The notes under the pieces: model-generated
Databases searched by the model: none
What the model was told of the DNA's origin: nothing
The model's input: only the letters and a program-made list of their open reading frames with translations
In this document: positions 1 to 64,000 of the stretch, one piece after another
Layout: each line of letters starts with the position of its first letter
Position numbering within the stretch: position 1 is the first letter of the stretch
DNA from: Candidatus Contendibacter sp.
GTDB lineage: Bacteria > Pseudomonadota > Gammaproteobacteria > Competibacterales > Competibacteraceae
Reading direction: 5' to 3'
Length of the DNA stretch: 64,000 nucleotides
NCBI GenBank assembly: GCA_029624675.1
Contig: JARSSP010000059.1
Span: forward strand, 1-64,000
Translations under genes and position numbers: made by a program

Positions 1-138
1 AGGGAATGCCGTTGGGCAAGTCCAAAAAGCCCCGCAACCCGGCTTCCTTCTCCTCAGCAAACGCTTCCATCCCCACCCAACCCTCGACGCCACTGAGCAC
101 CGCGCACCGCACAATCATCAAAACATCATGCAGTTTAA
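1..138 (-). pseudogene. ISAs1-family transposase fragment (N-terminal part), runs off the left edge
   Basis: Read on the minus strand this encodes KLHDVLMIV, then an AVLSGVEGWVGMEAFAEEKE stretch, then GLRGFLDLP. That is the N-terminal segment of ISAs1-type (H-repeat-associated) transposases. A near-identical stretch occurs at about 24740-24850. The fragment lacks its own start region: upstream it runs directly into the end of the antitoxin gene at 152. It continues off the window, so the rest of the element cannot be judged. Family recognised from the motif; no terminal inverted repeat was identified. Confidence 0.6.
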
Positions 139-151
139 TTTCAGCGGCCCG

Positions 152-406
152 CTATCCATTGCGATGCCGCGCATGGAATCGCTCGCGCATGATTTGCTTG
201 CGGCGCTGACCGCGATCCGGTTCGCCGCTGGCATGACGGCCGAACAGCCCGCGCCCCAGGATGTACGGATCGGTCGGCTGCGATTCCCGTTCGAGTTTTT
301 CGAGGATGGCCTGGCGAATGAACTCCGACAGCGAGGTGCCGTCTTGCGCCAGCCGCTGTCTGAGTTCGGCTTCCAGGGTCTCTTCCAGCCGCAGTGAAAC
401 GGTCAT
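152..406 (-). CDS. Ribbon-helix-helix (CopG/VapB-type) antitoxin, orphan
   Basis: An 84-residue protein starting MTVSLRLEETLEAELRQRLA. The short N-terminal beta-strand and two helices, including SLSEFIRQAILEKLE, match the ribbon-helix-helix DNA-binding fold. The C-terminal LGRGLFGRHASGEPDRG motif is typical of VapB-like antitoxins encoded in front of PIN-domain VapC toxins. Where the toxin gene would be expected, just downstream on the minus strand, there is instead an ISAs1 transposase fragment starting within about 15 bases of the stop codon. The antitoxin therefore looks orphaned by an insertion or deletion. Family members normally bind their own promoter and neutralise the partner toxin. 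Family call good; partner loss is inferred. Confidence 0.75.
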   Translation of the reverse strand: MTVSLRLEETLEAELRQRLAQDGTSLSEFIRQAILEKLERESQPTDPYILGRGLFGRHASGEPDRGQRRKQIMRERFHARHRNG

Positions 407-440
407 GGCGCTGCCTCGTAATACCAGAATGTCGGAAAAA

Positions 441-458
441 GTATACCCTATCGGATAC
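441..458. promoter_or_regulatory. Imperfect palindrome, possible autoregulatory operator of the RHH gene
   Basis: The 18-bp stretch GTATACCCTATCGGATAC lies about 35 bases upstream of the antitoxin start and is symmetric at 12 of 18 positions. RHH antitoxins usually bind short palindromes in their own promoter, so position and symmetry suit an operator. Weak evidence: no second site was found. Confidence 0.3.
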
Positions 459-520
459 CAGAGAAACTTTGGAGCGGCGACAGCGGCTCGCCAGCCGCCA
501 ACAGCGGAACCGACACCGAT

Positions 521-1573
521 ATGGACTGGAAACAGGGCTTGCGCCAACCCGGCGTGATAGCCGCCTTGAGCGCCGCGCTTTTGTTCGGCAGCGGCACGCC
601 TTTGGCCAAAGGGTTGCTGTCGAGCATCGATCCGTGGCTGCTGGCCGGCTGGCTCTATATCGGGTCTGGAGCAGGGCTGGGCCTGTACCGCCTCGCGCGC
701 CGCGCGCCGATGCAGCGGTTGCCGCCGGTCGAGTGGGGATGGCTCGCGGGAGCAATTTTCGCCGGTGGCGCGGTGGGTCCGGTGCTGCTGATGTTCGGCC
801 TGAGCGGGATGCCAGCGGCGGGCGCGGCGCTTCTGCTCAACGCGGAAGGGGTGTTGACGGCCTTGCTGGCGTGGTTCGTGTTCGGCGAGAACTTCGACCG
901 GCGCATCGCCTTGGGGATGCTGGCCATCGTCGCTGGGGCCCTGGTCGTCAGTTGGCCCGGCGAGGCCCGTTTCTCGACCCCGTGGCCGGCCTTGGCCGTG
1001 GTGGGGGCTTGCTTGGCGTGGGCCATCGACAACAATCTGACCCGCAAGGTGTCGCTGACCGACGCGACTTGGATCGCGATGCTCAAGGGTTGGGCGGCGG
1101 GAAGCGTCAATCTGGCGCTGGCGTTCTGGTCGGGCGCGGCTTGGCCACCCCTGCCCGCGCTCGGCGGCGCGTTGCTGGTCGGCGGGTTCGCCTACGGGAT
1201 GAGTCTCGCGCTGTTCGTGATCGGCCTGCGTCACCTCGGGACCGCCCGCACGGGAGCCTATTTTTCCGTCGCGCCCTTTTTCGGCGCGGCCCTCGCGATT
1301 CCACTACTGGATGAACCCCTCGGCGCCCGGTTGCTGATCGCCGGCGGCCTGATGGGGTTGGGCGTCTGGCTGCACCTGACCGAGCAGCATCGCCACCCGC
1401 ACGTCCATGAGCCGATGGCGCACGACCACGAGCACGAGCACGATGCCCATCACCAACATCCGCACGACGAGGGAGCGCCGACGGGTAGCCCCCATCGTCA
1501 TTGGCACCGCCACCAACCGCTGACGCACTGCCACGCGCATTTCCCGGACGCGCACCATCGGCACGGCCATTAG
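521..1573 (+). CDS. EamA/DMT-family membrane transporter with histidine-rich C-terminal tail
   Basis: A 350-residue integral membrane protein. Two EamA halves, about 10 hydrophobic segments in total, span residues ~10-285, with the usual glycine/alanine-rich helices of drug/metabolite transporters. From residue ~288 to the end follows a cytosol- or periplasm-exposed tail with about 24 histidines in runs such as HDHEHEHDAHHQHPH. Such tails bind transition metals (Ni, Co, Zn), so the substrate or regulation may involve metal ions; this is inference, as most EamA proteins export metabolites. The start is the ATG at 521, with no strong Shine-Dalgarno. It is divergent from the antitoxin and followed after 40 bases by the convergent MBL gene. 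Confidence 0.8.
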   Translation: MDWKQGLRQPGVIAALSAALLFGSGTPLAKGLLSSIDPWLLAGWLYIGSGAGLGLYRLARRAPMQRLPPVEWGWLAGAIFAGGAVGPVLLMFGLSGMPAAGAALLLNAEGVLTALLAWFVFGENFDRRIALGMLAIVAGALVVSWPGEARFSTPWPALAVVGACLAWAIDNNLTRKVSLTDATWIAMLKGWAAGSVNLALAFWSGAAWPPLPALGGALLVGGFAYGMSLALFVIGLRHLGTARTGAYFSVAPFFGAALAIPLLDEPLGARLLIAGGLMGLGVWLHLTEQHRHPHVHEPMAHDHEHEHDAHHQHPHDEGAPTGSPHRHWHRHQPLTHCHAHFPDAHHRHGH

Positions 1574-1614
1574 GCTTGGCGCGCGACTTTTTTCCCGTCG
1601 CGAAAATACAATCC

Positions 1615-2577
1615 CTATCGCGGCCGCTCATGCGGCGCGGTTTGCGCCAACCAGCCATCCAGCGCTTGAGCGTTGAGTTCCAGATACTCGTCCAGCAGCG
1701 CGTGAAGTGATTCAGCCGCCGCCCGCCAGCCCCGGCGCACGGCCTCGATTTCCACCTGCGCCCACAGGCCGGCCAGCAGCCGCGCGCCGCGCGCCGGGCC
1801 GGCGTCCCGCTCGCGCTCGGCGAGAACCACCTGCGCGTCCAGCAAGCGCAGCAGGTCGCCGCCCAGGCGCGGCGCGTCCTGAATCCGGCCGAAGTGGGCC
1901 AGATAAAGCGCGGGCGGCCGATGGGACAGAATCCGTTCCACCGACGCCCGCATCGCCACCGGGTCGAACTGGGTCGGCGCGATGGCGGGCAGGATCGAGG
2001 GGCGGCCCTCGATATCCAGTTCGCGCAGGGAGATGCCGAAAGCTTCGCCGGCGAAGATGCCGCCGCCGCGGATGTCGAGCAAGCTGAGATGATGGCGGGC
2101 ATGGCCGGGCGTGTCCAAACAGATCAGAGCGCGGCCACCGAGATCGAGGGTATGGCCATCGGTGGCGGCAATGATGCGGTCCGGCGGAACCGGCAAAGGT
2201 TCACCGTACAGCCGGTGGGCCTTGGCCTCGCCGTACACCGCCCGCACGGCGGCGAACAACGCCGTGGGATCGGCCATGTGCCGCGCTCCGCGCGGATGCG
2301 CCACCAGTCGCGCATCGGGAAAGGCCCGCATCATGGCCCCGGCCCCGCCGGCATGGTCCAGATGGACATGGGTTGGAACCACGTAATCGACGCTGGCGGG
2401 CGATAGATCAAGGGCTTGCAACGCCGCCAGGACGCGCGGCAGACAGGCGTTGGTGGCGGTGTCCACCACGGCGACCCGACCGCGCTCGACGATCAGGTAA
2501 ATGGCGGCTAGTTGGGGACGAAGATAGCCGGCGTCAAGGATGTAAATGCCGGATTCGTGGCGCGACAAATCAATCAT
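1615..2577 (-). CDS. MBL-fold metallo-hydrolase
   Basis: A 320-residue metallo-beta-lactamase-fold protein. The metal-binding motif THVHLDHAGG covers His70, His72, Asp74 and His75. Further ligands appear as H in ARLVAHPRG, as TPGHARHH, and as the late LAHFGRIQ histidine. This arrangement belongs to the glyoxalase II-like/lactonase branch that uses a dinuclear metal centre to hydrolyse thioesters, lactones or phosphoesters. The C-terminal ~90 residues are helical and do not indicate a substrate. It lies between the EamA transporter (convergent) and the nifV promoter region (divergent); no functional link is evident. Family call firm, substrate unknown. Confidence 0.85.
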   Translation of the reverse strand: MIDLSRHESGIYILDAGYLRPQLAAIYLIVERGRVAVVDTATNACLPRVLAALQALDLSPASVDYVVPTHVHLDHAGGAGAMMRAFPDARLVAHPRGARHMADPTALFAAVRAVYGEAKAHRLYGEPLPVPPDRIIAATDGHTLDLGGRALICLDTPGHARHHLSLLDIRGGGIFAGEAFGISLRELDIEGRPSILPAIAPTQFDPVAMRASVERILSHRPPALYLAHFGRIQDAPRLGGDLLRLLDAQVVLAERERDAGPARGARLLAGLWAQVEIEAVRRGWRAAAESLHALLDEYLELNAQALDGWLAQTAPHERPR

Positions 2578-2681
2578 GGGCGTTCGATCAACGAGGGAAT
2601 CGAGGCATTTTAACCGTGACGGATGGTGGGCGCGTGTTTCCCCGACCGGAAATGTTGGAGATCAAAAACCGTCGATTTTCT

Positions 2682-2697
2682 TGTCGGTTTTCCAACA
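2682..2697 (+). promoter_or_regulatory. NifA upstream activator sequence (TGT-N10-ACA) of nifV
   Basis: The sequence TGTCGGTTTTCCAACA matches the NifA enhancer consensus TGT-N10-ACA exactly. It lies 82 bases upstream of the sigma-54 promoter at 2780, the usual distance for NifA-dependent nif promoters. nifB in this window has the same arrangement. Confidence 0.75.
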
Positions 2698-2779
2698 ATC
2701 GCGCTGCTAGCCTGTGCGAAATCTCGTGCTTTCCTTGGAACAACCCACACAACTAACCGATTTAAAAAAACTTTTTTAT

Positions 2780-2795
2780 CGGCACGCCGTTTGCT
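2780..2795 (+). promoter_or_regulatory. Sigma-54 (-24/-12) promoter of nifV
   Basis: CGGCAC-GCCGT-TTGCT fits the RpoN consensus TGGCAC-N5-TTGCA, with GG and GC correctly spaced. It ends 37 bases before the nifV start codon and is preceded by a NifA activator site. Expression should depend on RpoN and NifA. Confidence 0.8.
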
Positions 2796-2832
2796 GATTT
2801 CCAGGCGAACCTTGTCTGGGGACGTGACCGCC

Positions 2833-3966
2833 ATGATTACCCTTCCTCGCACCATCGTGATCGACGATACCACCCTGCGCGACGGCGAACAGTCGGCGGG
2901 CGTGGCGTTTACTCAGGATGAAAAGCGGGCCATCGCCCGCGAATTGGTGGCGCTGGGCGTGCCGGAATTGGAAATCGGCATTCCGGCGATGGGTGCGGAA
3001 GAGCGGGAAAGTATCCGCGACCTCGTCGCGCTGGATTTAAACGCTACGCTGCTGGTATGGAGCCGAATGTGCGAATCGGACATTCGACTGTGCCGCAATC
3101 TTGGGGTGCGGTGCGTGGACCTGTCGGTGCCGCTGTCCGACCAGCAACTTCGACACAAGTTGGGTTGGACCCGTGAGCGGGCACTGGACACCATCCGCCG
3201 CCGCGTGCTCCAGGGGCGGGATTTGGGTCTGGATGTGATCGTCGGGGGCGAGGACGCCTCGCGGGCCGAGCACGACTTTCTGTTGCGCGCCGCCGAAACC
3301 GCGCAAGCCGCGGGCGCGCGTCGGTTTCGCTTCGCCGACACGCTGGGCATCATGGAACCACTCGGTACGCTGGCGGTTTTCCAGCGCTTGCGGTCGGCGG
3401 TGGACTTGGAACTGGAAATGCACGCTCACGACGATCTAGGGCTGGCCACCGCCAATACCCTGACCGCCGCGCTGGGCGGCGCCACCCACGTCAACACCAC
3501 CGTCAATGGCCTGGGCGAGCGGGCCGGCAATGCCGCGCTAGAAGAGGTCGTGATGGGATTGCGCAAGCTGTATGGCTTCCAGGTCGATATCGATCTTTCG
3601 CGTTTCCCCACGCTGTCACGTCAGGTCGCCACCGCCGCCAATCGACCGTTGTCCTGGCACAAGAGCTTGGTTGGCGAAGGCGTTTTCACCCATGAAGCGG
3701 GCATTCACGTGGACGGCCTGCTGAAACATCCGCTCAACTATCAGGGCGTGGATCCCGCCGAACTGGGCCGCAACCATCGACTGGTGCTAGGCAAGCATTC
3801 CGGCACACACGCGGTGCGTCGGGTCTACCACGATCTCGGCATCGTCCTGAGCGACCGCCAGGTCGACGTTGTGCTCCAGCGTATCCGTGCCTTCGTCAGT
3901 CAGCACAAGCGCTCACCCGAAGTCGCCGAACTGAAATCCTTTCACCGCGACCGGGCGGACCGCTAG
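2833..3966 (+). CDS. nifV: Homocitrate synthase NifV
   Basis: A 377-residue enzyme condensing acetyl-CoA with 2-oxoglutarate to homocitrate, the organic ligand of the FeMo-cofactor of nitrogenase. The HMGL-like TIM barrel shows the N-terminal signature [10 protein letters not shown] (residues 11-20), the metal-binding HAHDDLG motif, and [14 protein letters not shown], all diagnostic of the citramalate/isopropylmalate/homocitrate synthase family. The nif context identifies it as NifV. The reading frame stays open upstream, but the ATG at 2833 gives the canonical [19 protein letters not shown] start. Expression is probably NifA/RpoN dependent, from the sites at 2682 and 2780. An IS4 remnant separates it from nifB, which has its own promoter. 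Confidence 0.92.
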
Positions 3967-4027
3967 CCCATGGTCCAAGCCAAACTCACCGCTCCCCATT
4001 CGGCGGCGGCGAGTTGGGCGGTAGCCG

Positions 4028-4428
4028 ATGGGGCTGACGGTGCGGGCCGAGCAGGTCACACCGCACCCCCAGAGCAGCGAACCGGTGACGGTTACCGCAC
4101 CGCTGGCGTGGGCAGAGTTCCCGCCGGTCGAGGTCGAACCGCTCGACGGGCGCCGGCTGACCCACTGCCCGGCCACCCCCTTGTCCCAGGCGGCCGAGTT
4201 GCTCAAATGGTCCGGAAACCGTTGGAGCATCGAGGTTTTCTCCGGAATCTCCAAAACCGGTTGCCGGGTGGAAACCTTGCGGCTCGGCACCGTGGAACGC
4301 TTGGAACCGGCCTTGGCCTTGTACCGAGCATCGCTTGGCGGATTCAGTACTTGACCGCGCTGGGGCGGACGACCCCCGACGCTGCCAACGTCCCCACTGC
4401 CTTTCCAAGCCCGCCAGCGCGAGGTCCG
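4028..4428 (+). pseudogene. IS4-family transposase remnant between nifV and nifB
   Basis: The translation contains LLKWSGNRWSIEVF, ISKTGCRVETLRLGTVERLE and, after a frameshift near 4330, AWRIQYLTALGRTTPD. These match the C-terminal catalytic region (around the YREK-type glutamate) and tail of IS4/Tn5-like transposases. The N-terminal half is missing and the frame is broken. A related but distinct fragment lies at 39790-40097. The remnant ends just before the nifB activator site at 4432, so insertion and decay left nifB control intact. Confidence 0.65.
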
Positions 4429-4431
4429 CAT

Positions 4432-4447
4432 TGTACTGTTACCGACA
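4432..4447 (+). promoter_or_regulatory. NifA upstream activator sequence of nifB
   Basis: TGTACTGTTACCGACA is an exact TGT-N10-ACA match. It lies 96 bases upstream of the nifB sigma-54 promoter at 4544, the same architecture as at nifV. Confidence 0.75.
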
Positions 4448-4543
4448 ATCGCCGCTTCCAGGTTGTGGCGAATACCACGGCGACCTAAATCTATCCAACA
4501 AAAAAAACAATAGCTTACAAAATAATTAATAGAGATTCCCGTT

Positions 4544-4559
4544 CGGCACGCCGGTTGCT
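4544..4559 (+). promoter_or_regulatory. Sigma-54 (-24/-12) promoter of nifB
   Basis: CGGCAC-GCCGG-TTGCT is nearly identical to the nifV promoter and keeps the invariant GG/GC spacing. It ends 50 bases before the nifB start. It probably drives nifB, the two ferredoxin genes and nifQ. Confidence 0.8.
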
Positions 4560-4609
4560 AAGAGTTTTCCGACCGCACTTCGTCTTGACCATTCTTCGGG
4601 GGAAAGCTT

Positions 4610-6052
4610 ATGGAACCGACTCGCCAGCCGACCGCCGCCGGTACTCCGCCCACACTCCATCCCTGCTATTCCCCGGAAGCGCATCGGCATTTTGCCCGCC
4701 TGCATCTGGCGGTGGCGCCGAAATGCAACATCCAATGCCACTACTGCAACCGCAAATACCATTGCAGCAACGAATCGCGCCCCGGTGTGGTGGCGGAGTT
4801 GCTGACGCCTGAACAGGCGGTCGGCAAGGTGCTGGCGGTGGGCGCGGCCATTCCACACCTGGCGGTGGTCGGCATCGCCGGACCCGGCGATCCGCTGGCT
4901 AATCCCGAGCCGGTGTTCGCCACCCTGGGCGAACTGCGGGAAAAAGCCCCGGATTTGCTGCTCTGCCTGTCCACCAATGGACTGGCGCTGCCGGATCAGG
5001 TCGAAAACCTGGTGGCGCATGGCATTCACCATGTCACTATCACCATCAACTGCGTGGATCCCGACATCGGCGCGCGGATTTATCCATGGATCGTCCATCG
5101 GAACCGTCGCCTGCGGGGACACGAGGCGGCGACGACGCTGATCGCGCAACAATTGCGGGGGCTGGACCTGCTGGTGGCGCGCGGCGTCCAGGTCAAGATC
5201 AATTCGGTGTTGATCCCCGGCGTCAACGACGCCCACCTGCCGGAAGTCAACCGGTGGGTCCGGGACAGAGGCGCGATCCTGCATAACATCATGCCGTTGA
5301 TCGCCAGGCCGGAGCATGGAACCCATTACGGCATGATCGGACAACGCGAACCGACCGTCGAGGAACTGGCGGCGGTGCGCGCCGCTTGCGAAAGTAATGC
5401 GGGGATGATGAGTCATTGCCAGCAATGCCGCGCCGACGCGACCGGAATGCTGGGCGAGGAGCGTGGTGCTGAATTCAGCCTCGCTAAGGTCGCGGCCATG
5501 AAAATCGACCCCCAGGGGGCGATGGCCAAGCGGGCGGAAGTGCGCGCGGCCATCGTCTCGCGACTAGCGCGATCTCCCCAGTTGGTATCGCTGGCGGCGC
5601 GGCAATCGACCAGGACTTCCCGTCGCTCCGCTACTCCCGAAAACGCGCTGCGGATCGCGGTGGGTAGCACCGATGGCCAACGCGTCGACGCCCACTTTGG
5701 ACATCTGCGGGAATTGCTGATTTTCGATGTCACCGCCAGCGACGCGCGTCTGAGCGAACGGCGAGAGATTGCCCGCTATTGCCATGGCGCCACGACCTGC
5801 GGCGATGGCGAAACGGCGCTGACCGGCGCGATTCGCGCCTTGCACGATTGCACGCTGCTGCTATGCGCCCGCATCGGTTTTACCCCCTGGCGGGCATTGC
5901 AGGACGCCGGGATCCAACCCGACAGCGAACACGCGGGGGAAGAAATCGCCGCGGCGCTGCGAACCGTTCATGCCCAATGGCGAGATCGCGGAGGGATAAC
6001 GCAACCATCGCACGTCATTTCCACCCACAGCGGCTCCCAACGATGGGGATAG
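4610..6052 (+). CDS. nifB: Nitrogenase cofactor maturase NifB (radical SAM, with NifX-like domain)
   Basis: A 480-residue radical SAM enzyme that fuses two 4Fe-4S clusters and inserts carbide to make NifB-co, the precursor of all nitrogenase cofactors. The SAM-cluster motif CNIQCHYC (Cys39, Cys43, Cys46) is followed by NRKYHC, the extended NifB signature. The barrel runs to about residue 300. From about residue 345 a NifX/NafY-like cofactor-binding domain begins with IAVGSTDGQRVDAHFGH, so this is the two-domain NifB. The start has a good Shine-Dalgarno (GGGGGAAAG) upstream. First gene of a probable nifB-fdx-FeSII-nifQ operon under NifA/RpoN control. Confidence 0.95.
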   Translation: MEPTRQPTAAGTPPTLHPCYSPEAHRHFARLHLAVAPKCNIQCHYCNRKYHCSNESRPGVVAELLTPEQAVGKVLAVGAAIPHLAVVGIAGPGDPLANPEPVFATLGELREKAPDLLLCLSTNGLALPDQVENLVAHGIHHVTITINCVDPDIGARIYPWIVHRNRRLRGHEAATTLIAQQLRGLDLLVARGVQVKINSVLIPGVNDAHLPEVNRWVRDRGAILHNIMPLIARPEHGTHYGMIGQREPTVEELAAVRAACESNAGMMSHCQQCRADATGMLGEERGAEFSLAKVAAMKIDPQGAMAKRAEVRAAIVSRLARSPQLVSLAARQSTRTSRRSATPENALRIAVGSTDGQRVDAHFGHLRELLIFDVTASDARLSERREIARYCHGATTCGDGETALTGAIRALHDCTLLLCARIGFTPWRALQDAGIQPDSEHAGEEIAAALRTVHAQWRDRGGITQPSHVISTHSGSQRWG

Positions 6053-6409
<357 letters not shown>

Positions 6410-6452
6410 ACATTTTTCACAACTTTACCTCGGCCTATCAGGAGATTCACTC

Positions 6453-6800
6453 ATGCCTTCGATCACTTTTTCGCACCCGGAACATCGATCCAAAACTGTT
6501 TACGCCCCCGCTGGCAGCCACATCGACACGGTTTTGAAAATCGCCAAGGCCAACAAGATTCCGATCAACTTCGATTGTCAGGACGGCGAATGCGGAACCT
6601 GTCTAGTGAAGGTATCGAGCCTGGATGAAAAAGACCGGATGAGTGGTCCGCCGACCGAGAAGGAAAGGAACCTACTCAAGCAGTTGGGCAAGCTGACCGA
6701 CGAGGACATCAACCGCATTCTGGTGGACGACATCCCGCCGCCCTGGCGGCTGGCCTGTCAGATGATCGTGCGCGACGAGGATATTTTGGTGGAATACTGA
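6453..6800 (+). CDS. FeSII/Shethna-like 2Fe-2S ferredoxin (nitrogenase protection)
   Basis: A 115-residue ferredoxin. IPINFDCQDGECGTCLVKV carries three cluster cysteines and RLACQMIV the fourth. A helical insertion (PTEKERNLLKQLGKL) separates them, and the protein ends DEDILVEY. This order closely resembles my recollection of the Azotobacter FeSII (Shethna II) protein, which binds nitrogenase on oxidation and locks it into an oxygen-tolerant inactive complex. The gene has a clear Shine-Dalgarno (CAGGAG) and lies 43 bases after the first ferredoxin. Ferredoxin identity is firm; the protective role is inferred from the FeSII-like insertion and nif context. Confidence 0.8.
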   Translation: MPSITFSHPEHRSKTVYAPAGSHIDTVLKIAKANKIPINFDCQDGECGTCLVKVSSLDEKDRMSGPPTEKERNLLKQLGKLTDEDINRILVDDIPPPWRLACQMIVRDEDILVEY

Positions 6801-6813
6801 TAGGTTCGCACCC

Positions 6814-7428
6814 ATGTTGCCAAGCCCGCGCCTGGAATCTCCGGCGCCTTTCGAGGCCGGCGCCCATTGGCAAACCTACGGCCTGTTGATGAGCCATGGC
6901 CGGGGTTTGCCCAACGACGACGCTTTGGCGCGGATGCTGGCGACTCAGGCCGGTGGCGGTGGTTCGTTGCCGGTCGGCCTGGGGCTGAAACCCACCGAGT
7001 TCGCGGCCCTGTTGGGACGACATTTTCCGGGCGCTGCCTTGCCGGTTGTGCCCAATCGGCTACCACCCGCCTGGGACCCGAGGCTGTTGGAGGAAAAAGA
7101 GGAACTGATCAAGTTGCTCGACTTTCACCGGGCGGGACGGGATAGGTCGGAACGCTGGATGAGCGTGATCGTCGCCACCGGCTGCATGGCTAACGACCAT
7201 CTTTGGGAGGACTTGGGTTTGTGGTCGCGGCGGGATTTGAGCGAACTGATGGCGCGGAATTTTCCGACGCTGGCGGCCAGGAACGATCGCGACATGAAGT
7301 GGAAGAAATTTCTCTACAAACAACTGTGCGAGCAGGAGGGCATCTACCTGTGTCGCGCTCCCTCCTGCGCGGTCTGCCGCGATTACGCGCTTTGCTTTGG
7401 GCCGGAGGATTCGGCGGCCCGGTCTTGA
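6814..7428 (+). CDS. nifQ: Molybdenum-processing protein NifQ
   Basis: A 204-residue protein with the NifQ signature near the C-terminus, CRAPSCAVCRDYALC (CX4CX2CX5C), which holds an iron-sulfur or Mo-Fe-S cluster and delivers molybdenum to NifEN/NifH for FeMo-co synthesis. The central helical part (HLWEDLGLWSRRDLSELMARNFPTLA split around the NifQ core) also fits. It begins 13 bases after the FeSII gene, so the two are co-transcribed. It is the last nif gene seen here; nifHDK, nifEN and nifA must lie elsewhere if present. Confidence 0.9.
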   Translation: MLPSPRLESPAPFEAGAHWQTYGLLMSHGRGLPNDDALARMLATQAGGGGSLPVGLGLKPTEFAALLGRHFPGAALPVVPNRLPPAWDPRLLEEKEELIKLLDFHRAGRDRSERWMSVIVATGCMANDHLWEDLGLWSRRDLSELMARNFPTLAARNDRDMKWKKFLYKQLCEQEGIYLCRAPSCAVCRDYALCFGPEDSAARS

Positions 7429-7487
7429 AGGCTGTGCAAGATCACTTGGGTTAAATTATCAAGATCCGTCTTTCGCTCTCCACCTTG

Positions 7488-7682
7488 ATGGACCGCGCCA
7501 GACTGCGGGTTGCCGATGTCGCGCGGCTGACCGGCCTCAATCGCAGCACGGTAACCGCGCCATGCCGGGATCGAGCGACACGGATCGAACTGCCGGCGGT
7601 AGCGCGCCTGTGCGCACTCTTCCAGTGTTCGGTGGGCGATCTGTTCGAGTATCTGCCCGATGAGGACAGGAGGTCAGCATGA
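7488..7682 (+). CDS. Small XRE-type helix-turn-helix regulator
   Basis: A 64-residue Cro/CI-like protein. VADVARLTGLNRSTVT is the helix-turn-helix, followed by ELPAVARLCALFQCSVGDLFEYLPDE, the standard C-terminal helices of the short HTH_26 subfamily. In-frame codons upstream (IIKIRLSLSTL) resemble the usual N-terminus of this family, so the original start may lie upstream of the ATG used here. Its stop overlaps the start of the PglW-like pseudogene (ATGA at 7679). Such a regulator in front of a large kinase suggests it once controlled that defence locus. Confidence 0.7.
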   Translation: MDRARLRVADVARLTGLNRSTVTAPCRDRATRIELPAVARLCALFQCSVGDLFEYLPDEDRRSA

Positions 7683-9785
7683 GCCTCGGCGCGGCCCGCT
7701 GGCATCCCATGACCGAGTCCGGTTTCCCCTGGGAGCGCGAGGCACTCGACTGGCTGCGCGAGCAACTTCCGGATCGGGAGCCATGGCAGGTTTGGAGCAA
7801 CTTCGAATTCATCGACGACCAGGGCAAGGTTGGTTAATGAGGTGGATGCGCTGGTCCTGTCACCGGCCGGGTTGTTCCTGGTCGAGATCAAGAGCCGGCC
7901 AGGCCGGGTGGCGGGCGATGCGTGCTCCTAGACCTGGGTAGCGGAGAGGCGGACGAGGACGGTCGATCTCGCCGACCGCAAAGCCAAGCGCTTGGCCAGT
8001 CTGCTGAAGCGCCAGCCAGCGATCCTGAAGGCCAAGCCGCGGCTGCCCTTCATCGAACCCCTCATCTTTCTTTCTTCGACCGCCCTCGACTGCCGACTGT
8101 CGGATCGGGCGGCGGCGGGAGTTTATCGCCGGGGGCAGCCTGGCGCTGGCGATGACGACGGCCTTATCGCCGCGCTAGCGCAGGGCATTCACGGTCCGAT
8201 GCAGCGCCCGGTTGATCGCCAGCAGGCGCAAGCGCTCGCTCGGGGGGGGCCTGACCGAAGCCGGGGTGCGTCCGTCCCACTCGCGCCGGCAGGTCGGCGA
8301 CTATGAATTGCTTGAGTTGCTAGCCGAGGGCGACGGCTTTCAGAACTGGTTGGCTCGCCACACCAGCGTCGCTGCGGTGCAGCGCCGGGTGCGCATTTAC
8401 CCGCTGTCCGCCGCCTCCAGCCCGGAGGAACGCGCCGCGCGGGTCCGGCAGGCCCGGCGCGAGTTTGCGGTGCTCGAAGGCATCGAGCACCCCGGCATCC
8501 TGCGTTGCAAGGACTACAAGGATACCGAGCTGAGTCAAGACGACGCGCGCCGATCCGGCGCACGGCGCCGAACTCGATGTATTTTCGCTGCGGTGTCTCA
8601 CCTATCTGATTTTCAGCGGCCAGGCGCCGGCTAGCTCCACGCTGGAGCTGGCGGACAAGCTCCGGGCGGGGCAGGGCCTGCGCCTGTCCGACGTGATGGA
8701 TGGCTGCGGCGCCCGCCTGCAGGAACTCGTGCAGTTCGCCACGCACCCCGACGTGCTGGGCCGGTACGATACGATGCAGGGTTTTCTGGCCGACCTGGAA
8801 CGGGTCGAGGACGAACTCACCACGCCCGATTCGGAAATCACGGTCGATCCGGGCATCGCCGTGAAGGGGGATCGGCTGGAGGGCGGCTTTACCGTCATCG
8901 AACGCCTGGGCCGCGGCGCGTCGAGCGTGGCGCGGCTGGTGCGGCAGGACGCGACCGACGAGGAATTCGTGCTCAAGGTCGCCAACGACGCCACCCACAG
9001 CGACCACGTACAGGCCGAGGGCGAAGCGCTGGCCAAATTGCGCCATCCCCACATCGTCGAATACCGGCAAACGCTGGCGGTGGCCGGGCGCGCGGCGCTG
9101 TTGCTCAAACTCTTCGAGCATCAGCCGGCGCCGCTCGTCGCCACCGGCGCCGACTGGGCCGATTACGCGCGCCGGTTGGGCGCGGTGGCCGACGCTTGCG
9201 CCCTGGCCGACCCGCTGTTGCCGCCGGCGCGCGTCGTGCAGGCGCTGGAGGGCGTCTTGTCTCCAGCCGACCTCAAGGACAAGACACCGGAACTGACCCG
9301 CGCGATCCAGCCGTCGCGTCTGCTGCGGCTGGCGGCGGCCGCCTCGCGGGCGGCGGCGCTATTCAGCCGGCAGGAAATCTACCCGCGCGGGATGCCGGCC
9401 CTGCAGGCGCTGCGCCAGTCGCTCAGCGCTCTGGTGGGCGTGCCCGAACTCGGTGTGGAAGAGTTGAAGACCCGTGTTCGTGGCCGCTACGCCGAGGCCG
9501 AACCGCTGTCCGACCGGCCGGCGCTCGACCGCCTGCTGGAAGCGGCGGAGGCCCCGTTGCAGTGGGACGAGGCCAGCCGGCGTTATCGCTGTCTGAATTT
9601 CGGCGGCGGCCTTTCGAGCGCCTCTTCCTCCTTCCAGCGCCTGACCAAGGCCGACGCTGCTGCTGTGGCCGACACCGCCGCGCAGGAGGCTCAGCATTTG
9701 GGAGCGCGTCTCCTGTGCACAACCGGCGCCAGGGCGGTCTGCTTTTGCTCAGCGTGGAGCCGCGCCTGGCGGCGCGGGCGGGTCT
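7679..9785 (+). pseudogene. Decayed PglW-like NERD/Ser-Thr kinase (BREX type 2)
   Basis: Pieces of one large protein lie in order but in several frames. 7679-7835 encodes PWEREALDWLREQLPDREPW, then a four-base GGTT duplication near 7830 breaks the frame. Next comes VNEVDALVLSPAGLFLVEIKS, the NERD nuclease-related domain. From 8287, VGDYELLELLAEGDGFQNWLA starts a first kinase-like domain that has lost its middle. At about 8870 GGFTVIERLGRGASSVARLV starts a second kinase domain, truncated after LLLKLFEH. NERD plus two kinase domains is the layout of PglW. No pglX, pglY or pglZ is adjacent. Interpretation rests on domain order; a database search would settle it. Confidence 0.65.
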
Positions 9786-10290
9786 CGACCCCTTCCCAGC
9801 CCTGACCGGCCGCCGTCCACGCGGCTCCGCGCATGAGGCGTTCGACGGTCGTTTTGACCCCCGGCGTCAGCCGCGGCTTGAACAGATACGGGATGCCTTC
9901 CTGCTCGGCGCGGGCCCGATTGGCTTGGGTGCCCCAGTCGCGGTCGCCGCGAAGCAAGGCCGGCCAGTGCGGGCGGGGCAGACACCCGAGCAACTCCCAC
10001 AACCCGGGCGAGCTGTACTTGGAGGCCGTCTGGTTACCGGCCTGCACCTCCACCTCCAACACCAGGCGCAAACGTCCCGCGGGCTCGGGGCATTGGGGCT
10101 GGTAAGTCGCAACGGGCAGTTCGCCACCCAGGGGTCGAACAGCCCGCTGACCTGGAGAAATTCGGTGAAAAACGGCAATTGCCCGAGCGGGGTGACGGCC
10201 GCCCGTGGATCCTACTCGACGTGGATGCGGCCACCCAAGGTGTCTACCGCCACCGGGCCAGCAACCGGCACCAACGCGGTAGTGTCGCCC
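9786..10290 (-). pseudogene. IS1380-family transposase remnant
   Basis: Minus-strand translation gives PLGQLPFFTEFLQVSGLFDPWV, then after frameshifts LVLEVEVQAGNQTASKYSSP, HWPALLRGDRDWG and PYLFKPRLTPGVKTTVERLM. These match IS1380-type DDE transposases, including the RGD around the second catalytic Asp. An in-frame stop and at least two frameshifts make it inactive. It abuts the 3' end of the PglW-like pseudogene, so the insertion may have helped destroy that locus. Confidence 0.55.
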
Positions 10291-11056
10291 TCACCCGTTG
10301 GGTGAAGGATCAAATAAGGATCAAATCGTTCATCAACGCCTCTTTGTGCTAATATTTCAACCGGTTAGCTCACCCAAGGCAAGATATAACTGCTCTTTTT
10401 AGGGTCACAGATCCCGCTCCAGTTCGCGCGCCGGCTGGCCGGCGCGGGCCGCCGCCGCCACGAACCTGGTCAGCTCCGCCAGGCGCGCTGACAGTTCCAT
10501 TCAATCGGCAGCGGCGACATGATCGTGATCATCGGTGGGTTCCTCGGGTGATTGCGTTTTCGACGACCTCAACCTACCCACGTCCGGGCCACCCGGGCAA
10601 GGCGTCCACCGCCCTTTTCCATTCCAGCACCCTATCCCGCGCTCGACGGGTTACACCCATTTGAAACATCTTGAAATTCAATTGTTTCAAATTGAAACCG
10701 CCCCTCTCCAAAAAAGATAAGTCTACTTTAATAACCACTTAATAATTAACTATATTGTATCTACTGTGTTTATTGGCATGAGAAATGCCGCATAAAAATA
10801 CGGCATGGCTACTTAATTAAAGTAACCCACCCACTTTGCCAGTGCGACTAAGACTGGCTGTGTCGTTCCGTCTAAATTCGAATACTTATTTCAATCATTA
10901 CTCTGAGCCAGCGCCGCCGGCGACGGTGGTTACTGAGAAATTTTAATTCCTGACTGTTCTATTGTTTTATATCAGGTTTTTTGTGCGCTACGGTTCAAGC
11001 ATGTTGTGGTATCTAAAACCAAACCTGCCGTGCCCTACCCTTGGAGAAGCACATCT
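10291..11056. other. Gene-poor, partly AT-rich intergenic region
   Basis: No convincing gene. A 31-codon minus-strand frame (10408-10500, MELSARLAELTRFVAAAARA...) may be the start of a lost gene. 10680-11000 is clearly AT-rich and includes an inverted repeat, ATGCCG...CGGCAT at 10785-10806. The region precedes the amylase gene and probably holds its promoter, which I could not pinpoint. Confidence 0.4.
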
Positions 11057-13246
11057 ATGTTCAGGAAAGCTGCGTTGTTGTGGTTCATTCTGGCTCATCT
11101 AAGCAGCTCTGCTTTTGGTCAGGACATCACCCCTCCGACGATCACCTCTTTCACTTTCCCCAATCGCCCATCGGGGAACAAGATCGGCGGTATCGTTCCG
11201 TTCAGCGTGACCGCCGCTGACGACATCGGTGTGACGCGGGTGGAGTTCTACAAGGATGGTGTTCTCGTGGGTAGCGATTCCGCAGCGCCTTGGGGTACGA
11301 ATATCGACTTCAACGGCGACCCGGTAAACCGGGATTACACCCTCACAGCCAAGGCTTACGATGCGACCAACAACTCCTCTACTTCGACTTTAACCGTCAA
11401 CAAACCCGACTGGAACATGCGCGGCGCGGGTGCCATGCTGGCGGAAAATGGCTGTTTCTTCAGCGTGTGGGCGCCGAGCGCGGACGCGGTCCAGTTGGTT
11501 GGGAACTTCAACGACGTTTATGGAAACGGTGCGCCGGACATCCATTATCTGACGAAGGACAGCCGCAGCTATTGGTTTGGATTCGTGCCGGGGTGCGCCG
11601 CCGGCCATCGGTACAAGTACGTCATCCGCAACCCAGGCGGCTCGAACAACACCGCCGGAGCGTACTGGAGACTCGATCCCAGGGCCAAGGACTCGGACCA
11701 TTCCTTCAACGGCGACAACGGAAACGAAAAGAAGCTTAATTACAACGCCAGCATCATCGTGGATCCCAAGTACAGTTGGGTGCCCTTCACGTCCCCCACG
11801 TTCAAGGATTACATCATCTACCAACTCCAAGTCGGCTCCTTCGCCGGCATGAACGACGGCATCGACATGGCGGGCCATGGCGGTAATGGCACCATCGCCA
11901 CATTCGGCGATGTCGAGACGAAATTTCAATACATCAAGGACATGGGGTTCAACGCGATCGAACTACTCCCCATCCACGAGTTTGCGGGGGACCGGTCCTG
12001 GGGTTACAACCCGGCTCTCTTCTTCGCCCCCGAATCGGCCTACGGTTCTCCCGACCAGTTCCGCCATTTTGTGAACGAAGCGCATAAAAGGGGCCTCGCC
12101 GTGATCGTGGACGTGGTCTACAACCACTCCGGTCCCAGCGATAACTCCTTGTGGCAATTCGACGGCAACACGAAGGACGGCGGCATTTATATCGAAGGTG
12201 GCTGGGATACGTGGTGGGGCAAGGGACCCGCCTGGTGGAAGCAGGAAGTGCAGGACTTCTTCTTCGATAATGCCAAGATGTATATCACGGAATACAACGT
12301 GGACGGCATCCGCTTCGACGCCACCACCCAGATCGACGGGAACAAGCTCAAGGAAGTGCTTCGAAGGATCGTTTCGACTTATCCGGACAAATACATGATC
12401 GCTGAGCATCTTCCCGATCACCCGTGGATCACGAAGGACGGCAAATTCCATGCGACGTGGTGCGCCCGCTCGCACCACGAATTTCAGCGGGCGGCCAACG
12501 GGCAGGATCCCGTCAACAAGGTGGCGAGCTTCCTCGGCTGGGATGGTTATGATCACTCTTGGAACTTAGTGAAATACGCCCTGGGTTCCCATGACGACAT
12601 TGGCGACCAGGAAAAGGGCGACGCGGAAAAGGGTTTGGCAAACTGGGATAGCCGTCATCGCTATTTCACCGATCTTTTCGGCGGTCGTGATAACTGGGAC
12701 GCTCGCGCCAAGGCCAGGATGGGCTGGGCGTTGACCGCGACCATGCCGGGCACACCCATGCTGTTCATGGGCACCGAGTTCCACTTCAATCCGCCCTGGG
12801 GGTACTGGCATGACGGCATGGATGCTAATGGCGACCACCGCATCAACTGGTCCTCCGCAGTCGATTCGACCGCCATGCCGATGCGCAACATGGTGGCGGC
12901 GATCAATTCCGTCCGGTCGAACAATCCGGCGCTGCGCAGCGATACCCTTAGCATCCTCCATCGGGACTACACGAATAACGTGATCGCCTTCAAGCGTTGG
13001 GACGGCGGCAATGTCGTCCTGACGGTGGTTAATCTGGGCGCAAACAACTTCACCAACAAAAGCTATGGCGTCGCGGTCGATTCCCAAGGGCAGTGGATGC
13101 AGATCTTCTGCAGCCAGGATGCCGATTTCGGCGGATGGAACGGCGCTGGCAACGCCTTTTATGAGCCGTGGACGCAAGGCGACGGCAAAATCTACATCAA
13201 TCTGCCCAAGTACAGCGTCCTGGTCTTCAAGCTGAAATCAACGTAG
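11057..13246 (+). CDS. Secreted GH13 alpha-glucan-active enzyme (amylase/branching-enzyme-like)
   Basis: A 729-residue exported enzyme. Residues 1-21 form a signal peptide ending ...SSSAFG-QD. Next come an Ig-like domain (~30-115), a CBM48-type E-set domain (~130-235, AMLAENGCFFSVWAPSADAV) and a GH13 barrel. Catalytic motifs: DVVYNHSG (region I), GIRFDATTQ with nucleophile Asp421, IAEH with acid Glu450, and SHDD with Asp513. CBM48 plus this barrel resembles glycogen-branching or trehalose-releasing enzymes, but the signal peptide points to degradation of external starch or glycogen. The ATG at 11057 follows GGAG and begins the signal peptide; upstream in-frame codons add a non-hydrophobic extension. 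Confidence 0.88.
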   Translation: MFRKAALLWFILAHLSSSAFGQDITPPTITSFTFPNRPSGNKIGGIVPFSVTAADDIGVTRVEFYKDGVLVGSDSAAPWGTNIDFNGDPVNRDYTLTAKAYDATNNSSTSTLTVNKPDWNMRGAGAMLAENGCFFSVWAPSADAVQLVGNFNDVYGNGAPDIHYLTKDSRSYWFGFVPGCAAGHRYKYVIRNPGGSNNTAGAYWRLDPRAKDSDHSFNGDNGNEKKLNYNASIIVDPKYSWVPFTSPTFKDYIIYQLQVGSFAGMNDGIDMAGHGGNGTIATFGDVETKFQYIKDMGFNAIELLPIHEFAGDRSWGYNPALFFAPESAYGSPDQFRHFVNEAHKRGLAVIVDVVYNHSGPSDNSLWQFDGNTKDGGIYIEGGWDTWWGKGPAWWKQEVQDFFFDNAKMYITEYNVDGIRFDATTQIDGNKLKEVLRRIVSTYPDKYMIAEHLPDHPWITKDGKFHATWCARSHHEFQRAANGQDPVNKVASFLGWDGYDHSWNLVKYALGSHDDIGDQEKGDAEKGLANWDSRHRYFTDLFGGRDNWDARAKARMGWALTATMPGTPMLFMGTEFHFNPPWGYWHDGMDANGDHRINWSSAVDSTAMPMRNMVAAINSVRSNNPALRSDTLSILHRDYTNNVIAFKRWDGGNVVLTVVNLGANNFTNKSYGVAVDSQGQWMQIFCSQDADFGGWNGAGNAFYEPWTQGDGKIYINLPKYSVLVFKLKST

Positions 13247-13383
13247 AGCCTGGTTTTCCCCAGCAATTTGAGAAGATCGAACAGCCATGCGGCATCGCGA
13301 TCCTCGGTCGCGAAGATGGTCGATGGCCGTACTCGATAGGTTTGCTTTGCGCCATTCCACTAATCGTAAGGGAGGTTTAAAAG

Positions 13384-14313
13384 ATGTTTGGATTAGAAGC
13401 GCTCGATGTATTGATCGGTCTCGCCACCGTCTATCTCGCGTTCGGCGTGGCGTGTACCGCGGTTGTTGAAGCGGTCTCGGCTTGGTCCAACGTGCGGAGC
13501 AGCACGCTCGAAGCGGCGCTAAAAGAGTTTCTGGCTGGAGACTGCAAGCAAAACCAGCGGACCGAGCCATTCGTTACGGCCTTTTACAACCATCCACTCG
13601 TGCAGGCGCTCACCAAGGACAAGGACGGGCGACCATCGTACATCCCTCCCCAGATTGTCGGACAGGTCGTGGAGGCGTTGGTCACCGCGAACGGTACCGC
13701 GACGTCGCTCGCGGAATCCGTGCAATCCCTGCCCGATGGCCGCATCAAAAGCCTCCTCGAATTTTTCGTCGCGCAGGCCGGCGAAGATGCGGCCAAGTTT
13801 CGCAAAGCGGTCGAGGATCATTTCAACGCCGCGATGGATCGCGCGTCCGGCTGTTTCAAGCGCTTCACGCAGTACGCGGCGCTCGTCATTTCGGCGGTGC
13901 TGGTGATCGCCGCAAACGTCGACACCATCACCATCGCGAACTCACTCGCCTCGGATCCAGCCGCGCGGGCCAAAATGGTCGAAGTCGCGCAACAACATCT
14001 GACGACCGCACAGATCACCGAGAATTTGGTAAAGGCTGGCTAGACCACGGGAAACACTACGGTCGAACAGGCCATACAACAGGTAGCGGCGGCCCGGGCC
14101 GCCTTGAACCGGGCGGTATCCGACACGGAATCCGCGGGCCTCCAGATCGGGTGGCGAGACTTCCCAAAGACCTTCGGCGACTTTCTCACGAAGGTAGCTG
14201 GACTGCTTGTCAGCATCTTCGCGGTTTCGCTTGGAGCGCCATTTTGGTTCGACGTGTTGCAACGCTTCATGCGGGTGCGAGCAACGGGCATCACGCCCGG
14301 CGAATCGAAGTGA
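13384..14313 (+). pseudogene. Membrane protein gene interrupted by an in-frame amber codon
   Basis: A strong ribosome-binding site (GGGAGG) precedes MFGLEALDVLIGLATVYLAF, an N-terminal membrane helix. A second helix (YAALVISAVLVIAANV) lies near residue 170. Translation stops at TAG (14041-14043), yet the same frame continues open for 90 more codons with a further membrane segment (GLLVSIFAVSLGAPFWF) and ends GITPGESK, 33 bases before the next gene. The original protein was probably 309 residues with an N-out or hairpin topology. Either a recent nonsense mutation, a sequencing error or readthrough. No function is known to me; it sits between two secreted glycan hydrolase genes. Confidence 0.7.
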
Positions 14314-14346
14314 CGAGGAACTCGCATCATTGACGGAGGATATCCC

Positions 14347-17300
14347 ATGCAACGTCTTTCGCGCGCCCCGACCAACTCACACCTAAGATTCATCCTCTTG
14401 CTTGTCGCGCTGAGCGCTATCGCGATTCCAGCGGCGCCCGTCTGGTCCGCCTGCTCGCTGGAAACAGCCGCCGTAATGGCGCCGCTGGAAATCCGCAACT
14501 CCACCGAAATGCAGGCGTTTCAGGATCTGCTTGCCGAAGCCAAGGGCATCGGCGTCAACGCCGTGTCGGTCGATGTCTGGTGGGGCAAAGTCGAAAGGAA
14601 CAGCGACCAGCAATTCGACTGGACCTACTATGACCAAGTCTTCGATAAGATCCGTCAAGCCGGCCTTAAGATCGTGCCGATTCTGTCGTTTCACCAATGT
14701 GGCGGCGGACCTGGTGATGATTGCAATATCCCCTTGCCGAACTGGCTGTGGTCGAGTTTCGCGGCGGCGGGTCTCTCCAGCAACGACCTGAAATACGAGA
14801 GCGAAACCGGTCGGATTCAGGACGACGCCATTGCGCCCTGGGCAACGGCGACGCCGGCGGTACTCGAGCAATTCCGCGAATTCATGCAGGCTTTCGCCAC
14901 CCATTTTGCCCCGATTGCCGCCGATTTCGTCGAGATCAACGTCAGCCTGGGACCGACCGGCGAACTGCGTTATCCGGCCTATAACAAATCCGACGGCTGG
15001 AATTATCCCGACCGCGGCAACTTCCAGGCTTATAGCCGGCTGGCGCAACGCCACTTCCGCGACTGGGCGCTCGCCAGTTTCGGCGGTCCGAGCGGCGTCG
15101 CGACCCGCTGGAGCATCCCGCTCGCCAACCCCGAAGAAATCCGCGTGCCGGGCGGGGGATTGCCGGCCGGTTCCGGCCGCCGGGCGCAAACCTTCGTCGA
15201 CGACAACGACCATGTGGACACCCAGTACGGCCGGGATTTCATCGACTGGTATAACCAGTCCCTGGTCGAGCACGGGCGCAGAATGCTGCTGGCGGCCGCC
15301 GGCGCGCTCGATGGCGCGATGAAAAACATCCCGCTCGGGATGAAACTGCCGGGCATCCACTGGCAAATGATGGCCTGCGCGCCCCGGCCGCGCATCGCCG
15401 AGATCACGGCGGGGCTGGTGCGCACCAGCCTGAACCTGTCGGCGCGGGCGGACGCCCACGGTTACAAACCGATCATGGACATGATCGCGGAGGTGAAACA
15501 ACAAAGCAGCCGTGATGTCATTTTGCACTTCACCGCCGCCGAGATGGATAACGACCCGGCCTGCGGCGAAGGAAACTCGATGGCGGAAACCCTGGTGTTC
15601 TGGATCTCGGAAGCCGCTCGCGACTGGAACATCACTCACAAAAGCGAAAACGCGCTGGCCTGCGTCGATACGCCCAACGATGATCGCACCTGGGACCATG
15701 TCCGCAACGTGCTTTCGAACGCCTCCTATAAGGGTTTCACGCTGCTGCGATTGACTGATGCGGGCTGTCGTCCCTGGTCGGTGGACAAAGCCCAGTACCA
15801 GCAATTGATCAAGGACTGCCCTCCAAGCACGTGCTTTTTCCGCGGTACCCCGAACGACTGGGGCAAGACCCCGATGACGCCCAGCGCGGGCACCAACCGC
15901 TTTGAAACCTGCCAGACCTTTGCCGGCAAACCCAATCCACGGTTCAAGATCTGCTGTTCCGAGGACTGGCGGGCGTGTTATCCGTCCCGGGACTTCATCG
16001 TCACCGATGGCACTTATCGCCTCGCGTTCGACGTGGGTTCCCAACAGATCACCACCACCCCGGTGGGCGCCGATTGCGGACCGTTGCAGAATGCCTGGTA
16101 TTTTCGCGGCACACCAAATAGCTGGGGTACGACCCCGATGGAGCGGGTCGGCGACAGCAACGTCTTTAGGACTTGCCAGACGTTCGCCGGGGTACCGAAT
16201 CCACGGTTCAAAGTCTGTCGCTTCCCGGACTGGCGGGAGTGTTACCCGCCCGAGGATCAATCCGTCAAAGACGGCGCCCAGGAGATGACGTTCAACGCCG
16301 ACACCCACAAGATTACCGTGTCCGCCATCCCAAGCTGCGGCCAGGATCGCTGGTTCTTTCGGGGCACGCCCAATGGCTGGGCAACCACGCCGATGGAGCA
16401 GGTGGACAACTCGGACGTGTTCAAGATCCCGGTGGATTTCGCACGCCAGGATCCCGCGCCCCGGTTCAAAATCTGTCACTTCCCGGACTGGCGGGAGTGT
16501 TATCCGTCCCAGGACGTTCCGGTCGACGACTGCTCGCGTTATGAGATCACGTTCAATCGGACTACCAAGGTAATCAACCAGAGCAAGATCGGTCCGGTAA
16601 CCGATGTCGACTGCCGCAACGGGGCAGTCGACATCAGGGCCAAGCCGTCGGCCGGTCGCTACCCCGCGCCGCAGTGTATTACTTTGGAGCCCAAACCCGC
16701 CGGAGCCACGCTGTATTACACGACGGACGGCTCAACCCCCACGGAACAGTCAAACCGCTACACTGGCGACTGCATCCCAGCGCAGGTTGACCTGAATCTG
16801 CGGGTGCTGGGCAAGGCAGACGGTAGGACGAACGGGAGGTCAGATTTTCCCTACCAGATTGCCCCACCAATCTCCGGCCAAGTGCATGTCTCGCGTTTCT
16901 GGCACAACCACCAGCCGATTTACTGGCCGGAGTGGAACGGCAACGGTTCTCAGACCAACCGCGTCCAATACGCGTGGGATTCGATCGCGCGCAAAGACAG
17001 CCAAACCTACGGTACCGGCGTCGGGCATCCGGACAACAATCTTTCGGAGATCTTCGGCCAAGATGACCGGCGCGCCGCGTACCAAGGGCGTCCGCGCGAT
17101 TCGCTGGCGGGCCTTCCGGTCGAGGCCGGCTTTGCCATGAGTTACTCCGGATCGCTCGTCGACAACGTCCGCAATCTCGCCGCCAACAACCAACTCGGCT
17201 ACGGCAGCAACTGGTGGAATGGAAACCGCGAGGCGAGAGGCTGGATCACACCGCTCGGCAGCCGCCGGCTCGACCTCGTCGGTTTCACCTACCATCACTC

Positions 17301-19011
17301 GCTCGGCGCGGTCCTGCCCAAGTCTGTACTCCGCAAGGAGATTCAGATCTTCAAGCAGGCCTGGTGGAAGGCTTGGGGCGGAAAACAGGATCTGAGCGAT
17401 CACTCGCGCGGGTTTTTCCCGACCGAGATGGCGTTCTCGACGCCGATGATCGACGTGCTCGTCGACGAAGGTTACCAATGGGTGATCGTCGCTAGCCATC
17501 ATCTCAGCCGAACCTGCCCGACTTATTTCAAGCAATTCGATCTCGCCGGCGGCAAATACAGCATTTATTCCAGTCCGCCGAACAAGGCCGATCTGCTGGG
17601 CCCATCGCCGACGACCGGTTGGTGGTACAGCGAGCCGAACCCCGGCAACGCCGCCTGGAACGTCGCACCGTTCGCCTACCAACTTCACCGCACCAAATAC
17701 GTGAACCCGGAAACCGGCGCGGAAAAATCCATCATCGTGGTGCCTTCCGACGACGTGCTCAGTTACCGTTTCGGCTACGCCAACGAAGGCATCTCCAAGA
17801 TTAAGGACCACATCGCGCCGTTTGCCACCGACCCGAGCCGGCCGGCACTGGTCATGCCCGCCACCGATGGCGACAACGCCTGGGGCGGCGGTTTCTCCTC
17901 CTGGATGGAGGCCACGCCGCAATTCTTTAATGACTCGCGCGGCGCCGGCTACACCGTCTCCACGGTTCAGGACATGGTGAACAAAAAACCGCCTCCCGAT
18001 GGCCAGTATATTCATGTCGAGGACGGTGCCTGGATCTTTCCCGAGACCGATTACGGCTCGCCGTATTTCCTGAAATGGGTCGAGCCACCGCTCAAGCCAG
18101 GCAGCCCGAATGCTTATCCGGGCACGATGGTGGATCTCGAAACACCCGGCTTCGCGCTCAAGTTCTGGAGCTGGGCGCCGGTGATCACCGGCGCGAACTG
18201 GGTCGAGACCGCCGAGCAAATCTGGCGCGACGAAGGCGGCACGGTCGATCCGTGGAAAATCCAGGCGCCCTATGATTGGAACGGGGTCTGGGCGAGCCCG
18301 AACGACATCGAACTTGCCTGGCACATCTATCTGACGGGGCTCGACTCCGGGTTCAACTACTACGGCGGACTCGGCAACGACGATGAAGTCAAGCCATCGC
18401 TCGCCACGCGCCGCGCGATCGAGAAGCTCTCCAGCTACGTCAACGCGCGGTTGCCCAACGACCGAACACCACCGTCGGTCTTCAAGCCCCAGCGCTTCCC
18501 GTGGAATCCAGGCGGTTACACGTTCGGCTGGTTCAATAGCATCCCAGGCGACAAACGCTATCTCAAGAAAATGCCATCCGAGTTCTACATCTGGACGCAC
18601 GTCTACGATGTCTCGGGCGTCGCCAGCGTGAACCTGAAGGTGCGCCTCGATGGCGACGGCTTAAACCCGCTTTCGAACAACCAGAACGAGACTTACGTCG
18701 GCGGGCCCGAGGTAGGTTCCTGGCTGACTATCCCGATGACCAAACGCGTGCTGCCACGGACGCAGCCCGAGCTGAACGCTGCCGCCAACAACAGCCAGAT
18801 CAACTACTTCATTACCAGTCCGGAGCTGGCCGATTATTACTTCGCGAAGGTCACTAACGCCACGGTGCCTGATTTTCAAGGCAAGCTGCTCGATTATTAC
18901 ATCGAAGCTACCGACGCCCGGGGCAATGTTTCAAAGTCCGACATCCAGCACGTGTTCGTCGAGGACGACAGCGCGGTCCCCGCGGGACCTGGGAGATCGG
19001 TAACGCCTTAG
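14347..19011 (+). CDS. Giant secreted GH14 beta-amylase + GH57 fusion with starch-binding-like repeats
   Basis: 1554 residues. A signal peptide (1-35) leads into a GH14 beta-amylase domain (~45-480) with catalytic acid Glu206 in GPTGELRYP and base Glu399 in LHFTAAEMDND. Three ~86-residue repeats follow (~495-745), each with FRGTPNxWxxTPM and DWRECYP, probably carbohydrate-binding. A chitobiase-C-like domain (~757-835, TLYYTTDGSTPT) precedes a GH57 domain: HNHQP at 853-857, nucleophile Glu1027 in FPTEMAFS, acid Asp1174 or 1176 in TDGDNAWGG. The C-terminal ~170 residues are beta-rich. GH14 releases maltose from chain ends; GH57 cuts internal or branch linkages, so one exported protein could strip starch or glycogen. 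It is preceded by GGAGG and lies 33 bases after the split membrane gene. Confidence 0.88.
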   Translation: MQRLSRAPTNSHLRFILLLVALSAIAIPAAPVWSACSLETAAVMAPLEIRNSTEMQAFQDLLAEAKGIGVNAVSVDVWWGKVERNSDQQFDWTYYDQVFDKIRQAGLKIVPILSFHQCGGGPGDDCNIPLPNWLWSSFAAAGLSSNDLKYESETGRIQDDAIAPWATATPAVLEQFREFMQAFATHFAPIAADFVEINVSLGPTGELRYPAYNKSDGWNYPDRGNFQAYSRLAQRHFRDWALASFGGPSGVATRWSIPLANPEEIRVPGGGLPAGSGRRAQTFVDDNDHVDTQYGRDFIDWYNQSLVEHGRRMLLAAAGALDGAMKNIPLGMKLPGIHWQMMACAPRPRIAEITAGLVRTSLNLSARADAHGYKPIMDMIAEVKQQSSRDVILHFTAAEMDNDPACGEGNSMAETLVFWISEAARDWNITHKSENALACVDTPNDDRTWDHVRNVLSNASYKGFTLLRLTDAGCRPWSVDKAQYQQLIKDCPPSTCFFRGTPNDWGKTPMTPSAGTNRFETCQTFAGKPNPRFKICCSEDWRACYPSRDFIVTDGTYRLAFDVGSQQITTTPVGADCGPLQNAWYFRGTPNSWGTTPMERVGDSNVFRTCQTFAGVPNPRFKVCRFPDWRECYPPEDQSVKDGAQEMTFNADTHKITVSAIPSCGQDRWFFRGTPNGWATTPMEQVDNSDVFKIPVDFARQDPAPRFKICHFPDWRECYPSQDVPVDDCSRYEITFNRTTKVINQSKIGPVTDVDCRNGAVDIRAKPSAGRYPAPQCITLEPKPAGATLYYTTDGSTPTEQSNRYTGDCIPAQVDLNLRVLGKADGRTNGRSDFPYQIAPPISGQVHVSRFWHNHQPIYWPEWNGNGSQTNRVQYAWDSIARKDSQTYGTGVGHPDNNLSEIFGQDDRRAAYQGRPRDSLAGLPVEAGFAMSYSGSLVDNVRNLAANNQLGYGSNWWNGNREARGWITPLGSRRLDLVGFTYHHSLGAVLPKSVLRKEIQIFKQAWWKAWGGKQDLSDHSRGFFPTEMAFSTPMIDVLVDEGYQWVIVASHHLSRTCPTYFKQFDLAGGKYSIYSSPPNKADLLGPSPTTGWWYSEPNPGNAAWNVAPFAYQLHRTKYVNPETGAEKSIIVVPSDDVLSYRFGYANEGISKIKDHIAPFATDPSRPALVMPATDGDNAWGGGFSSWMEATPQFFNDSRGAGYTVSTVQDMVNKKPPPDGQYIHVEDGAWIFPETDYGSPYFLKWVEPPLKPGSPNAYPGTMVDLETPGFALKFWSWAPVITGANWVETAEQIWRDEGGTVDPWKIQAPYDWNGVWASPNDIELAWHIYLTGLDSGFNYYGGLGNDDEVKPSLATRRAIEKLSSYVNARLPNDRTPPSVFKPQRFPWNPGGYTFGWFNSIPGDKRYLKKMPSEFYIWTHVYDVSGVASVNLKVRLDGDGLNPLSNNQNETYVGGPEVGSWLTIPMTKRVLPRTQPELNAAANNSQINYFITSPELADYYFAKVTNATVPDFQGKLLDYYIEATDARGNVSKSDIQHVFVEDDSAVPAGPGRSVTP
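15829..16590 (+). repeat. Three tandem carbohydrate-binding-like repeats inside the GH14-GH57 gene
   Basis: Three consecutive units of about 255 bases encode FRGTPNDWGKTPM, FRGTPNSWGTTPM and FRGTPNGWATTPM, each followed by PRFKxC and an aromatic DWRxCYP motif. Conserved Trp, Tyr and paired Cys residues suggest disulfide-stabilised starch-binding modules, though I cannot place them in a named CBM family. Confidence 0.7.
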
Positions 19012-19195
19012 GACTACCCGGCAAAACCCGAGCGGAGGAAGATGAAACAAGTGGCCAACTCACATGTTTCGGCATGCCACGGGTTACAAACTCGCTCACG
19101 ACGGCCAGGAACCCACGCCATCCAGCATGACCTCGGGCATCGCAATATTCCTTGCTTACCGGGTAGCGCACTATTTGACAACAACAAGGAGAACC

Positions 19196-20584
19196 ATGAT
19201 GGCAAAGCCAAGCATCAAGAACAGCAGGGGATGGTTTCTGACGACTGCGGCGATTTGCGCCCTGACCATCGCGCGGTGCGCGACAGCCGCTCCGACATTG
19301 AAAGAGGTCGGGGCTGGCGTCAACATCGATCCAGCTCAGATCTCGGTTTCCGGAATCTCGTCGGGTGGCTTCATGGCCCACCAGTTTCATGTCGCGCACT
19401 CCGAAAACATCATGGGGGTAGGCATTGTCGCCGGTGGCCCCTACTACTGCGCGGGTGGGAGCATCCTGGACGCAGTGACGAAGTGCAGCGAGTTTGTCGT
19501 GCTCGAATGTACGAAGCTCGGGCTTGATCCGAAATGGTGTGGTAAGACCGACCTGGCTCCGAAAGACACGAGCGCTGCCCAGGCCGTCGCTCAGGCTTCT
19601 TTCGGAGAGGCCCAAAAACAGGAAGCGGCGGGCACCATCAACAAACTGACCGGCCTGAGGAACGCCAAGGTCTATCTGTTCAGCGCCGAATACGACGCCA
19701 TCGTTCCCCACGGCGTGATGGATGCGGTCTTCCATTTCTATGCCGACCCCGACAAGGCGGGTATCGAGGCGGACAACGTCGGCTACAACCGCACGTTTCC
19801 AGCCCGTCACACGATGGTCAGAGATGGTTTCAACGAACCCGCCGACGGCGCGGTGGGCGACTGTCCCTTGCCGCCAGCGCCGTCGCCGCCGCTCGATAAA
19901 AACACTTTCATCGACGACTGCGAATCTGTTGCGAAGCGGCAACAAGCCAAGGATGGCTGTGTTTGTCCGCCGCCTGCGGCGGGCGAAGCGGCACGCAGGA
20001 CAATTTGTCCTCCGGCCGACAAGCAGACGGCCTGCAAGGATCTGCGGGATGTTGACCTCGCTGGCGCGATCCTAAAACGCATCTACGGCGAGCAGGTCCT
20101 CAAAGGCGGCCGGGTGAAGGTCGCGGAGGGAGAAGTCAAGGCCTTCGACCAAGTCCGAATATTCGGGATGTTTTCGGATTACCCCTTCACCGAGACGCAG
20201 AACGCGTCGATGGCAAAAGAGGGTTACGTGTTCATCCCCAAAACCTGCAAGGACGGCCGGAAATGCAAGCTGCACGTTGCTTTTCATGGCTGCTTGCAGG
20301 GTGGTGGAGCGACGGACCACAGGAGCGGCCAGCACGACAGCAATCTGTTTGCCAAATTCGCGGGCTACAACGAGTGGGCGCAAGCCAACGACATCATCGT
20401 TCTCTATCCCCAAGTACGCGTTTGGAATAGCGGTCCGCTCAATCCGCAGGGATGCTGGGACTGGTGGGGTCAGCTCTACACACACGACAATTACCACACG
20501 CAAGGCGGCAAGCAGATCAAAGCCGTGGCGCAGATGATCGACATTCTTGCTGGCAAACAACTGCTGCCGATACCGGCTCAATGA
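19196..20584 (+). CDS. Exported PHB-depolymerase-like esterase
   Basis: 462 residues with an N-terminal signal peptide (…AICALTIARCATAA). The lipase box is SVSGISSGGF with nucleophile Ser55, followed by the oxyanion region HVAHSENIMGVGIVAGGPYYCA. The catalytic His is likely in DNYHTQGG near the end and the Asp in the central part. This pattern fits poly(3-hydroxybutyrate) depolymerase-like alpha/beta hydrolases. Cysteine pairs in the central insertion suggest an oxidising, exported location. The start ATG follows AAGGAG; the frame is open further upstream but without a signal sequence. Followed by a phasin gene, which supports a link to PHA. Confidence 0.8.
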   Translation: MMAKPSIKNSRGWFLTTAAICALTIARCATAAPTLKEVGAGVNIDPAQISVSGISSGGFMAHQFHVAHSENIMGVGIVAGGPYYCAGGSILDAVTKCSEFVVLECTKLGLDPKWCGKTDLAPKDTSAAQAVAQASFGEAQKQEAAGTINKLTGLRNAKVYLFSAEYDAIVPHGVMDAVFHFYADPDKAGIEADNVGYNRTFPARHTMVRDGFNEPADGAVGDCPLPPAPSPPLDKNTFIDDCESVAKRQQAKDGCVCPPPAAGEAARRTICPPADKQTACKDLRDVDLAGAILKRIYGEQVLKGGRVKVAEGEVKAFDQVRIFGMFSDYPFTETQNASMAKEGYVFIPKTCKDGRKCKLHVAFHGCLQGGGATDHRSGQHDSNLFAKFAGYNEWAQANDIIVLYPQVRVWNSGPLNPQGCWDWWGQLYTHDNYHTQGGKQIKAVAQMIDILAGKQLLPIPAQ

Positions 20585-20607
20585 GGTGTATGCGCCAGCA
20601 GGCAAAA

Positions 20608-20624
20608 AGCGTTTTCCAAACGCT
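20608..20624 (+). other. Perfect hairpin between esterase and phasin genes
   Basis: AGCGTTT-TCC-AAACGCT forms a 7-bp stem with a 3-base loop, 24 bases after the esterase stop. It has no T-tract, so it is more likely an mRNA-stabilising or processing element than a terminator. Confidence 0.4.
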
Positions 20625-20680
20625 CATGGTGTGCGCACAGTTTTGCAGTTAGCAATGCAATCGATACGGAGGACTAAAAA

Positions 20681-21196
20681 ATGACGGATATATCGAAGTT
20701 GATGACCGATTGGGTCAAGGCGATGAGCAGTCTGGACGTGACCAAGGGAAGCGAGCAATTGCTGAACGTTTTGGCCAGCCTTGACGTGCCGGGCGTCAAT
20801 ATGGATGCCCTGGTGGCGAGTCAGCGCGAGAACCTAGAAGCGCTTAGCGCTGCTAACCGCGCTACGATGGAAGGAATCAAGGCGGTGGGTGAATGGCAGA
20901 TGAAGATCTTGCAGCAAACCATGCAAGAACTCATGGCAGCAATTGGCAGTCTCGCCAATATCGGTTCGCCGCAGGAGATGGTTGCAGTGGAAACCGAATT
21001 GACCAAGAAAGCCTTCGAGACCGCGGTCCGCAAGATGCGGGAGCTGGCGGAGATCGTGACCAAGGCGAATCAGCAGGCCACCGATGCCCTCGTCAATCGC
21101 ATCCCCGCAAGCCTGGACGAAATACGGGAAGTGCTGAAGCTTCCACAGCCCCCGGAGCCTGAATCTCCGCGTGAGGTGACCCAATATATGCGCTAA
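20681..21196 (+). CDS. phaP: Phasin (PHA granule-associated protein)
   Basis: 171 residues, almost wholly helical, with no signal peptide. The sequence MTDISKLMTDWVKAMSS, then NLEALSAANRATMEGIKAV and QEMVAVETELTKKAFETAV, is typical of phasin_2 proteins, which coat polyhydroxyalkanoate granules and control their size. Many members start with a similar short amphipathic segment. It is preceded by CGGAGG and followed by a terminator-like hairpin at 21236. Together with the PHB-depolymerase-like gene upstream it suggests that the cell makes PHA granules. Confidence 0.88.
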   Translation: MTDISKLMTDWVKAMSSLDVTKGSEQLLNVLASLDVPGVNMDALVASQRENLEALSAANRATMEGIKAVGEWQMKILQQTMQELMAAIGSLANIGSPQEMVAVETELTKKAFETAVRKMRELAEIVTKANQQATDALVNRIPASLDEIREVLKLPQPPEPESPREVTQYMR

Positions 21197-21235
21197 CTCA
21201 ATGGGTAACTGATTGAACAAACATAAAAGAATGAC

Positions 21236-21270
21236 AAACCCCACAGGGCGGGGGTAGGGTTTTGTTTTTA
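21236..21270 (+). terminator. Rho-independent terminator after the phasin gene
   Basis: AAACCC and GGGTTT arms, with additional C/G pairing inside, are followed by TTTGTTTTTA. The position, 40 bases after the phasin stop, fits transcription termination. Confidence 0.6.
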
Positions 21271-21309
21271 CTATGTACTTGGATTTTCCCCTCACAACCT
21301 CGCCACCAC

Positions 21310-21418
21310 CTTCTCCATCCGCTCCTAGCCGACGCTGGTGTAAATCTGGATGGTGGCGACGCTCTCATGGCTCAGTAGCCTTATGGCCCGCGATGTTGTC
21401 CATAATGAGTAGTAACCG
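21310..21418 (-). pseudogene. Tyrosine recombinase C-terminal remnant
   Basis: The minus strand encodes RAIRLLSHESVATIQIYTSVG, resembling the C-terminal box of tyrosine recombinases (LLGHxSxxTTxIYTHV), where IYT contains the nucleophile Tyr. Everything upstream of it is replaced by a transposase remnant, so only the last ~30 codons survive. Confidence 0.45.
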
Positions 21419-21890
21419 TATGGCGGTAACGCTTCCAATAGCGTGAAGCGAACCGACAGCTCTTCCCGCCAGCGTACCCAGGCGGCGTGATTCTCGACGG
21501 CATCGGGGAGTTCATCCAGGGGCGGTGGGGCGGCGATGATCGCCGTTAATTCCCGCTGTAGCCAAGGATGTAACACCGTGTTGGGGCATGGGCGACCCCT
21601 TTGACCCGCAATTGCCCAGTAGTGGGATGAAATAAGGTCAACAATTTAACAGTCTCACCCCAGATATGCTCATGCGGGTAGCAGACCGGTTCACCGATCG
21701 GTTGCCAACTGGCTACCGAGTTGTGGAATCGCTGGATACGGCCCGGCTTCATGCGCTTTTTTGGCCTCTGGATCGGGATCGGTCACCGTCACCATGACGG
21801 TCTGACCTCCCTTCCTTCGCGGTCGCTGAGCCGCACCCGTGTCGCACCACGACCGATGCTTTTGCCAGCTCAAGCCTGCATCGACCAAAC
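21419..21890 (-). pseudogene. IS630-like DDE transposase remnant
   Basis: In order on the minus strand and across two frameshifts: LSWQKHRSWCDTGAAQRPRR, VTVTDPDPEAKKAHEAGPYP, VKLLTLFHPTTGQLRVKGVA and VLHPWLQRELTAIIAA. This order is that of an IS630-like DDE transposase from its linker through the catalytic core. Terminal parts are lost. It is fused at its 3' end to the recombinase remnant. Confidence 0.5.
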
Positions 21891-21894
21891 GGCA

Positions 21895-21975
21895 CAGAAG
21901 GGGGTTGATTGGCAATTTACTACTCCCGATGCCCGGATCAAGCTTCGACGGCTTCATCCACGAATTCAAACATGA
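21895..21975 (+). pseudogene. IS630-family transposase C-terminal fragment
   Basis: The plus strand encodes GVDWQFTTPDARIKLRRLHP, the usual end of IS630 transposases (DWQFTTEDARIKLKRLYP). A comparable fragment lies at 53330-53575. Only the C-terminal ~25 codons remain. Confidence 0.5.
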
Positions 21976-22121
21976 CAGACCACCAGTTTAAGTATCCGAT
22001 CCATGCGCTGACCAGCGACCACACCATTTATCGCCTTTCCAACGTTATCTCGAAAGCACCTCGCTTTCATGGAAAATGAGCATTCAAAACTAAATCATTC
22101 AATAGCTTAACTAGGATCGCT

Positions 22122-22152
22122 GGATTCTTCGCCAACTCTAAACAAACCCCTA
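22122..22152. repeat. Short dispersed repeat, copy 1
   Basis: A 31-base segment (GGATTCTTCGCCAACTCTAA...) matches the segment at 58770-58801 at about 28 of 32 positions. The stretch 21976-22275 around it contains no gene except the leader of the HbpS-like gene. Function unknown. Confidence 0.5.
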
Positions 22153-22275
22153 TACGGCCAGATTCGCTGGCTACAATCAGAGGGCAGCCATCCCCTTGCC
22201 CCCGTCCGCTCCATACTACGGCTGCCCGTTTCCCCAGGAGCGCCGCGCCGGGGGCGTCAATCGGAGGACTAACAA

Positions 22276-23070
22276 ATGAATCTGCGATACTTGGCTGTAC
22301 TGAGTGCCACTGGACTGTGCGCGATGGCCGCGACCTCGGTGGTCGCCGATGATCGGGACGACAAGGCTTCCGACTGCCGTGGATTGCCGTCACACGCGGC
22401 GCTGAAAGCCGCGCTCGATCAGGCGCGCAAGGAGAAGAATGGCGGCTTCAATCTTGAGATGTGGGGCACGATCGTGAACCGCGACGGAATCGTCTGCGCT
22501 ATCGCCTTCACCGGCAAGGACCGCGGAGATCAGTGGCCCGGTAGCCGCGTGATCTCCGCCCAGAAGGCCAACACGGCCAATGCGTTCAGTCTGCCCGGTC
22601 TGGCGCTGTCCACGGCCAACCTGTACTCGGCGGTTTCTCCGGGCGGATCGCTGTACGGTCTCCAGCACAGCAACCCGGTGAACCCGGAAGTCGCCTATCG
22701 CGGGAATGCCGCGAACTACGGCACGGCCCATGATCCGATGGGGGGTGGCAAGATCGGCGGGATCAATCTCTTCGGTGGCGGGTTCGCGCTCTATAGCCAG
22801 GGTGGAGGGATCGTCGGCGGACTGGGCGTGAGTGGCGACTCCTCCTGCGCCGATCACAACATCGGTTGGAGGACACGGCAAGTTCTTGGACTCGACTATG
22901 TGCCAAAGGGCGTGAGTGGGGATCCCAAACGACCGGACAACATCGTGTACGACATCACCCCACAAGCGGGGCAACAGGAGGGGGTCAGCGCGAGCGGCTG
23001 GGGCCATCCCAAGTGCGGCGCCGAAGCGAGCACGGTTGCGGCCGACCTTCCGGCGACTCGCCAGCCCTGA
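22276..23070 (+). CDS. Exported GlcG/HbpS-family (heme-binding-like) protein
   Basis: 264 residues with a signal peptide (MNLRYLAVLSATGLCAMAATSVVA-DD). The fold signature includes ALKAALDQARKEKNGGFNLEMWGTIVNRDG, AFTGKDRGDQWPGSRVISAQKANTAN (split here), FGGGFALYSQGGGIVGGLGVSGDS, which match the GlcG/HbpS family. Members such as Streptomyces HbpS bind heme or iron and sense redox stress; others have no known ligand. The ATG follows CGGAGGAC. The gene stands alone, with no two-component partner beside it. Family call good, ligand uncertain. Confidence 0.8.
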   Translation: MNLRYLAVLSATGLCAMAATSVVADDRDDKASDCRGLPSHAALKAALDQARKEKNGGFNLEMWGTIVNRDGIVCAIAFTGKDRGDQWPGSRVISAQKANTANAFSLPGLALSTANLYSAVSPGGSLYGLQHSNPVNPEVAYRGNAANYGTAHDPMGGGKIGGINLFGGGFALYSQGGGIVGGLGVSGDSSCADHNIGWRTRQVLGLDYVPKGVSGDPKRPDNIVYDITPQAGQQEGVSASGWGHPKCGAEASTVAADLPATRQP

Positions 23071-23419
23071 GCAGGAGCGGGGCCACCTCCAAACGAAAGG
23101 GCGCGCCGCGTTCGGGGAACGGCCAGCGGCCGGGTGGCCGGCCCGGCCTTATCAGTACAGGTGGCGTACCTGCGGGTGGCGAGTTGGACGCGGTGGAACG
23201 ATCGTCTTTCTCCAGTCGCTGCGTCATTCATATGCAGTGCTCGCTGGCGTTCTCTCTCCTGGCTCCCTGCGTTCGTCGTCTGGCCTGCCGTCCCCCGCGC
23301 CGGGGAACCGACGTCTGCGGTTCGGGCCGTGCGGGGCGGTGTACCGCGCCCCGCCGGGGTGACGCTCCCACGTTTGGAGGCCCGACCACCGCCATGCGCC
23401 ACGGACTCAATGTTCCGAT
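23071..23419. other. GC-rich intergenic region without recognisable gene
   Basis: No frame in this 350-base stretch shows protein-like motifs on either strand, and no clear hairpin followed by T residues was seen. It separates the HbpS-like gene from the convergent hydrolase gene. Confidence 0.4.
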
Positions 23420-24001
23420 TTACGACCGGGCCGCGTGGGCGCTGTCCGCTGCCTGGAGAAATTGAGCCAGCACCCGCCGCACGTAAGCGGGAGCTAGTCG
23501 ATGACCCTGATCGGGCACGATGACGATGCGCGATCCTGGAAGGAGTGAACCCCATTGCCGTGCCAGAGCGGGGTCGCAGCCGTCATCGAGCGCCCCAGTG
23601 TGGACTTCCAAGAATTGCGGTATCGGGAATTCATGGTTGTGGGCGAGTTGCATGAGCTTGTCCGCCCGAGGCGGTCGCGAAAGATAGAACCTTTTCAGGT
23701 CCGTGGCCGCGCCCAGCACGGGAGCGAGCAGCAGAATCCGTCCGGGAAAGGATTCCCGATCCGCCAGCGCGTGCAGCAGCAAATACGCCCCGTAGGAATG
23801 GCCAATCAGCGGGGCGCCGGGGTGCCAGAACGTGGAAGCCAGGTCGTGTTGGATCAGGCGGATTTGATCGGCAAAGCCCAGCCTGGCGAAGGACGACGCT
23901 AGCTCCCGGCCATATACGTCAAACCCCAGGCGGGTGACCAGGTCTCCCAGATCGCGTAACCGATTGCCTCTGCCGGGCAGCAAGTACACAGCGTTCTTCA
24001 C
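23420..24001 (-). CDS. Small alpha/beta hydrolase
   Basis: 193 residues. The nucleophile elbow is PLIGHSYGAYLL (Ser69); the late Asp lies around GCDPALARQ and the catalytic His in DQGHRLAP. It has no signal peptide. The start codon is GTG at 24001, whose GTGA overlaps the stop of the short VOC-like reading frame upstream, which suggests translational coupling. The family hydrolyses esters, thioesters or lactones; substrate unknown. Confidence 0.8.
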   Translation of the reverse strand: MKNAVYLLPGRGNRLRDLGDLVTRLGFDVYGRELASSFARLGFADQIRLIQHDLASTFWHPGAPLIGHSYGAYLLLHALADRESFPGRILLLAPVLGAATDLKRFYLSRPPRADKLMQLAHNHEFPIPQFLEVHTGALDDGCDPALARQWGSLLPGSRIVIVPDQGHRLAPAYVRRVLAQFLQAADSAHAARS

Positions 24002-24174
24002 GGGGCGTTCTCAAGCCATGGGGCGGGCAGTTTGGGTTTGGCCCGGTCGAACGTGGGTGGGCGCAGCAGTTTCCCACCCAGGACTTCCACCTGGCGGGCG
24101 GCTCCGACGTCGGTGGTCATCAGCTCGCTCCAGCTAAAAGCGCCATGCTTCATCAGGTTTTCGTGCATCGTCAT
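23998..24174 (-). pseudogene. VOC/glyoxalase-like gene with internal deletion
   Basis: 58 codons: MHENLMKHGAFSWSELMTTD is the start of a VOC/glyoxalase-like protein, joined after DVGAAR to VEVLGGKLLRPPTF, which in relatives lies near the C-terminus. About 70 residues appear lost without a frameshift. The start overlaps the stop of the UmuD-like fragment (ATGA), and the stop overlaps the GTG of the hydrolase. A short functional peptide is possible but unlikely. Confidence 0.5.
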
Positions 24175-24365
24175 CGCCTCGTCAGTTTAAACAGGGGGAA
24201 AGGAAAATCGCCGTGAGGGGTCAGGAGAAAACCTACCCCGGCCAGGGCATCCCCACTGACCCGCACTAGGAAGGTGCTTTCGGGATTTTGGATCAGGTGG
24301 TCGTCCAAACACAGGCGCCGCTCGACTGTGTCGTCAGCGGGGGGAACCCAGCCGGGATCGGCGCG
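24171..24365 (-). pseudogene. UmuD/LexA-like peptidase fragment
   Basis: The minus strand encodes PGWVPPADDTVERRLCLDDH, then LIQNPESTFLVRVSGDALAG, clearly related to UmuD (…PSPADDYVEARLDLNEHLI…ATFFVRVSGDSM). The catalytic Ser of GDSM is Ala here, and the protein ends about 25 codons later with an unrelated tail. Its N-terminus is cut off by an IS66 remnant on the other strand. Not a working SOS mutagenesis protein. Confidence 0.55.
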
Positions 24366-24560
24366 GTCAGCCTTCGCCTTGGAGGCGGGCATCCCTTTCA
24401 TCAATAACCAAGCGGAACGGGACTTACGCCCCGCCAAAAGATGGCCAAAAACTACAGGGTCGGCGTTAGAGAGGTGCCCTGGAACAGGGTTCCCGCGATC
24501 ATGGAGGTTTGCACTCGTCGGTTCTGGCACTGAAAGGTCTTACGGCAACGGACCGCACCG
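24330..24560 (+). pseudogene. IS66-family transposase C-terminal remnant
   Basis: The plus strand encodes IPFINNQAERDLRPAKRWPK, the hallmark NNxAERDLR motif containing the last catalytic Glu of IS66 transposases. The frame degenerates after about 25 further codons and the N-terminal majority is missing. Confidence 0.6.
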
Positions 24561-24574
24561 GTACAACCCACCTG

Positions 24575-24945
24575 TTACCGCCGCCGATTTCGAATTGGAT
24601 CGTTTCGTCGCTCACGGGCGTTGAGCCAGTCGATGCGGCCACTCCGGACATAGCGCCACATCTCAATGCGGTCATGGTCTCTCTCGACCGTTTCTTGGAC
24701 CGGCAAGCGTCCACACGCGACTTCTGTTGGATAAGTCCAGAAATCCCCGTAACCCAGCTTCTTTTTCTTCCGCAAACGCTTCCATCCCGACCCAGTCCTC
24801 CACCCCACTCAGCACCGCGCACAGGACAATCATCAGGACGTCATGAAGTTTGTGGAGCTTGTTCTGCGTCTCGCGGCGCGGATCAGGCAGGTCGGTAAAG
24901 TAAGGGCGCGGGTCAAGCAGTCGGGGTAGCATCAGGTTTCTCCAT
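24575..24945 (-). pseudogene. ISAs1-family transposase with internal deletion
   Basis: The N-terminal part (LLDPRPYFTDLPDPRRETQN through VEDWVGMEAFAEEKEAGLRG) is joined by frameshift to VERDHDRIEMWRYVRSGRID, which in intact ISAs1 elements lies at about two-thirds of the protein. The DDE core is mostly gone. The N-terminal part is close to the fragment at the left window edge, so both come from the same IS type. Confidence 0.6.
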
Positions 24946-25328
24946 CCGATTAATCCCGTCCCGTTACCCGGACCATCCGTCTTGCTGTCAACCCCCCACA
25001 TAGCGCGATTGCCCTGCTGGAGAAGCTGGAAGATTGCACGCGAGTGGCGATTGCCCGCTATAATGGAGAAATGATCGGATGCCCGACCGGGCGGTCCGCA
25101 TCGACGACGAGGTTTGACGACACCCGCAACGAGAAATCGCCAACCCCAAAACCGAAAACCCCCGCGTTGTGAGCGCGAGGGTCCTAGGGGAGATACTTGG
25201 GAGTGCCGGCCAAAGATCCGCTAAGGACGACAATCAGAATTCATTCACTGAACTCTGATTATAGCGGACCGGCCGAGACTTTCAAGACCTTCCCCAGAGG
25301 TTTTTTACCTTCAATCCAGGGGAATCCC
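24946..25328. other. Intergenic region with hairpin upstream of the Rep-like gene
   Basis: No credible gene. A GC-rich inverted repeat CCCCCGCG...CGCGAGGG lies at 25159-25181 without a following T-tract. It could be a leader hairpin of the Rep-like gene 150 bases downstream. Confidence 0.35.
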
Positions 25329-26267
25329 ATGAACGTCCCGACTATCGGCCCCGAACGCCTTCGGTGCGCCCCGCCCTGCACCAATCTTGTGACGTCTTCG
25401 GTCTTAACGCACGGCGCGCCCGCGCCCGCCCCGGCCATCGCGCTCAGCCTTCTGAATCCCGCTCCCATCGGCGGACCGTTGAGAGGGGACGGCGGCCCAC
25501 CGGCAGCCCTCGTCCGGCTAGTCGTCTCCGGCAACCGCTGCGGCCACGACCCAGCCTGTCCGCGCTGGTTCGAGCCGCCGCCGCATCACGCCCCCCACCC
25601 TAAAATCCTGGTCAAGCTGCAAGAGGCGGTGCGGGCCTACTTCGCCGACCCAGCGGTGCTGCCCAGCCTGAACGCCGCCAACGGCTCGGCCCGGCAACAG
25701 CGCAGCGAGCGGCGGGAAGCCTGCCTGTCCCTGCTGGGCGCTCTGATCCACTACCTCGACCTGGTGACGCTTCGGGTTGGCATCCCCCAAGCCGACGGCA
25801 CGTTCAAGGGCCTGACGCTGGAGTTCCTGGCCGAGCGCGCCGGGCTGGGCTTGCGCCGGGCCGAGCGCGCGTGCCGCGACCTGCGGCGAGCCGGGCTGGT
25901 CGAGATCTATCCCATCGCCCAAAAGACCGAGGATGACCGCTACAAGGGGCTGCCCGCCATCCGTCGCCTGCCGGTGTCGCTGTTCAAGGTCTTCGGCCTG
26001 AGCCGGTGGCTCCAGCACGAGCGGGACAAGGCTTCCCGTCGGCAACGCCGACAGCGCCACCGGCGGGAGGCCGCCGAGACCGAGACCGCCATCGGGCGGC
26101 GCGAGCTGGCCCTGGACGCCGCCCGGCGGCGGGCCAAGGACCGCGCTGCCGCCGCAGAACCCGCCACCACCGCCGAGGCCGACCCCGCCGAAGCGGCGCG
26201 GCGCGAGACCGCCCGGGCCACCCTGGGCACGCTGCGGAACCTGCTCAAAGGGCGACCACCCGCCTGA
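25329..26267 (+). CDS. Putative plasmid-type replication initiator (Rep-like)
   Basis: 312 residues. The core RSERREACLSLLGALIHYLD, then LVTLRVGIPQADGTFKGLTL and a winged-helix-like EFLAERAGLGLRRAERACRD, resembles Rep proteins of broad-host plasmids, in which a helix-turn-helix binds iterons. The N-terminal ~60 residues are Pro/Ala-rich and the C-terminal ~90 form a charged Arg/Ala-rich helix. No iterons, partition genes or plasmid backbone were seen nearby, so it may be a relic of an integrated plasmid. The ATG at 25329 was chosen because upstream codons lack a ribosome-binding site. Function is moderate-confidence inference. Confidence 0.5.
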   Translation: MNVPTIGPERLRCAPPCTNLVTSSVLTHGAPAPAPAIALSLLNPAPIGGPLRGDGGPPAALVRLVVSGNRCGHDPACPRWFEPPPHHAPHPKILVKLQEAVRAYFADPAVLPSLNAANGSARQQRSERREACLSLLGALIHYLDLVTLRVGIPQADGTFKGLTLEFLAERAGLGLRRAERACRDLRRAGLVEIYPIAQKTEDDRYKGLPAIRRLPVSLFKVFGLSRWLQHERDKASRRQRRQRHRREAAETETAIGRRELALDAARRRAKDRAAAAEPATTAEADPAEAARRETARATLGTLRNLLKGRPPA

Positions 26268-26925
26268 GCTAGGGCGAGACCGCCCCAGCCCCGGCCCCCC
26301 TCCTCCACCGCCCTACCCCGCCGGCGCGAGTTTCGTTTGCTCGCGTGAGCCCCGCTCGCCCTCTTCCGGCGCCTCCGCCCCGCCTTTCGCCCCTCGACAG
26401 CGCCGAGCGAGCCCCGAAGCCGCCGGACCCAGCCCAACTCGCCCAATTCGCCCACCTGCGGCGCCGGTTAACTGTCGGCAGGTTTTGCGACAGGTGTTTG
26501 TTCATTCGCCGACCCCTTTCGCCGGCGAAAATTAGTGTCGGAGATCCCCCAGCTTAAGTGGCGGCGCTTTCCTCGGAAATCCTTCTCAGAACCCCCAGGC
26601 AAAAAAACCCAAAAACTCCACCCGCCACCAACAGGGCACCACCATCTCCCACCCACCGTCAACCCGAAAAACAAAGACGCCATCAAGGAGAAGAATTCGT
26701 TCAAACCGCTGTCTTGAGCATCCCAAAAAAGAAGCGCCATCCATCCTCTTTAGCACCGAACAACGCGACAGCAGGGTTATTCCGAAGTTGACAGACGTTG
26801 ACGACTTACACGATGTTCCCCTTAAATCCAGGAACATCTTTATAGCGCAGCGCCCACCGCGCATCTGTCCCTTTCTCCACCCTGGATCACCCGCTCTTCA
26901 CGCCGAACTAGGAGGTTCCGCGCCG
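26268..26925. other. Intergenic region before the DGR operon
   Basis: Long frames here have biased composition (Pro/Arg-rich one way, Gly-rich the other) and no domain signature, so I call none. An inverted repeat, TTCGCCG...CGGCGAA, lies at 26505-26529. The promoter of the metallophosphoesterase-MoxR operon should lie in the AT-richer part, 26600-26900. Confidence 0.35.
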
Positions 26926-28831
26926 ATGCCCACACCAAACGACGACCGACCGATCCGTATCCTGCATCTGTCCGACATCCACTTCAGGGCCGACAAGGCT
27001 TGGGATGTGGACCCGGTGTTGCGAGCCCTGACCAAATTCATCACCGAGGAAGTTAAAAACGGGCTTATCCCCGACTTGGTGGCAATCACCGGCGACTTAG
27101 CTTTCGCCGGCACGTCCGACGAGTACCAACTGGCGCGCAACTGGCTGGACCAGCAACTGTGGCCGGCGTTACCGAAGGACTTTCCTCAGGATCGGCTGCT
27201 GTTGGTGCCCGGCAACCACGATGTGGACCGCAAAAAAGTCGATCTTGCGGCCAAAGCTGTTCAAGAGAAGTTGTTGACCCCTGGCGATCAAAAACCAAAA
27301 TCAAATCGCTGAAATCCTCGGTGACGCCGGACAGCGCGACGTGTTGCTGAAACGCCATGCCGCTTACCTGGAGTTCCTCGGCAGGTGGCTGGGCGAGGCG
27401 CAACCACTGCCCTGGTGGCAGCGATCCATCGAAATCCATGGAACTCGCCTGCACGTCGCCGGACTTGACTCCGCCTGGATGGCGTGTGGCGATGAAGATC
27501 GCGGTCGGCTGCTGCTGGGGCGTTACCAAGTCAACCAGACGGTTCTTCACCAAAACGCCGACGATGCCGACTGGCGCCTGGCGCTGCTACACCACCCCTG
27601 GGACTACTTCGCCGAATTCGACGGTCACGAAGCGCGCTCGACGATCCACCAACACCGCGATCTGCTGCTGCGCGGCCATCTGCACCAGCCGCTGACCGAG
27701 CGAGTTGTTCCGCCAGACCCATCCCGCGCCTGCCTGGAAGTAGCCGCCGGCTGCGTTTACGAAAACAGTCGCTACCCGAACGCTTTCCAGTGGATCGAAC
27801 TCCATCTTCGGCCACGCCGCGTCAAGGTTCTGTACCGAGCGTGGATTCATGGTGCCTGGATTATCGACCGCAACCAGCCGGGTTGTCCGAACGGTGAGGC
27901 CGAGTTTGAGCTATCTTCGACGAATCGAGGCAAGGCGGATAATCGTGGCGAAACTTCGCAAGAAGAATTTTCAAGCGATGGAAAACGCACTATCCCGCCT
28001 AAAGCCATCGCCGCCATCGCCGAGTCTCTCGATTTGATCCCCGCCCTCCGCGATGCGCTCGCCCGTCAGCCGAAAGTTAACGGCGCGAAACCGACGGAGC
28101 TCGCACAATGGCTGTGCGCGCCGGACGGCGACGTTCGCGCGGCTATCCGATCCGTTAAGGCCGCTCTGGTCGATGCGGCCAAGAAGCGGGGAGATATTTC
28201 GGCTCTCCGGGAACGGGCCTTGGATATCCTGGGCTGGATGGTGATCACCACGGTCATGGAAGGTTACGAGCGCGAGGATGCCGAGCTGGCCAAGACATGG
28301 TTTGATGAGGTCACGTTCGAGATTCCTCTGGGTCGTAACCCTTGCGTTGAGGTATTGATGGCCCGCTGGCGAGGAAACAAGGCCGAATTTGTCGTCGAGA
28401 AAACTCGTTACGGCTACGGTGCGGACGATATCACCCCCGGCAACCTGCAAGAACTGGGTTTTGATGATCCCACCAAACCGGAAACCGGGCGCGCGGTCGA
28501 TTACGTCCGACGCTTGGCTTATCAGAAAATTCTTCACGTCTCGGTCCCAACGAAGCTGTCCTTGACCCAAGAACAGGATCTCAATGCCAGATTGGACGAC
28601 GAACGAGAAGAGAAGAATCGGCGCCTGCGGTTGATCGTCGACCGGAACGACCCGGATTGCGCGCTCGGCTCGCGAGCGGTGATCGAGGCCATCCATACCG
28701 CACTTCCCCAACTGCTTCTGATTTTCATCCACAGCGGCCGAGAGCCCGATAACCGCGTGTTCGTGATTCCGCCCAGCAAGCTGGCTTCCGCCATCTACGG
28801 ATTCCTGGAAGAAATCGAGAAACTGTCATGA
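26926..28831 (+). pseudogene. Metallophosphoesterase of the DGR operon, interrupted by a +1 frameshift
   Basis: First gene of the operon, with AGGAGG before ATG 26926. Calcineurin-like motifs: LHLSDIHF, ITGDLAF, PGNHDVD, and in the second part LLHHP and RGHLHQ. The frame changes at a run of five A residues (27290-27294); removing one A restores GDQNQNQIAEILGDAGQRDV and a single ~634-residue protein. Either a sequencing error, phase variation, or real inactivation. The C-terminal ~330 residues contain a helical part and an alpha/beta domain (DDEREEKNRRLRLIVDRND) unknown to me. Its stop overlaps the MoxR start (ATGA). In related conflict operons such phosphoesterases may act as effectors; that role is inferred. 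Confidence 0.7.
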
Positions 28832-29802
28832 TCCCCGACCTCCCCGTCGATGAACCCATCCCCCTGGACCGCTGCGGCACCTGGCCTGTCTCGGTGCATC
28901 TTTTCGACCCGCAGAGCGCCGACGCCGTGCTGGCCGCGCTCGCCGCCGAGCGCCCTTTGCTGGTCCGGGGCGAACCTGGCGCGGGCAAAAGCCAGTTGGC
29001 GAGGGCGGCGGCCCAAGTTCTGAAGCGTTCGTTTATCGCCACAGTGGTTCATTCGCGCAGCGAGGCCCAGGACCTGCAATGGGAATACGACGCCGTCGCC
29101 CGGCTGGGCGAGGCGCAGGTACTCGCCTCGGTGCCTTCCGAACTAACTTCCCAGGAGCGTCTTGACCCGCGCCGCTTTCTGATTCCCGGTCCGCTCTGGT
29201 GGGCGTTCGACTGGCAATCCGCTCAGGAGCAAGTCACTAAATACAGTCTGTGCAAGGCCAATCCGCCCTTTAAGCCCGAGGGTTGGCAGCCGGAACAGGG
29301 CAGCGTGCTGCTGATCGACGAGATCGACAAGGCCGAGGCGGACCTGCCCAACAGCCTGTTGGAAACGCTCGGCAACGGCGCTTTTCCGGTGCCGTGGTTG
29401 GACGCTCCCGTGGGTTTGCGCGCGGGTGTTCCGCCGCCGTTGGTGGTCATCACCACCAACGAGGAACGCGAACTACCCTCTGCTTTTCTGCGCCGCTGTA
29501 TGGTGCTGCGCCTGGAGTTGCCCAAGGAACAAGATGCTCTGGTGGCTTGGTTGGTCAAGCGAGGCGAGAAGCACTTCGGGAAGGATTGCGCTGAAAGCAT
29601 TCGCATTAAGGTGGCCAACAAATTGTTCGAGGACCGCGACAGGGCAATTCAACGAGGTTTATACAAGCCGGGTCAGGCCGAATATCTGGATATCTTGCGC
29701 GCCCTGGTGCAGGCTTGCGGCCCCGACAAGGCCGCTCAGGAAAAGCTGTTCAAGCGCATCGCCAGCTTCGCACTCGATAAAGCCGGGACCACGGGCGCAT
29801 GA
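28828..29802 (+). CDS. MoxR-type AAA+ ATPase
   Basis: 324 residues. Walker A is GEPGAGKS, Walker B is VLLIDEIDKAE, sensor 1 is VVITTNEERELPSAF, followed by an arginine finger in FLRRCMVLRLELP. This is the MoxR/AAA_5 pattern. MoxR ATPases usually remodel a partner carrying a vWA or similar domain. Here the gene is translationally coupled on both sides by ATGA overlaps, with the metallophosphoesterase and with the 903-aa FGE protein, so the three probably form one NTP-controlled complex. ATP-dependent switching of the FGE protein is inferred from known MoxR-containing ternary systems. Confidence 0.85.
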   Translation: MIPDLPVDEPIPLDRCGTWPVSVHLFDPQSADAVLAALAAERPLLVRGEPGAGKSQLARAAAQVLKRSFIATVVHSRSEAQDLQWEYDAVARLGEAQVLASVPSELTSQERLDPRRFLIPGPLWWAFDWQSAQEQVTKYSLCKANPPFKPEGWQPEQGSVLLIDEIDKAEADLPNSLLETLGNGAFPVPWLDAPVGLRAGVPPPLVVITTNEERELPSAFLRRCMVLRLELPKEQDALVAWLVKRGEKHFGKDCAESIRIKVANKLFEDRDRAIQRGLYKPGQAEYLDILRALVQACGPDKAAQEKLFKRIASFALDKAGTTGA

Positions 29803-32510
29803 CCAGCCCCGACGCGGACCGCCAGCACATTGGGCGAACCAACGTAGGCCGGGCGGACCTGATCCGCCTGTACGCCAAGTTGGAAGATGAAACCCGTTTC
29901 CGGCGTGTCGCGGAGGCGATGGGTTATCGGAAAGAACCGGATGATATTGAGGTATTGTCCGATACGGTGATCTGCCGCGATCATATTGATGGGATTGTGA
30001 CCTCAAAGCCAGTGGCCGGGGGAGTGCGCCACCGTCATTATCGGCTGGTGAAACGTCGTGCTTTGGCACCGCCACCGCCGTCACCGGTCGAGGTTTTGCC
30101 TCCACCGGACGAAGAAGAGTCGGTCGCTCACCTCGGGCCGAGTCCGCCCCTGATGCCCTGGCCGCGCCTCTGGCCGTTTCTGCGCGCCGCGCTGGGAGAA
30201 TACGCCGAACGCCACCGCATCGACTTGCGCCGCGTGGTGGCGGCTGTCGCCCGTCGCCGACCCCTGCGGCGCCTACCGCGTCTCAAAGGCCTGCACTGGG
30301 CGCCGCAAGGCCAGTTGATTCTTGATCTGCACCCGCGCCTTTATCCTTTCTGGAGCGATTTCAACGCTCTCAAGACCGAGCTGCCTCGGTTGCGTGGCGT
30401 AACCGGCCTCGACATCCTGTGCATGACCCAAGGCCCCGCCGGACCGGTGCAGCGTTGGGAAGACAAGGGCTGGGGAGCGCACCAGCCCTACGTTCCGCCG
30501 CCGCCGGAAACGCCGGTGCTGATTGCCGGCGATCTGGGTTGTCTCGGCACGGAAGAACAATGGCGACCGTGGGAAAGTTTGGGCCGTCGTCTGGCGGCGC
30601 GGGGCATCCTACCGGTGGCGCTGACGCCCTGCCCCGCTCGCTGGTGGAATCCGGCTCTGGCCGGGCTGTTCTATCCGGTCGTGTTGGACCGCGCCGCCCC
30701 CGTTCCGCCGCGCCCCACGGGACCGCGTCCTTGGCCGGCGCGGGCGGTGAACATCAGCGAGGAAGCCAGTCGGGATGCGGGTGCCAAGCTGTTGCTGACC
30801 CTGCTCTCCGCCTGCATCGGCATCACCCCGGCCCTGTTGCGCCATTTGCGCCATGCCCTGCCGGTCGAGCAAGCGGACGTGGGCAGCGAGGCGGCGGCTT
30901 GGCTGCATCCCGCATTCCGTCGCGGCGATTTTGCCCTGCTGCCGGGCGATATCCAGGCCATTGAACCCTTGCGCGAAGCCTTTCGCGGCCTGGACCCCGA
31001 CGCGCGTCGCCTGGCCTGGAACCTGATCCGCGCCCAACAGCACGAGGTTTCCCTAGCGGTGCGGATGGAGGAACGTGCTTTGTACGCCGCGATGGAGGGC
31101 CGCACCGACCCGGAGGTTGAGGCTTTCATGGATCGAGTCGCCGCCGCCCTGAAACAGGCGCGGGAACAGTCGGGCAACGAGGCGGAGTTGACCCGCTTCC
31201 TAAGCACCTGGGCCAACCGGTGTGGGCGGCGGATGCACCCGGCCGCTTGGAACCATAGCCCGCGCTTTGAGGCGCTCTGGGTGCTAGCCAATCCGGAAAT
31301 CGCGGACGCAGGCGGGGAACTGCCCGCTGGGCTCGACATCCATCGCGCCTTGGCTGCCCTGGATCGCCCGGAGCAACCCCAGACCTGGCGCCTGGTCCAG
31401 CGGGGGGAGCGGTTTGAGGTTGAAGCCGCCGCTCGCGCGGAGCGCGCCTACGCCAGCGGTAGCCTCATCGCGGATTTTTCCACTCGCCGCCCGATGATGC
31501 AGTTCAACGAGAGTCGGCCGGGGGCGGTCGATGCCAGCCTGCCGCTGGTGGATAGCGCCGGCCTGCCGGTCAACGAAACCGGCTATCGATTGACGACCGA
31601 TAGCGATGAACTGGTCATCGAACCGTTTTCGCGGCCAGTCTGGGCGCACACTTTGGGGCGGGACGGTAAAGGGCTTTTCGCCGCTTTCAGCATCCGTGGC
31701 GTCACTCAGCGCGTGCGCTGGATTTCGCCCGGTCGTTTTTGGATGGGTTCACCAACAAACGAGCATGGGCGCTATGACAACGAACTTCAGCATGAAGTGA
31801 TTCTGACGCGGGGCTTCTGGCTGGCCGAAACCGCCTGCACTCAAGCCCTGTGGCAGGCGGTGATGGGAGGAAATCCCAGCCACTTTAAAGGCGACCGGCG
31901 GCCGGTGGAGTTAGTGAGCTGGAACGAGGTTCAGGATTTCATCAAGCGATTCAGCGGCACGGTACCGGGGCTGGCAGCGCGGCTGCCGACCGAGGCCGAA
32001 TGGGAATACGCCTGCCGGGCTGGGACGACCACCCCCTTCTCCTTTGGCGAGGACATCACGCCGGAGCAAGTAAACTACGACGGCAACCATCCGTATCGCG
32101 GGAACCAGAAAGGGCGGTATCGTGAGGAAACCATCGAAGTCGCCTCGTTGCCGGCCAATCCCTGGGGGTTATACGAAATGCACGGCAATGTTTATGAGTG
32201 GTGCCAGGACTGGTACGGCGACTATCTTGAGGGTTCGGTGGTCGATCCCACCGGCCCGGAGACCGGCGAGAGGCGCGTCCTGCGGGGCGGTTCCTGGATC
32301 TTCATCGGTCGCTCCGCGCGCTCCGCGTCGCGCAACCGCCTCGAGCCCGGCAACCGCCTCCGCCTCATCGGCTTCCGTCTGGCCCTAGGTCCCGAGCTCC
32401 GGCAAGACAAGCAGGCCGGTCGAGGCGAGGGCGGGGCCGGCCAGACCGCGCGCGAAGCGCCCGGAGGGCGCGAGAAGCGAGGGCGGGGCGGCCCCGCCGC
32501 GCGCAAATAA
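29799..32510 (+). CDS. MoxR-associated protein with C-terminal FGE/SUMF1 domain, DGR target 1
   Basis: 903 residues. Residues 1-~600 have no domain I can name; a Pro-rich linker lies near 90-110 and a segment WPRLWPFLRAALGEYAERHR begins a conserved-looking module that may contact MoxR. From ~632 to 865 lies an FGE/SUMF1 domain ([55 protein letters not shown]), a C-type-lectin-like fold common in DGR targets. Residues ~821-863 are encoded by VR1 (32262-32388), in which adenine positions of the template are substituted. A 40-residue basic tail follows ([14 protein letters not shown]...). Proposed role: diversified recognition domain of a conflict system. Confidence 0.85.
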   Translation: MTSPDADRQHIGRTNVGRADLIRLYAKLEDETRFRRVAEAMGYRKEPDDIEVLSDTVICRDHIDGIVTSKPVAGGVRHRHYRLVKRRALAPPPPSPVEVLPPPDEEESVAHLGPSPPLMPWPRLWPFLRAALGEYAERHRIDLRRVVAAVARRRPLRRLPRLKGLHWAPQGQLILDLHPRLYPFWSDFNALKTELPRLRGVTGLDILCMTQGPAGPVQRWEDKGWGAHQPYVPPPPETPVLIAGDLGCLGTEEQWRPWESLGRRLAARGILPVALTPCPARWWNPALAGLFYPVVLDRAAPVPPRPTGPRPWPARAVNISEEASRDAGAKLLLTLLSACIGITPALLRHLRHALPVEQADVGSEAAAWLHPAFRRGDFALLPGDIQAIEPLREAFRGLDPDARRLAWNLIRAQQHEVSLAVRMEERALYAAMEGRTDPEVEAFMDRVAAALKQAREQSGNEAELTRFLSTWANRCGRRMHPAAWNHSPRFEALWVLANPEIADAGGELPAGLDIHRALAALDRPEQPQTWRLVQRGERFEVEAAARAERAYASGSLIADFSTRRPMMQFNESRPGAVDASLPLVDSAGLPVNETGYRLTTDSDELVIEPFSRPVWAHTLGRDGKGLFAAFSIRGVTQRVRWISPGRFWMGSPTNEHGRYDNELQHEVILTRGFWLAETACTQALWQAVMGGNPSHFKGDRRPVELVSWNEVQDFIKRFSGTVPGLAARLPTEAEWEYACRAGTTTPFSFGEDITPEQVNYDGNHPYRGNQKGRYREETIEVASLPANPWGLYEMHGNVYEWCQDWYGDYLEGSVVDPTGPETGERRVLRGGSWIFIGRSARSASRNRLEPGNRLRLIGFRLALGPELRQDKQAGRGEGGAGQTAREAPGGREKRGRGGPAARK
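32262..32388 (+). repeat. DGR variable repeat VR1
   Basis: 127 bases aligned without gaps to the TR at 34036-34162. There are 15 mismatches: 14 at template adenines and one at a C (TAC to TCG codon). The adenine changes include A-to-T, A-to-C and A-to-G. The constant GC-rich 3' end (ATCGGCTTCCGTCTGG...) would serve as the initiation of mutagenic homology. It encodes the ligand-facing part of the FGE fold. Confidence 0.93.
32482..32498 (+). other. Perfect GC palindrome downstream of VR1
   Basis: GGCGGGGC-G-GCCCCGCC, an 8-bp stem around one base, lies 94 bases after VR1 and inside the end of the same gene. Some DGRs need a hairpin or cruciform 3' of the VR for retrohoming. A less regular version follows VR2 near 35215. 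The link to DGR function is speculative. Confidence 0.4.
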
Positions 32511-32526
32511 CCAGTGAAACGCGACC

Positions 32527-33033
32527 ATGAAATATCGCTTTTTCCATATTCTCGCCCGAGACCCGGCCGCCGAAACCGAAATCCTGAACCGGTTCCTGGC
32601 CGAGCGGCGCATCGTAGCGGTGGATCGCCAGTTCGTCGCCGACGGCGGCAACAGCTTCTGGGCTTTTTCCGTCGCCTATCGGGACGGCGCGTCCGCCTCG
32701 AAGCCTGTCGGCGCTCCCGGCCGACCGGAGAAGGCCAAGATCGATTATCGCGAGGTTTTCGACGAGCGCGACTTCGCCACGTTCGCCGCCCTGCGGACGC
32801 TGCGCAAGGAGTTGGCCGAAGCGGAGGGCGTGCCCGCTTACGCCCTGTTCACCAACGAACAACTGGCGGCCATGGTGCGCGGCAAGGCGCGCACCGTTGC
32901 GGATCTGGCCGCTATCGAGGGCGTCGGCAAAAGCCGGGTGGAAAAGTACGCCGCCGCTTTCCTAAAAGTGCTGGCCGACTCCGCCAAAACCACCGCGACC
33001 AAAGAGGGCGACCGTGCGCCGAGTGCGGATTGA
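32527..33033 (+). CDS. HRDC-domain DGR accessory protein
   Basis: 168 residues. The C-terminal half, VFDERDFATFAALRTLRKEL, YALFTNEQLAAMVRGKARTV, LAAIEGVGKSRVEKYAAAFL, is an HRDC domain as found at the C-terminus of RecQ and RNase D, where it binds nucleic acid. The N-terminal ~90 residues are a small alpha/beta region. HRDC proteins replace the Avd subunit in a subset of DGRs next to the reverse transcriptase. It starts 16 bases after target 1, and its end overlaps the RT start by 20 bases. The role as nucleic-acid chaperone or tether is inferred from this recurrent association. Confidence 0.85.
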   Translation: MKYRFFHILARDPAAETEILNRFLAERRIVAVDRQFVADGGNSFWAFSVAYRDGASASKPVGAPGRPEKAKIDYREVFDERDFATFAALRTLRKELAEAEGVPAYALFTNEQLAAMVRGKARTVADLAAIEGVGKSRVEKYAAAFLKVLADSAKTTATKEGDRAPSAD

Positions 33034-34021
33034 ACTGGCCGAAGTGGCCGCTATCCCCAACCTGATGGAGGCGACGGCCCGCGCGGCGCGCGGCAAACGC
33101 GAACGGCCCGTGGTGCGCGCCTTTCTGGATCGGCTCGAAGCGCATCTGGCGGTCCTAGCCGAGGACATCGTGGCCGGCCGCGCGCCGCGCGGCGAATATT
33201 GCCGCTTCCGCATTCGCGACCCCAAGCCGCGCGTCATTCACGCCGCCTGCTTCGCCGACCGGGTGTTGCATCACGCCGTCATGCTTCCCGCAGGTCCGGT
33301 GCTGGAGCGGGCCATGACCGACACCAGCTACGCCTGCCGTCCGGGCAAGGGAACGCTGGCGGCGGTCCGGGCCGTACAAGCCGCCTTGCAACGCTTTCCC
33401 TGGTACGTCAAGGTGGACGTGAGCGGCTATTTCGAGCACATCGACCACGCGCGTCTGTTCGATGTGCTGGACCGGCGTTTCAAGGGGGCGGGATTCATGG
33501 ACCTGCTGCGACGCATCGTCGCCGGCCACGAGACCGCGCCCGGCAAGGGCTTGCCCATCGGCTCCCTGACCTCGCAATACTTCGCCAACTATTACCTGGA
33601 TGGCCTGGATCGCCTGCTGTTGGAAACACTCGGCGCGCGCGCCGAAGTGCGCTACATGGACGACATCCTCTGGTGGTGCGACAGCCGGGAGCAGGCGCGG
33701 GAAACCCTGGCGGCGGTCGGCGACTGGCTGGGCCGAGAGCGCCTGCTGCGGCTGAAGGAGTTCAGCCCAATCAACCGTTCCAGCCACGGGGTCGGCTTCT
33801 GCGGTTACCGCGTGTCGCCCGGCGCGCTGCGTCTGAACGCGCGACGGCGCAAACGCTACCAGGAACGCCGCGCCGCGTGGGAGATGGCTTGGCGCGAGGG
33901 GCAAATCGATGCTTTGACCCTGCAACGGGGGTATGATGCCGCGCGCGCCATCACCCTCCATGCGGACGGCCGCAACTGGCGGCGCAACGAACTGGCGCGT
34001 CATCCCGCGCCGGAGGTGTAA
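33014..34021 (+). CDS. DGR reverse transcriptase
   Basis: 335 residues. RT motifs: [53 protein letters not shown] with the first catalytic Asp, and YMDDILWW at residues 214-217. The DGR-specific motif [17 protein letters not shown] (Ser187-Gln188) replaces the QG..SP of group II intron RTs. The enzyme copies the TR transcript with adenine-selective errors. Start is GTG at 33014, overlapping the HRDC gene, which has no space for another start. The TR begins 15 bases after its stop. The catalytic aspartates and thumb region look intact, so it may be active. Confidence 0.93.
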
Positions 34022-34035
34022 GGGTGGGAGTCGAA

Positions 34036-34162
34036 ACCGGCGAGAGGCGCGTCCTGCGGGGCGGTTCCTGGATCAACAACGGTCGCAACGCGCGCTCCGC
34101 GTACCGCAACCACAACGAGCCCGGCAACCGCAACCACAACATCGGCTTCCGTCTGGCCCTAG
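34036..34162 (+). repeat. DGR template repeat (TR)
   Basis: 127 bases just downstream of the RT gene. It reads like the end of an FGE domain in which variable codons are AAC ([20 protein letters not shown]), giving 26 adenines, mostly clustered in AAC/CAC codons. A-rich codons at ligand-contact positions are the hallmark of a TR. Similarity to the VRs stops sharply after CCCTAG (34162), where TR continues CTCGACGG and the VRs GTCCCGAG. The overlapping 101-codon frame 34024-34329 is regarded as non-coding. Confidence 0.93.
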
Positions 34163-34325
34163 CTCGACGGGGTGGTGGATGCCGCCCCATGGACCAGACC
34201 CCCATCCCGTCCCGCCGTTTGGCGGGCGAAAAGCGAACGGCCACCGGCGTGCTGGTAGGGAGAGCGGATGCCTCTCGAACGCTCGCCGGTCGGCCGCCTT
34301 CTTCGAAATCCGGGAGAGAGTGGGC

Positions 34326-35237
34326 GTGAAGAACCCCGCCCCCACCCCGCCGCCCGGTCCCGCACCGGAGCACTTCCCTGCCCCTTGGGCCAGCGACTGG
34401 GGCGAAGACCCCTACGGATTGTGGCAATCCTTGACCTATCGAGGCGTGCGCCAGGCTTTCCGCTGGTTGCCGTCGGGACGGTTCCTGATGGGCTCGCATG
34501 ATCGATTCGACGATGAACTTCAGCACGAAGTGATTTTGACTCGTGGCTTCTGGCTGGCCGAGACCGCCTGCACTCAGGCGCTGTGGCAAGCGGTGACAGG
34601 GAAAAATCCCAGTGGGTTTAAGGGCGAACGGCGGCCAGTGGAGACCGTGAGTTGGAACGAGGTTCAGGATTTCATCGAGCGCATCAACGGCACGGTGCCG
34701 GAACTGGAAGCGCGGCTGCCGACCGAAGCCGAATGGGAATACGCCTGCCGGGCTGGAACGACCACGCCCTTCTCCTTCGGAGAGGACATCACGCCGGAGC
34801 AAGTGAACTACAACGGCAACTATCCCTATCGTGGGAGCAAGCAAGGGCTGGATCGCGGCGAAACTGTCGAAGTCGCCTCGCTGCCGGCCAATCCCTGGGG
34901 GCTATACGAGATGCACGGCAACGTCTGGGAGTGGTGCCAGGATGGGTACGGGAGCTATCCAGAGGGTCCAACGGTCGACCCAACCGGCCCGAAAACCGGC
35001 GGGAGGCGCGTCCTGCGGGGCGGTTCCTGGTTCAACCTCGGTCGCAACGCGCGCTCCGCGTACCGCATCCGCTACGAGCCCGGCAACCGCTCCCACTACA
35101 TCGGCTTCCGTCTGGCCCTAGGTCCCGAGCTCCGGCAAGACAAGCAGGCCGGTCAAAGCAAAGGCGGGGCCGGCCAGACCGCGCGCGCAGCGCCCGGAGG
35201 GGGCGAGAAGCGCGGGCGGGCCGGCCCCGCCGCGTAA
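34326..35237 (+). CDS. FGE/SUMF1-domain protein, DGR target 2
   Basis: 303 residues, nearly all one FGE/SUMF1 domain ([59 protein letters not shown]). It is a close paralogue of the C-terminal third of target 1, including the 40-residue basic tail. The N-terminal ~35 residues are Pro-rich ([12 protein letters not shown]). Residues ~224-265 are encoded by VR2 (34995-35121). Start GTG at 34326 is the first plausible codon after the TR region; an alternative start further in is possible. It lacks the large MoxR-linked N-terminus, so it may act as a soluble second binder. Catalytic FGE activity is not expected. Confidence 0.85.
34995..35121 (+). repeat. DGR variable repeat VR2
   Basis: 127 bases aligned without gaps to the TR, with 10 mismatches, all at template adenines (A to T, C or G). 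Flanks downstream are shared with VR1 and differ from TR. The codon pattern differs from VR1, so the two were diversified independently. Confidence 0.93.
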
Positions 35238-35264
35238 AATTTCGATACCGGGCAAACCCGGATT

Positions 35265-35696
35265 TCAGCCCAACGGAATACGGATTTTCTGGCCCGGATA
35301 AATCAAGTCGGGGTCCTTGATCACCTCGCGGTTGGCTTCGAAAATCTTGGGATAGGCGGAAGCATTGCCCAGGAATTTCTTGGCGATGGCCGAAAGCGTA
35401 TCGCCTTTCTGGATCACGTAATACTCGACCTTGCCGGTTTGCGGCGGCGCTTGCAGTTGATCGGCGGAAACCCCGGCGACGCCTTGCACGTTGCCCGCCA
35501 TCAGAACCGCTTTTTCCATCGCTTCGGCGCTGGTCGCCTCCCCGGACAACTTGACCTGGCCGTCCTTGAATTCAACGCCCAGATTCTTGACGCCGGGATT
35601 GGCCGCTTCGATTTCCTGCTTGATCTTGGCGGCGGGGTCGTCGCCCGCGCCGAACAGCTTCTTACCCTGATTGAGAACGAAATCGAACAGTCCCAT
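35265..35696 (-). CDS. kbp: BON-LysM protein, potassium-binding Kbp (YgaU) homologue
   Basis: 143 residues, near the E. coli Kbp length of 149. An N-terminal BON domain (GVEFKDGQVKLSGEATSAEA, ...VLMAGNVQGVAGV) is followed by a LysM domain (YYVIQKGDTLSAIAKKFLGN, ...IYPGQKIRIPL). Kbp is a cytosolic K+ binding protein that supports growth under high potassium. No signal peptide, in agreement with Kbp. Start ATG 35696 follows CAGGAGACC. It is convergent to DGR target 2, with 27 bases between the stops. Confidence 0.88.
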   Translation of the reverse strand: MGLFDFVLNQGKKLFGAGDDPAAKIKQEIEAANPGVKNLGVEFKDGQVKLSGEATSAEAMEKAVLMAGNVQGVAGVSADQLQAPPQTGKVEYYVIQKGDTLSAIAKKFLGNASAYPKIFEANREVIKDPDLIYPGQKIRIPLG

Positions 35697-35972
35697 GATG
35701 GTCTCCTGAAATGATTGGAGTGGTGTACTGTTCCAGTAGAAGAAGAAAGTTTCAAGTTGGCCATGGCTTGCCAAGTTGAGTAGAGACTAGGAGCACCGGG
35801 CGATAGCCATGTGGGCGCTACCTCCGCGCCCGGCTCATCGAGACCGGGGTGGCCATCTCACGCCGGTTCGAGCCGAATCGGGCGTCCCGCGTTGGCGACC
35901 GCGTTTCCGGTCGGTCGCGCGCAGTCGGCCACGTCAAGGCGTCCATTCGTCGGGAAAGGCAGGAGGTATCGC

Positions 35973-36515
35973 ATGTCTGAACTTTGGGTGCACAAGATCA
36001 AAAAGCGCGCGGTGGCGCGAGCGACTCAGATCGACATGGGCGAGCTGTTGTCGCCCGAGATCGCGCCGCCGCTGGAGGCCGACGCGCGGTCCCGCGCCGA
36101 ACGCGCGCTCGGCTTTTCCCTCCCCGCGTTGTTGGTGGCGCTTTACGCGAAAATCGGCAACGGCGGTTACGGTCCCGGCTACGGGCTGCTGGGCGTGGCC
36201 GGCGGCGCCACGGACGACCAGGGATACGACGCCGTCGAACTCTACGCGCTGTACCGGCAGCTCGATCCGGACGACCCGTCCTGGGCGTGGCCCGAAGGGC
36301 TCCTGCCCGTCTGTCACTGGGGTTGCGCCATCTACAGTTGCGTGGACTGCGCGCGCGCGCCGCATCCGGTCATCGTTTTCGACCCTAACATGCACGACGA
36401 CGACTGGTCGCGGTGCTTCCTTCCGCACCGGGACAGCTTTGAGGGGTGGCTCGCCGCCTGGGCCGACGGCGTCGATCTTTGGGAGGAATTTTACGGTGAC
36501 GGCAGCCCGGCCTGA
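35973..36515 (+). CDS. SMI1/KNR4 (SUKH) family protein
   Basis: 180 residues with the SUKH motif set: ALGFSLPALLVALYAKIGNG, GYGLLGVAGGATDD, WPEGLLPVCHWGCAIYSCVD. SUKH proteins are common immunity proteins against polymorphic toxins but also occur alone. AGGAGG lies 8 bases before the ATG. No adjacent toxin gene was seen, so an orphan immunity or regulatory role is possible. Family call strong; function open. Confidence 0.8.
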   Translation: MSELWVHKIKKRAVARATQIDMGELLSPEIAPPLEADARSRAERALGFSLPALLVALYAKIGNGGYGPGYGLLGVAGGATDDQGYDAVELYALYRQLDPDDPSWAWPEGLLPVCHWGCAIYSCVDCARAPHPVIVFDPNMHDDDWSRCFLPHRDSFEGWLAAWADGVDLWEEFYGDGSPA

Positions 36516-36758
36516 CCGCGTCACGGGCCGGTGCGGCGAGCCCTAGCCGTCGGGCATCTTCGGCCATGAGCTACCCCGCCGCGCGCGATTGCCTGGATCT
36601 CCTGCAAGGTTTCGCGCTGCCGAGGAACGCCTCGGATTGAGGATAAATTAATTATACGTCACTTACTCAAAAAAGACGTGCATTTTGCTGGTGGCCGTAT
36701 TACTCTTCGCGGGTGACGAAATCACTTGCGAGATTTCCTTGGGGGCTCGCGGACGACA

Positions 36759-39338
36759 ATGGGCATTTCGAACACGTTGGCACGTTATGAATTCAGCGAG
36801 AGGCTTGCCGACATCCTCGGCGAGTCGCGGCGCGACTTGCGTTTCCGCGTCACTCTGCTGGTAAGCAGCGGGCTGGTTGCGGCCGGGCCGCGCGGGCGAG
36901 GGTCGCCGCCGGCAACGGCGGAATACGCGGCGCGGCTGTTGATCGGCGCGATGGCTGCGCCGCAGCAGTCGCATACGATCGAAGCCATCCGCTGCTATTT
37001 CGGCTTGGTGCCGATGGCCTTTGGCCAGCACGCGCCGCGAGTTCTGTTCGGTCCGCCGGCGTCAGTTGCCGACGACGGCGGCGCCGGAAGTTTGTTGCTC
37101 AAGCTTGAAGGACTGTGTTTTGGCGAGGCGTTGGGTGGCCTGCTCGAACTGGCTTGCGCGGACGAAGCGCGGTCGCTGGTCTCGGCGGAGCTGTTTGGCG
37201 TCTCGATTCAACGCGGTTGTCCAGTCGCCTCGTTGCAGTTCGTGACCCGATGGCAGGGCAGGCGGGCAGTGATCAGTCATACATACGGTCTGGCGCCGGA
37301 GGCTGCTCCGCCCGCCTGGCTCGATCCGCAATGCGGTGGGAGTGCCGATCCGGGCCTCTTCCACACCGTCTTTCTGCCGGGCCGAAAGCTGATCGAAGTC
37401 GGCCTGCTTACTACCTCGTCGGATGACAGGAGAAGCCTGATGCTGAACAAACTCGGCCACCGCGTGGCCACTATTGCCCAAATGGCGAAACACGCTGCCA
37501 GCAAGCCGCACGGCAGCCGTTGGGAGAAGTTGCTGTCGGCTCTGGCCACGGTGGAAGCGTGGTCCGACCAGGTCGACCAGCAGGAGCACCGGCTGATCGA
37601 AATCACCGATTTCGGCGCCAATCCGGGCGAGTTGCGCATGTTCGCCTACCTGCCGCAGCAGTTGCCGCGCAACGCGCCGCTGGTCGTCGTGCTGCATGGC
37701 TGCACGCAGAGCGCGACTTCGTACAACAAGGGCTCCGGCTGGTCGACGCTGGCCGATCGGCACGGGTTTGCCTTGCTCTTTCCGCAGCAGCAACTGAACA
37801 ATAACCCCTTGCGCTGCTTCAACTGGTTTCGCCCGGAAGACAACGAACGGGGGCGCGGCGAGCCCGAATCGATTCGCCAGATGGTCGAAGCGATGGCGCA
37901 GCGACATGGAATCGATCGGCGGCGCGTGTTCGTCACCGGCACATCTTCGGGTGGCGCGATGACCAACGTGTTGCTCGCAACGTACCCCGACGTCTTTGCC
38001 GGAGGCGCGGTGATCGCTGGCGTTCCCTACCGTAGCGCCAGCGGGTTGCAGGAAGGTCTCGAAAGCATTTTCCAGGGACGTTGCCGGCCTGCCAGCGAGT
38101 GGGGCGACCTCGTGCGCGGCGCGTCCTCGCACGAGGGGCCGTGGCCGCGCGTCTCGGTCTGGCACGGCGACGCCGATACGGCGGTCAAGCCGGTCAACGC
38201 CGAGGAGACGATCAAGCAATGGAGCCACGTACACGGACTCGACGCCCGCCCGACGGTGGAAACGAGCGTCGGCGGTCATCCGCGTCGCGTCTGGCACGGA
38301 GTCGACGGCGAGGAGCTGATCGAGTCTTACACGATTACCGGCATGTCGCACGGCGCGGCGCTCGATCCTGGAGCCGAGCCGCACCAGTGCGGAACCGCAG
38401 CCCCGTTCTTCAATGCGGTCGGCATTTCCTCGACGCACCGCATCGCCGATTTCTGGGGGCTGCTGGCCAGCCAGCCAGCCGCTGTCGAAGTCGCCACTGG
38501 CGAAGTTGCAGAGGTGGCTGCTAACGCTAACGCGCCCGGCGCGGTGCAGGCTCTTTGGTTGCCGGCGGTCGGCTCCGAATCGCGCGAGTCCGGGCCACAT
38601 ACGGCGTCTGATACCGCTTCGGCTCGTGCGGGCGATGCCTCGGGCAACGAGCGGCGAGGCGCCGCCGGGCGGACGCTCGGCATCGACGTGCACGGGATCA
38701 TTTCCGCGTCGCTTGAAGCGGCGGGTTTGCTAAAGGGCGGCGCGGGTCGCCGATCGGAAAGCAACGCGCCACTCGGCATTGACATTCCGGGGATCATTTC
38801 CACCGCGCTGGAGGCGGCGGGAGCGTGGAAGGAGATCGCGCAGCGTGCTGAGCCTTCCATTTCTCCCGCAACGGTAAATGGGTCAGGCTGGGAGGGGTCG
38901 GGCTGGGAACTGCTGCGAGACGACCCGCGCGCCTTCCGCGGCGGCTCGATGTTGTATGGTCATGCTTCTTCCGGCGACAACGGCGTACTTGGCGCGCGGG
39001 CGCACTCGATCAGCCGAAGGATCACCTTGGGCGCGCGGCCCGAGCTGAGCTACGTGCGGCGGCTGGACCTCCGTGCCGCCGTTAATGACTATACGAGCGC
39101 CAGTTTCCGCGTACTGGCGAACGGCGTGGTGGTGGACGAAGTCACCGCGATCGGGATGCTGCACCAGGAAACCGAATGGTTGCGCCAGACGGCGATCGAT
39201 CTGTCGCGCTTCGCCGGTCAGACGGTCGTGCTGACGCTTGAGGTGGCGGCGTACTCGAACACGTGCAGCACCGTTTTTGCGAAAGCATGGATCGATCAGA
39301 TCACGATCAAGAACGTGGTCGATACGGTTACTTACTGA
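36759..39338 (+). CDS. Large PHB-depolymerase-family esterase with extra domains
   Basis: 859 residues. Residues ~1-270 are a region I cannot name. The esterase domain (~295-580) has APLVVVLHGCTQSATSYNKG, the lipase box VTGTSSGGAMTN with nucleophile Ser396, Asp in VWHGDADTAV and His in GMSHGAAL, matching the PHB depolymerase/feruloyl esterase family (TIGR01840 type). Two similar helical motifs (LGIDVHGIISASLEAAG, LGIDIPGIISTALEAAG) follow near 650-690, then a C-terminal beta-rich domain (~710-859). No signal peptide is evident, unlike the esterase at 19196. Start ATG 36759 preferred over TTG 36726. It may act on intracellular PHA or be exported by another route. Confidence 0.75.
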   Translation: MGISNTLARYEFSERLADILGESRRDLRFRVTLLVSSGLVAAGPRGRGSPPATAEYAARLLIGAMAAPQQSHTIEAIRCYFGLVPMAFGQHAPRVLFGPPASVADDGGAGSLLLKLEGLCFGEALGGLLELACADEARSLVSAELFGVSIQRGCPVASLQFVTRWQGRRAVISHTYGLAPEAAPPAWLDPQCGGSADPGLFHTVFLPGRKLIEVGLLTTSSDDRRSLMLNKLGHRVATIAQMAKHAASKPHGSRWEKLLSALATVEAWSDQVDQQEHRLIEITDFGANPGELRMFAYLPQQLPRNAPLVVVLHGCTQSATSYNKGSGWSTLADRHGFALLFPQQQLNNNPLRCFNWFRPEDNERGRGEPESIRQMVEAMAQRHGIDRRRVFVTGTSSGGAMTNVLLATYPDVFAGGAVIAGVPYRSASGLQEGLESIFQGRCRPASEWGDLVRGASSHEGPWPRVSVWHGDADTAVKPVNAEETIKQWSHVHGLDARPTVETSVGGHPRRVWHGVDGEELIESYTITGMSHGAALDPGAEPHQCGTAAPFFNAVGISSTHRIADFWGLLASQPAAVEVATGEVAEVAANANAPGAVQALWLPAVGSESRESGPHTASDTASARAGDASGNERRGAAGRTLGIDVHGIISASLEAAGLLKGGAGRRSESNAPLGIDIPGIISTALEAAGAWKEIAQRAEPSISPATVNGSGWEGSGWELLRDDPRAFRGGSMLYGHASSGDNGVLGARAHSISRRITLGARPELSYVRRLDLRAAVNDYTSASFRVLANGVVVDEVTAIGMLHQETEWLRQTAIDLSRFAGQTVVLTLEVAAYSNTCSTVFAKAWIDQITIKNVVDTVTY

Positions 39339-39789
39339 CCGGTAGCGGGAATGCCCGGCGGTCCAGAGCCACGCAATAGTCGCGCGGCGACTCACAAAGC
39401 TCCCCGCGCCCTCTTGCGGCAAGAGGGCGGGGAAGAGGGCACGGTCATCGCCTCGACGATTCGCGGAAAGCTCGAAACGCGATGACCGTTACGTAACGCT
39501 ACCGGCTCGGCACAGGCGCCGAGTTGAGCGCGCGCGACCGCCGACTGGTAGCCAGTAAAGAGATAGGAAATCCAACCGCACGACAGGTGGATTGGGCGAG
39601 ACGCTACCCTCGCGGAAGCATGCATGCAAGGGTGTTTGCGCAAAGGCTAATGGGGCATTTGCTTTGTCCATCACCATTAATTCCACTCCGTTTTAACAAA
39701 GCCACGTCGGATAAATCGGCCAGATTCGTCTTCTTAGTACGGACAACCGCCTCACGCAGCGAACGCCCGCGTCCAAGATGGATCAAGAG
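39339..39789. other. Intergenic region with no gene
   Basis: Contains a GC inverted repeat near 39408-39440 (CGCCCTCTTGCGGCAAGAGGGCG), which may terminate the esterase transcript although no T-tract follows. No reading frame is convincing. The 3' end leads into the IS4 remnant. Confidence 0.35.
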
Positions 39790-40097
39790 TTACCGCGATC
39801 CTGGCCCGTAAAGAACAGCCACCCGCCGGTGAAAAGCCCATCGAATGGCGGTTGCTCACCAAGCGGACCGCCGAAACCTTGGACGCGGTGGTCGAACTGA
39901 TTGACTGGTATCGCCGCCGCTGGCGGGTGGAAATTTTCTTCCGCATCTTGAAATCGGGTTGCCGGGTGGAAGCCCTGCAACTGGGGACGCTGGAACGGCT
40001 CGAACGCGCCTTGGTGATCTACCTGAGACTCCTGCAACTCCACGCCTTCGCCATCGGTATCGCCGCTGCCAAACAAGCCTTCATCCCTCCCGGATGA
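39790..40097 (+). pseudogene. IS4-family transposase C-terminal remnant
   Basis: Encodes IEWRLLTKRTAETLDAVVEL, then IDWYRRRWRVEIFFRILKSG and CRVEALQLGTLERLERALVI. This is the Y-(2)-R-(3)-E-(6)-K signature region of IS4 transposases. The N-terminal two thirds are missing and the C-terminus ends prematurely. Confidence 0.65.
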
Positions 40098-40211
40098 TTT
40101 GTGGGTAATCAGGTGCCCACAAGGGGGAAGGGGATTCCATGGTTTTCAATACTAACAAAATCAATTTGTTGGAGATATGTGCAATGGATAGCGTTCATCG
40201 GGCGGGGGTCT

Positions 40212-41123
40212 TCATCTTCGGGATAACAGGATTTTCATGATTTCCGGATTACTGTTTTTCGATGCGATATCAAAGGCGCTCAAGCCGCTCGTACTTTTTT
40301 CATGAGCGTTGGCGCCCTTGCTGAGCAACAATCTTGCAATGTCGATATCGACCAGATTCGACGCCATCATCAAGGCCGTGTAACCCTCATCGGTTTTTAC
40401 ATGCACATCCGCTCCTCTCTCCAGCAACAGGCTCACAAGTTTCGTATTACCGTTCATGGTGGCTACCATTAAAGCGGTCAGCCCACCATTTTTCGATTTC
40501 GTGTTGACATTAACACCGATATCCATCAAATATTTTACGGCGTCCATATCGCCCTCATGCGCCGTGACAATCAAACACGAGTCAAGGATCAAGTAGTCGG
40601 ACTGCAAGGTTTCGACTTTTCTTCTCTCCACCTCCCTGGCGGCCCGCTGCGCCATTTCCTTCTCCCTGGCGGCCCGCTGCGCCACTTCCCTCTCCCTGGC
40701 GGCTTGCTGTTCCATTTCCTTTTCCCAAGCGGCCTGTTGTTTAGCCAGTTCGGCCGAAATTCTCTTGTTCTCCATTTCTGCCTTCGCCTTCGCCTTCGCC
40801 TTCGCCTCCATGTCTTCCATTTCTATCGCCGGTTTCGGCTTGGCTTGCTCAACGACAGCAGGATATCTTTCAATTTCCCTTTTATTGCGGTTTTCGATTA
40901 ACGCTTTTATTTTAGGATCATTAGGGTCAAATATAAGCTCAATGACATCTCCATTGGGTAATTTACCCGCTGGCCTCTGTTCCTTGACCCAGTATTCCGG
41001 TGGGGTGGTGGTCATCAGGATTTTTCCGGTGGCTGGATCAGTCCAGCGATAGACATTGTCGGCCATCGATGAGTCAATAAGAAACATCGTCAAACCAACT
41101 ATGGCCATTAGCTTGGTTTTCAT
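40212..41123 (-). CDS. Exported coiled-coil/ankyrin-repeat protein
   Basis: 303 residues. A signal peptide (1-21, ending SSMA-DN) precedes a DUF4124-like segment (VYRWTDPATGKILMTTTPPE). Residues ~100-165 form a charged coiled coil of repeated AAREKEMAQRA units. Three or four ankyrin repeats follow (GDMDAVKYLMDIGVNVNTKS, GNTKLVSLLLERGADVHVKT, VDIDIARLLLSKGANAHEKS). It is the last gene of the kinase/Hsp70 operon; its ATG overlaps the stop of the preceding OmpA-like gene (ATGA). Periplasmic interaction partner of the complex is a plausible role, inferred. Confidence 0.8.
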   Translation of the reverse strand: MKTKLMAIVGLTMFLIDSSMADNVYRWTDPATGKILMTTTPPEYWVKEQRPAGKLPNGDVIELIFDPNDPKIKALIENRNKREIERYPAVVEQAKPKPAIEMEDMEAKAKAKAKAEMENKRISAELAKQQAAWEKEMEQQAAREREVAQRAAREKEMAQRAAREVERRKVETLQSDYLILDSCLIVTAHEGDMDAVKYLMDIGVNVNTKSKNGGLTALMVATMNGNTKLVSLLLERGADVHVKTDEGYTALMMASNLVDIDIARLLLSKGANAHEKSTSGLSAFDIASKNSNPEIMKILLSRR

Positions 41124-42319
41124 CGAGAAATACCCCTATCCTGCCGAGAATGGCTTGCGGCGTGGATTTCGATGACGACGGTCCGATTGCATCGTCGGCT
41201 GGCATCCGAATCGTTCGGGCACGGGGCGTGGCGCTCGTCGCCGATGGAGGCGAGCCACTCGTGCTGGTCTTCATTCTGCATCGCGACGACTGCGTTCGCG
41301 GCGCGGTAAAGGGCGAGTTGCCCGTTCTTGACCCAACGACCTCCCGGCCGTGACGGCACGGTATCGGTGAATCCAACCACGCGCACCCGCACCGGTTCGG
41401 CGGTAGCCTTGAACGCTTCGGCGATGGACTGGAGAAGAGCAGCGCCAAGCGGATCCGCATCGGCGGAACCGGAGGGGAACAACCCACTGGTTGGCGTTAC
41501 GCGAATCGTATCGTTTAGCTGTTCGACGTGGAGTCCTTTGAGCGCCCCAAGCGCGATAGAGAGGTTGCCGATGGTTTTTGAAGCGGCCTCGTCGGCGTCG
41601 GGCGTCGTCGCGGGCGTAACCGCCAACGGGTCGGTAGTTTGCGATGTCGGCGTCGATACCCTGCTTTCCGCTTCAGCTAAAGTAAGCGATTGGACAAGAA
41701 CCGGACTGTCGACGCCCACCGGATTGGGTGGGGTGGAGGCTTGCGTATCCGATGGTTGACCGGCACTCGCCGAAATCGCCACCTCATCCGGCTGTTTGGT
41801 TTCGGATAAGATGGTTGGCCGAGGTTCCAATGCGGCGGCACTCGGCGTCGCGTGGACTGGGCCGTGTTCGTCGCCGGTTATCCGACCCACCACAAAAGAG
41901 CAGAGAGCAAGCGTCGCCGCGCCAAGGGTCGCAGCGAACGCAAGAGTCTGAAATCGCCGCGCCCGCGCCCGATTTGCCTGGGCCAGCAAGGATTTCGCGT
42001 TGTCATCATTGGGATGCTCGTCGGCAACACGGCGCCATTCGTCGATGGCTTCGCCAGTACGCCCGGTTTTCCAAAGCACTTTTCCAAGTAAGACTCGTAC
42101 CGGCGCCGCCGAGGGATCCGCGCCGAGCGCCGCCTGCAATTCGCGAATTGCCGCGGAATGATCGCCGTGGCTGGCAAATGCAAGCGCCGTGTTGTAACGC
42201 CAGGCGGCAAGCTCGCGTATTCGACGGATCGGCGCAAGATCGGCCCCGCAGTTCTCGCAAGTCAGGTAATTCGCGGCAATGTTGGTGGCGGGACAAACCG
42301 GACAGTTCATCGTATCCAA
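41120..42319 (-). CDS. Zinc-ribbon/TPR/transmembrane protein with OmpA-like C-terminus
   Basis: 399 residues. N-terminal zinc ribbon CPVCPATNIAANYLTCENCG, a TPR-like helical part (HSAAIRELQAALGADPSAAP), one transmembrane helix near 130-150 (AFAATLGAATLALCSFVVG), a Ser/Thr/Pro-rich linker, and a C-terminal OmpA/MotB-like domain (RVRVVGFTDTVPSRPGGRWV ... RRCNRTVVIEI). So the zinc ribbon lies in the cytosol and the OmpA domain in the periplasm, where it could bind peptidoglycan. TTG at 42319 is chosen because AGGAG lies 9 bases upstream; ATG 42310 is the alternative. It follows the YidC-like gene by 41 bases. Confidence 0.75.
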   Translation of the reverse strand: MDTMNCPVCPATNIAANYLTCENCGADLAPIRRIRELAAWRYNTALAFASHGDHSAAIRELQAALGADPSAAPVRVLLGKVLWKTGRTGEAIDEWRRVADEHPNDDNAKSLLAQANRARARRFQTLAFAATLGAATLALCSFVVGRITGDEHGPVHATPSAAALEPRPTILSETKQPDEVAISASAGQPSDTQASTPPNPVGVDSPVLVQSLTLAEAESRVSTPTSQTTDPLAVTPATTPDADEAASKTIGNLSIALGALKGLHVEQLNDTIRVTPTSGLFPSGSADADPLGAALLQSIAEAFKATAEPVRVRVVGFTDTVPSRPGGRWVKNGQLALYRAANAVVAMQNEDQHEWLASIGDERHAPCPNDSDASRRCNRTVVIEIHAASHSRQDRGISR

Positions 42320-42360
42320 TCGCTCGCGCTCCTCTTTGGAAAGTTTAATCGATTCGACTG

Positions 42361-45300
42361 CTAGTCGGCTTTACAGACGAAATCCGCCTTGGGAGGGAAA
42401 TTCCCTGAGGCCCTGCCAAGATCCAGCTTAGTTATGATTAGAACTAGGATCAGTTGAATTCCTGCGGAAATTCCCCATAACAGCATCCATGCAATAGTCA
42501 TATATGCGGGCCAATCAAAGAACCATGCAATGGCTGGAACGATGATTAACGATAAGCCCATGAGGCTTCCAGTTATCAAGGTGATCAGGGAATCTTGATT
42601 GAATTTGCCCTTTTTACTTATTAGAATCATGAGCGGTAACCCCATGGTGACCCACACAATAATTACGCTGTGGCTGGATTTGAAAATGTTCGTAATCCAG
42701 AAAAACTTTGCGCCATCCAGTTCCATTTGAGGTACCCATGCGCGTAGCGACAATAAAATCCAGATGGCGAATAAGATGCCAATGAGTTCGCGGAGTGATT
42801 CTAGCTTGAAATTTATACCGCGTTTCTTGTACAACTGGGCTATTTCGATATTCATCTGTATTAAATTACCAGCATTTTCTTGCCTGATTTTTTCGATTTC
42901 TGGTTTCAGGATACTGTTTATTCTTATCATCGTCACGAGAAAAGGTAATTCGATTAGCTTTATAAATATTGCCAGCACGATTAGCGCAAAAAAGTAGGCA
43001 TATGGCAGTGGAAATAGCGAGTTGGAACGAAGCCAGTCGAGCAGGCGGATCGAAATATTATCCTTGCGTAAGTCGACGAGGCCCAGGTTGGCGGCACGAT
43101 GCGTCGTCGTCTTTTCCCATGAACCGGCAGTGCGGAACCATCCATCGGTTGCCGGTTTTTCGAGCGACTCCTTGTAGGCTTGCTCAAGTTTGTCTGGATC
43201 AATCGCATCCAACTCGGACTTTCGCATTTTACCCGTGGCGACGTATGGGCCGCCGCCTTGGATCAGCCTGGCGTAATAAGAAAAAGCTGCGGTTTGGTCT
43301 CCAAGACTTTCAAGCGCGGCTGCGATCAATAGCATGGTCATCGAACGGGTTTCGTTCGACAGATATGGTAACTGCTTTTGGAGTATGTCGATCTCAGTTC
43401 TTAGCTTCTGATCACTTGCCGAATCGGACACTCTGCTGTCGATTTTCATGAGTGCTGTCGTGACTTGATCGACTAAAATTCTTTGCTTCAGGACTTGCTG
43501 GCTAGACTCCATCGATATCCTTGGTACTGGTTTTTCTGGAATCCGGTTTTTAGCGGATGTCGTTACAGCAGTATTCTGAGCAACTCTGCCAGAAAATCTA
43601 TTTTGGTCGCCAAAAGTGTTTGGCATATACATTAATCCCACTAAAAAAATAAACAACCACCCACCGAGAATAACCTCGGGAAAGATCAAGAAAATGGCTT
43701 TTAATGGCTTTCTATTCCAACTGAACCAATTGGCGAATAGCAATAAGTAAATTCCAATCGTGCAAACCAAAGTTGCGGAAGAGGCAGCAAACATTCCGAG
43801 ATCACTACTACTGCGAAGCGCCAATAGCCAATGGTTAGACGGCAGGTAGGTCTCGTAGAAAAAAGAGCTTCCTTGATCGTAGCTGGCCACTCCAAAAGAT
43901 AGGAAAAAAATGAAAAGGTTAAATAGGATAAAAATTGAAGACATAACTGTAAATTTTTTGCCAAGCTGACTCTCAAACCCTGAGATGGCTTTTTCAACGT
44001 ATCGAAGATGTTTGGTGACGGAATCATTTGATGGATCAAGTTTTTTAGCTTCATTAAAATCATCTCTGGCGGGATATAACCGTCCTAATCTGCTTTGCCG
44101 ATCCAAGCCAGGTGTTTGCATCGCATCATCCTCGTAGCTCATACCACGCTGTGCGATGACATTGGCAAGATCTTTTTTAATTTTTTCCGATGCTCGTGGG
44201 CCAAGCAGATTGATAGCTTTACGAAACTTCTCTATCGCCTCATCCCAATCCTTGCGTTTCCAGGCTGCATAAGCCTCATCCAAATTTTTGTGAATAATGA
44301 CATCCTCAAGATCTTTTTTAATTTTTTCCGATGCCTGTGAGTCGAGGTGGCTAATCGCCTTTTGAAATTTCCTTATCGCCTCATCCCAGTTCTTGCGTTC
44401 CCGCGCCGCGTAAGCTTCGTCCAAAAGTTTCTGAGCAATGATATCACTACAATCTTTTTTAATTTTTTCCGATGCCCGTCGACCGAGGCAGCTAATCGCC
44501 TCTTCAAGCTTCCTTATCGCCTCATCCCAGTTCTTGCGTTCCCGCGCCGCGTAGGCTTCGTCTAACAGTTGCTGGGCTTCGGCGGAAATTGGAAATTCTC
44601 GGGGAAGATGTTTCGAGGCTTGCGAGCCGAGTTGGCTGATCGCTCTTTCAAACTTATCCGCCGCTTGATCCCAGTCTTCGTTTTCCAGCGCCGCGTAAGC
44701 CTCTTGTAAAATCTTCAAGGTTCCGGCGGAAATAGAAGGTTTCTGGCGATCATTTGGTTGTAGTTGTGTGGGGATTGAGGATTCTAGTTGTGAAATTTGT
44801 TGTTCAATGCCCCGAAGGTTTTGGAGAGCATGGTCGTTTGATGGGTCAAGCTGGATCGCCTCGCACAGGGTTGTACAGGCGCTATATAGCAATTTCCATT
44901 GAGGTGTCAGCGCAACACGTAACATTTCCAGTCCTTGGGGTATCCGCGCCGCATCTATAGCCCCTGCCAACATTTTGACCAGTTCTGATGCTGCTACATT
45001 GAAGCGATCCGTGCTGTAATTGTTAAGACAAACCGACAGATTCTTTCTGAGCTGATTCAACGCTCTTGAATTAGGTTGCTTAAGAGCAAGCTCCCTAAGC
45101 GCTTTTCGGAGTTTCCCTATCGCCCGCTCCCAATCTTGTCTTCCCCCTGCTTCGTTGGCTTCTTCCCAAAGCTTTTTGATTTCGGGAGGAAATTTGAGTC
45201 GTTCGAGCACCTCGCTCGCGTCTTTGTATGGCTTCGCCGCAGGTTCGGATCCGAGTTCCTTCGCGGCGCGCCTGAGATCGGCGATTCCACGCTCGGCCAT

Positions 45301-46608
45301 CTCAATGGTTTTCTCGCTCGGCGGGTCTTCCTTTTCCGCCTTTTTCTTAGCTTCGACCACTGCTTCGATGCCGCGCTGCGTGAGCAGGTCAGCGAGTCTG
45401 AGCCGCAACTTCTCGCTGTGCGGAGCGATTCGAAAGCCACTTTCGAAAACGCGGATGGCCTCGTCCCGAGGTGGATTTTGCGTGGAAAAATTGATACACG
45501 CCGCTTCCGCCGCCTCGGCAATTTCTCGTCGCAGGTTATCGGACTGAGCGCATTGCAGCGCCCGTTCCCAGCAAGCAAGGGCCTCATCAAGCTTATTGAC
45601 GCTGGCAAGCTGCTGCCCGAACTGAAAACGGGCTTGCGCCTCAAACCCAAGAACTTCAGGTAATTCCCGTTCGCTGGGCGATAGGCTTTCGATCTGATTG
45701 ATCGCCGCCTCAAAGCGGCCGTTCTTAATGAGCGCCGCGATGTTGCCGTAAGACGAAAAGTCTTCCTTGAGCTTGCGTAGAAGATCAAGATGTTCTTTAG
45801 TGGCGTTGGAGGGAGGGTTACGGAGCCTTTCGTCGATATAGGCAACGATTTGCTCGACCAACCTCATCCGAACGAGCATCAGGTTTCCGAAGCAGATAAA
45901 TTTCTTATTGATCTTTGCCTTGGCGTCAAGCAGCGTTTTCGCGGTTTCCAGTTCCCTGATGAGGTCCATTTCAAGCTGCTGGAAGCGATCGGCCGCATCG
46001 TCGTGTCCCGCATCGCGTTGAAGCTGGGTGAAGCGATGCAAATCCGATGCGATGCGTTGTTGCACACCCGCTCGAATATCATCCTGGGTCAGCGAGAAAG
46101 GCGGACTTTTTTCGGCCCAGAAGTCGGGTGTCGTGGCGACATAGGCCCAATAACCCATGGCCGATTCCCATGAATCCTGCCACGCTGAAATATCGCCATC
46201 GCTCTGTGCGCCCGTTTCGGCGAACTGTTCGGAGGCCTGGCACGCTGACCAGTACCACAGAATACCGAGCGCGCGGGCGATTCCTGGATCGGGAAACGTA
46301 CTGCCACGGAACTGCTTGCGCCACTTGCTGGCTGTTTCAGCGCGCTGCGAGACATCGAGAGCGTCAGGATCATGGAGTGGATTGGGATCGAGCTTCTCCA
46401 GCACCGCGTCGTCGTACAAGAAAAGATTAAGAAGCGCGCGATCCAACGGCCGGCTGAGGAGGAATTGCCTGGCGTCTTGCTTTTGTTTTACGTTCTTACT
46501 TTTGCCGAGTCCTTTTTTAAAAGCGTCGTCAATTTCTTTTGCCGTAGCGTCGGGGCTGACGCTCAAAATCTCGTAGGGAGTCGGTTGTTTCTGAAGTGGG
46601 TCTTTCAT
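42361..46608 (-). CDS. J-domain-like/TPR/YidC-like giant membrane protein
   Basis: 1415 residues. The N-terminus (TPYEILSVSPDATAKEIDDAFKK) resembles helices I-II of a J domain but lacks HPD. Helical TPR-like repeats fill ~230-840, including three near-identical 47-residue units. Membrane helices follow (~865-1010). The C-terminal ~250 residues resemble YidC/Oxa1: a helix, then IKLIELPFLVTMIRINSILK, PEIEKIRQENAGNLIQMNIE, IAQLYKKRGINFK and further helices, as in the insertase core with its cytosolic hairpin. This couples a co-chaperone-like N-terminus to an insertase-like module beside Hsp70 and GrpE genes. The gene's 3' half is much richer in A+T than its neighbours. The YidC relation rests on motif order; a profile search would decide. 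Confidence 0.7.
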   Translation of the reverse strand: MKDPLQKQPTPYEILSVSPDATAKEIDDAFKKGLGKSKNVKQKQDARQFLLSRPLDRALLNLFLYDDAVLEKLDPNPLHDPDALDVSQRAETASKWRKQFRGSTFPDPGIARALGILWYWSACQASEQFAETGAQSDGDISAWQDSWESAMGYWAYVATTPDFWAEKSPPFSLTQDDIRAGVQQRIASDLHRFTQLQRDAGHDDAADRFQQLEMDLIRELETAKTLLDAKAKINKKFICFGNLMLVRMRLVEQIVAYIDERLRNPPSNATKEHLDLLRKLKEDFSSYGNIAALIKNGRFEAAINQIESLSPSERELPEVLGFEAQARFQFGQQLASVNKLDEALACWERALQCAQSDNLRREIAEAAEAACINFSTQNPPRDEAIRVFESGFRIAPHSEKLRLRLADLLTQRGIEAVVEAKKKAEKEDPPSEKTIEMAERGIADLRRAAKELGSEPAAKPYKDASEVLERLKFPPEIKKLWEEANEAGGRQDWERAIGKLRKALRELALKQPNSRALNQLRKNLSVCLNNYSTDRFNVAASELVKMLAGAIDAARIPQGLEMLRVALTPQWKLLYSACTTLCEAIQLDPSNDHALQNLRGIEQQISQLESSIPTQLQPNDRQKPSISAGTLKILQEAYAALENEDWDQAADKFERAISQLGSQASKHLPREFPISAEAQQLLDEAYAARERKNWDEAIRKLEEAISCLGRRASEKIKKDCSDIIAQKLLDEAYAARERKNWDEAIRKFQKAISHLDSQASEKIKKDLEDVIIHKNLDEAYAAWKRKDWDEAIEKFRKAINLLGPRASEKIKKDLANVIAQRGMSYEDDAMQTPGLDRQSRLGRLYPARDDFNEAKKLDPSNDSVTKHLRYVEKAISGFESQLGKKFTVMSSIFILFNLFIFFLSFGVASYDQGSSFFYETYLPSNHWLLALRSSSDLGMFAASSATLVCTIGIYLLLFANWFSWNRKPLKAIFLIFPEVILGGWLFIFLVGLMYMPNTFGDQNRFSGRVAQNTAVTTSAKNRIPEKPVPRISMESSQQVLKQRILVDQVTTALMKIDSRVSDSASDQKLRTEIDILQKQLPYLSNETRSMTMLLIAAALESLGDQTAAFSYYARLIQGGGPYVATGKMRKSELDAIDPDKLEQAYKESLEKPATDGWFRTAGSWEKTTTHRAANLGLVDLRKDNISIRLLDWLRSNSLFPLPYAYFFALIVLAIFIKLIELPFLVTMIRINSILKPEIEKIRQENAGNLIQMNIEIAQLYKKRGINFKLESLRELIGILFAIWILLSLRAWVPQMELDGAKFFWITNIFKSSHSVIIVWVTMGLPLMILISKKGKFNQDSLITLITGSLMGLSLIIVPAIAWFFDWPAYMTIAWMLLWGISAGIQLILVLIITKLDLGRASGNFPPKADFVCKAD
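44160..44582 (-). repeat. Tandem 141-bp TPR-coding repeats
   Basis: Three units with a 141-base period, marked by CGCCTCATCCCA at about 44236, 44377 and 44518, encode 47-residue TPR-like motifs (LDEAYAARERKNWDEAIRKL...). A more diverged fourth unit lies near 44640-44700. Such repeats can expand or contract by recombination. Confidence 0.75.
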
Positions 46609-46796
46609 CGCGGCACGCCTGCCTCAGTGTTTTTCTCTTCGCTTTTGGAAGTGGTATGGGAACCCTCGCCCGCAAGCGAGCAAGGGGTAGGAGTGAGAAC
46701 GATTTTTCAGTAAGTTGGGTCATAACAAGGCTGTACAAAAACGCCTCCCAGCTCTTCACACTCCATCATCGGATGAAAGATTCTTGGGGCCGATGC

Positions 46797-49331
46797 TCAA
46801 TGAAGAATCCAGGTATCTTCTCCGCAGGTCGGGCAGAATCGCTTTCCTTGAGTTGGATGACCCTGTGAACAACAAGCACCGCCAGGCTCCACCTCCTGGA
46901 TCGCCTGCCCAATGCGCTCGGCAAGCCCATTCAGTTTGCCGAGTGCTTGAAAATCCTGTCGCTTGAGCCCATTTTCAATCTCCTCCACTTCCTTGAGCAG
47001 GCCAGCGGCCTTTCTGGGATCACGTGGCTGGATACGCGAGAGAATGGCACTTCTTATCCCCAGGAAAAGCCTGATAACATCCGGAATGGCGTCCGTCGCC
47101 TTGTCGAGCGCGTTGACTTGCGTTTGCAAATTGCGCGGATCATTCGCATCAAGCGCCTTCCTGGTTGCCTCGACAACGCGGGTCAGCTGATAGGTTTGAT
47201 TCGGGTCCGTCATGAGCTCGCCATACTGACTCATGACAAACTCAGCGAATCGGATGAGATTTGCAGCCTTCTCCCGCAAATCCTCATCGTCGGGAAGGGG
47301 GTTGTCCAATCCGTGGTTGATTTCCACGATGTCATGGAGCGCCTCGTCAAACTCACGCCGCTGCAACCGCACATAAACCTGGTCGCGCTCGCGTTCCGCC
47401 GCGGCAACGACCTTGGGGAGACGTTGCCTGGTGGCTGGATCGACCAGTCGCTGATTGAGCTGCTCCAGGTTTTCGATAGCCTTGGCGTCGGATTCGCCGG
47501 TCATGACCCAAGGATTGAGACGGGTTCCGTCCCCAAGCCATGCCTCCACTTGAAATATGCCATCGCTGTTGAGGATAAGCTGGACCCGGACAGGAGTTTT
47601 TTGCGGCAACGCCACTGGAAGCAGCGCCAGCGCCTGGCCCTGTAGTTCGTTGGCACTGGCTTTTTCGAGGTGGTCACCGCCGTAGACCGGGATACTGACG
47701 ATCCGCTGATTCGGCATGCGAGTGTAAAAAGTTTGTGGCTTTGGGTCCTCGGTGGGATAAGGATCACCCTTTTGAATGAAGACGTTGTACTTGTCTCCGG
47801 CCGTTTGTGTCCCGTAGCTGTAAGGCGCAATTCCGCCCACTTGTCCCTTTCTGCCGACCTCTCTTGGTTTTTGTTGGGTCGCGAGCGCATCAAATTCCTC
47901 GATGGGCGTTTCCTCGGAAACGAACGAGTCGGTTTCCTCGGCCAATTTGAGAGGAGCGCCACAATTGGCGCAGGTTTCGGCGTCGGGGTCGTTGACGTGA
48001 CCGCACTCGCGTTTCGGATCGGCGGGATCGGGCGCTTGACAGACGACGCGATCACCGACCCACCGCGCGGTAATCGCCGCGCCCAGCGCGACGCAATGCT
48101 TGGGATGGATCGTGCGGAGCACTTTCTCCGACCCGAATTCCGCCTCCATTTCGCGTTGAACCAGCGGCACGATGGTCGAGTTGCCGGCCATCAGCACATA
48201 GTCGACCTGGTCGGTGGTCAGGTTAGCGTTCTTGATCGCCTCGTGAACCAACTGAAGCGATTTCCCGATCCGCTCGGGACCGCGCAGCGGCTGCCCGCAT
48301 TGGGCGCAGTGGGTGTCTTCGCGCAAATTCGCGGCGCCGCAGGCGCATTCCCGATAGCGGCCCACCAGCGGAACGATCAGCCGCTCGAATTCCTTGCGGG
48401 TGATTTCCAGATCGACATCGAGCAGGTTGTCGTCGTCGTCGCGCAACAGGCCGGTGATGAGCAGATCGGCGCTATTGGCGGCGGTCAACCGTTCCTTGGT
48501 GGTTTGCGCCGCCTTGCGCAGTTCGGCCATGAACCGGCCGTCCTGGCTGGGATCGATTTCGTATTCGTTCTTGATGTGCTGGAGCGCGTGATCGATGATC
48601 TTCTGGTCAAAATCGTCGCCGCCCAGCCACATATCGCCTTCGAGATTCAACGGGGCGAACACATTACCGGCCAGCATCAGGACGGACACGTCGAAAGTGC
48701 CGCCACCGAGATCGTAGACGACCAGCGTGCGCGGTTCTTCATCGGGCGATTCCACCCCGAACGCGACCGCCGCCGCCGTCGGTTCGTCGAGAACTTTGAT
48801 AACCTTCAATCCTGCCTTGAGACCCGCCTTGCGGGTTGCGTCGCGCTGAATCTGACTGAAATAGGCCGGCACGGTGATCACCGCGTGGGTCACCGGCTCG
48901 CCCAGCCGGAACTCCGCGGTTTCCTTCACCTTTTGCAAGATCATCGCGGAAACCTCGATCGGCGAGTATTGCTTGCCGCCGATGACCACGCGGACGCTGT
49001 CCTTGGTGCCGTCCTTGGGCTCGACCACCGCATAGGTCGCCCGCTGGCGAATCCGTTGCACCTCGGGATCGGCCACGCCGCGCCCCATCAGGCGCTTGAC
49101 CGACAGTACCGTGTCCTTGGGCGCCATCCCCCAGTTATCGACCGCCGCGTCGCCCACCAGAATCTCCTCGGTCCCCGGGTCGCCCTTCCTGCCCTTGCGT
49201 TTCTTCAGGCTGACGGCCGACCGAATCTGCGGCTTGCCTTCCTGACTGTCCAGCACCCGAGGCCGCGGCCCGTCGATGATCGCGACCACCGTGTTGGTGG
49301 TTCCCAAGTCGATTCCCACCATTTTTCCCAT
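46797..49331 (-). CDS. Hsp70 (DnaK-like) protein with embedded zinc ribbons
   Basis: About 844 residues. ATPase motifs: GIDLGTTNTVVAI, VYDLGGGTFDVSVL, and DYVLMAGNSTIVPL. A zinc ribbon (CACGAANLREDTHCAQCGQP) is inserted inside the ATPase domain after FERLIVPLVGRYRE. A second (ECGHVNDPDAETCANCGAPL) follows the ATPase end, and a third motif (HPTQGKRFCPTCGED) lies at the C-terminus. The substrate-binding part keeps YSYGTQTAGDKYNVFIQKGD and a helical tail of about 250 residues. Such ribbons are absent from ordinary DnaK. Start ATG 49331 is 9 bases from GGAGGAG; ATG 49340 is too close. GrpE-like and J-like partners flank it, so it forms a dedicated chaperone set. Confidence 0.85.
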   Translation of the reverse strand: MGKMVGIDLGTTNTVVAIIDGPRPRVLDSQEGKPQIRSAVSLKKRKGRKGDPGTEEILVGDAAVDNWGMAPKDTVLSVKRLMGRGVADPEVQRIRQRATYAVVEPKDGTKDSVRVVIGGKQYSPIEVSAMILQKVKETAEFRLGEPVTHAVITVPAYFSQIQRDATRKAGLKAGLKVIKVLDEPTAAAVAFGVESPDEEPRTLVVYDLGGGTFDVSVLMLAGNVFAPLNLEGDMWLGGDDFDQKIIDHALQHIKNEYEIDPSQDGRFMAELRKAAQTTKERLTAANSADLLITGLLRDDDDNLLDVDLEITRKEFERLIVPLVGRYRECACGAANLREDTHCAQCGQPLRGPERIGKSLQLVHEAIKNANLTTDQVDYVLMAGNSTIVPLVQREMEAEFGSEKVLRTIHPKHCVALGAAITARWVGDRVVCQAPDPADPKRECGHVNDPDAETCANCGAPLKLAEETDSFVSEETPIEEFDALATQQKPREVGRKGQVGGIAPYSYGTQTAGDKYNVFIQKGDPYPTEDPKPQTFYTRMPNQRIVSIPVYGGDHLEKASANELQGQALALLPVALPQKTPVRVQLILNSDGIFQVEAWLGDGTRLNPWVMTGESDAKAIENLEQLNQRLVDPATRQRLPKVVAAAERERDQVYVRLQRREFDEALHDIVEINHGLDNPLPDDEDLREKAANLIRFAEFVMSQYGELMTDPNQTYQLTRVVEATRKALDANDPRNLQTQVNALDKATDAIPDVIRLFLGIRSAILSRIQPRDPRKAAGLLKEVEEIENGLKRQDFQALGKLNGLAERIGQAIQEVEPGGACCSQGHPTQGKRFCPTCGEDTWILH

Positions 49332-49358
49332 GATCTTCATCTCCTCCGGTTTTCAGGT

Positions 49359-49928
49359 TCAGGTTTGATTGATGACATTGGCGTCATCGTTGCGGACGAT
49401 GACCACTTCAGCCTTGCGCAGGGTCGTTCCGTTCCAGAGATAGCCACACCGCGTCTGCTCGACGATGAACCCATCCGCGTGCGCAGGGTCATTCACCGTT
49501 TCGATGGCTCGATGCCAAACCGGATCGAATCCGCCATCCAGATTCAAGATCGGCGTGACGCCATGCTCGGTCAACATTTTTTCCAACATGCGGCGCACGG
49601 TGCGGAAGTTGTTGATCCAGATTTTCATCTGCTTGGTGATCTGATCTTCCTTTTGGTGAATATTGCGAAAGACGCGATCGAAGGCATCGAGAATATCGAG
49701 CGTCTCCAGTAGAAACTTGCGTTGCGTCTCCTCATTTTGCTTGCATGCTTCGTCAACGGCGAAGCGCGCTTCGGCCCGTTCGCGCAGCAAGCGGCGAATA
49801 TCGCTTTCAAGATTGGTCAGTGGATCGGATTCCTGGCCGCTCCATGCATGCAACGGAATCGGTGTTTCGTCGATTTCGAACGGGCTGTCGTTTCGAGTCA
49901 AAGCGATGAAGGGAATGGCAAATGACAT
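49359..49928 (-). CDS. GrpE-like nucleotide exchange factor
   Basis: 189 residues. A long N-terminal helix (SDIRRLLRERAEARFAVDEA...) with FLLETLDILDAFDRVFRN is followed by the beta domain FDPVWHRAIETVNDPAHADG, FIVEQTRCGYLWNGTTLRKA, EVVIVRND. This is the GrpE pattern (…GYxLxxRVLRPAxVxV). The family removes ADP from DnaK. It lies 2 bases after the kinase gene and 27 bases before the Hsp70 gene, so it probably serves that Hsp70 and not the housekeeping one. N-terminal ~30 residues are unlike classical GrpE. Confidence 0.82.
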   Translation of the reverse strand: MSFAIPFIALTRNDSPFEIDETPIPLHAWSGQESDPLTNLESDIRRLLRERAEARFAVDEACKQNEETQRKFLLETLDILDAFDRVFRNIHQKEDQITKQMKIWINNFRTVRRMLEKMLTEHGVTPILNLDGGFDPVWHRAIETVNDPAHADGFIVEQTRCGYLWNGTTLRKAEVVIVRNDDANVINQT

Positions 49929-49930
49929 TT

Positions 49931-51211
49931 TTAACCACCCTGAAGAACCTTAAGCAGGATTGAAGCGTGACGGTGCAAGCTGGCGTCCAGTCCGAGCGCC
50001 ATCGCCCGTTCCAAATGTCGCGCTGCATTTTTTCTCTGTCCTTTTCTTTGCAAGGCAAGCGCGAGATCCCAATGCAGCAGCGCGTTGTCGGGATTCGTTT
50101 CAATACCCTGCTCAAAGATTGCGATCGCCTCCGGATAACGCTGGCACCGGTTGTAAAATTCGCCCAAGTGCTGATGAATTCTGGGCTGATTCGGGCATTT
50201 CTCCAGTAATTCCTTGAGGCGCTCCTCAATGTCGGCGACGTCGGCCGGCGATTTCATCGCACTGATTTGCACACGAATGGATGCCAGTTCATGCTCGATC
50301 TCTTCATCGGTCGAGCTACCACGCGTTGCTCGCAGCGCATCGAGCATCTCCTCGGCGGTGCCGCGCTGACTCGGATCGCGTTGCAGCGATCGAAGAATGA
50401 AGTCGTTGAGTGATTGCGGCAGGTCGGGGCGCAATTCCTTCGGTGGTATCGGTTCCGCGCGACAGATTTCCTCAAGGACACGTCCGATCGGCATTTCGCC
50501 ACCGTCGGCTATTCTGCCGACGCCAAACGGCAGTTGCCCGGTGATCATTTCGTAGAACGTGATGCCCAAAGACCAGATGTCCGAAGGGAAAGAGGCACCC
50601 CCACGCCAGATCTCGGGAGACATGTAGTACGGCGTTCCAGCCGTTGTGATGGCGATTTCATCTGAATCCAGCATCCGTGAAATTCCGAGGTCGGCGATCA
50701 TGGGCGTATCGCCATCGAGCAGGATATTTTCGGGTTTGATATCGCGATGGAAGATCTGCTCCTTATGCAGGATGACGAGACCGGCAAGGATTCCCTCGGT
50801 AATTCGAACCGCCTGGTCGATGGGTAACGGCCTTTGCGCGCCAATCCTGCCGAGAATTTTCCGCAGACTTCCACCTGACACGAACTGCATCACCATGACG
50901 ATGGAATTACGGAACACGGCAAAGCCAAGATAGCGGACCAGATTGACAGACTGAATTTTACGCAAACGGACGTGGAGTACGGCGTTCATCTCCAGCTCAC
51001 GTCGCAGAACGCGCTCCTTTTGGCGGTCAAGTGGTATTTTCAAGGCGACGATATCGCTGCCGAATTCTTCTTTAAGCTCTTCGTCCAAGACGCGCGCCTT
51101 GTAAGTTTCAGCGAACCCTCCTCTCCCAAGATGACTAATCAACTTAAAGGGTTCCTGTTCATCGGACTCTTCGAACTCTTCAAGCATTTTTCGAGCTTTT
51201 TGCAGGGCCAT
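49931..51211 (-). CDS. Ser/Thr protein kinase with C-terminal TPR
   Basis: 426 residues. Hanks-type kinase: glycine loop LGRGGFAETYKA, Lys58 in ALKIP, HRDIKPEN (Asp157), IADLGIS in place of DFG (Asp174), TTAGTPYYMSPEIWRGG, SDIWSLGITFYEMITGQLPF. Residues ~330-420 form TPR motifs (AIAIFEQGIETNPDNALLHW). No transmembrane helix, so it is cytosolic. It heads the chaperone operon, 2 bases before the GrpE-like gene, and may phosphorylate Hsp70, the TPR/YidC-like protein or the sigma factor system; targets are inferred only. Its ATG overlaps the stop of a small upstream frame (TAATG). Confidence 0.88.
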   Translation of the reverse strand: MALQKARKMLEEFEESDEQEPFKLISHLGRGGFAETYKARVLDEELKEEFGSDIVALKIPLDRQKERVLRRELEMNAVLHVRLRKIQSVNLVRYLGFAVFRNSIVMVMQFVSGGSLRKILGRIGAQRPLPIDQAVRITEGILAGLVILHKEQIFHRDIKPENILLDGDTPMIADLGISRMLDSDEIAITTAGTPYYMSPEIWRGGASFPSDIWSLGITFYEMITGQLPFGVGRIADGGEMPIGRVLEEICRAEPIPPKELRPDLPQSLNDFILRSLQRDPSQRGTAEEMLDALRATRGSSTDEEIEHELASIRVQISAMKSPADVADIEERLKELLEKCPNQPRIHQHLGEFYNRCQRYPEAIAIFEQGIETNPDNALLHWDLALALQRKGQRKNAARHLERAMALGLDASLHRHASILLKVLQGG

Positions 51212-51393
51212 TACAGCTTCCTTTTTCGGGGAATCTTCTGGAAGGTAGGTTGGGAAGAGGATTTAATAACCGACTTATTCGCTCGGTATTTTCGCTCAAA
51301 CTCGTTCGTAACCGACGAATCGAAACGCATCATCAATATGATAGCCCTTGAAGGGATCGACATAAACGATCCAGCCTTGCGGCATGAATTCAT
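51211..51393 (-). CDS. Possible small leader protein coupled to the kinase gene
   Basis: 60 codons, MNSCRKAGSFMSIPSRAIIL then MMRFDSSVTNEFERKYRANK. The TAA stop overlaps the kinase ATG (TAATG), an arrangement typical of translational coupling. No domain is recognised and the composition is not clearly protein-like, so it could be a chance frame. Confidence 0.3.
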   Translation of the reverse strand: MNSCRKAGSFMSIPSRAIILMMRFDSSVTNEFERKYRANKSVIKSSSQPTFQKIPRKRKL

Positions 51394-51969
51394 ACCTTTC
51401 TTATCAACTTCTCTCTTTCGTCAGCGGGAGATGAAGTGTGAACGGTTGCCATACGAAAAAGCTGCAATCCATGACCCAATAACGGTGCCACTCGCGTTTT
51501 TTCACGCCTTCGACCCACGGAAATAAAAATCGCCAATCTCTTCGTCCGAGGTGAAAAAGTCGGGATTAGCGCGTTTACCCGAATAGAACGCCGCGCGCGG
51601 TCGGAGATCGGTGGTTCGCCTCCAGCCCGACGAACCGGCTATGGGCGCTGACAGTGAGCGTGGGCGCGGCGGCTGGTCTCCCGTCGCTCGACCAGGCAGC
51701 GAATGACGGGTGTGGGGTGGATAACATGGCTTCAGGGTTTCAAGGCCGCGTCTTCAAGCGTCTGTCACAGAAGGGAACTTAAGGGAAGGGAAATAAGGTA
51801 AATTGTAACCATTCGGTCCTCTCTCTCCCTGCTAAGGGGGAGAAGGCCAGGGTGAGGGGAGCAGTCTTTGAAACCGCTGTCCCCACCCCACCTCTCTCTC
51901 GCAAGCGAGCGAGGGAAGTGAACGGCTACGGTAACTTGATGCCTTGACCCCAACCCGACAGGAGGAACC
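51394..51969. other. Divergent promoter region between kinase and sigma-factor genes
   Basis: No confident gene. It contains two Shine-like low-complexity stretches near 51815-51860 and 51885-51920 (CTCTCTCCCTGC..., CTCTCTCTCGCAAGCGAGCG) resembling the short dispersed segment at 46665-46690 (CTCGCCCGCAAGCGAGCAAG). Promoters for both directions should lie here; none was identified with confidence. Confidence 0.35.
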
Positions 51970-52677
51970 GTGGAATCCACGCGCCTTGGCCCCGAGCCTT
52001 CCGATGAAGATTTATTGCTGGCGGCCCGAACTGGGAACTCGCAAGCCTTCGAAAAGATTGTCAAACGGTACGAGCGGCTGTTGTTGAAAATCGCCTACGG
52101 TCTACTGCTGGACTGGGACGACGCTCAGGACGCGGTGCAATTGGCCTTCATCGCGCTCCACAAGCACCTGACCGATTTGGACGCGATCCGGCCCAACACC
52201 GTGCGCGCCTATCTGATCACCTGCACCCGCAACGCGGCTCTCGACAGGCTGAGAAAGAATAAGTTGAGAGACTCGATCAGTTCGGACATGAGCCTCGATT
52301 CGAACCCGATATCACGGGATCCCCTCGGCGAACTGTTGCGAGAAGCGGAGCGCGCTGTGCTGAGAGAGTGCATCCGCCAACTCCAACCCAAGGAGCGTCT
52401 AGTCATCGTCTTGCGCTTTCCGGGCAATCTGCCGGACGCCGAGGTGTCGAAACTGCTGAGGGAGATGGGTTGGAGCGAGGTGGAGGTGGCGGAAACACTA
52501 GCCGCCGATGGAGGGAAAAAAATCAGGGAAATCGTGGACCACACCGGCCCATTGGGCATTCACACGGTCGGTGGAGTGGGCAACATCCTCAACACCGCGA
52601 AGCGGAAGCTTCAAGCATGTTTCGAACAAGATGACCGAAGGGCGATGAGTAGCCTGAGAGGACCGAACCATGAATGA
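51970..52677 (+). CDS. ECF-type sigma-70 family factor
   Basis: 235 residues. Region 2: AFEKIVKRYERLLLKIAYGL, DAQDAVQLAFIALHKHLTDL, then LITCTRNAALDRLRKNKLRD. Region 4: LRECIRQLQPKERLVIVLRF with a helix that should bind the -35 element, though it is longer than usual (VSKLLREMGWSEVEVAETLA). An insertion of ~30 residues lies before the final helix. CAGGAGG precedes the GTG/ATG start region. It overlaps the zinc-finger gene by 8 bases, as sigma/anti-sigma pairs often do, and is divergent from the chaperone operon, which it may control (inferred). Confidence 0.82.
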   Translation: MESTRLGPEPSDEDLLLAARTGNSQAFEKIVKRYERLLLKIAYGLLLDWDDAQDAVQLAFIALHKHLTDLDAIRPNTVRAYLITCTRNAALDRLRKNKLRDSISSDMSLDSNPISRDPLGELLREAERAVLRECIRQLQPKERLVIVLRFPGNLPDAEVSKLLREMGWSEVEVAETLAADGGKKIREIVDHTGPLGIHTVGGVGNILNTAKRKLQACFEQDDRRAMSSLRGPNHE

Positions 52678-52927
52678 GGGGTATTTCGAGCGCGTGTTCG
52701 CCGATTGGCAAGAATACACCCGTCAGGAACTAGATCGCCGCGTGGCGACGGCGGAGTGTCTGTCCTTTGACCGGCTTCGGGAATTGGCCCATGGCGATGG
52801 CGAAGAACCGTCGGGCGCGGAACAGCACCACCTCAAAAACTGCCAGCGTTGCCACAGGTTGCGCGAGGGTTTCCAAAAAGCCCAACAGACGCAACCGTTC
52901 CTTGCCGATCCGGGCGAGGGATCATGA
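52670..52927 (+). CDS. Putative zinc-finger anti-sigma factor
   Basis: 85 residues, soluble. EQHHLKNCQRCHRLREG contains HX3CX2C, the core of zinc-binding anti-sigma (ZAS) domains that bind and inhibit ECF sigma factors. It overlaps the sigma gene by 8 bases. Unlike RsrA-type proteins it is not followed by a membrane helix. Alternative: an unrelated small zinc-binding protein. Confidence 0.6.
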   Translation: MNEGYFERVFADWQEYTRQELDRRVATAECLSFDRLRELAHGDGEEPSGAEQHHLKNCQRCHRLREGFQKAQQTQPFLADPGEGS

Positions 52928-52989
52928 GGTGATTTCCAACAAGGACCTTACCGATCAGAAAATCGCCCAGAACCGGTGGAGAAAAACTT

Positions 52990-53250
52990 AGCCCACCCCC
53001 AGTGGACCTGATGCGCCGCCTGGATGAGGAATACACGGCCCATCCGTTTTACGGCAGCCGACGGATGACGGCGGTGTGCGCCGGTCCGGCTAGGCGGTGA
53101 ATCGCAAGCGGGTGAGGCGATTGATGCAGCAGATGGGGTTGGCGGCGATCTACCCCAAACCGACGCTGTCGCGCTCCGACCCCGATCACCGCTTCTACCC
53201 GTACACCCGCCGAGGTGTATGTCGACCGGGCCATCATCCTGTCACCAATA
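52990..53250 (+). pseudogene. IS3-family orfB remnant
   Basis: Encodes DLMRRLDEEYTAHPFYGSRR and, after a frameshift, VNRKRVRRLMQQMGLAAIYP, then PTLSRSDPDHRFYPYTRRGV. This is the N-terminal part of IS3-family OrfB (HTH_21 region) in front of the catalytic core, which is absent. Confidence 0.65.
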
Positions 53251-53329
53251 AACGCAGAGGCACTACCTTAAATTCGGCCAAAAGTTGTCTGGACAATGGG
53301 GTCCACCTCACTTCCCCACGGCGGAACGC

Positions 53330-53575
53330 ATTCGGTTTCAACATGGCCGAGTGCGAGTTGGCCGTACTGGGCGGTCAGTGCCTGGATAGCCGCATCCCCA
53401 GCCTGGACGTCTTGCGCCAAGAGATCGCGGCCTGGTAGGGACCACGCAACGCGCGCCAGACCAAAATTCACTGGTAATTCAGTACCGAGGTGGCCCGGAC
53501 CAAGCTCAAACGCCTCTATCCCACCATCAAGCCTACCGAAGACTCGGCCAGCTCGGCTGGGGCTTAACTTATCAA
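53330..53575 (+). pseudogene. IS630-family transposase C-terminal remnant
   Basis: Encodes FNMAECELAVLGGQCLDSRI, then PSLDVLRQEIAAW, a stop, and after another stop FSTEVARTKLKRLYPTI. This is the end of IS630 transposases including the region of the last catalytic acidic residue. Two nonsense codons interrupt it. Confidence 0.6.
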
Positions 53576-53609
53576 AACTTTTGCGGCAACCCACTAGGCC
53601 GGCGGAACC

Positions 53610-54101
53610 CTATCGGCCGCGCAGCATGTGCTCAAGCGACCTGCCCGCGCCGCCGGCGTCGCTACCGATGAGAGAGACAAGTTCCTGAAGCGCTTTTTCC
53701 ATCGCCTGTCGCGCGACCGGGTTGCCAGCCGGGCCGGTGCCGAAGCGAAATCGCCTCACGGCGTTATAGAGATTCGTCCTGGCCTGGGCCTGAAGAGTCG
53801 CCTGAATCGGCCGTATTTTTGCGTCAAGCGCCGCGATCGTCATGCGCCCCACGATGCCGTCTTGCGCCAGACCGTTCGCCGCTTGAAAGGCGATCACCGC
53901 CGCGCGCGTTTCGCGGCCGAATATGCCATCGGGCGCGCTTTGCCCCGCCTGGGTCGAGGACGGCATCTGGGCGCCCAGGGCGATCAGAGCCAATTGCAGC
54001 AGTTTGACGCCCGAACCTGTCGCCCCCATCTGCAAAGGCGGCGCGTTGGTGGCTGCCTTCATGATCTGTGCATCGCCAGAGAATAGGTCGCTGGTAATCA
54101 T
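53610..54101 (-). CDS. Peptidoglycan-binding-like protein
   Basis: 163 residues. A PG_binding_1 module spans ~25-95: MGATGSGVKLLQLALIALGA, DGIFGRETRAAVIAFQAANG, LAQDGIVGRMTIAALDA. No signal peptide is seen. The C-terminal ~60 residues are helical. It starts 10 bases after the stop of the DUF4157 gene, so they form an operon. Peptidoglycan-binding modules next to DUF4157 proteins occur among contractile injection and toxin loci; here the exact role is unclear. Confidence 0.75.
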   Translation of the reverse strand: MITSDLFSGDAQIMKAATNAPPLQMGATGSGVKLLQLALIALGAQMPSSTQAGQSAPDGIFGRETRAAVIAFQAANGLAQDGIVGRMTIAALDAKIRPIQATLQAQARTNLYNAVRRFRFGTGPAGNPVARQAMEKALQELVSLIGSDAGGAGRSLEHMLRGR

Positions 54102-54111
54102 GTTGCCCCGC

Positions 54112-54939
54112 CTAGTTGTTGCCGTTGACGAAGATCGGGCCGACCTTTCCGAACCGCGTGTTGAGGATGAACGCGGCATAGCGGTTCATCGCACACGAGA
54201 AAACGCACCAACTTGTTATGAGGTACCATTTATAAGCGGTGGACTGCGTGAAGCCGCAATCGACCAGCCCACACGGCACAGGGTCCGGCTTGCGGGTATC
54301 CATGATCACTTCGGCGCACACCGAACCGCATTTCGCTATGATCGGATTGACGGCCTGAACCCGCCGTGGAGCGGGTAAGAGGGTTATCGATGGAGCCAGT
54401 CCGGCGGCAAAAGCCCGTTGAGCGGCGACCGCCTGCGCTTCAAGCCGGTCGCGACCGAACAGGCGTCTGTCATATCCGAGGCCAGTTCTTTGCTGGAGGA
54501 CATGGACAATTTCATGCGCCAGCAAAGCGCCGTCGTCGGCCGCCATCGCCGCGACGGCTTCGCTGCCGAGCACGATGCCATCGCCCAAGACAAAGGCTTG
54601 CGCGCCCAAATCACTCGTGGCGCGGTCCGCCGCCGCGCCCATGTGCAGCCGCACCGCACTGAGGTCGCAGCCGAACGCACGCTCAAAGCGCCGGCGTTCG
54701 GCGTGAGGAATAGGCAGGCCCGCGGTCTCCAGCGCGTCAGCGATGAGGTCATCCGGCGCGTCGTCACAATCGCCACAGCCGCAGGCGCAAGGTCTGGGCT
54801 GGATGTCGGCGATCCGCCGACGGACATGGCGGTAGACTGCGTCGAACTCGTCCTCGAACTGGCGGATTGCCCAGCGGTCCAGCGCCACGCTGCCGTTCCA
54901 TCCGGCGACCGATCGCAAATCAACGATGCGTTGCATCAT
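54112..54939 (-). CDS. DUF4157-type putative metalloprotease
   Basis: 275 residues. The DUF4157 core runs from IPHAERRRFERAFGCDLSAV through LHMGAAADRATSDLGAQAFV, ending in the zinc motif LLAHEIVHVLQQ (His142, Glu143, His146). The N-terminal ~60 residues hold a Cys cluster, CACGCGDC. The C-terminal ~90 residues contain several cysteines and a possible hydrophobic stretch. DUF4157 proteins are frequently associated with extracellular contractile injection systems as effectors or processing proteases. No sheath or tube genes are present here. Start ATG follows AGGAGAAC. Confidence 0.75.
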   Translation of the reverse strand: MMQRIVDLRSVAGWNGSVALDRWAIRQFEDEFDAVYRHVRRRIADIQPRPCACGCGDCDDAPDDLIADALETAGLPIPHAERRRFERAFGCDLSAVRLHMGAAADRATSDLGAQAFVLGDGIVLGSEAVAAMAADDGALLAHEIVHVLQQRTGLGYDRRLFGRDRLEAQAVAAQRAFAAGLAPSITLLPAPRRVQAVNPIIAKCGSVCAEVIMDTRKPDPVPCGLVDCGFTQSTAYKWYLITSWCVFSCAMNRYAAFILNTRFGKVGPIFVNGNN

Positions 54940-55132
54940 GATGTTCTCCTACCCACGCCCTCGGAATAATAAAGATAGGTTCAAACTCGCTGATGATCAA
55001 CCACCGCCGGCGCGGGCCAGGGCGGCGGCCATCCGTTTCAGGATGGCCCGTTCGCCGAAGGGGGAGCTTCCGCGCATAGCACCGCCGAAACTCGTCCGCC
55101 GCCGGGTGCGCCGCGACCAGAGATCAGAGTTT

Positions 55133-56043
55133 TCATCGATCAGAGAAAACCAATGGGGACGCCACCACCCGAAAACCGTCGTCGTCGTCGCGGTCGTCGG
55201 GCTCGTAGTCGTCGCGGTAAGCGCAGCGCGCGTACCACGCAATGCTGCGGAACGCGCCGCCCCGCAGCACCCGGCGGCCGGTGGCCACCGGGTCTTCTCG
55301 CGCCTGGCGTTCTGCACCTTCCGGGGAGTAGGGATAGCCACCAGACAGACTGCGCGTCCATTCCCAGACGTTACCGCTCATCTCCTCGCAGCCGTAAGTG
55401 CTAGCCCCGCCGGGAAAACAGCCCATGGCACTGGTCATATTGAGACCGGTCTTGCTGTAGTTGGCGCGGTTGGGGTCGGGTTCGTTTCCCCAGGGATAAA
55501 TTTGATCGTCGTTGCCGCGCGCCGCTTTTTCCCATTCCGCTTCGGAGGGCAAGCCGACCCCCAGGGAACCCTCGGCCAGTCCTTGCCAGAACCGGCGTTC
55601 GGATTCGGACAAATGTTTTCCCGCATCCAGCCGTTCGGGAGCAATTTTCCGCAATTGCTCGTTCAGCCAGCGACAGTACTCCAAGGCATCGTGCCAGCTC
55701 ACCCACACCACCGGATGGTTGGCGATTCCCTTCAAACAGTTGGAGCTTGCTGACTCGTAGCCGCTATCCCGCACGAAGGCCGCGAACTGCGCCACCGTCA
55801 CCGGCCAGCGGGCCAGGTAGTAACCCGGCAGCGAAACCCGGCGCGGGTCATCGCCCATCTTGAAATCGCCGGCGGGGATTTCGACGAAGCCGAACAGCGG
55901 TTCGGCGGGCAGATGCCAATGCTCGGCGTCGAAGCGCGGATCGCCCAGGGCGGCGAGGTTGTCGCCGGCCAAACCCGTTCAGGGAGCCTCGCTTCCCAAT
56001 CGTGCGGGGGCAACATCTGGCCTTCCTGGAGAGAAGACCGCAA
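55133..56043 (-). pseudogene. FGE/SUMF1-domain gene with N-terminal frameshift
   Basis: From 55972 the frame encodes a complete FGE/SUMF1 domain (LFGFVEIPAGDFKMGDD, VVWVSWHDALEYCRWLNEQL, GLPSEAEWEKAARGNDDQIY, RRVLRGGAF). The preceding LPPHDWEARLPERV lies in another frame and joins it if one base is added near 55972; relatives continue here into larger N-terminal domains. No start suits the FGE frame except a TTG. The C-terminus (CAYRDDYEPDDRDDDDGFRV) is Asp-rich where DGR-diversified FGE proteins vary, but it does not match the TR at 34036. Confidence 0.65.
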
Positions 56044-56084
56044 CGCCTGACCTCGGTCGGGTTAAAGCCAAGCAACATTGGTAC

Positions 56085-56333
56085 GCGGCGGCATCAAGTT
56101 TCGAGAAATGCGCCGTTATCCGCCGGTTGCCCGCCGCTTAGGTCAGGAAGGCGTGGTTATCCTCGCCATTGAGATCAGAGCGAACGGCGAATTGCGGTCT
56201 ACGACAGTTTGGTGCTGCTCGATCAGGCCGCCACACATCTGGTTCGGGATGCCGTCACTGCCTTGGGCGGCTAGTTGTCGCCACCAGGCAAAGGCAGGCT
56301 GGAAATACCCGTCGCCTATCGGCTGGACAATTG
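56085..56333 (+). pseudogene. TonB C-terminal domain remnant
   Basis: Encodes MRRYPPVARRLGQEGVVILA, then IEIRANGELRST, and after a frameshift LLDQAATHLVRDAVTALGG and LEIPVAYRLDN. This is the TonB_C pattern of energy transducers. The N-terminal membrane and proline-rich parts are missing and the frame is broken. Confidence 0.6.
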
Positions 56334-56379
56334 AGTCCGGCTTTGCTCCGATTCGCTTGTGGTTCAATAGCCATCCAGC

Positions 56380-58323
56380 CTATCGCCTCAGCTTCCAAAA
56401 GCTCGCACCCTGATCCTCGGCGGCTATGATGCGCTGTCGTTTCTCCGGCGATTGGCCGTGGCGCATGAGGTCGTAGATGTCGTGCAGCAGCGCTTCCGCC
56501 TGGGCGAAGTAGCCGTGGCCGAGCAGGTCGATGTCGAAGTCGGGGACCGCTACCGTGTCCACGCCGGGCGCGACGGTGTAGGGCGCGAAATAGCCGGCGC
56601 GCGGGGCGTCGTGGAGTTTGGCGGAGAGGTGGACGGCCTTGTCCGCTTTTGAGGCGTAAAGGGTGGCGCGCTCGGCGTGTTCGGGATAGAGGCGGGCGAG
56701 GTCGAGGAAGAGGTCGCGGTCCACGTCGGGCGCGGCGAGGAAGATTTGGCCGAATTTGACCTTGCCGCGCGTTTGGGCGTTGGCGGCGATGCGCTGGAGC
56801 GCGCGCAGCAGGCCGCGATTGCCCATGCTGTGGGCGATGACGTGGACTTTCTCCGCGCCACAGTTCGCGGTGAAGTCCACCAGAAAGTCGGTGATGGCCG
56901 GTTCGCTGGCTTCGATGGTGGCTTCGTCGGCCGGATAGGCGGCGACGCTGCCGCGCGAGGGCCAACTGAAGAAGGCGGTGGCGCCGGGAACTTTCAGGTC
57001 GACGCCGAGTTGCGCGGCGCGGATGGCAGCATCCTCGAAGGTGACGTTGAAACCGTGCAGGAAAAACAGGGCGTGGGGCGTTTCGCCGCTGGCACGGGCG
57101 ATCCGCATCGCTTCGTTGATTTCCGCGAAGAAAGCTTCCCGTTCCCGCCGCTCCACGCCTTGGAGGCGCAGGCGGTCGTCGCGCAGGTCGAAACGGAGCA
57201 GGCGGCGCCAGAAGCTGGTGCCGGTCTCGCCGAAGCGGTGGGCTTCCGGGACGTGCACGAGCGCGCGGCCGAGGGTGGTGCGGTCGTGGCGCTCGCCGGT
57301 GAAACCGTCGCCCGCCGGCTTGCGGTTGGTGCCGAACCATACCGGATAGACCAAGCCGGCGGCGTCCGGCGACCGGTTGCCGCGTTCCAGATTGAACACC
57401 TCCGGGCCGAGGATTTCCGAAGCGAACGTGGAATGAACGTGAATGCCGCCGTGCACGTCTCCGCCCACCGCCACGCCGCCCGCGCCGGCGGCCACGCCGC
57501 CTTCGGTGGCGATTGCGCCGGGACCGGTGTTCTGGATCGCTGCGGGAGGTGGTTCCATCGGTAGCTCCGGCCGCTTCAGGGGGGCTTGCTGTAGAGCGTG
57601 CGCCACGAACGCGGCGGCGTTGCCCGCCGCCAGCCGCTGGCGGGCGTCTTTATCTTCCGCCTTGTTGCCGTCGGCCCAGTCGCAGATGGCCTTGATGACG
57701 ATCCAGTCCACCTTGGCGTCCTGGCAGGCGACGTACAGGCCCGCCCCTTCCATCTCGCCGCCGAGGGCTTCCGGCGCCAACCGCTGGAGTTGCTCCCGGT
57801 AGTCGAGGTTGTCCACCAGCTTCTCGCCGGACAGGATCAGGCCGAACTCGACTTTGGCCCTGGACTCGTCCCGATCCAAGTCGGCGTGGCGGAAATGGTC
57901 GATCAGCCGTGGTGACGCATGGGGCTTGTCGCCGCGCAAGACGATGTGGTCTTTGCCGACCCGCTGCAAGTCGTAGAGCTGAAGCTGCTGCGAGACGAGG
58001 ATATCGCCGATCCGCCGCTTTTTCTCGTCCGCGCCGAACGCGATGCCCACCAGGAGCACCGCGCCTGGTCGGAGCGCCTCGATGCCTTTTTGCACGGCCT
58101 GCTGCGAGGCGCCCAAGCCGCCCGAACCCATTTCGGTCAGTGCCAGAAACACCCGCGTTCCGCCCACCGCGCCGAGATCGCGATAGGTGCGACGGTTCTC
58201 GGTCACGATGCGGGCGGGCTGACCGGTCAACTCGGCGAAAGCGTCGAGGACTGCTTTGCTTTCGACTTTGGTGGCGGTGACGATCAATACATCGGCGGAC
58301 GGGACATCGGTGGGCGGAACCAT
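56380..58323 (-). CDS. Nucleoside-phosphorylase-fold + alpha/beta-hydrolase (DUF900-like) fusion
   Basis: 647 residues. Residues ~10-250 are a PNP/MTA-SAH nucleosidase-like domain: VLIVTATKVESKAVLDAF, AVLLVGIAFGADEKKRRIGD, EALGGEMEGAGLY, KAICDWADG. A Gly/Ala/Val repeat (GGVAAGAGGVAVGGDVHGG, ~284-303) links it to an alpha/beta hydrolase (~390-600) with ALFFLHGFNVTFEDAA and the elbow VIAHSMGNRG (Ser ~498). The nucleosidase fold occurs in stress and conflict proteins as an NAD/nucleotide-cleaving or sensing domain, and the linker is common in NTPase conflict proteins. Start ATG 58323 was preferred; the longer frame lacks a conserved start. Inferred: stress or defence effector. Confidence 0.75.
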   Translation of the reverse strand: MVPPTDVPSADVLIVTATKVESKAVLDAFAELTGQPARIVTENRRTYRDLGAVGGTRVFLALTEMGSGGLGASQQAVQKGIEALRPGAVLLVGIAFGADEKKRRIGDILVSQQLQLYDLQRVGKDHIVLRGDKPHASPRLIDHFRHADLDRDESRAKVEFGLILSGEKLVDNLDYREQLQRLAPEALGGEMEGAGLYVACQDAKVDWIVIKAICDWADGNKAEDKDARQRLAAGNAAAFVAHALQQAPLKRPELPMEPPPAAIQNTGPGAIATEGGVAAGAGGVAVGGDVHGGIHVHSTFASEILGPEVFNLERGNRSPDAAGLVYPVWFGTNRKPAGDGFTGERHDRTTLGRALVHVPEAHRFGETGTSFWRRLLRFDLRDDRLRLQGVERREREAFFAEINEAMRIARASGETPHALFFLHGFNVTFEDAAIRAAQLGVDLKVPGATAFFSWPSRGSVAAYPADEATIEASEPAITDFLVDFTANCGAEKVHVIAHSMGNRGLLRALQRIAANAQTRGKVKFGQIFLAAPDVDRDLFLDLARLYPEHAERATLYASKADKAVHLSAKLHDAPRAGYFAPYTVAPGVDTVAVPDFDIDLLGHGYFAQAEALLHDIYDLMRHGQSPEKRQRIIAAEDQGASFWKLRR

Positions 58324-58995
58324 CGCGTTATTTTTCCTTTTGGCGCATCGCGATGTCCCAATTATAAAACTAAAGTGAGCCAGAAAATAGGCCGGACGTT
58401 CGGATCGCGGGACAGTGCAACCGCGGAGAGCCATCACGACGCCGCCCCGGACGGCCGTTTGACGGTTCCACCCGTCGGGCAAGTCGGCGTGAGGGTCCGC
58501 CCCGTTTAGGCGAAATCGGCTGGAAGGTGACCGTCTGGTTCGATGGCGATGGCGGAAGCCATCAGTGATTTTTTCCGAGTTCAGCGCGGGCGAACGGGCC
58601 GGCCGGGTTCGGAAGCGTCTCGCGATTCCCCGCTTAAAACGCTCTCACAGCCGCGCGCAGCTCTTGCAGCGGCATTTCGGCCATTAGAATATGCGTTAAC
58701 AATCTGAATATTAAAATCATTCTCAAAATGGACCGTTATCGAGAATAGCCACTGCCACCAAGAATCGGTGGATTATTCGGCAACTCTATACAAACCCCCA
58801 TTCAAGAAAATCTCGTCACCCCAGCGTCAAGGCGGCCAAACGGGCCGGCGAGTGGGGATCGCCGAAATCGGCGACGGTTGACTGTATGCCGCCATGCCGC
58901 TGTGGCGGTTTGGCGTCACAGCGTCATCCACACGACCGCCACTGGTCAAACAGGGTCCGGGTCATGGCGATATTGTAGAACCGCAGCCGGTTTGG
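58324..58995. other. Intergenic region with dispersed repeat copy 2
   Basis: No convincing gene in ~670 bases. The segment 58770-58801 matches 22122-22152 (about 28 of 32 positions). AT-rich stretch 58685-58740 could hold a promoter for the nucleosidase-hydrolase gene or be the scar of an element. Confidence 0.4.
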
Positions 58996-59460
58996 CTACG
59001 GCGCGCGTTCGCCCGCCCGTTGCCGCGCCAGCCAGCGATCCAGGGCGTTGGCGAACGCCTGTTTGTCGCGGTTATGGTAGGGCAACGGCCCGCCGGTCGC
59101 CGCACCCGCCGACCGCAGTGCCTCCTTGAGATCGCGCAGGGTCAATCGTTCCTGGATATTCTCGGCGGTATACGCCTCCCCGCGCGGATTCAACGCCGCC
59201 ACGCCGCGCGCCACCAGCCGCGCCGCTAGGGGAATGTCCGCCGTGATGACCAGATCAGCGGCTCCCGCTGCTTGCGCCAAATAATGATCGGCTTCATCCA
59301 GCCCCGAGCCGACCCGGACGGCCGCGATCAGCGGGGAGCGCGGCAGTGGCAGCGGGCGATTGGCCACCAGCGTCACCGGCACGTTGGTCCGGCGCGCGGC
59401 GCGGAACACGATGTCCCTGACCGGACCGGGACAAGCGTCGGCATCAATCCAGATTCTCAC
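58996..59460 (-). CDS. yaiI: YaiI/YqxD family protein (UPF0178)
   Basis: 154 residues, the usual length. Starts MRIWIDADACPGPVRDIVFR and contains VRVGSGLDEADHYLAQAAGA, DLVITADIPLAARLV, and GPLPYHNRDKQAFANALDRW, the PIN-like fold signature of this widespread family. Function is not established; a nuclease-like fold is suspected. Start GTG 59460 matches the family N-terminus. It lies downstream of the MaoC gene on the same strand. Confidence 0.9.
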   Translation of the reverse strand: MRIWIDADACPGPVRDIVFRAARRTNVPVTLVANRPLPLPRSPLIAAVRVGSGLDEADHYLAQAAGAADLVITADIPLAARLVARGVAALNPRGEAYTAENIQERLTLRDLKEALRSAGAATGGPLPYHNRDKQAFANALDRWLARQRAGERAP

Positions 59461-59640
59461 CACGACTTTACTCGTGCTCCCACGATTCGGGTCTCCCGGC
59501 CTTCGCCCACCAGCGCCCACGCGCCCAACCGGGTCCGGGGCACCGCGATGGTCTGGAACCGCCACCGGTTGCGGGCGGGGTCGCGCCGTTCGAGGTGGAT
59601 CGGGATCGCCGCTCGCAGGGGGCTTGGCGGCAATACGCCG

Positions 59641-60123
59641 TTACCGGAACTCAACTGGACGCGCTTCTTGATTCTTCTTAACCACCAGCATGGTGGTCTG
59701 GTATTCGATCACCTGCTGCTCGCGCTGGTTGTAGGCTTTGTTTTGGTAGATGAACAAGAACCGCTCCGGGTTTTGGGTGGGGCGCAGATCGACCACCTCG
59801 GCCTCCGCCCGGAGGGTATCCCCAAACAACACCGGCGCGGTGATCTTCATTCGGTCCACGCCGATGTACGCATAGATTTCATAGCCGTTCTGGGTCAGAA
59901 ACTCGGCGAGGGTGTCGGCGTGGTGGATCAACCCGTCGGCGACGGCGAAGATGACGGGTCCCGCCAGGGAACGCTCCTTGAACCAGGTGCCCCTGGCATA
60001 CTCGGCGTTGCTGTGAATCGCCATGTTGAACCAGGTGAGCTGATGCAGGAGGGAGAAGTCCCCCCGATCCAGCGTCCGGCGGACCCGCCCCGGAATTTTG
60101 GCACCCACGGTGATTTTACCCAT
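59641..60123 (-). CDS. MaoC-family dehydratase
   Basis: 160 residues. Hot-dog fold protein with VIFAVADGLIHHADTLAEFL and APVLFGDTLRAEAEVVDLRP, the MaoC (R)-hydratase pattern. Such enzymes hydrate enoyl-CoA in fatty-acid or PHA precursor pathways; the short single domain does not allow a more precise call. The ATG at 60123 starts MGKITVGAKIPG. Possibly relevant to PHA metabolism given the phasin and depolymerase genes, but not clustered with them. Confidence 0.8.
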   Translation of the reverse strand: MGKITVGAKIPGRVRRTLDRGDFSLLHQLTWFNMAIHSNAEYARGTWFKERSLAGPVIFAVADGLIHHADTLAEFLTQNGYEIYAYIGVDRMKITAPVLFGDTLRAEAEVVDLRPTQNPERFLFIYQNKAYNQREQQVIEYQTTMLVVKKNQEARPVEFR

Positions 60124-60387
60124 AACACGATGGCTCCTCATGCGATTAGGGATGATTCCGCTCCACTCGCTGCCCCGCGCCGGGCGCGACGCCGCGCCTG
60201 CTCCCCTCCGCCATGATGCGGCGGATGGCCTCGGCCTGTTCGGGCGTCACCCAGCCCTGCACGTGCACCAGGCCGCGCCCCCCTTCCGGCGTTGGCGCGG
60301 GCGGTGCTGCTGGTCGGCGTTGCTATAGGCCATGGGCTACCCTATAGTGGCTTCTGTCACATGTTACCGAATCAGAACCAGAATCTC

Positions 60388-61143
60388 ATGCGCGGTTTCC
60401 TCCTGACCAACTGGGTGCTGGCCGGACTGGGGGTCGCCCCAAGCGTCGCCTTCGAAGGCAAACCCAAGTTCGGCCCGGAGGCCGTGCCGATCACCCAACA
60501 GATCGAGTACCTCCGCACCGCGCCGGCGCCCGATTACTGGAAACTAAGTCCTTTTTACGTACCGCAACAGACCTCCAGCGCCTGTTCGCTCGCCAGCGTG
60601 GTCATGGCATTGAATGCGCTGCGGGGACTGCCGGCCCGGTCCGACCAGCGGCTCGTCACCCAATCCATCTTGCTCAAAAAGATGAGTCGGGCGAAGTGGA
60701 CCAAACAGGTGGCCGAGGGCGGCAGTGGCGTCACGTTTAACGGCTTGGTCGCCCTCGTGCGGCAAAGCCTGGCGCGGTTCCAGTTGCGCGACGATGACGT
60801 CGAGGTCATCCGACCGGCGGACGCGCAGCCCGAAACCTTGGCGCGACTGCGACAGGCGCTGACCGACAACGAGGCGTCCGATCGCGACGTCATCTTGGTC
60901 TATTTCAATCAGGGCGTGGTGACGGGGGATTGGGATGGGCCGCATGTCTCGCCGATCGGGGCCTACGACGCCCATACCGGACAGGTGCTGATCCTAGATG
61001 TGGATCGGGAGTGGTACGTGCCCTATTGGGCGGCGGATACTCAACTGCTGAAGGCCATGCTGCGCCCGGCGCCGGCCCGGCACGGCCCGCTCGCCGGCGA
61101 AACCGGCGGGTTGATCTGGATCAGGCCCCGGACCCGCCACTGA
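60388..61143 (+). CDS. Bacterial phytochelatin-synthase-like protein
   Basis: 251 residues with a probable signal peptide (MRGFLLTNWVLAGLGVAPSVA). The papain-like catalytic triad is visible: Cys66 in QQTSSACSLASVVMALNALR, His186 in GPHVSPIGAYD and Asp204 in ILDVDREWYVPYW. The length corresponds to the bacterial form, which lacks the eukaryotic C-terminal half. These enzymes remove glycine from glutathione or, more weakly, make phytochelatins that bind heavy metals. ATG 60361 (9 codons upstream) is an alternative start. Standalone gene. Confidence 0.82.
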   Translation: MRGFLLTNWVLAGLGVAPSVAFEGKPKFGPEAVPITQQIEYLRTAPAPDYWKLSPFYVPQQTSSACSLASVVMALNALRGLPARSDQRLVTQSILLKKMSRAKWTKQVAEGGSGVTFNGLVALVRQSLARFQLRDDDVEVIRPADAQPETLARLRQALTDNEASDRDVILVYFNQGVVTGDWDGPHVSPIGAYDAHTGQVLILDVDREWYVPYWAADTQLLKAMLRPAPARHGPLAGETGGLIWIRPRTRH

Positions 61144-61192
61144 ACATCGCTGAACGTACTCGCCGCCTCCGCTCACCGGATTACGCTACCTG

Positions 61193-61465
61193 ATGGAAGA
61201 CCGCGCTCCCTATCGCACTAGCCCCGCCGACGCCCCGAACCCGCCCCGCGCCACCGAGGATTTGGTGGCCCGGGTCCACGCCCATCGCCAGGGCATTCCC
61301 TACGAGACCGGCGAACAGTTGCTCACCTAGCTGCCCCAGCGGTTGCGCGCCCTGGCCGACCTCATCCTGGGCGGCAAGATGCCCGCCGGCGATATGACTT
61401 GGCGGCCGTGCTGATCGATAGTATCGAGCACGCGCCGGGCGATGCGGGACGACGCCACCACTGAA
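61193..61465 (+). pseudogene. Short hypothetical gene broken by an amber and a frameshift
   Basis: MEDRAPYRTSPADAPNPPRA, then ATEDLVARVHAHRQGIPYET stops at TAG (61328). The same frame continues LPQRLRALADLILGGKMPAG, and after a shift LAAVLIDSIEHAPGDAG. It reads like one ~90-residue protein. Family unknown to me. It lies between the phytochelatin-synthase-like and transporter genes. Confidence 0.4.
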
Positions 61466-61528
61466 TGGAACTGACTTGATGACCGCTGTCCTCTCGCCGA
61501 TTCAATCCCACCCTGAAACCGACCACCC

Positions 61529-62458
61529 ATGATTGACATTCTCCTCCCGGCCGGTCGCGCGGCGATCGACCTCGCCCTGTTCGTGCTGCTACCCGTGATG
61601 GTGGTCATGCTGTCCCTGATGCGCCTGCTGGAGGCCAAGGGCCTGCTGGATTGGGGGGTGGCCCGGCTGACCGGCGCCGCGCGCCCATTCGGACTGACCG
61701 GCCTGGGGCTGTTCGCGGCGCTGCAAATCAACTTCGTCAGCTTCGCCGCTCCGGTCGCCACCCTGACGATGATGGAGCAGCGGGGCACGTCGGATCGGCA
61801 TCTGGCGGCCACCCTGGCGATGGTGTTCGCCATGGCCCAGGCCAACGCCAGCCTGCCGCTAGCGGCCCTGGGCCTGCGCTGGGGACCGACGCTGCTGTTC
61901 TCGCTGGTGGGCGGCCTGGCGGCGGCGGCGGTCACCTATCACGGTTTCGGTCGGCGGTTGTCCGGCGAGGAACACCTGACCGACGATACCCTGCATCATC
62001 CCACGGCCGAAGGGACCAAGGGCGTACTGGATACGATCAACCGGGCCGGGGCCGAAGCCTTCAAGATCACCATCGGCGCGATCCCACTACTGGTACTGTC
62101 GCTGGTGGTCGTCACCGCCCTGCGCCAAGCCGGAGCCGTGGACGCGCTCACCCACGGCTTGACACCGCTGCTGGGCGCGCTAGGAATCGATCCGGCGCTG
62201 GTCCTACCCACCGTCGTCAAGTACCTGGCCGGCGGCACCGCTATGCTGGGCACGGTGGACGAACTGCTGCGCCAAGGGCACTTCACCACCGTCCTGCTCA
62301 ATCAAAGTGCCGGGTTCCTGCTCAACCCGCTGGATCTGCCCGGCGTGGCGATCCTGGTGTCGGCCGGCCGCCGCGTCGCCGGGGTCTGGAAGCCCGCTGC
62401 CCTGGGCGCCGGCGTGGGCATCGCCGTGCGCACCCTTGGCCACGCGCTGTGCCTGTGA
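61529..62458 (+). CDS. Nucleoside-recognition (Gate) domain membrane protein
   Basis: 309 residues, about eight membrane segments in two halves. Gate/nucleoside-recognition motifs: QINFVSFAAPVATLTMMEQR, NRAGAEAFKITIGAIPLLVL, GTAMLGTVDELLRQGHFTT, LLNQSAGFLLNPLDLPGVAI. Related to SpmA/YjiH membrane proteins of the CNT-like superfamily; the substrate is unknown. The ATG at 61529 starts MIDILLPAGRAAIDLALFVL; no strong Shine-Dalgarno was seen. Confidence 0.82.
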   Translation: MIDILLPAGRAAIDLALFVLLPVMVVMLSLMRLLEAKGLLDWGVARLTGAARPFGLTGLGLFAALQINFVSFAAPVATLTMMEQRGTSDRHLAATLAMVFAMAQANASLPLAALGLRWGPTLLFSLVGGLAAAAVTYHGFGRRLSGEEHLTDDTLHHPTAEGTKGVLDTINRAGAEAFKITIGAIPLLVLSLVVVTALRQAGAVDALTHGLTPLLGALGIDPALVLPTVVKYLAGGTAMLGTVDELLRQGHFTTVLLNQSAGFLLNPLDLPGVAILVSAGRRVAGVWKPAALGAGVGIAVRTLGHALCL

Positions 62459-62483
62459 CCGGTACCGCGTCCGCCTTCCCCCT

Positions 62484-63350
62484 TCATGCCCGCAAGCCAA
62501 ACAACGCCCGGGCGTTGTCGGCCCGGATCGCCCGCCATTCTGGATCGTCCAGCAGCGGGGCGAGAAACGCCCGATACGCCGCCATCGGGGCCAGCGGCCA
62601 GTCGCTGCCGTACAGAAACCGGTCCGGCCGTTCGGTGTACTCCAGCGCCTCGCGCAGGCGCTCGATCGTCCGTTGTAATCGACCGCGGGCGGCCAGGGCC
62701 GCGAACGCGGCCTCGTCCCCGACGAAGATGCCGGACAGGTCGGCCCAGACGTTGGCGTTCTTATAGATGACCTCGGCGGCATCCATGAACCAGGGACAGC
62801 CGCAGTGGGCGATCACGAAGTTCGTCTCGGGATAATCGACCGCCACCTCGTCGACCCGCAGGGGATGGGCGTACTGGAGCTTGGCCGAGGCGGCGTAGGT
62901 GTCCCCGCTGTGGAAGATGACCGGGATTTGATAGCGGGCAGCCAGGCGATAGTACGGCGCATACCCCGGACTAGCCGGCCCGTGGTGCAGATAGCCCAGA
63001 TAGGCCTTGAGGCCCTTGATCCAGCCTTGCCGTAGTTGGTGTTCGACTCGATCCAGGTGGGCGGGATCGCCGCGGCGCGGATCGGCCACGCCGATGGCGT
63101 GCAGACCCGGCACCCGATCGGCGATCCGCAACGTCGTCGCCACCCCGAGTGGATCATCGGGATCGTCAGACAGCACCCCCATCGCCAGGGCTTGGGTCGT
63201 ACCACTCGCCGCTATGTCCGCCCGCACGGCGGCGGCCACCGTCGCCACGGCCTCGTCCAACACCGCGGGGAAGCCGTGCAACCCCGGTAGACCGGGCGGC
63301 ACGACGTGCACGTGGGCGTCGATGAGCATGTCGTCAGGGTTGGGCATCAT
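62484..63350 (-). CDS. Amidohydrolase (Amidohydro_2/metal-dependent hydrolase)
   Basis: 288 residues. Metal motif LIDAHVHVVPPG near the N-terminus, VIFHSGD and NFVIAHCGCPWFMDA in the middle, and FLYGSDWPLAP with the late Asp. This is the TIM-barrel amidohydrolase_2 family, which includes decarboxylases and lactonases. It overlaps the cupin gene upstream by 17 bases, so they are co-expressed. Substrate unknown. Confidence 0.88.
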   Translation of the reverse strand: MMPNPDDMLIDAHVHVVPPGLPGLHGFPAVLDEAVATVAAAVRADIAASGTTQALAMGVLSDDPDDPLGVATTLRIADRVPGLHAIGVADPRRGDPAHLDRVEHQLRQGWIKGLKAYLGYLHHGPASPGYAPYYRLAARYQIPVIFHSGDTYAASAKLQYAHPLRVDEVAVDYPETNFVIAHCGCPWFMDAAEVIYKNANVWADLSGIFVGDEAAFAALAARGRLQRTIERLREALEYTERPDRFLYGSDWPLAPMAAYRAFLAPLLDDPEWRAIRADNARALFGLRA

Positions 63351-63741
63351 GGTCCTGCTCCGGCCAGCCCTCGGATTCGAGGTCTTGATAAATCGTCCGG
63401 GTGAAGCACGGCGTGCATAGGGCGAGAAAGACCAGGTCGGTGTCCCCGGCGTTAGTGATGCGCTGGCGAATTCCAGGAGGGATCAGCACTACCGCGCCTG
63501 GCCCGACGGCTTCGGGCGGCAAGTCACCCACCTCGACGCGCCCCCGGCCTTCCAGGATCAGGTACCGTTCGGTCACGCCCCGCAGGCGATGCCAGCGGGT
63601 GGTCACGCCCGGTTCCACGCGGGCGCGAGCGACCGACACGGCCGGATCGGCAGTTGAATTCCACCACTCGGTGATGAAGCAGCCTTCCGCGAAGAAATAC
63701 TCGGTCGCCGTCGGGTGTTGAATCTGCGGAACGAGGATCAT
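63334..63741 (-). CDS. Cupin-domain protein
   Basis: 135 residues. Cupin motif 1: TRWHRLRGVTERYLILEGRG; motif 2: VVLIPPGIRQRITNAGDTD. Metal ligands H and E in motif 1 are visible; motif 2 lacks the usual His. Start ATG 63741 overlaps the stop of the preceding frame (ATGA), and its 3' end overlaps the amidohydrolase start, giving a three-gene operon. Probably a small dioxygenase or sugar/acid-binding protein. Confidence 0.85.
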   Translation of the reverse strand: MILVPQIQHPTATEYFFAEGCFITEWWNSTADPAVSVARARVEPGVTTRWHRLRGVTERYLILEGRGRVEVGDLPPEAVGPGAVVLIPPGIRQRITNAGDTDLVFLALCTPCFTRTIYQDLESEGWPEQDHDAQP

Positions 63742-64000
63742 GACACGCGCCTGCCTTTGAGGTCGCTGAGGCGCGCCAGATAGACATAGCCCACCTCGGG
63801 CAAATGCACCACCCACAGCGCCGACCCCGTGGCCACGCCGGGCACGGTCGCCGTCGTGGACCGGGGCGTGAGACCCAGCGACAGGAAGGATTGCCGCGGC
63901 GCGATAAAACCGATCCGCAGCGCCTGGACGAATCGCTGGTAGGGCGTCAGGGGATTGTTCCGGCGGAGGTCATCCAGCAACTGACGCTGCACGTCGCCGA
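63738..64000 (-). CDS. Hypothetical protein, runs off the right edge
   Basis: At least 84 residues, open to the window edge on the minus strand: LLDDLRRNNPLTPYQRFVQA, then FIAPRQSFLSLGLTPRSTTA and LWVVHLPEVGYVYLARLSDL. Family not recognised. Its stop overlaps the cupin start, so it belongs to the same operon. The true start may lie beyond the window; GTG at 63992 is the only start inside. Confidence 0.55.
   Translation of the reverse strand, partial: GDVQRQLLDDLRRNNPLTPYQRFVQALRIGFIAPRQSFLSLGLTPRSTTATVPGVATGSALWVVHLPEVGYVYLARLSDLKGRRVS

Follow-up and report, generated by a model that had tools for sequence, protein, structure and literature searches.

Does a single gene of Candidatus Contendibacter sp., a member of the Competibacteraceae, really encode both a GH14 beta-amylase and a GH57 enzyme, and if so, where did the two halves come from and what might the protein do? 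An earlier note had proposed such a fusion from the DNA letters of the window, by which we mean the whole stretch of 64,000 nucleotides that was analysed. We consider it likely that the product is a secreted, modular degrader of starch or glycogen with two active sites, which arose by transfer of a gene across phyla followed by fusion.

Architecture of the gene

The gene lies 14 kb into a contig of 67.4 kb, in a genome of 4.74 Mb that was assembled in 74 contigs. Both families fall within one open frame and both are assigned above the curated cut-off: the Glyco_hydro_14 profile scores 312.5 bits against a cut-off of 27, with positions 2-388 of 402 covered, and the Glyco_hydro_57 profile scores 29.6 bits against 21.2, with a GH57 fold behind it (see below). 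Failure of either assignment, which the earlier note had named as grounds for giving up the fusion, thus did not occur. The claim of secretion agrees with a putative signal peptide, recognized by eye from a hydrophobic stretch, FILLLVALSAIAIPA, which ends in WSA; the N-termini of three GH14 relatives (L004-L006) resemble it, but lack the Cys. The parts of the gene are collected in Table 1.

Table 1. Features of the fusion gene and of its GH13 neighbour, in window coordinates
Feature	Position	Strand	Basis
Whole coding sequence, 1554 aa, stop included	14347..19011	+	One uninterrupted ORF, 1554 codons
Signal peptide, residues 1-35	14347..14451	+	Cleavage likely after A35; read by eye
GH14 beta-amylase domain, residues 43-471	14473..15759	+	Pfam PF01373 5.7e-93; B. 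cereus beta-amylase 5.4e-65
E206, GH14 catalytic acid (B. cereus E172)	14962..14964	+	Alignment to B. cereus beta-amylase
E434, GH14 catalytic base (B. cereus E367)	15646..15648	+	Alignment to B. cereus beta-amylase
X25-like starch-binding repeat 1 (predicted)	15829..16089	+	Repeat comparison and fold
X25-like starch-binding repeat 2 (predicted)	16090..16350	+	Repeat comparison and fold
X25-like starch-binding repeat 3 (predicted)	16345..16617	+	Repeat comparison and fold
Chitobiase/hexosaminidase C-terminal-like domain, residues 767-827, probable linker	16645..16827	+	PF13290 2.6e-12
Fusion point, residues 842/843	16870..16875	+	Coincides with mature N-terminus of PVC-type secreted GH57
GH57 region, residues 843-1541	16873..18969	+	60-78% identity to Verrucomicrobiota, Kiritimatiellota and Lentisphaerota proteins
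E1027, GH57 nucleophile	17425..17427	+	Aligned to 1k1w E123; invariant in 51 sequences
D1174, GH57 proton donor	17866..17868	+	DGD motif against 1k1w D214 (DGE), via the genome's own GH57 relative; invariant
C-terminal beta-rich region of GH57 part, residues 1391-1538	18517..18960	+	Secondary structure of AF2 model
Neighbouring secreted-looking GH13 (Big_7, CBM48, alpha-amylase)	11006..13246	+	Domain search

The GH14 half

Two catalytic residues had been proposed for the GH14 half, Glu206 and Glu399. The first stands, since E206, in the motif GPTGELRYP, aligns with E172 of the Bacillus cereus beta-amylase. Glu399 (in HFTAAEMD) is ruled out as the second, because the same alignment puts B. cereus E367 (in GENAL) on E434, in the motif KSENALA.

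GH14 is scarce in the class (one of the 369 genomes searched), in keeping with the statement that such enzymes are uncommon in proteobacteria. Three more genomes of the family contain relatives at about 70% identity (L004/G002, L005/G017 and L006/G033), and the Rhodospirillales MAG CSMAG_2909 has a further one, at 64% (L060). All of these proteins (64-72% identity) have a signal-peptide-like N-terminus and keep both catalytic Glu positions, but their C-terminal partner is never GH57: it is an unassigned region in L004 and L060, GH13 in L005, and nothing at all in L006. The L005 protein (contig C15 of G017, minus strand) is a GH14-GH13 fusion of at least 1005 residues, which indicates that the GH14 of this family has exchanged C-terminal partners more than once.

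A separate observation concerns a proteobacterial protein (G1060; L097:2267-4939, minus strand) with two tandem GH14 domains, the first of which is strongly diverged and perhaps inactive.

The repeats and the linker

Between the two halves lie the three binding-like repeats and the chitobiase-C-like domain that the earlier note had described, and both descriptions are upheld. Each repeat is about 87 residues long and carries the motif FRGTPN once (residues 498, 586 and 671); the copies are 45-50% identical to the first, and two Trp are kept in each. No Pfam family matches residues 494-757, even at an E-value of 1. A model of the three repeats is all-beta, and its six best structural matches (Z 7.3-8.7, followed by a drop to 3.6) are SusF, the N-domain of Amy703, SusE twice, the pullulanase of B. 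acidopullulyticus and the X25 pair of Sca5, without exception starch-binding modules of the X25/SusE/SusF type or portions of starch enzymes; the model was built from a single sequence (pTM 0.40), so this fold match is tentative. Among the entries matched by Foldseek and structural search are 7rpy (E 3.8e-5), 8jn0 (Z 8.5) and 4fem (Z 8.1).

X25 modules bind maltooligosaccharides via tryptophans, with a two-Trp binding platform (PMC9112005). The predicted fold and the two conserved Trp per module are shared with X25 of Ruminococcus bromii Sca5/Sas20, with SusE/SusF of Bacteroides thetaiotaomicron and with the Amy703 N-domain, while the repeats of the window gene are shorter than the X25 module (about 87 against about 120 residues) and match no Pfam family. 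Similar repeats are found beside other starch enzymes. They stand after GH14 and before a pullulanase-type GH13 in a Verrucomicrobial protein (L094, genome G551), one repeat of which is 51% identical to the repeat 3 region; they precede GH13 in Verrucomicrobial L095; L096 carries the same repeats; and a GH13 protein of the host family (L013) has them as well. By tblastn, similar modules are also seen in Vibrio genes annotated 'starch-binding protein'. The chitobiase-C-like region that follows is modelled with a pLDDT below 50, and the first 86 residues of the model of residues 756-1554 are not resolved.

The GH57 half

Is the second half truly a GH57 enzyme? The Pfam match is partial (residues 915-1052, profile positions 70-175 of 291), and a phmmer search with the closest relative, L058, gives zero matches among the sequences of solved structures. 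A profile of 51 relatives aligns E123 of the Thermococcus litoralis 4-alpha-glucanotransferase (1k1w) with E1027, in a weak match (E 0.45). Given these two results, the comparison with solved structures draws on fold and catalytic residues only, and assigns no specificity by sequence.

The fold evidence comes from an AlphaFold2 model of residues 756-1554 (pLDDT 75.6, pTM 0.81). Its best match is 9kyq, an amylopullulanase of Aquifex aeolicus (Z 25.9 over 337 residues, 2.9 A), and Foldseek finds 7e1y at 2.3e-15, so that the closest solved structures are GH57 amylopullulanases. The ranking runs from the amylopullulanases of A. aeolicus and S. marinus to the T. litoralis glucanotransferase (Z 23.6) and on to branching enzymes (Z about 20), and GH57 enzymes fill all of the first nineteen places, from Z 25.9 down to 18.4.

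For the GH57 half, the earlier note had proposed Glu1027 and Asp1174/1176, and the pair is Glu1027 and Asp1174. By alignment, E1027 is the nucleophile in CSR-3 and D1174 the proton donor in CSR-4; the placement of the latter is transitive, leading from the DGE of 1k1w (D214) through the DGD of the genome's own GH57 relative to D1174-G-D1176. Across the group of 51 sequences, H855, Q856, P857, E1027, D1174, D1176 and N1177 are invariant. As judged from alignment and model, then, the GH14 domain is complete with both catalytic Glu, and the GH57 domain is complete with its Glu/Asp pair.

The specificity of characterised GH57 enzymes is reflected in position 23 of a sequence fingerprint, which is T/S/A, K, L or F (PMC6037648). 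Here, this position is Asn1177, invariant in the group, which fits none of the characterised specificities in that study, and the specificity of the GH57 half is therefore not readable from sequence. The secreted GH57 proteins of PVC bacteria form a sizeable family with a fingerprint outside the characterised specificities, and are a practical target for enzyme discovery.

Proposed function and its alternatives

How might the parts work together? The X25-like modules would hold the enzyme on a starch granule or on glycogen, and GH14 would free maltose from non-reducing ends and halt at branches. The GH57 domain, perhaps an endo-amylase or amylopullulanase-like, would cut inside chains or at branches and make new ends, and the two active sites may thus act in synergy. 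Within the searches described below, this would be the first pairing of an exo-acting beta-amylase with a GH57 enzyme.

A stronger form of this proposal, to which we give only tentative credence, is that the cross-phylum fusion created a self-contained saccharifier, in which a mesophilic secreted GH57 (or GH119-like) domain of debranching or endo action and uncharacterised specificity lifts the barrier that stops beta-amylase. If so, a single polypeptide would convert granular starch or glycogen to maltose almost completely.

Perhaps the two enzymes do not remain on one chain. As a polyprotein precursor, the product would be cut in the linker by a protease after secretion, freeing a GH14 beta-amylase and a GH57 enzyme. 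A GH14 made with a second amylase has a precedent in PDB 3voc, the GH14 part of the Paenibacillus polymyxa enzyme, which is deposited as Beta/alpha-amylase and has a chain of 419 residues only; and the poorly modelled linker leaves room for a flexible, cuttable region, although its low pLDDT mainly reflects the scarcity of aligned relatives. We regard such processing as unlikely.

Another reading accepts a single chain and questions its second activity: the GH57 half could be a glucanotransferase or branching enzyme rather than a hydrolase partner of the beta-amylase, or could belong to the sister family GH119. The low Pfam score, the presence of 4-alpha-glucanotransferase and branching enzymes among the fold matches, and the Asn at fingerprint position 23 are all consistent with this idea, and the spacing of 147 residues between nucleophile and acid is near the 142 of GH119. 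It is nonetheless amylopullulanases that top the fold ranking, and CBM53/CBM25 starch-binding modules are present in several of the domain's PVC relatives. Moreover, GH119 is an alpha-amylase family, so filing the domain there would leave the mechanism unchanged. We hold this alternative to be distinctly unlikely and prefer the secreted degrader with two active sites.

Origin of the two halves

When loci were retrieved with the whole protein, 52 of the 53 named ones matched the GH57 part, and nearly all of these belong to Verrucomicrobiota, Kiritimatiellota or Lentisphaerota. In a tree, the GH57 half falls among PVC proteins, nearest to that of the Spartobacteria genome Centralia_MAG_126 (L058), at 78% identity, while the host family holds no comparable relative of this half (best about 30% identity). 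The resemblance to secreted PVC GH57 proteins (L058; Haloferula rosea L027) spans the whole catalytic and C-terminal beta-rich region. It begins directly after their signal peptide (AQGQVYVSRFWHNHQP in L058 against ISGQVHVSRFWHNHQP in the window gene) and stops near residue 1541, before the stop codon, beyond which come a PHB depolymerase-like gene, a phasin gene and sequence shared with the family. The PVC proteins differ in having their own signal peptide, no GH14, and an extra C-terminal tail (in some with fn3 or CBM53/25) that the window gene lacks. GH57 enzymes had been described in the earlier note as usually cytosolic or thermophilic, a description ill-suited to this clade: its members have N-termini that look like signal peptides, and most of them belong to bacteria of soil, water and sediment.

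Judged by these comparisons, the two halves are of different origin, GH14 coming from the organism's own family and GH57 being of PVC type. A secreted PVC-type GH57 appears to have been taken up, to have been trimmed of its signal peptide and its C-terminal tail, and to have become attached after the GH14 domain, the repeats and the linker. That the transfer ran from PVC to host is inferred from breadth of occurrence: in the sample of the Verrucomicrobial phylum about 30 of 357 genomes carry this GH57, in the host's phylum one does. The gene would thus show how a bacterium assembled a machine of two enzymes, with a gene of another phylum attached precisely at its secretion cleavage point.

To the left and right of the join, GC content lies at 0.60-0.62, and codon usage in the GH14 and GH57 parts is correlated at 0.88. 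Against relatives, dN/dS is 0.10-0.16 for both halves; dS is near saturation, so these values cover the comparison with relatives and not the time since fusion. A search of the genome found no 16S gene, and with its 74 contigs it is probably a MAG. That assembly of a metagenome joined a host amylase gene to Verrucomicrobial sequence is highly improbable: the apparent MAG without 16S, the nearest relatives of the GH57 half in another phylum and the single occurrence would fit a chimera, but it would require two breakpoints (at the mature N-terminus and near residue 1541) followed by a stop codon and host-like genes, the frame is open across the join with flat GC and matching codon usage, and the repeats between the halves are absent from the loci retrieved via the GH57 half.

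How common is the fusion? Wide occurrence, the other outcome that the earlier note had named as speaking against its claim, was not found, and the fusion is known from one assembly. No second GH14-GH57 chain turned up in 1,984 genome searches, made on overlapping samples (relatives and family; the class, with 369 genomes; the phylum, with 398; and the Verrucomicrobial class and phylum, with 286 and 357) that amount to roughly 1,300-1,400 distinct genomes. A peptide-pattern scan of genome_contigs (84,980 species), which reaches close relatives only, gave no second fusion, nor did 72,556 plasmids contain one.

In five Verrucomicrobial-type loci (L026, L037, L048, L051 and L059), the first GH57 is followed directly by a second paralogue, which shares about 31% identity with the GH57 part of the window gene; the L026 copy of this paralogue carries CBM53.

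Genomic surroundings

The GH13 gene upstream of the fusion gene is a possible partner in starch use, and the pair could fit a starch-use locus. The region 10300-21200 of the window has a GC content of 0.46-0.65, against 0.70 to its left, and, outside GH14, hardly any counterpart in family genomes at the DNA level; it is possibly an acquired island with the GH13, GH14-GH57, PHB depolymerase-like and phasin genes. At about 21280-21990 lie short sequences of 60-100 bases that many family genomes share at 80-90% identity and that are probably a dispersed repeat element.

Elsewhere in the window, homocitrate-synthase-like (HMGL) and NifB-like (radical SAM plus Nitro_FeMo-Co) genes at 2623-6052 make it probable that the organism fixes nitrogen, and together with the phasin and PHB depolymerase-like genes they suggest a nitrogen-fixing PHB former. 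Three ORFs (29799-32510, 33933-35237 and 55133-55972) resemble the same ORF of L059 (17516-18244); the first of these, which follows an AAA_5 ATPase, resembles FGE-sulfatase in the Pfam search. An HSP70 gene and a protein kinase-TPR gene are found at 46.8-51.2 kb.

Comparison with known GH14 fusions

The earlier note knew of no characterised GH14-GH57 fusion, and we found none in the genomes searched or reported in the literature available as open-access full texts. The pairing is new as far as these searches go. The surprise is nevertheless smaller than was stated, because fusions of GH14 with a further starch enzyme are already known, from the GH14-GH13 protein of L005, from the GH14-pullulanase type of L094 and from the Paenibacillus enzyme.

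Similar in layout is the Verrucomicrobial protein of G551 (L094:2758-6750), which consists of a signal peptide, GH14, two X25-like repeats, CBM48 and a pullulanase-type GH13, and is possibly a complete starch-to-maltose enzyme. It shares with the window gene the order of signal peptide, GH14, X25-like repeats and second starch enzyme, and its GH14 with repeats is about 40% identical; unlike the window gene, it has a GH13 of the pullulanase type, and not GH57, as its second enzyme.

In the beta/alpha-amylase of P. polymyxa, too, GH14 is encoded together with a second amylase, a GH13 enzyme; this firmicute protein has a precursor architecture and is reportedly processed by proteolysis after secretion. 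The window gene answers to the same general description, in that one chain, predicted to be secreted, combines GH14 with another domain of an alpha-glucan-active type, GH57 here and GH13 in the known type.

Follow-up and report, generated by a model that had tools for sequence, protein, structure and literature searches.

Introduction

In bacteria, the hand-over of membrane proteins from Hsp70 to YidC is poorly defined. The insertion of TssL is YidC dependent and modulated by DnaK, which provides a precedent for Hsp70 and YidC acting on one client (PMC3426401), while synthetic tail-anchored proteins in Escherichia coli require neither YidC nor SecYEG (PMC6794478). The Oxa2 proteins of plants and green algae are YidC relatives joined to TPRs, which are located C-terminally, and a J domain is not mentioned in that study (PMC2706819). 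Pam16/Tim16, which acts with Pam18 in the mitochondrial import motor (i.e., a membrane Hsp70 motor at a translocation site), carries a J-like domain that lacks HPD; it is a protein of its own, and its pairing partner has the HPD (PMC12953747). Kaur et al. (2020) described a GAP1-N2 theme of conflict systems with Hsp70, GrpE, J- or TPR-bearing proteins, membrane features, and zinc ribbons, as well as a kinase/zinc-ribbon theme; these systems gather modules "typically in inactive form," and YidC is not mentioned in that study (PMC7159879).

We analyzed a 64,000-nt stretch of Candidatus Contendibacter sp. DNA (contig JARSSP010000059.1, positions 1 to 64,000; assembly GCA_029624675.1), hereafter the window, in which a single gene encodes a 1415-aa protein that joins a J-like domain, TPRs, and a YidC/Oxa1-like core. 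Like Oxa2, this protein links a YidC relative to TPRs, but the repeats are N-terminal. It shares with Pam16 the HPD-less J-like domain, a predicted membrane location, and an Hsp70; however, a second J-domain gene was not found on the contig. In common with members of the YidC/Oxa1/Alb3 family (PF02096, TIGR03592), it has a predicted five-helix core, a C1 hairpin, a TM2 lysine, and counterparts of the loop and TM5-TM6 motifs, whereas its scores fall under the family cutoffs, the NPLGGCLP motif is lost, and the N-terminal half differs in that it contains three predicted helices and does not match P1. The set of Hsp70, GrpE, and a J/TPR protein known from one theme of the GAP1-N2 systems is present at the locus, along with membrane features and zinc ribbons, but a Pfam search of the 36 larger window proteins identified neither the GAP1/GTPase component nor the FNIII protein of those systems. 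Our literature searches of open-licence PMC papers returned no paper on a J-like/TPR/YidC fusion.

Results and Discussion

Architecture of the 1415-aa protein

The reading frame starts with ATG and continues for 1415 codons with zero internal stops (Table 1). The TPR region matched Pfam TPR_2 (E = 7e-13) and the isolated YidC-like module matched 60KD_IMP (E = 1e-7), and the fusion of J-like, TPR, and YidC-like parts proposed in the original prediction was borne out by profile tests. As read from the sequence, the join within one gene is confirmed as genuine, and it is known from a single genome. Because defining motifs of YidC proper and of J proteins were tested and are not retained, we classify the protein as a relative of the YidC superfamily with a J-like domain and do not file it under either group.

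Table 1. Positions of the features of the 1415-aa gene and of the neighboring genes in the window
Feature	Position	Strand	Basis or remark
Whole gene, 1415 aa: J-like / TPR / 3 TM / extracytoplasmic stretch / YidC-like 5-TM core	42361..46608	-	ORF, Pfam, hydropathy
J-like domain without HPD, residues ~8-70	46399..46587	-	Pfam DnaJ partial match; phmmer, Foldseek
TPR region, residues ~291-870	43999..45738	-	Pfam TPR families
Tandem TPR array	44166..44574	-	141 bp (47 codons), 2.9 copies, 80% matches
Three predicted TM helices, residues 888-906, 940-958, 972-990	43639..43947	-	Hydropathy and charge count
Predicted extracytoplasmic stretch without YidC P1 match, residues 991-1206	42991..43638	-	Pfam, hydropathy
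YidC/Oxa1-like core, residues ~1204-1390	42439..42999	-	Pfam, TIGR03592, hhalign, core HMM
K1217 codon, TM2 groove position of YidC-like core	42958-42960	-	Alignment
C1-like cytosolic hairpin ILKPEIEKIRQE...IAQLYKKRGIN, residues 1226-1274	42787..42933	-	hhalign, core HMM alignment
Ser/Thr kinase with TPR tail	49931..51211	-	Pfam Pkinase 1e-44; HRDIKPEN and DLG present
GrpE nucleotide exchange factor	49359..49928	-	Pfam GrpE 1e-20
Hsp70, 847 aa, zinc-ribbon-like Cys clusters	46797..49340	-	Pfam HSP70 3e-105; DLGTTN, DLGGGT, three CxxC
TPR-OmpA protein: zinc-ribbon-like N-terminus, TPR, one TM (126-144), OmpA/TssL-type C-terminus	41120..42319	-	Candidate client or partner
Ankyrin-repeat protein	40212..41123	-	

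J-like N-terminus

When searched as an isolated piece, the N-terminus (PYEILSVSPDATAKEIDDAFKKGLGKSKNVKQKQDARQFLLSRPLDRALL) matched Pfam DnaJ over residues 11 to 37 (profile positions 2 to 28 of 63; E = 5e-4, under the cutoff). The nearest solved structures identified by phmmer were J domains, at a level that was not significant (E = 0.065), and the top Foldseek matches to a weak single-sequence AF2 model of residues 1 to 95 (pLDDT, 62) were nearly all J domains, none of them significant (E of at least 0.2). A reading of the J-like sequence revealed no HPD tripeptide; helix II appears to stop early and to be followed directly by a helix-III-like segment. The prediction of a J-resembling N-terminus lacking HPD agrees with these results, the DnaJ match being partial and under the cutoff, and we assign the domain as J-like with moderate confidence. 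Since HPD is missing, stimulation of ATPase activity is not expected; the domain might bind Hsp70, inhibit it, or not engage it at all.

YidC/Oxa1-like core

On the basis of hydropathy and charge counts, the protein is predicted to have eight helices (three plus five) with positive-inside charges and a YidC-like orientation, the five-helix core having a cytosolic C1, C2, and tail. The YidC order of helix, cytosolic hairpin, and helices, which had been claimed for the C-terminal region, is kept in this predicted topology and in the alignment of the C1 hairpin (LKPEIEKIRQ...MNIEIAQLYKKRGIN) with that of YidCs. K1217 aligns with the conserved Lys/Arg groove position of TM2, where lysine is also common in the canonical YidCs of the phylum. 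The E..A..WI loop is kept (MELDGAKFFWITNI aligns with VEMRHAPF.LWI.DL of YidCs), and PAIAWFFDWPAYMTIAW, which aligns with P.IFTFFFL.FPSGLVLYW, corresponds to the FPxGLxLYW region. The motif at the start of TM3 (NPLGGCLP) is lost, with NFKLESLR in its place. The position equivalent to T362 is an alanine.

With the whole protein as query, Pfam 60KD_IMP (PF02096) matched residues 1205 to 1386 over profile positions 1 to 159 of 163 (E = 7.4e-6). When the isolated module was compared with 24,736 Pfam models, no other family was reported; its 60KD_IMP score (32.6 bits) was under the cutoff of 35. The module also matched TIGR03592 (E = 7.9e-7), again under the cutoff (29.3 versus 84.3 bits). An hhalign comparison with 26 canonical YidCs from the same phylum gave 82.8% (E = 9.3e-6), and an HMM trimmed to the YidC core gave an E value of 6e-9 in a single-target search. 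With a YidC HMM, the real sequence scored 16.4 bits, while the best of 5000 composition shuffles, a lenient control that destroys the helix pattern, scored 10.0 bits. In the source genome, two proteins matched the YidC family, the YidC-like module ranking second beside a normal YidC. A single-sequence AF2 model of residues 1192 to 1402 (pLDDT, 59.5) was too poor for a fold test and had no significant Foldseek match. Judged from these alignments, residues 1205 to 1390 are a full-length but divergent YidC/Oxa1 core. The relationship to YidC in the original prediction is supported by the profile tests; its "insertase-like pore" is conjectural, as YidC acts mainly via a groove and the TM3 motif is lost here.

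Gene neighborhood

The genes for the kinase, GrpE, Hsp70, the 1415-aa protein, the TPR-OmpA protein, and the ankyrin-repeat protein follow one another on the same strand with gaps of 2, 18, 188, 41, and -4 nt, respectively (i.e., the last two overlap by 4 nt). The original prediction had made no use of the Hsp70 and GrpE genes immediately upstream. The closely spaced genes of this set are likely cotranscribed; a common transcript from hsp70 to the 1415-aa gene is less secure because of the 188-nt gap, and consensus scans were uninformative, yielding fewer promoter- and terminator-like sites than in shuffled sequences. The Hsp70 retains its nucleotide-binding motifs, and two zinc-ribbon-like Cys clusters interrupt its chain, with a third at its end. 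Because a normal YidC and strong DnaK and DnaJ family matches are encoded elsewhere in the genome, the kinase/GrpE/Hsp70/1415-aa set is additional to them; two further Hsp70 loci in the genome are unrelated. PADLOC returned generic kinase and ankyrin matches and one weak match of GrpE to an RT model. At 2.4 kb upstream of the kinase gene, a gene for an eCIS_core-domain protein (54112-54939) adjoins one for a PG_binding_1 protein (53610-54179), both on the minus strand.

Distribution and origin

No relatives of the 1415-aa protein were detected in 40 genomes of the order, in 369 of the class, or in plasmid, viral, and species-genome collections, the contig scans being seeded on exact 8-residue matches, which distant relatives may escape; at this search sensitivity, the protein is so far a singleton, although other long YidC fusions may occur among the PF02096 proteins of the class. 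Canonical YidCs are encoded on two putatively viral contigs (IMG/VR) and share 57% and 39% identity with the query YidC. Close relatives of the neighboring Hsp70 were likewise not detected in the class (E of 1e-120 or lower) or in the viral and species-genome collections, and the nearest plasmid Hsp70 loci (Aeromonas, Cupriavidus, and Streptomyces) encode no members of the set beyond Hsp70 and GrpE, and J, TPR, and YidC matches were absent from them. The contig was assigned to the genus by DNA matches. The GC3 of the YidC-like part is 0.48 to 0.54, versus 0.90 for the core of the genome's own YidC, and G+C content along the gene decreases from 0.53-0.58 to mostly 0.41-0.44 toward the C-terminal half. 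The absence from relatives together with the low GC3 suggests horizontal gain, and the YidC-like part, or the gene, is likely of foreign origin.

Possible roles

The sequence shows which domains are present and in what order, how the protein is predicted to lie in the membrane, and which genes surround it; from this we infer possible Hsp70 binding, insertion activity, a client, and kinase control. The fusion is real and unusual; our tentative preference is that it serves as a membrane dock for the neighboring Hsp70. The cytosolic J-like and TPR arms would keep the dedicated Hsp70, or else clients bound to Hsp70, at the inner membrane, where the YidC-like core would take hydrophobic segments of a few clients for insertion or assembly. 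The most plausible client would be the product of the next gene downstream, the single-span TPR-OmpA protein. GrpE would recycle the Hsp70, and the kinase would determine when the set is active. In favor of this reading, the core retains the predicted YidC topology, the C1 hairpin, the TM2 lysine, the E..A..WI loop, and an FPxGLxLYW counterpart; the gene is part of a same-strand set with the kinase, GrpE, Hsp70, TPR-OmpA, and ankyrin genes; and the Hsp70 keeps its nucleotide-binding motifs. Precedents are TssL for Hsp70 and YidC on one client, Pam16 for an HPD-less J-like domain in a membrane Hsp70 motor, and Oxa2 for TPRs on a YidC relative. Counted against it are the missing HPD, the loss of NPLGGCLP, the alanine at the T362 equivalent, the Pfam score under the cutoff, the low-confidence AF2 model without a significant fold match, the gap to hsp70, the lack of relatives that would show conservation of features, and the YidC independence of synthetic tail-anchored proteins in E. 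coli. A complete single-polypeptide relay in bacteria, in which a J-like dock, a TPR client receptor, and a YidC-type groove would act with their own Hsp70, GrpE, and kinase on a dedicated client posttranslationally, is a bolder form of this proposal and appears unlikely. With a natural fusion of this kind encoded next to a dedicated Hsp70 set and a possible client, the hand-over from Hsp70 to YidC could be tested within one small operon.

Nearly as likely as a membrane dock is the recruitment of both modules in inactive form, such that an HPD-less J-like domain and a degenerate YidC core would have given up co-chaperone and insertase activity. They would instead belong to a conflict or envelope-stress system based on the kinase and Hsp70, whether as scaffold, as membrane sensor, or as decoy. 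Signature motifs are lost from both parts, as would suit the inactive modules of the conflict systems described by Kaur et al. (PMC7159879), whose Hsp70/GrpE and kinase/zinc-ribbon themes also count in favor of this reading; a diversity-generating retroelement that targets FGE-sulfatase genes is located approximately 7 kb away; and the signs of horizontal gain fit such a system. However, an anchor would need less than what is retained (the lysine, the C1 hairpin, the loop motif, and the topology), GTPase, FNIII, and tubulin genes were not found among the window proteins scanned, and the retroelement is connected to the gene solely by distance. Were the modules inactive, the protein would exemplify the recruitment of an essential insertase fold into a signaling or conflict system.

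An assembly or recent-fusion artifact, in which the in-frame 141-bp repeat brought together an N-terminal J/TPR gene and a membrane gene unrelated to it, is improbable. The array does sit between the two halves of the protein, G+C content drops toward the C-terminal half, and the single known copy comes from a draft genome of 74 contigs; nevertheless, all 1415 codons are open, the array is in frame and preceded by TPR-type sequence, the drop starts ahead of it (residue ~473), and the DNA elsewhere on the contig is typical of the genus. Chance similarity of hydrophobic helices to YidC, for which the weak scores and hydrophobic composition might speak, is very improbable and has been largely refuted by the full-length match to a single Pfam family, by the score above those of all composition-matched shuffles (in which the helix pattern is not preserved), and by the charged and loop motifs that match those of YidCs.

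Other features of the window

The diversity-generating retroelement (29799-35237) comprises a reverse transcriptase gene (33014-34021), a template repeat (34034-34165), and, within FGE-sulfatase-type genes, two variable repeats (32260-32391 and 34993-35124), with 15/17 and 10/11 of the mismatches located on template A; an AAA_5 ATPase gene (28828-29802) is immediately upstream. A 1554-aa protein (14347-19011) carries an unusual combination of GH14 (beta-amylase), a GH57 match, and Fn3/CHB_HEX pieces. An element of ~136 nt occurs twice in the window, at positions 1-136 and 24726-24851, and recurs across most of the genomes in the genus.
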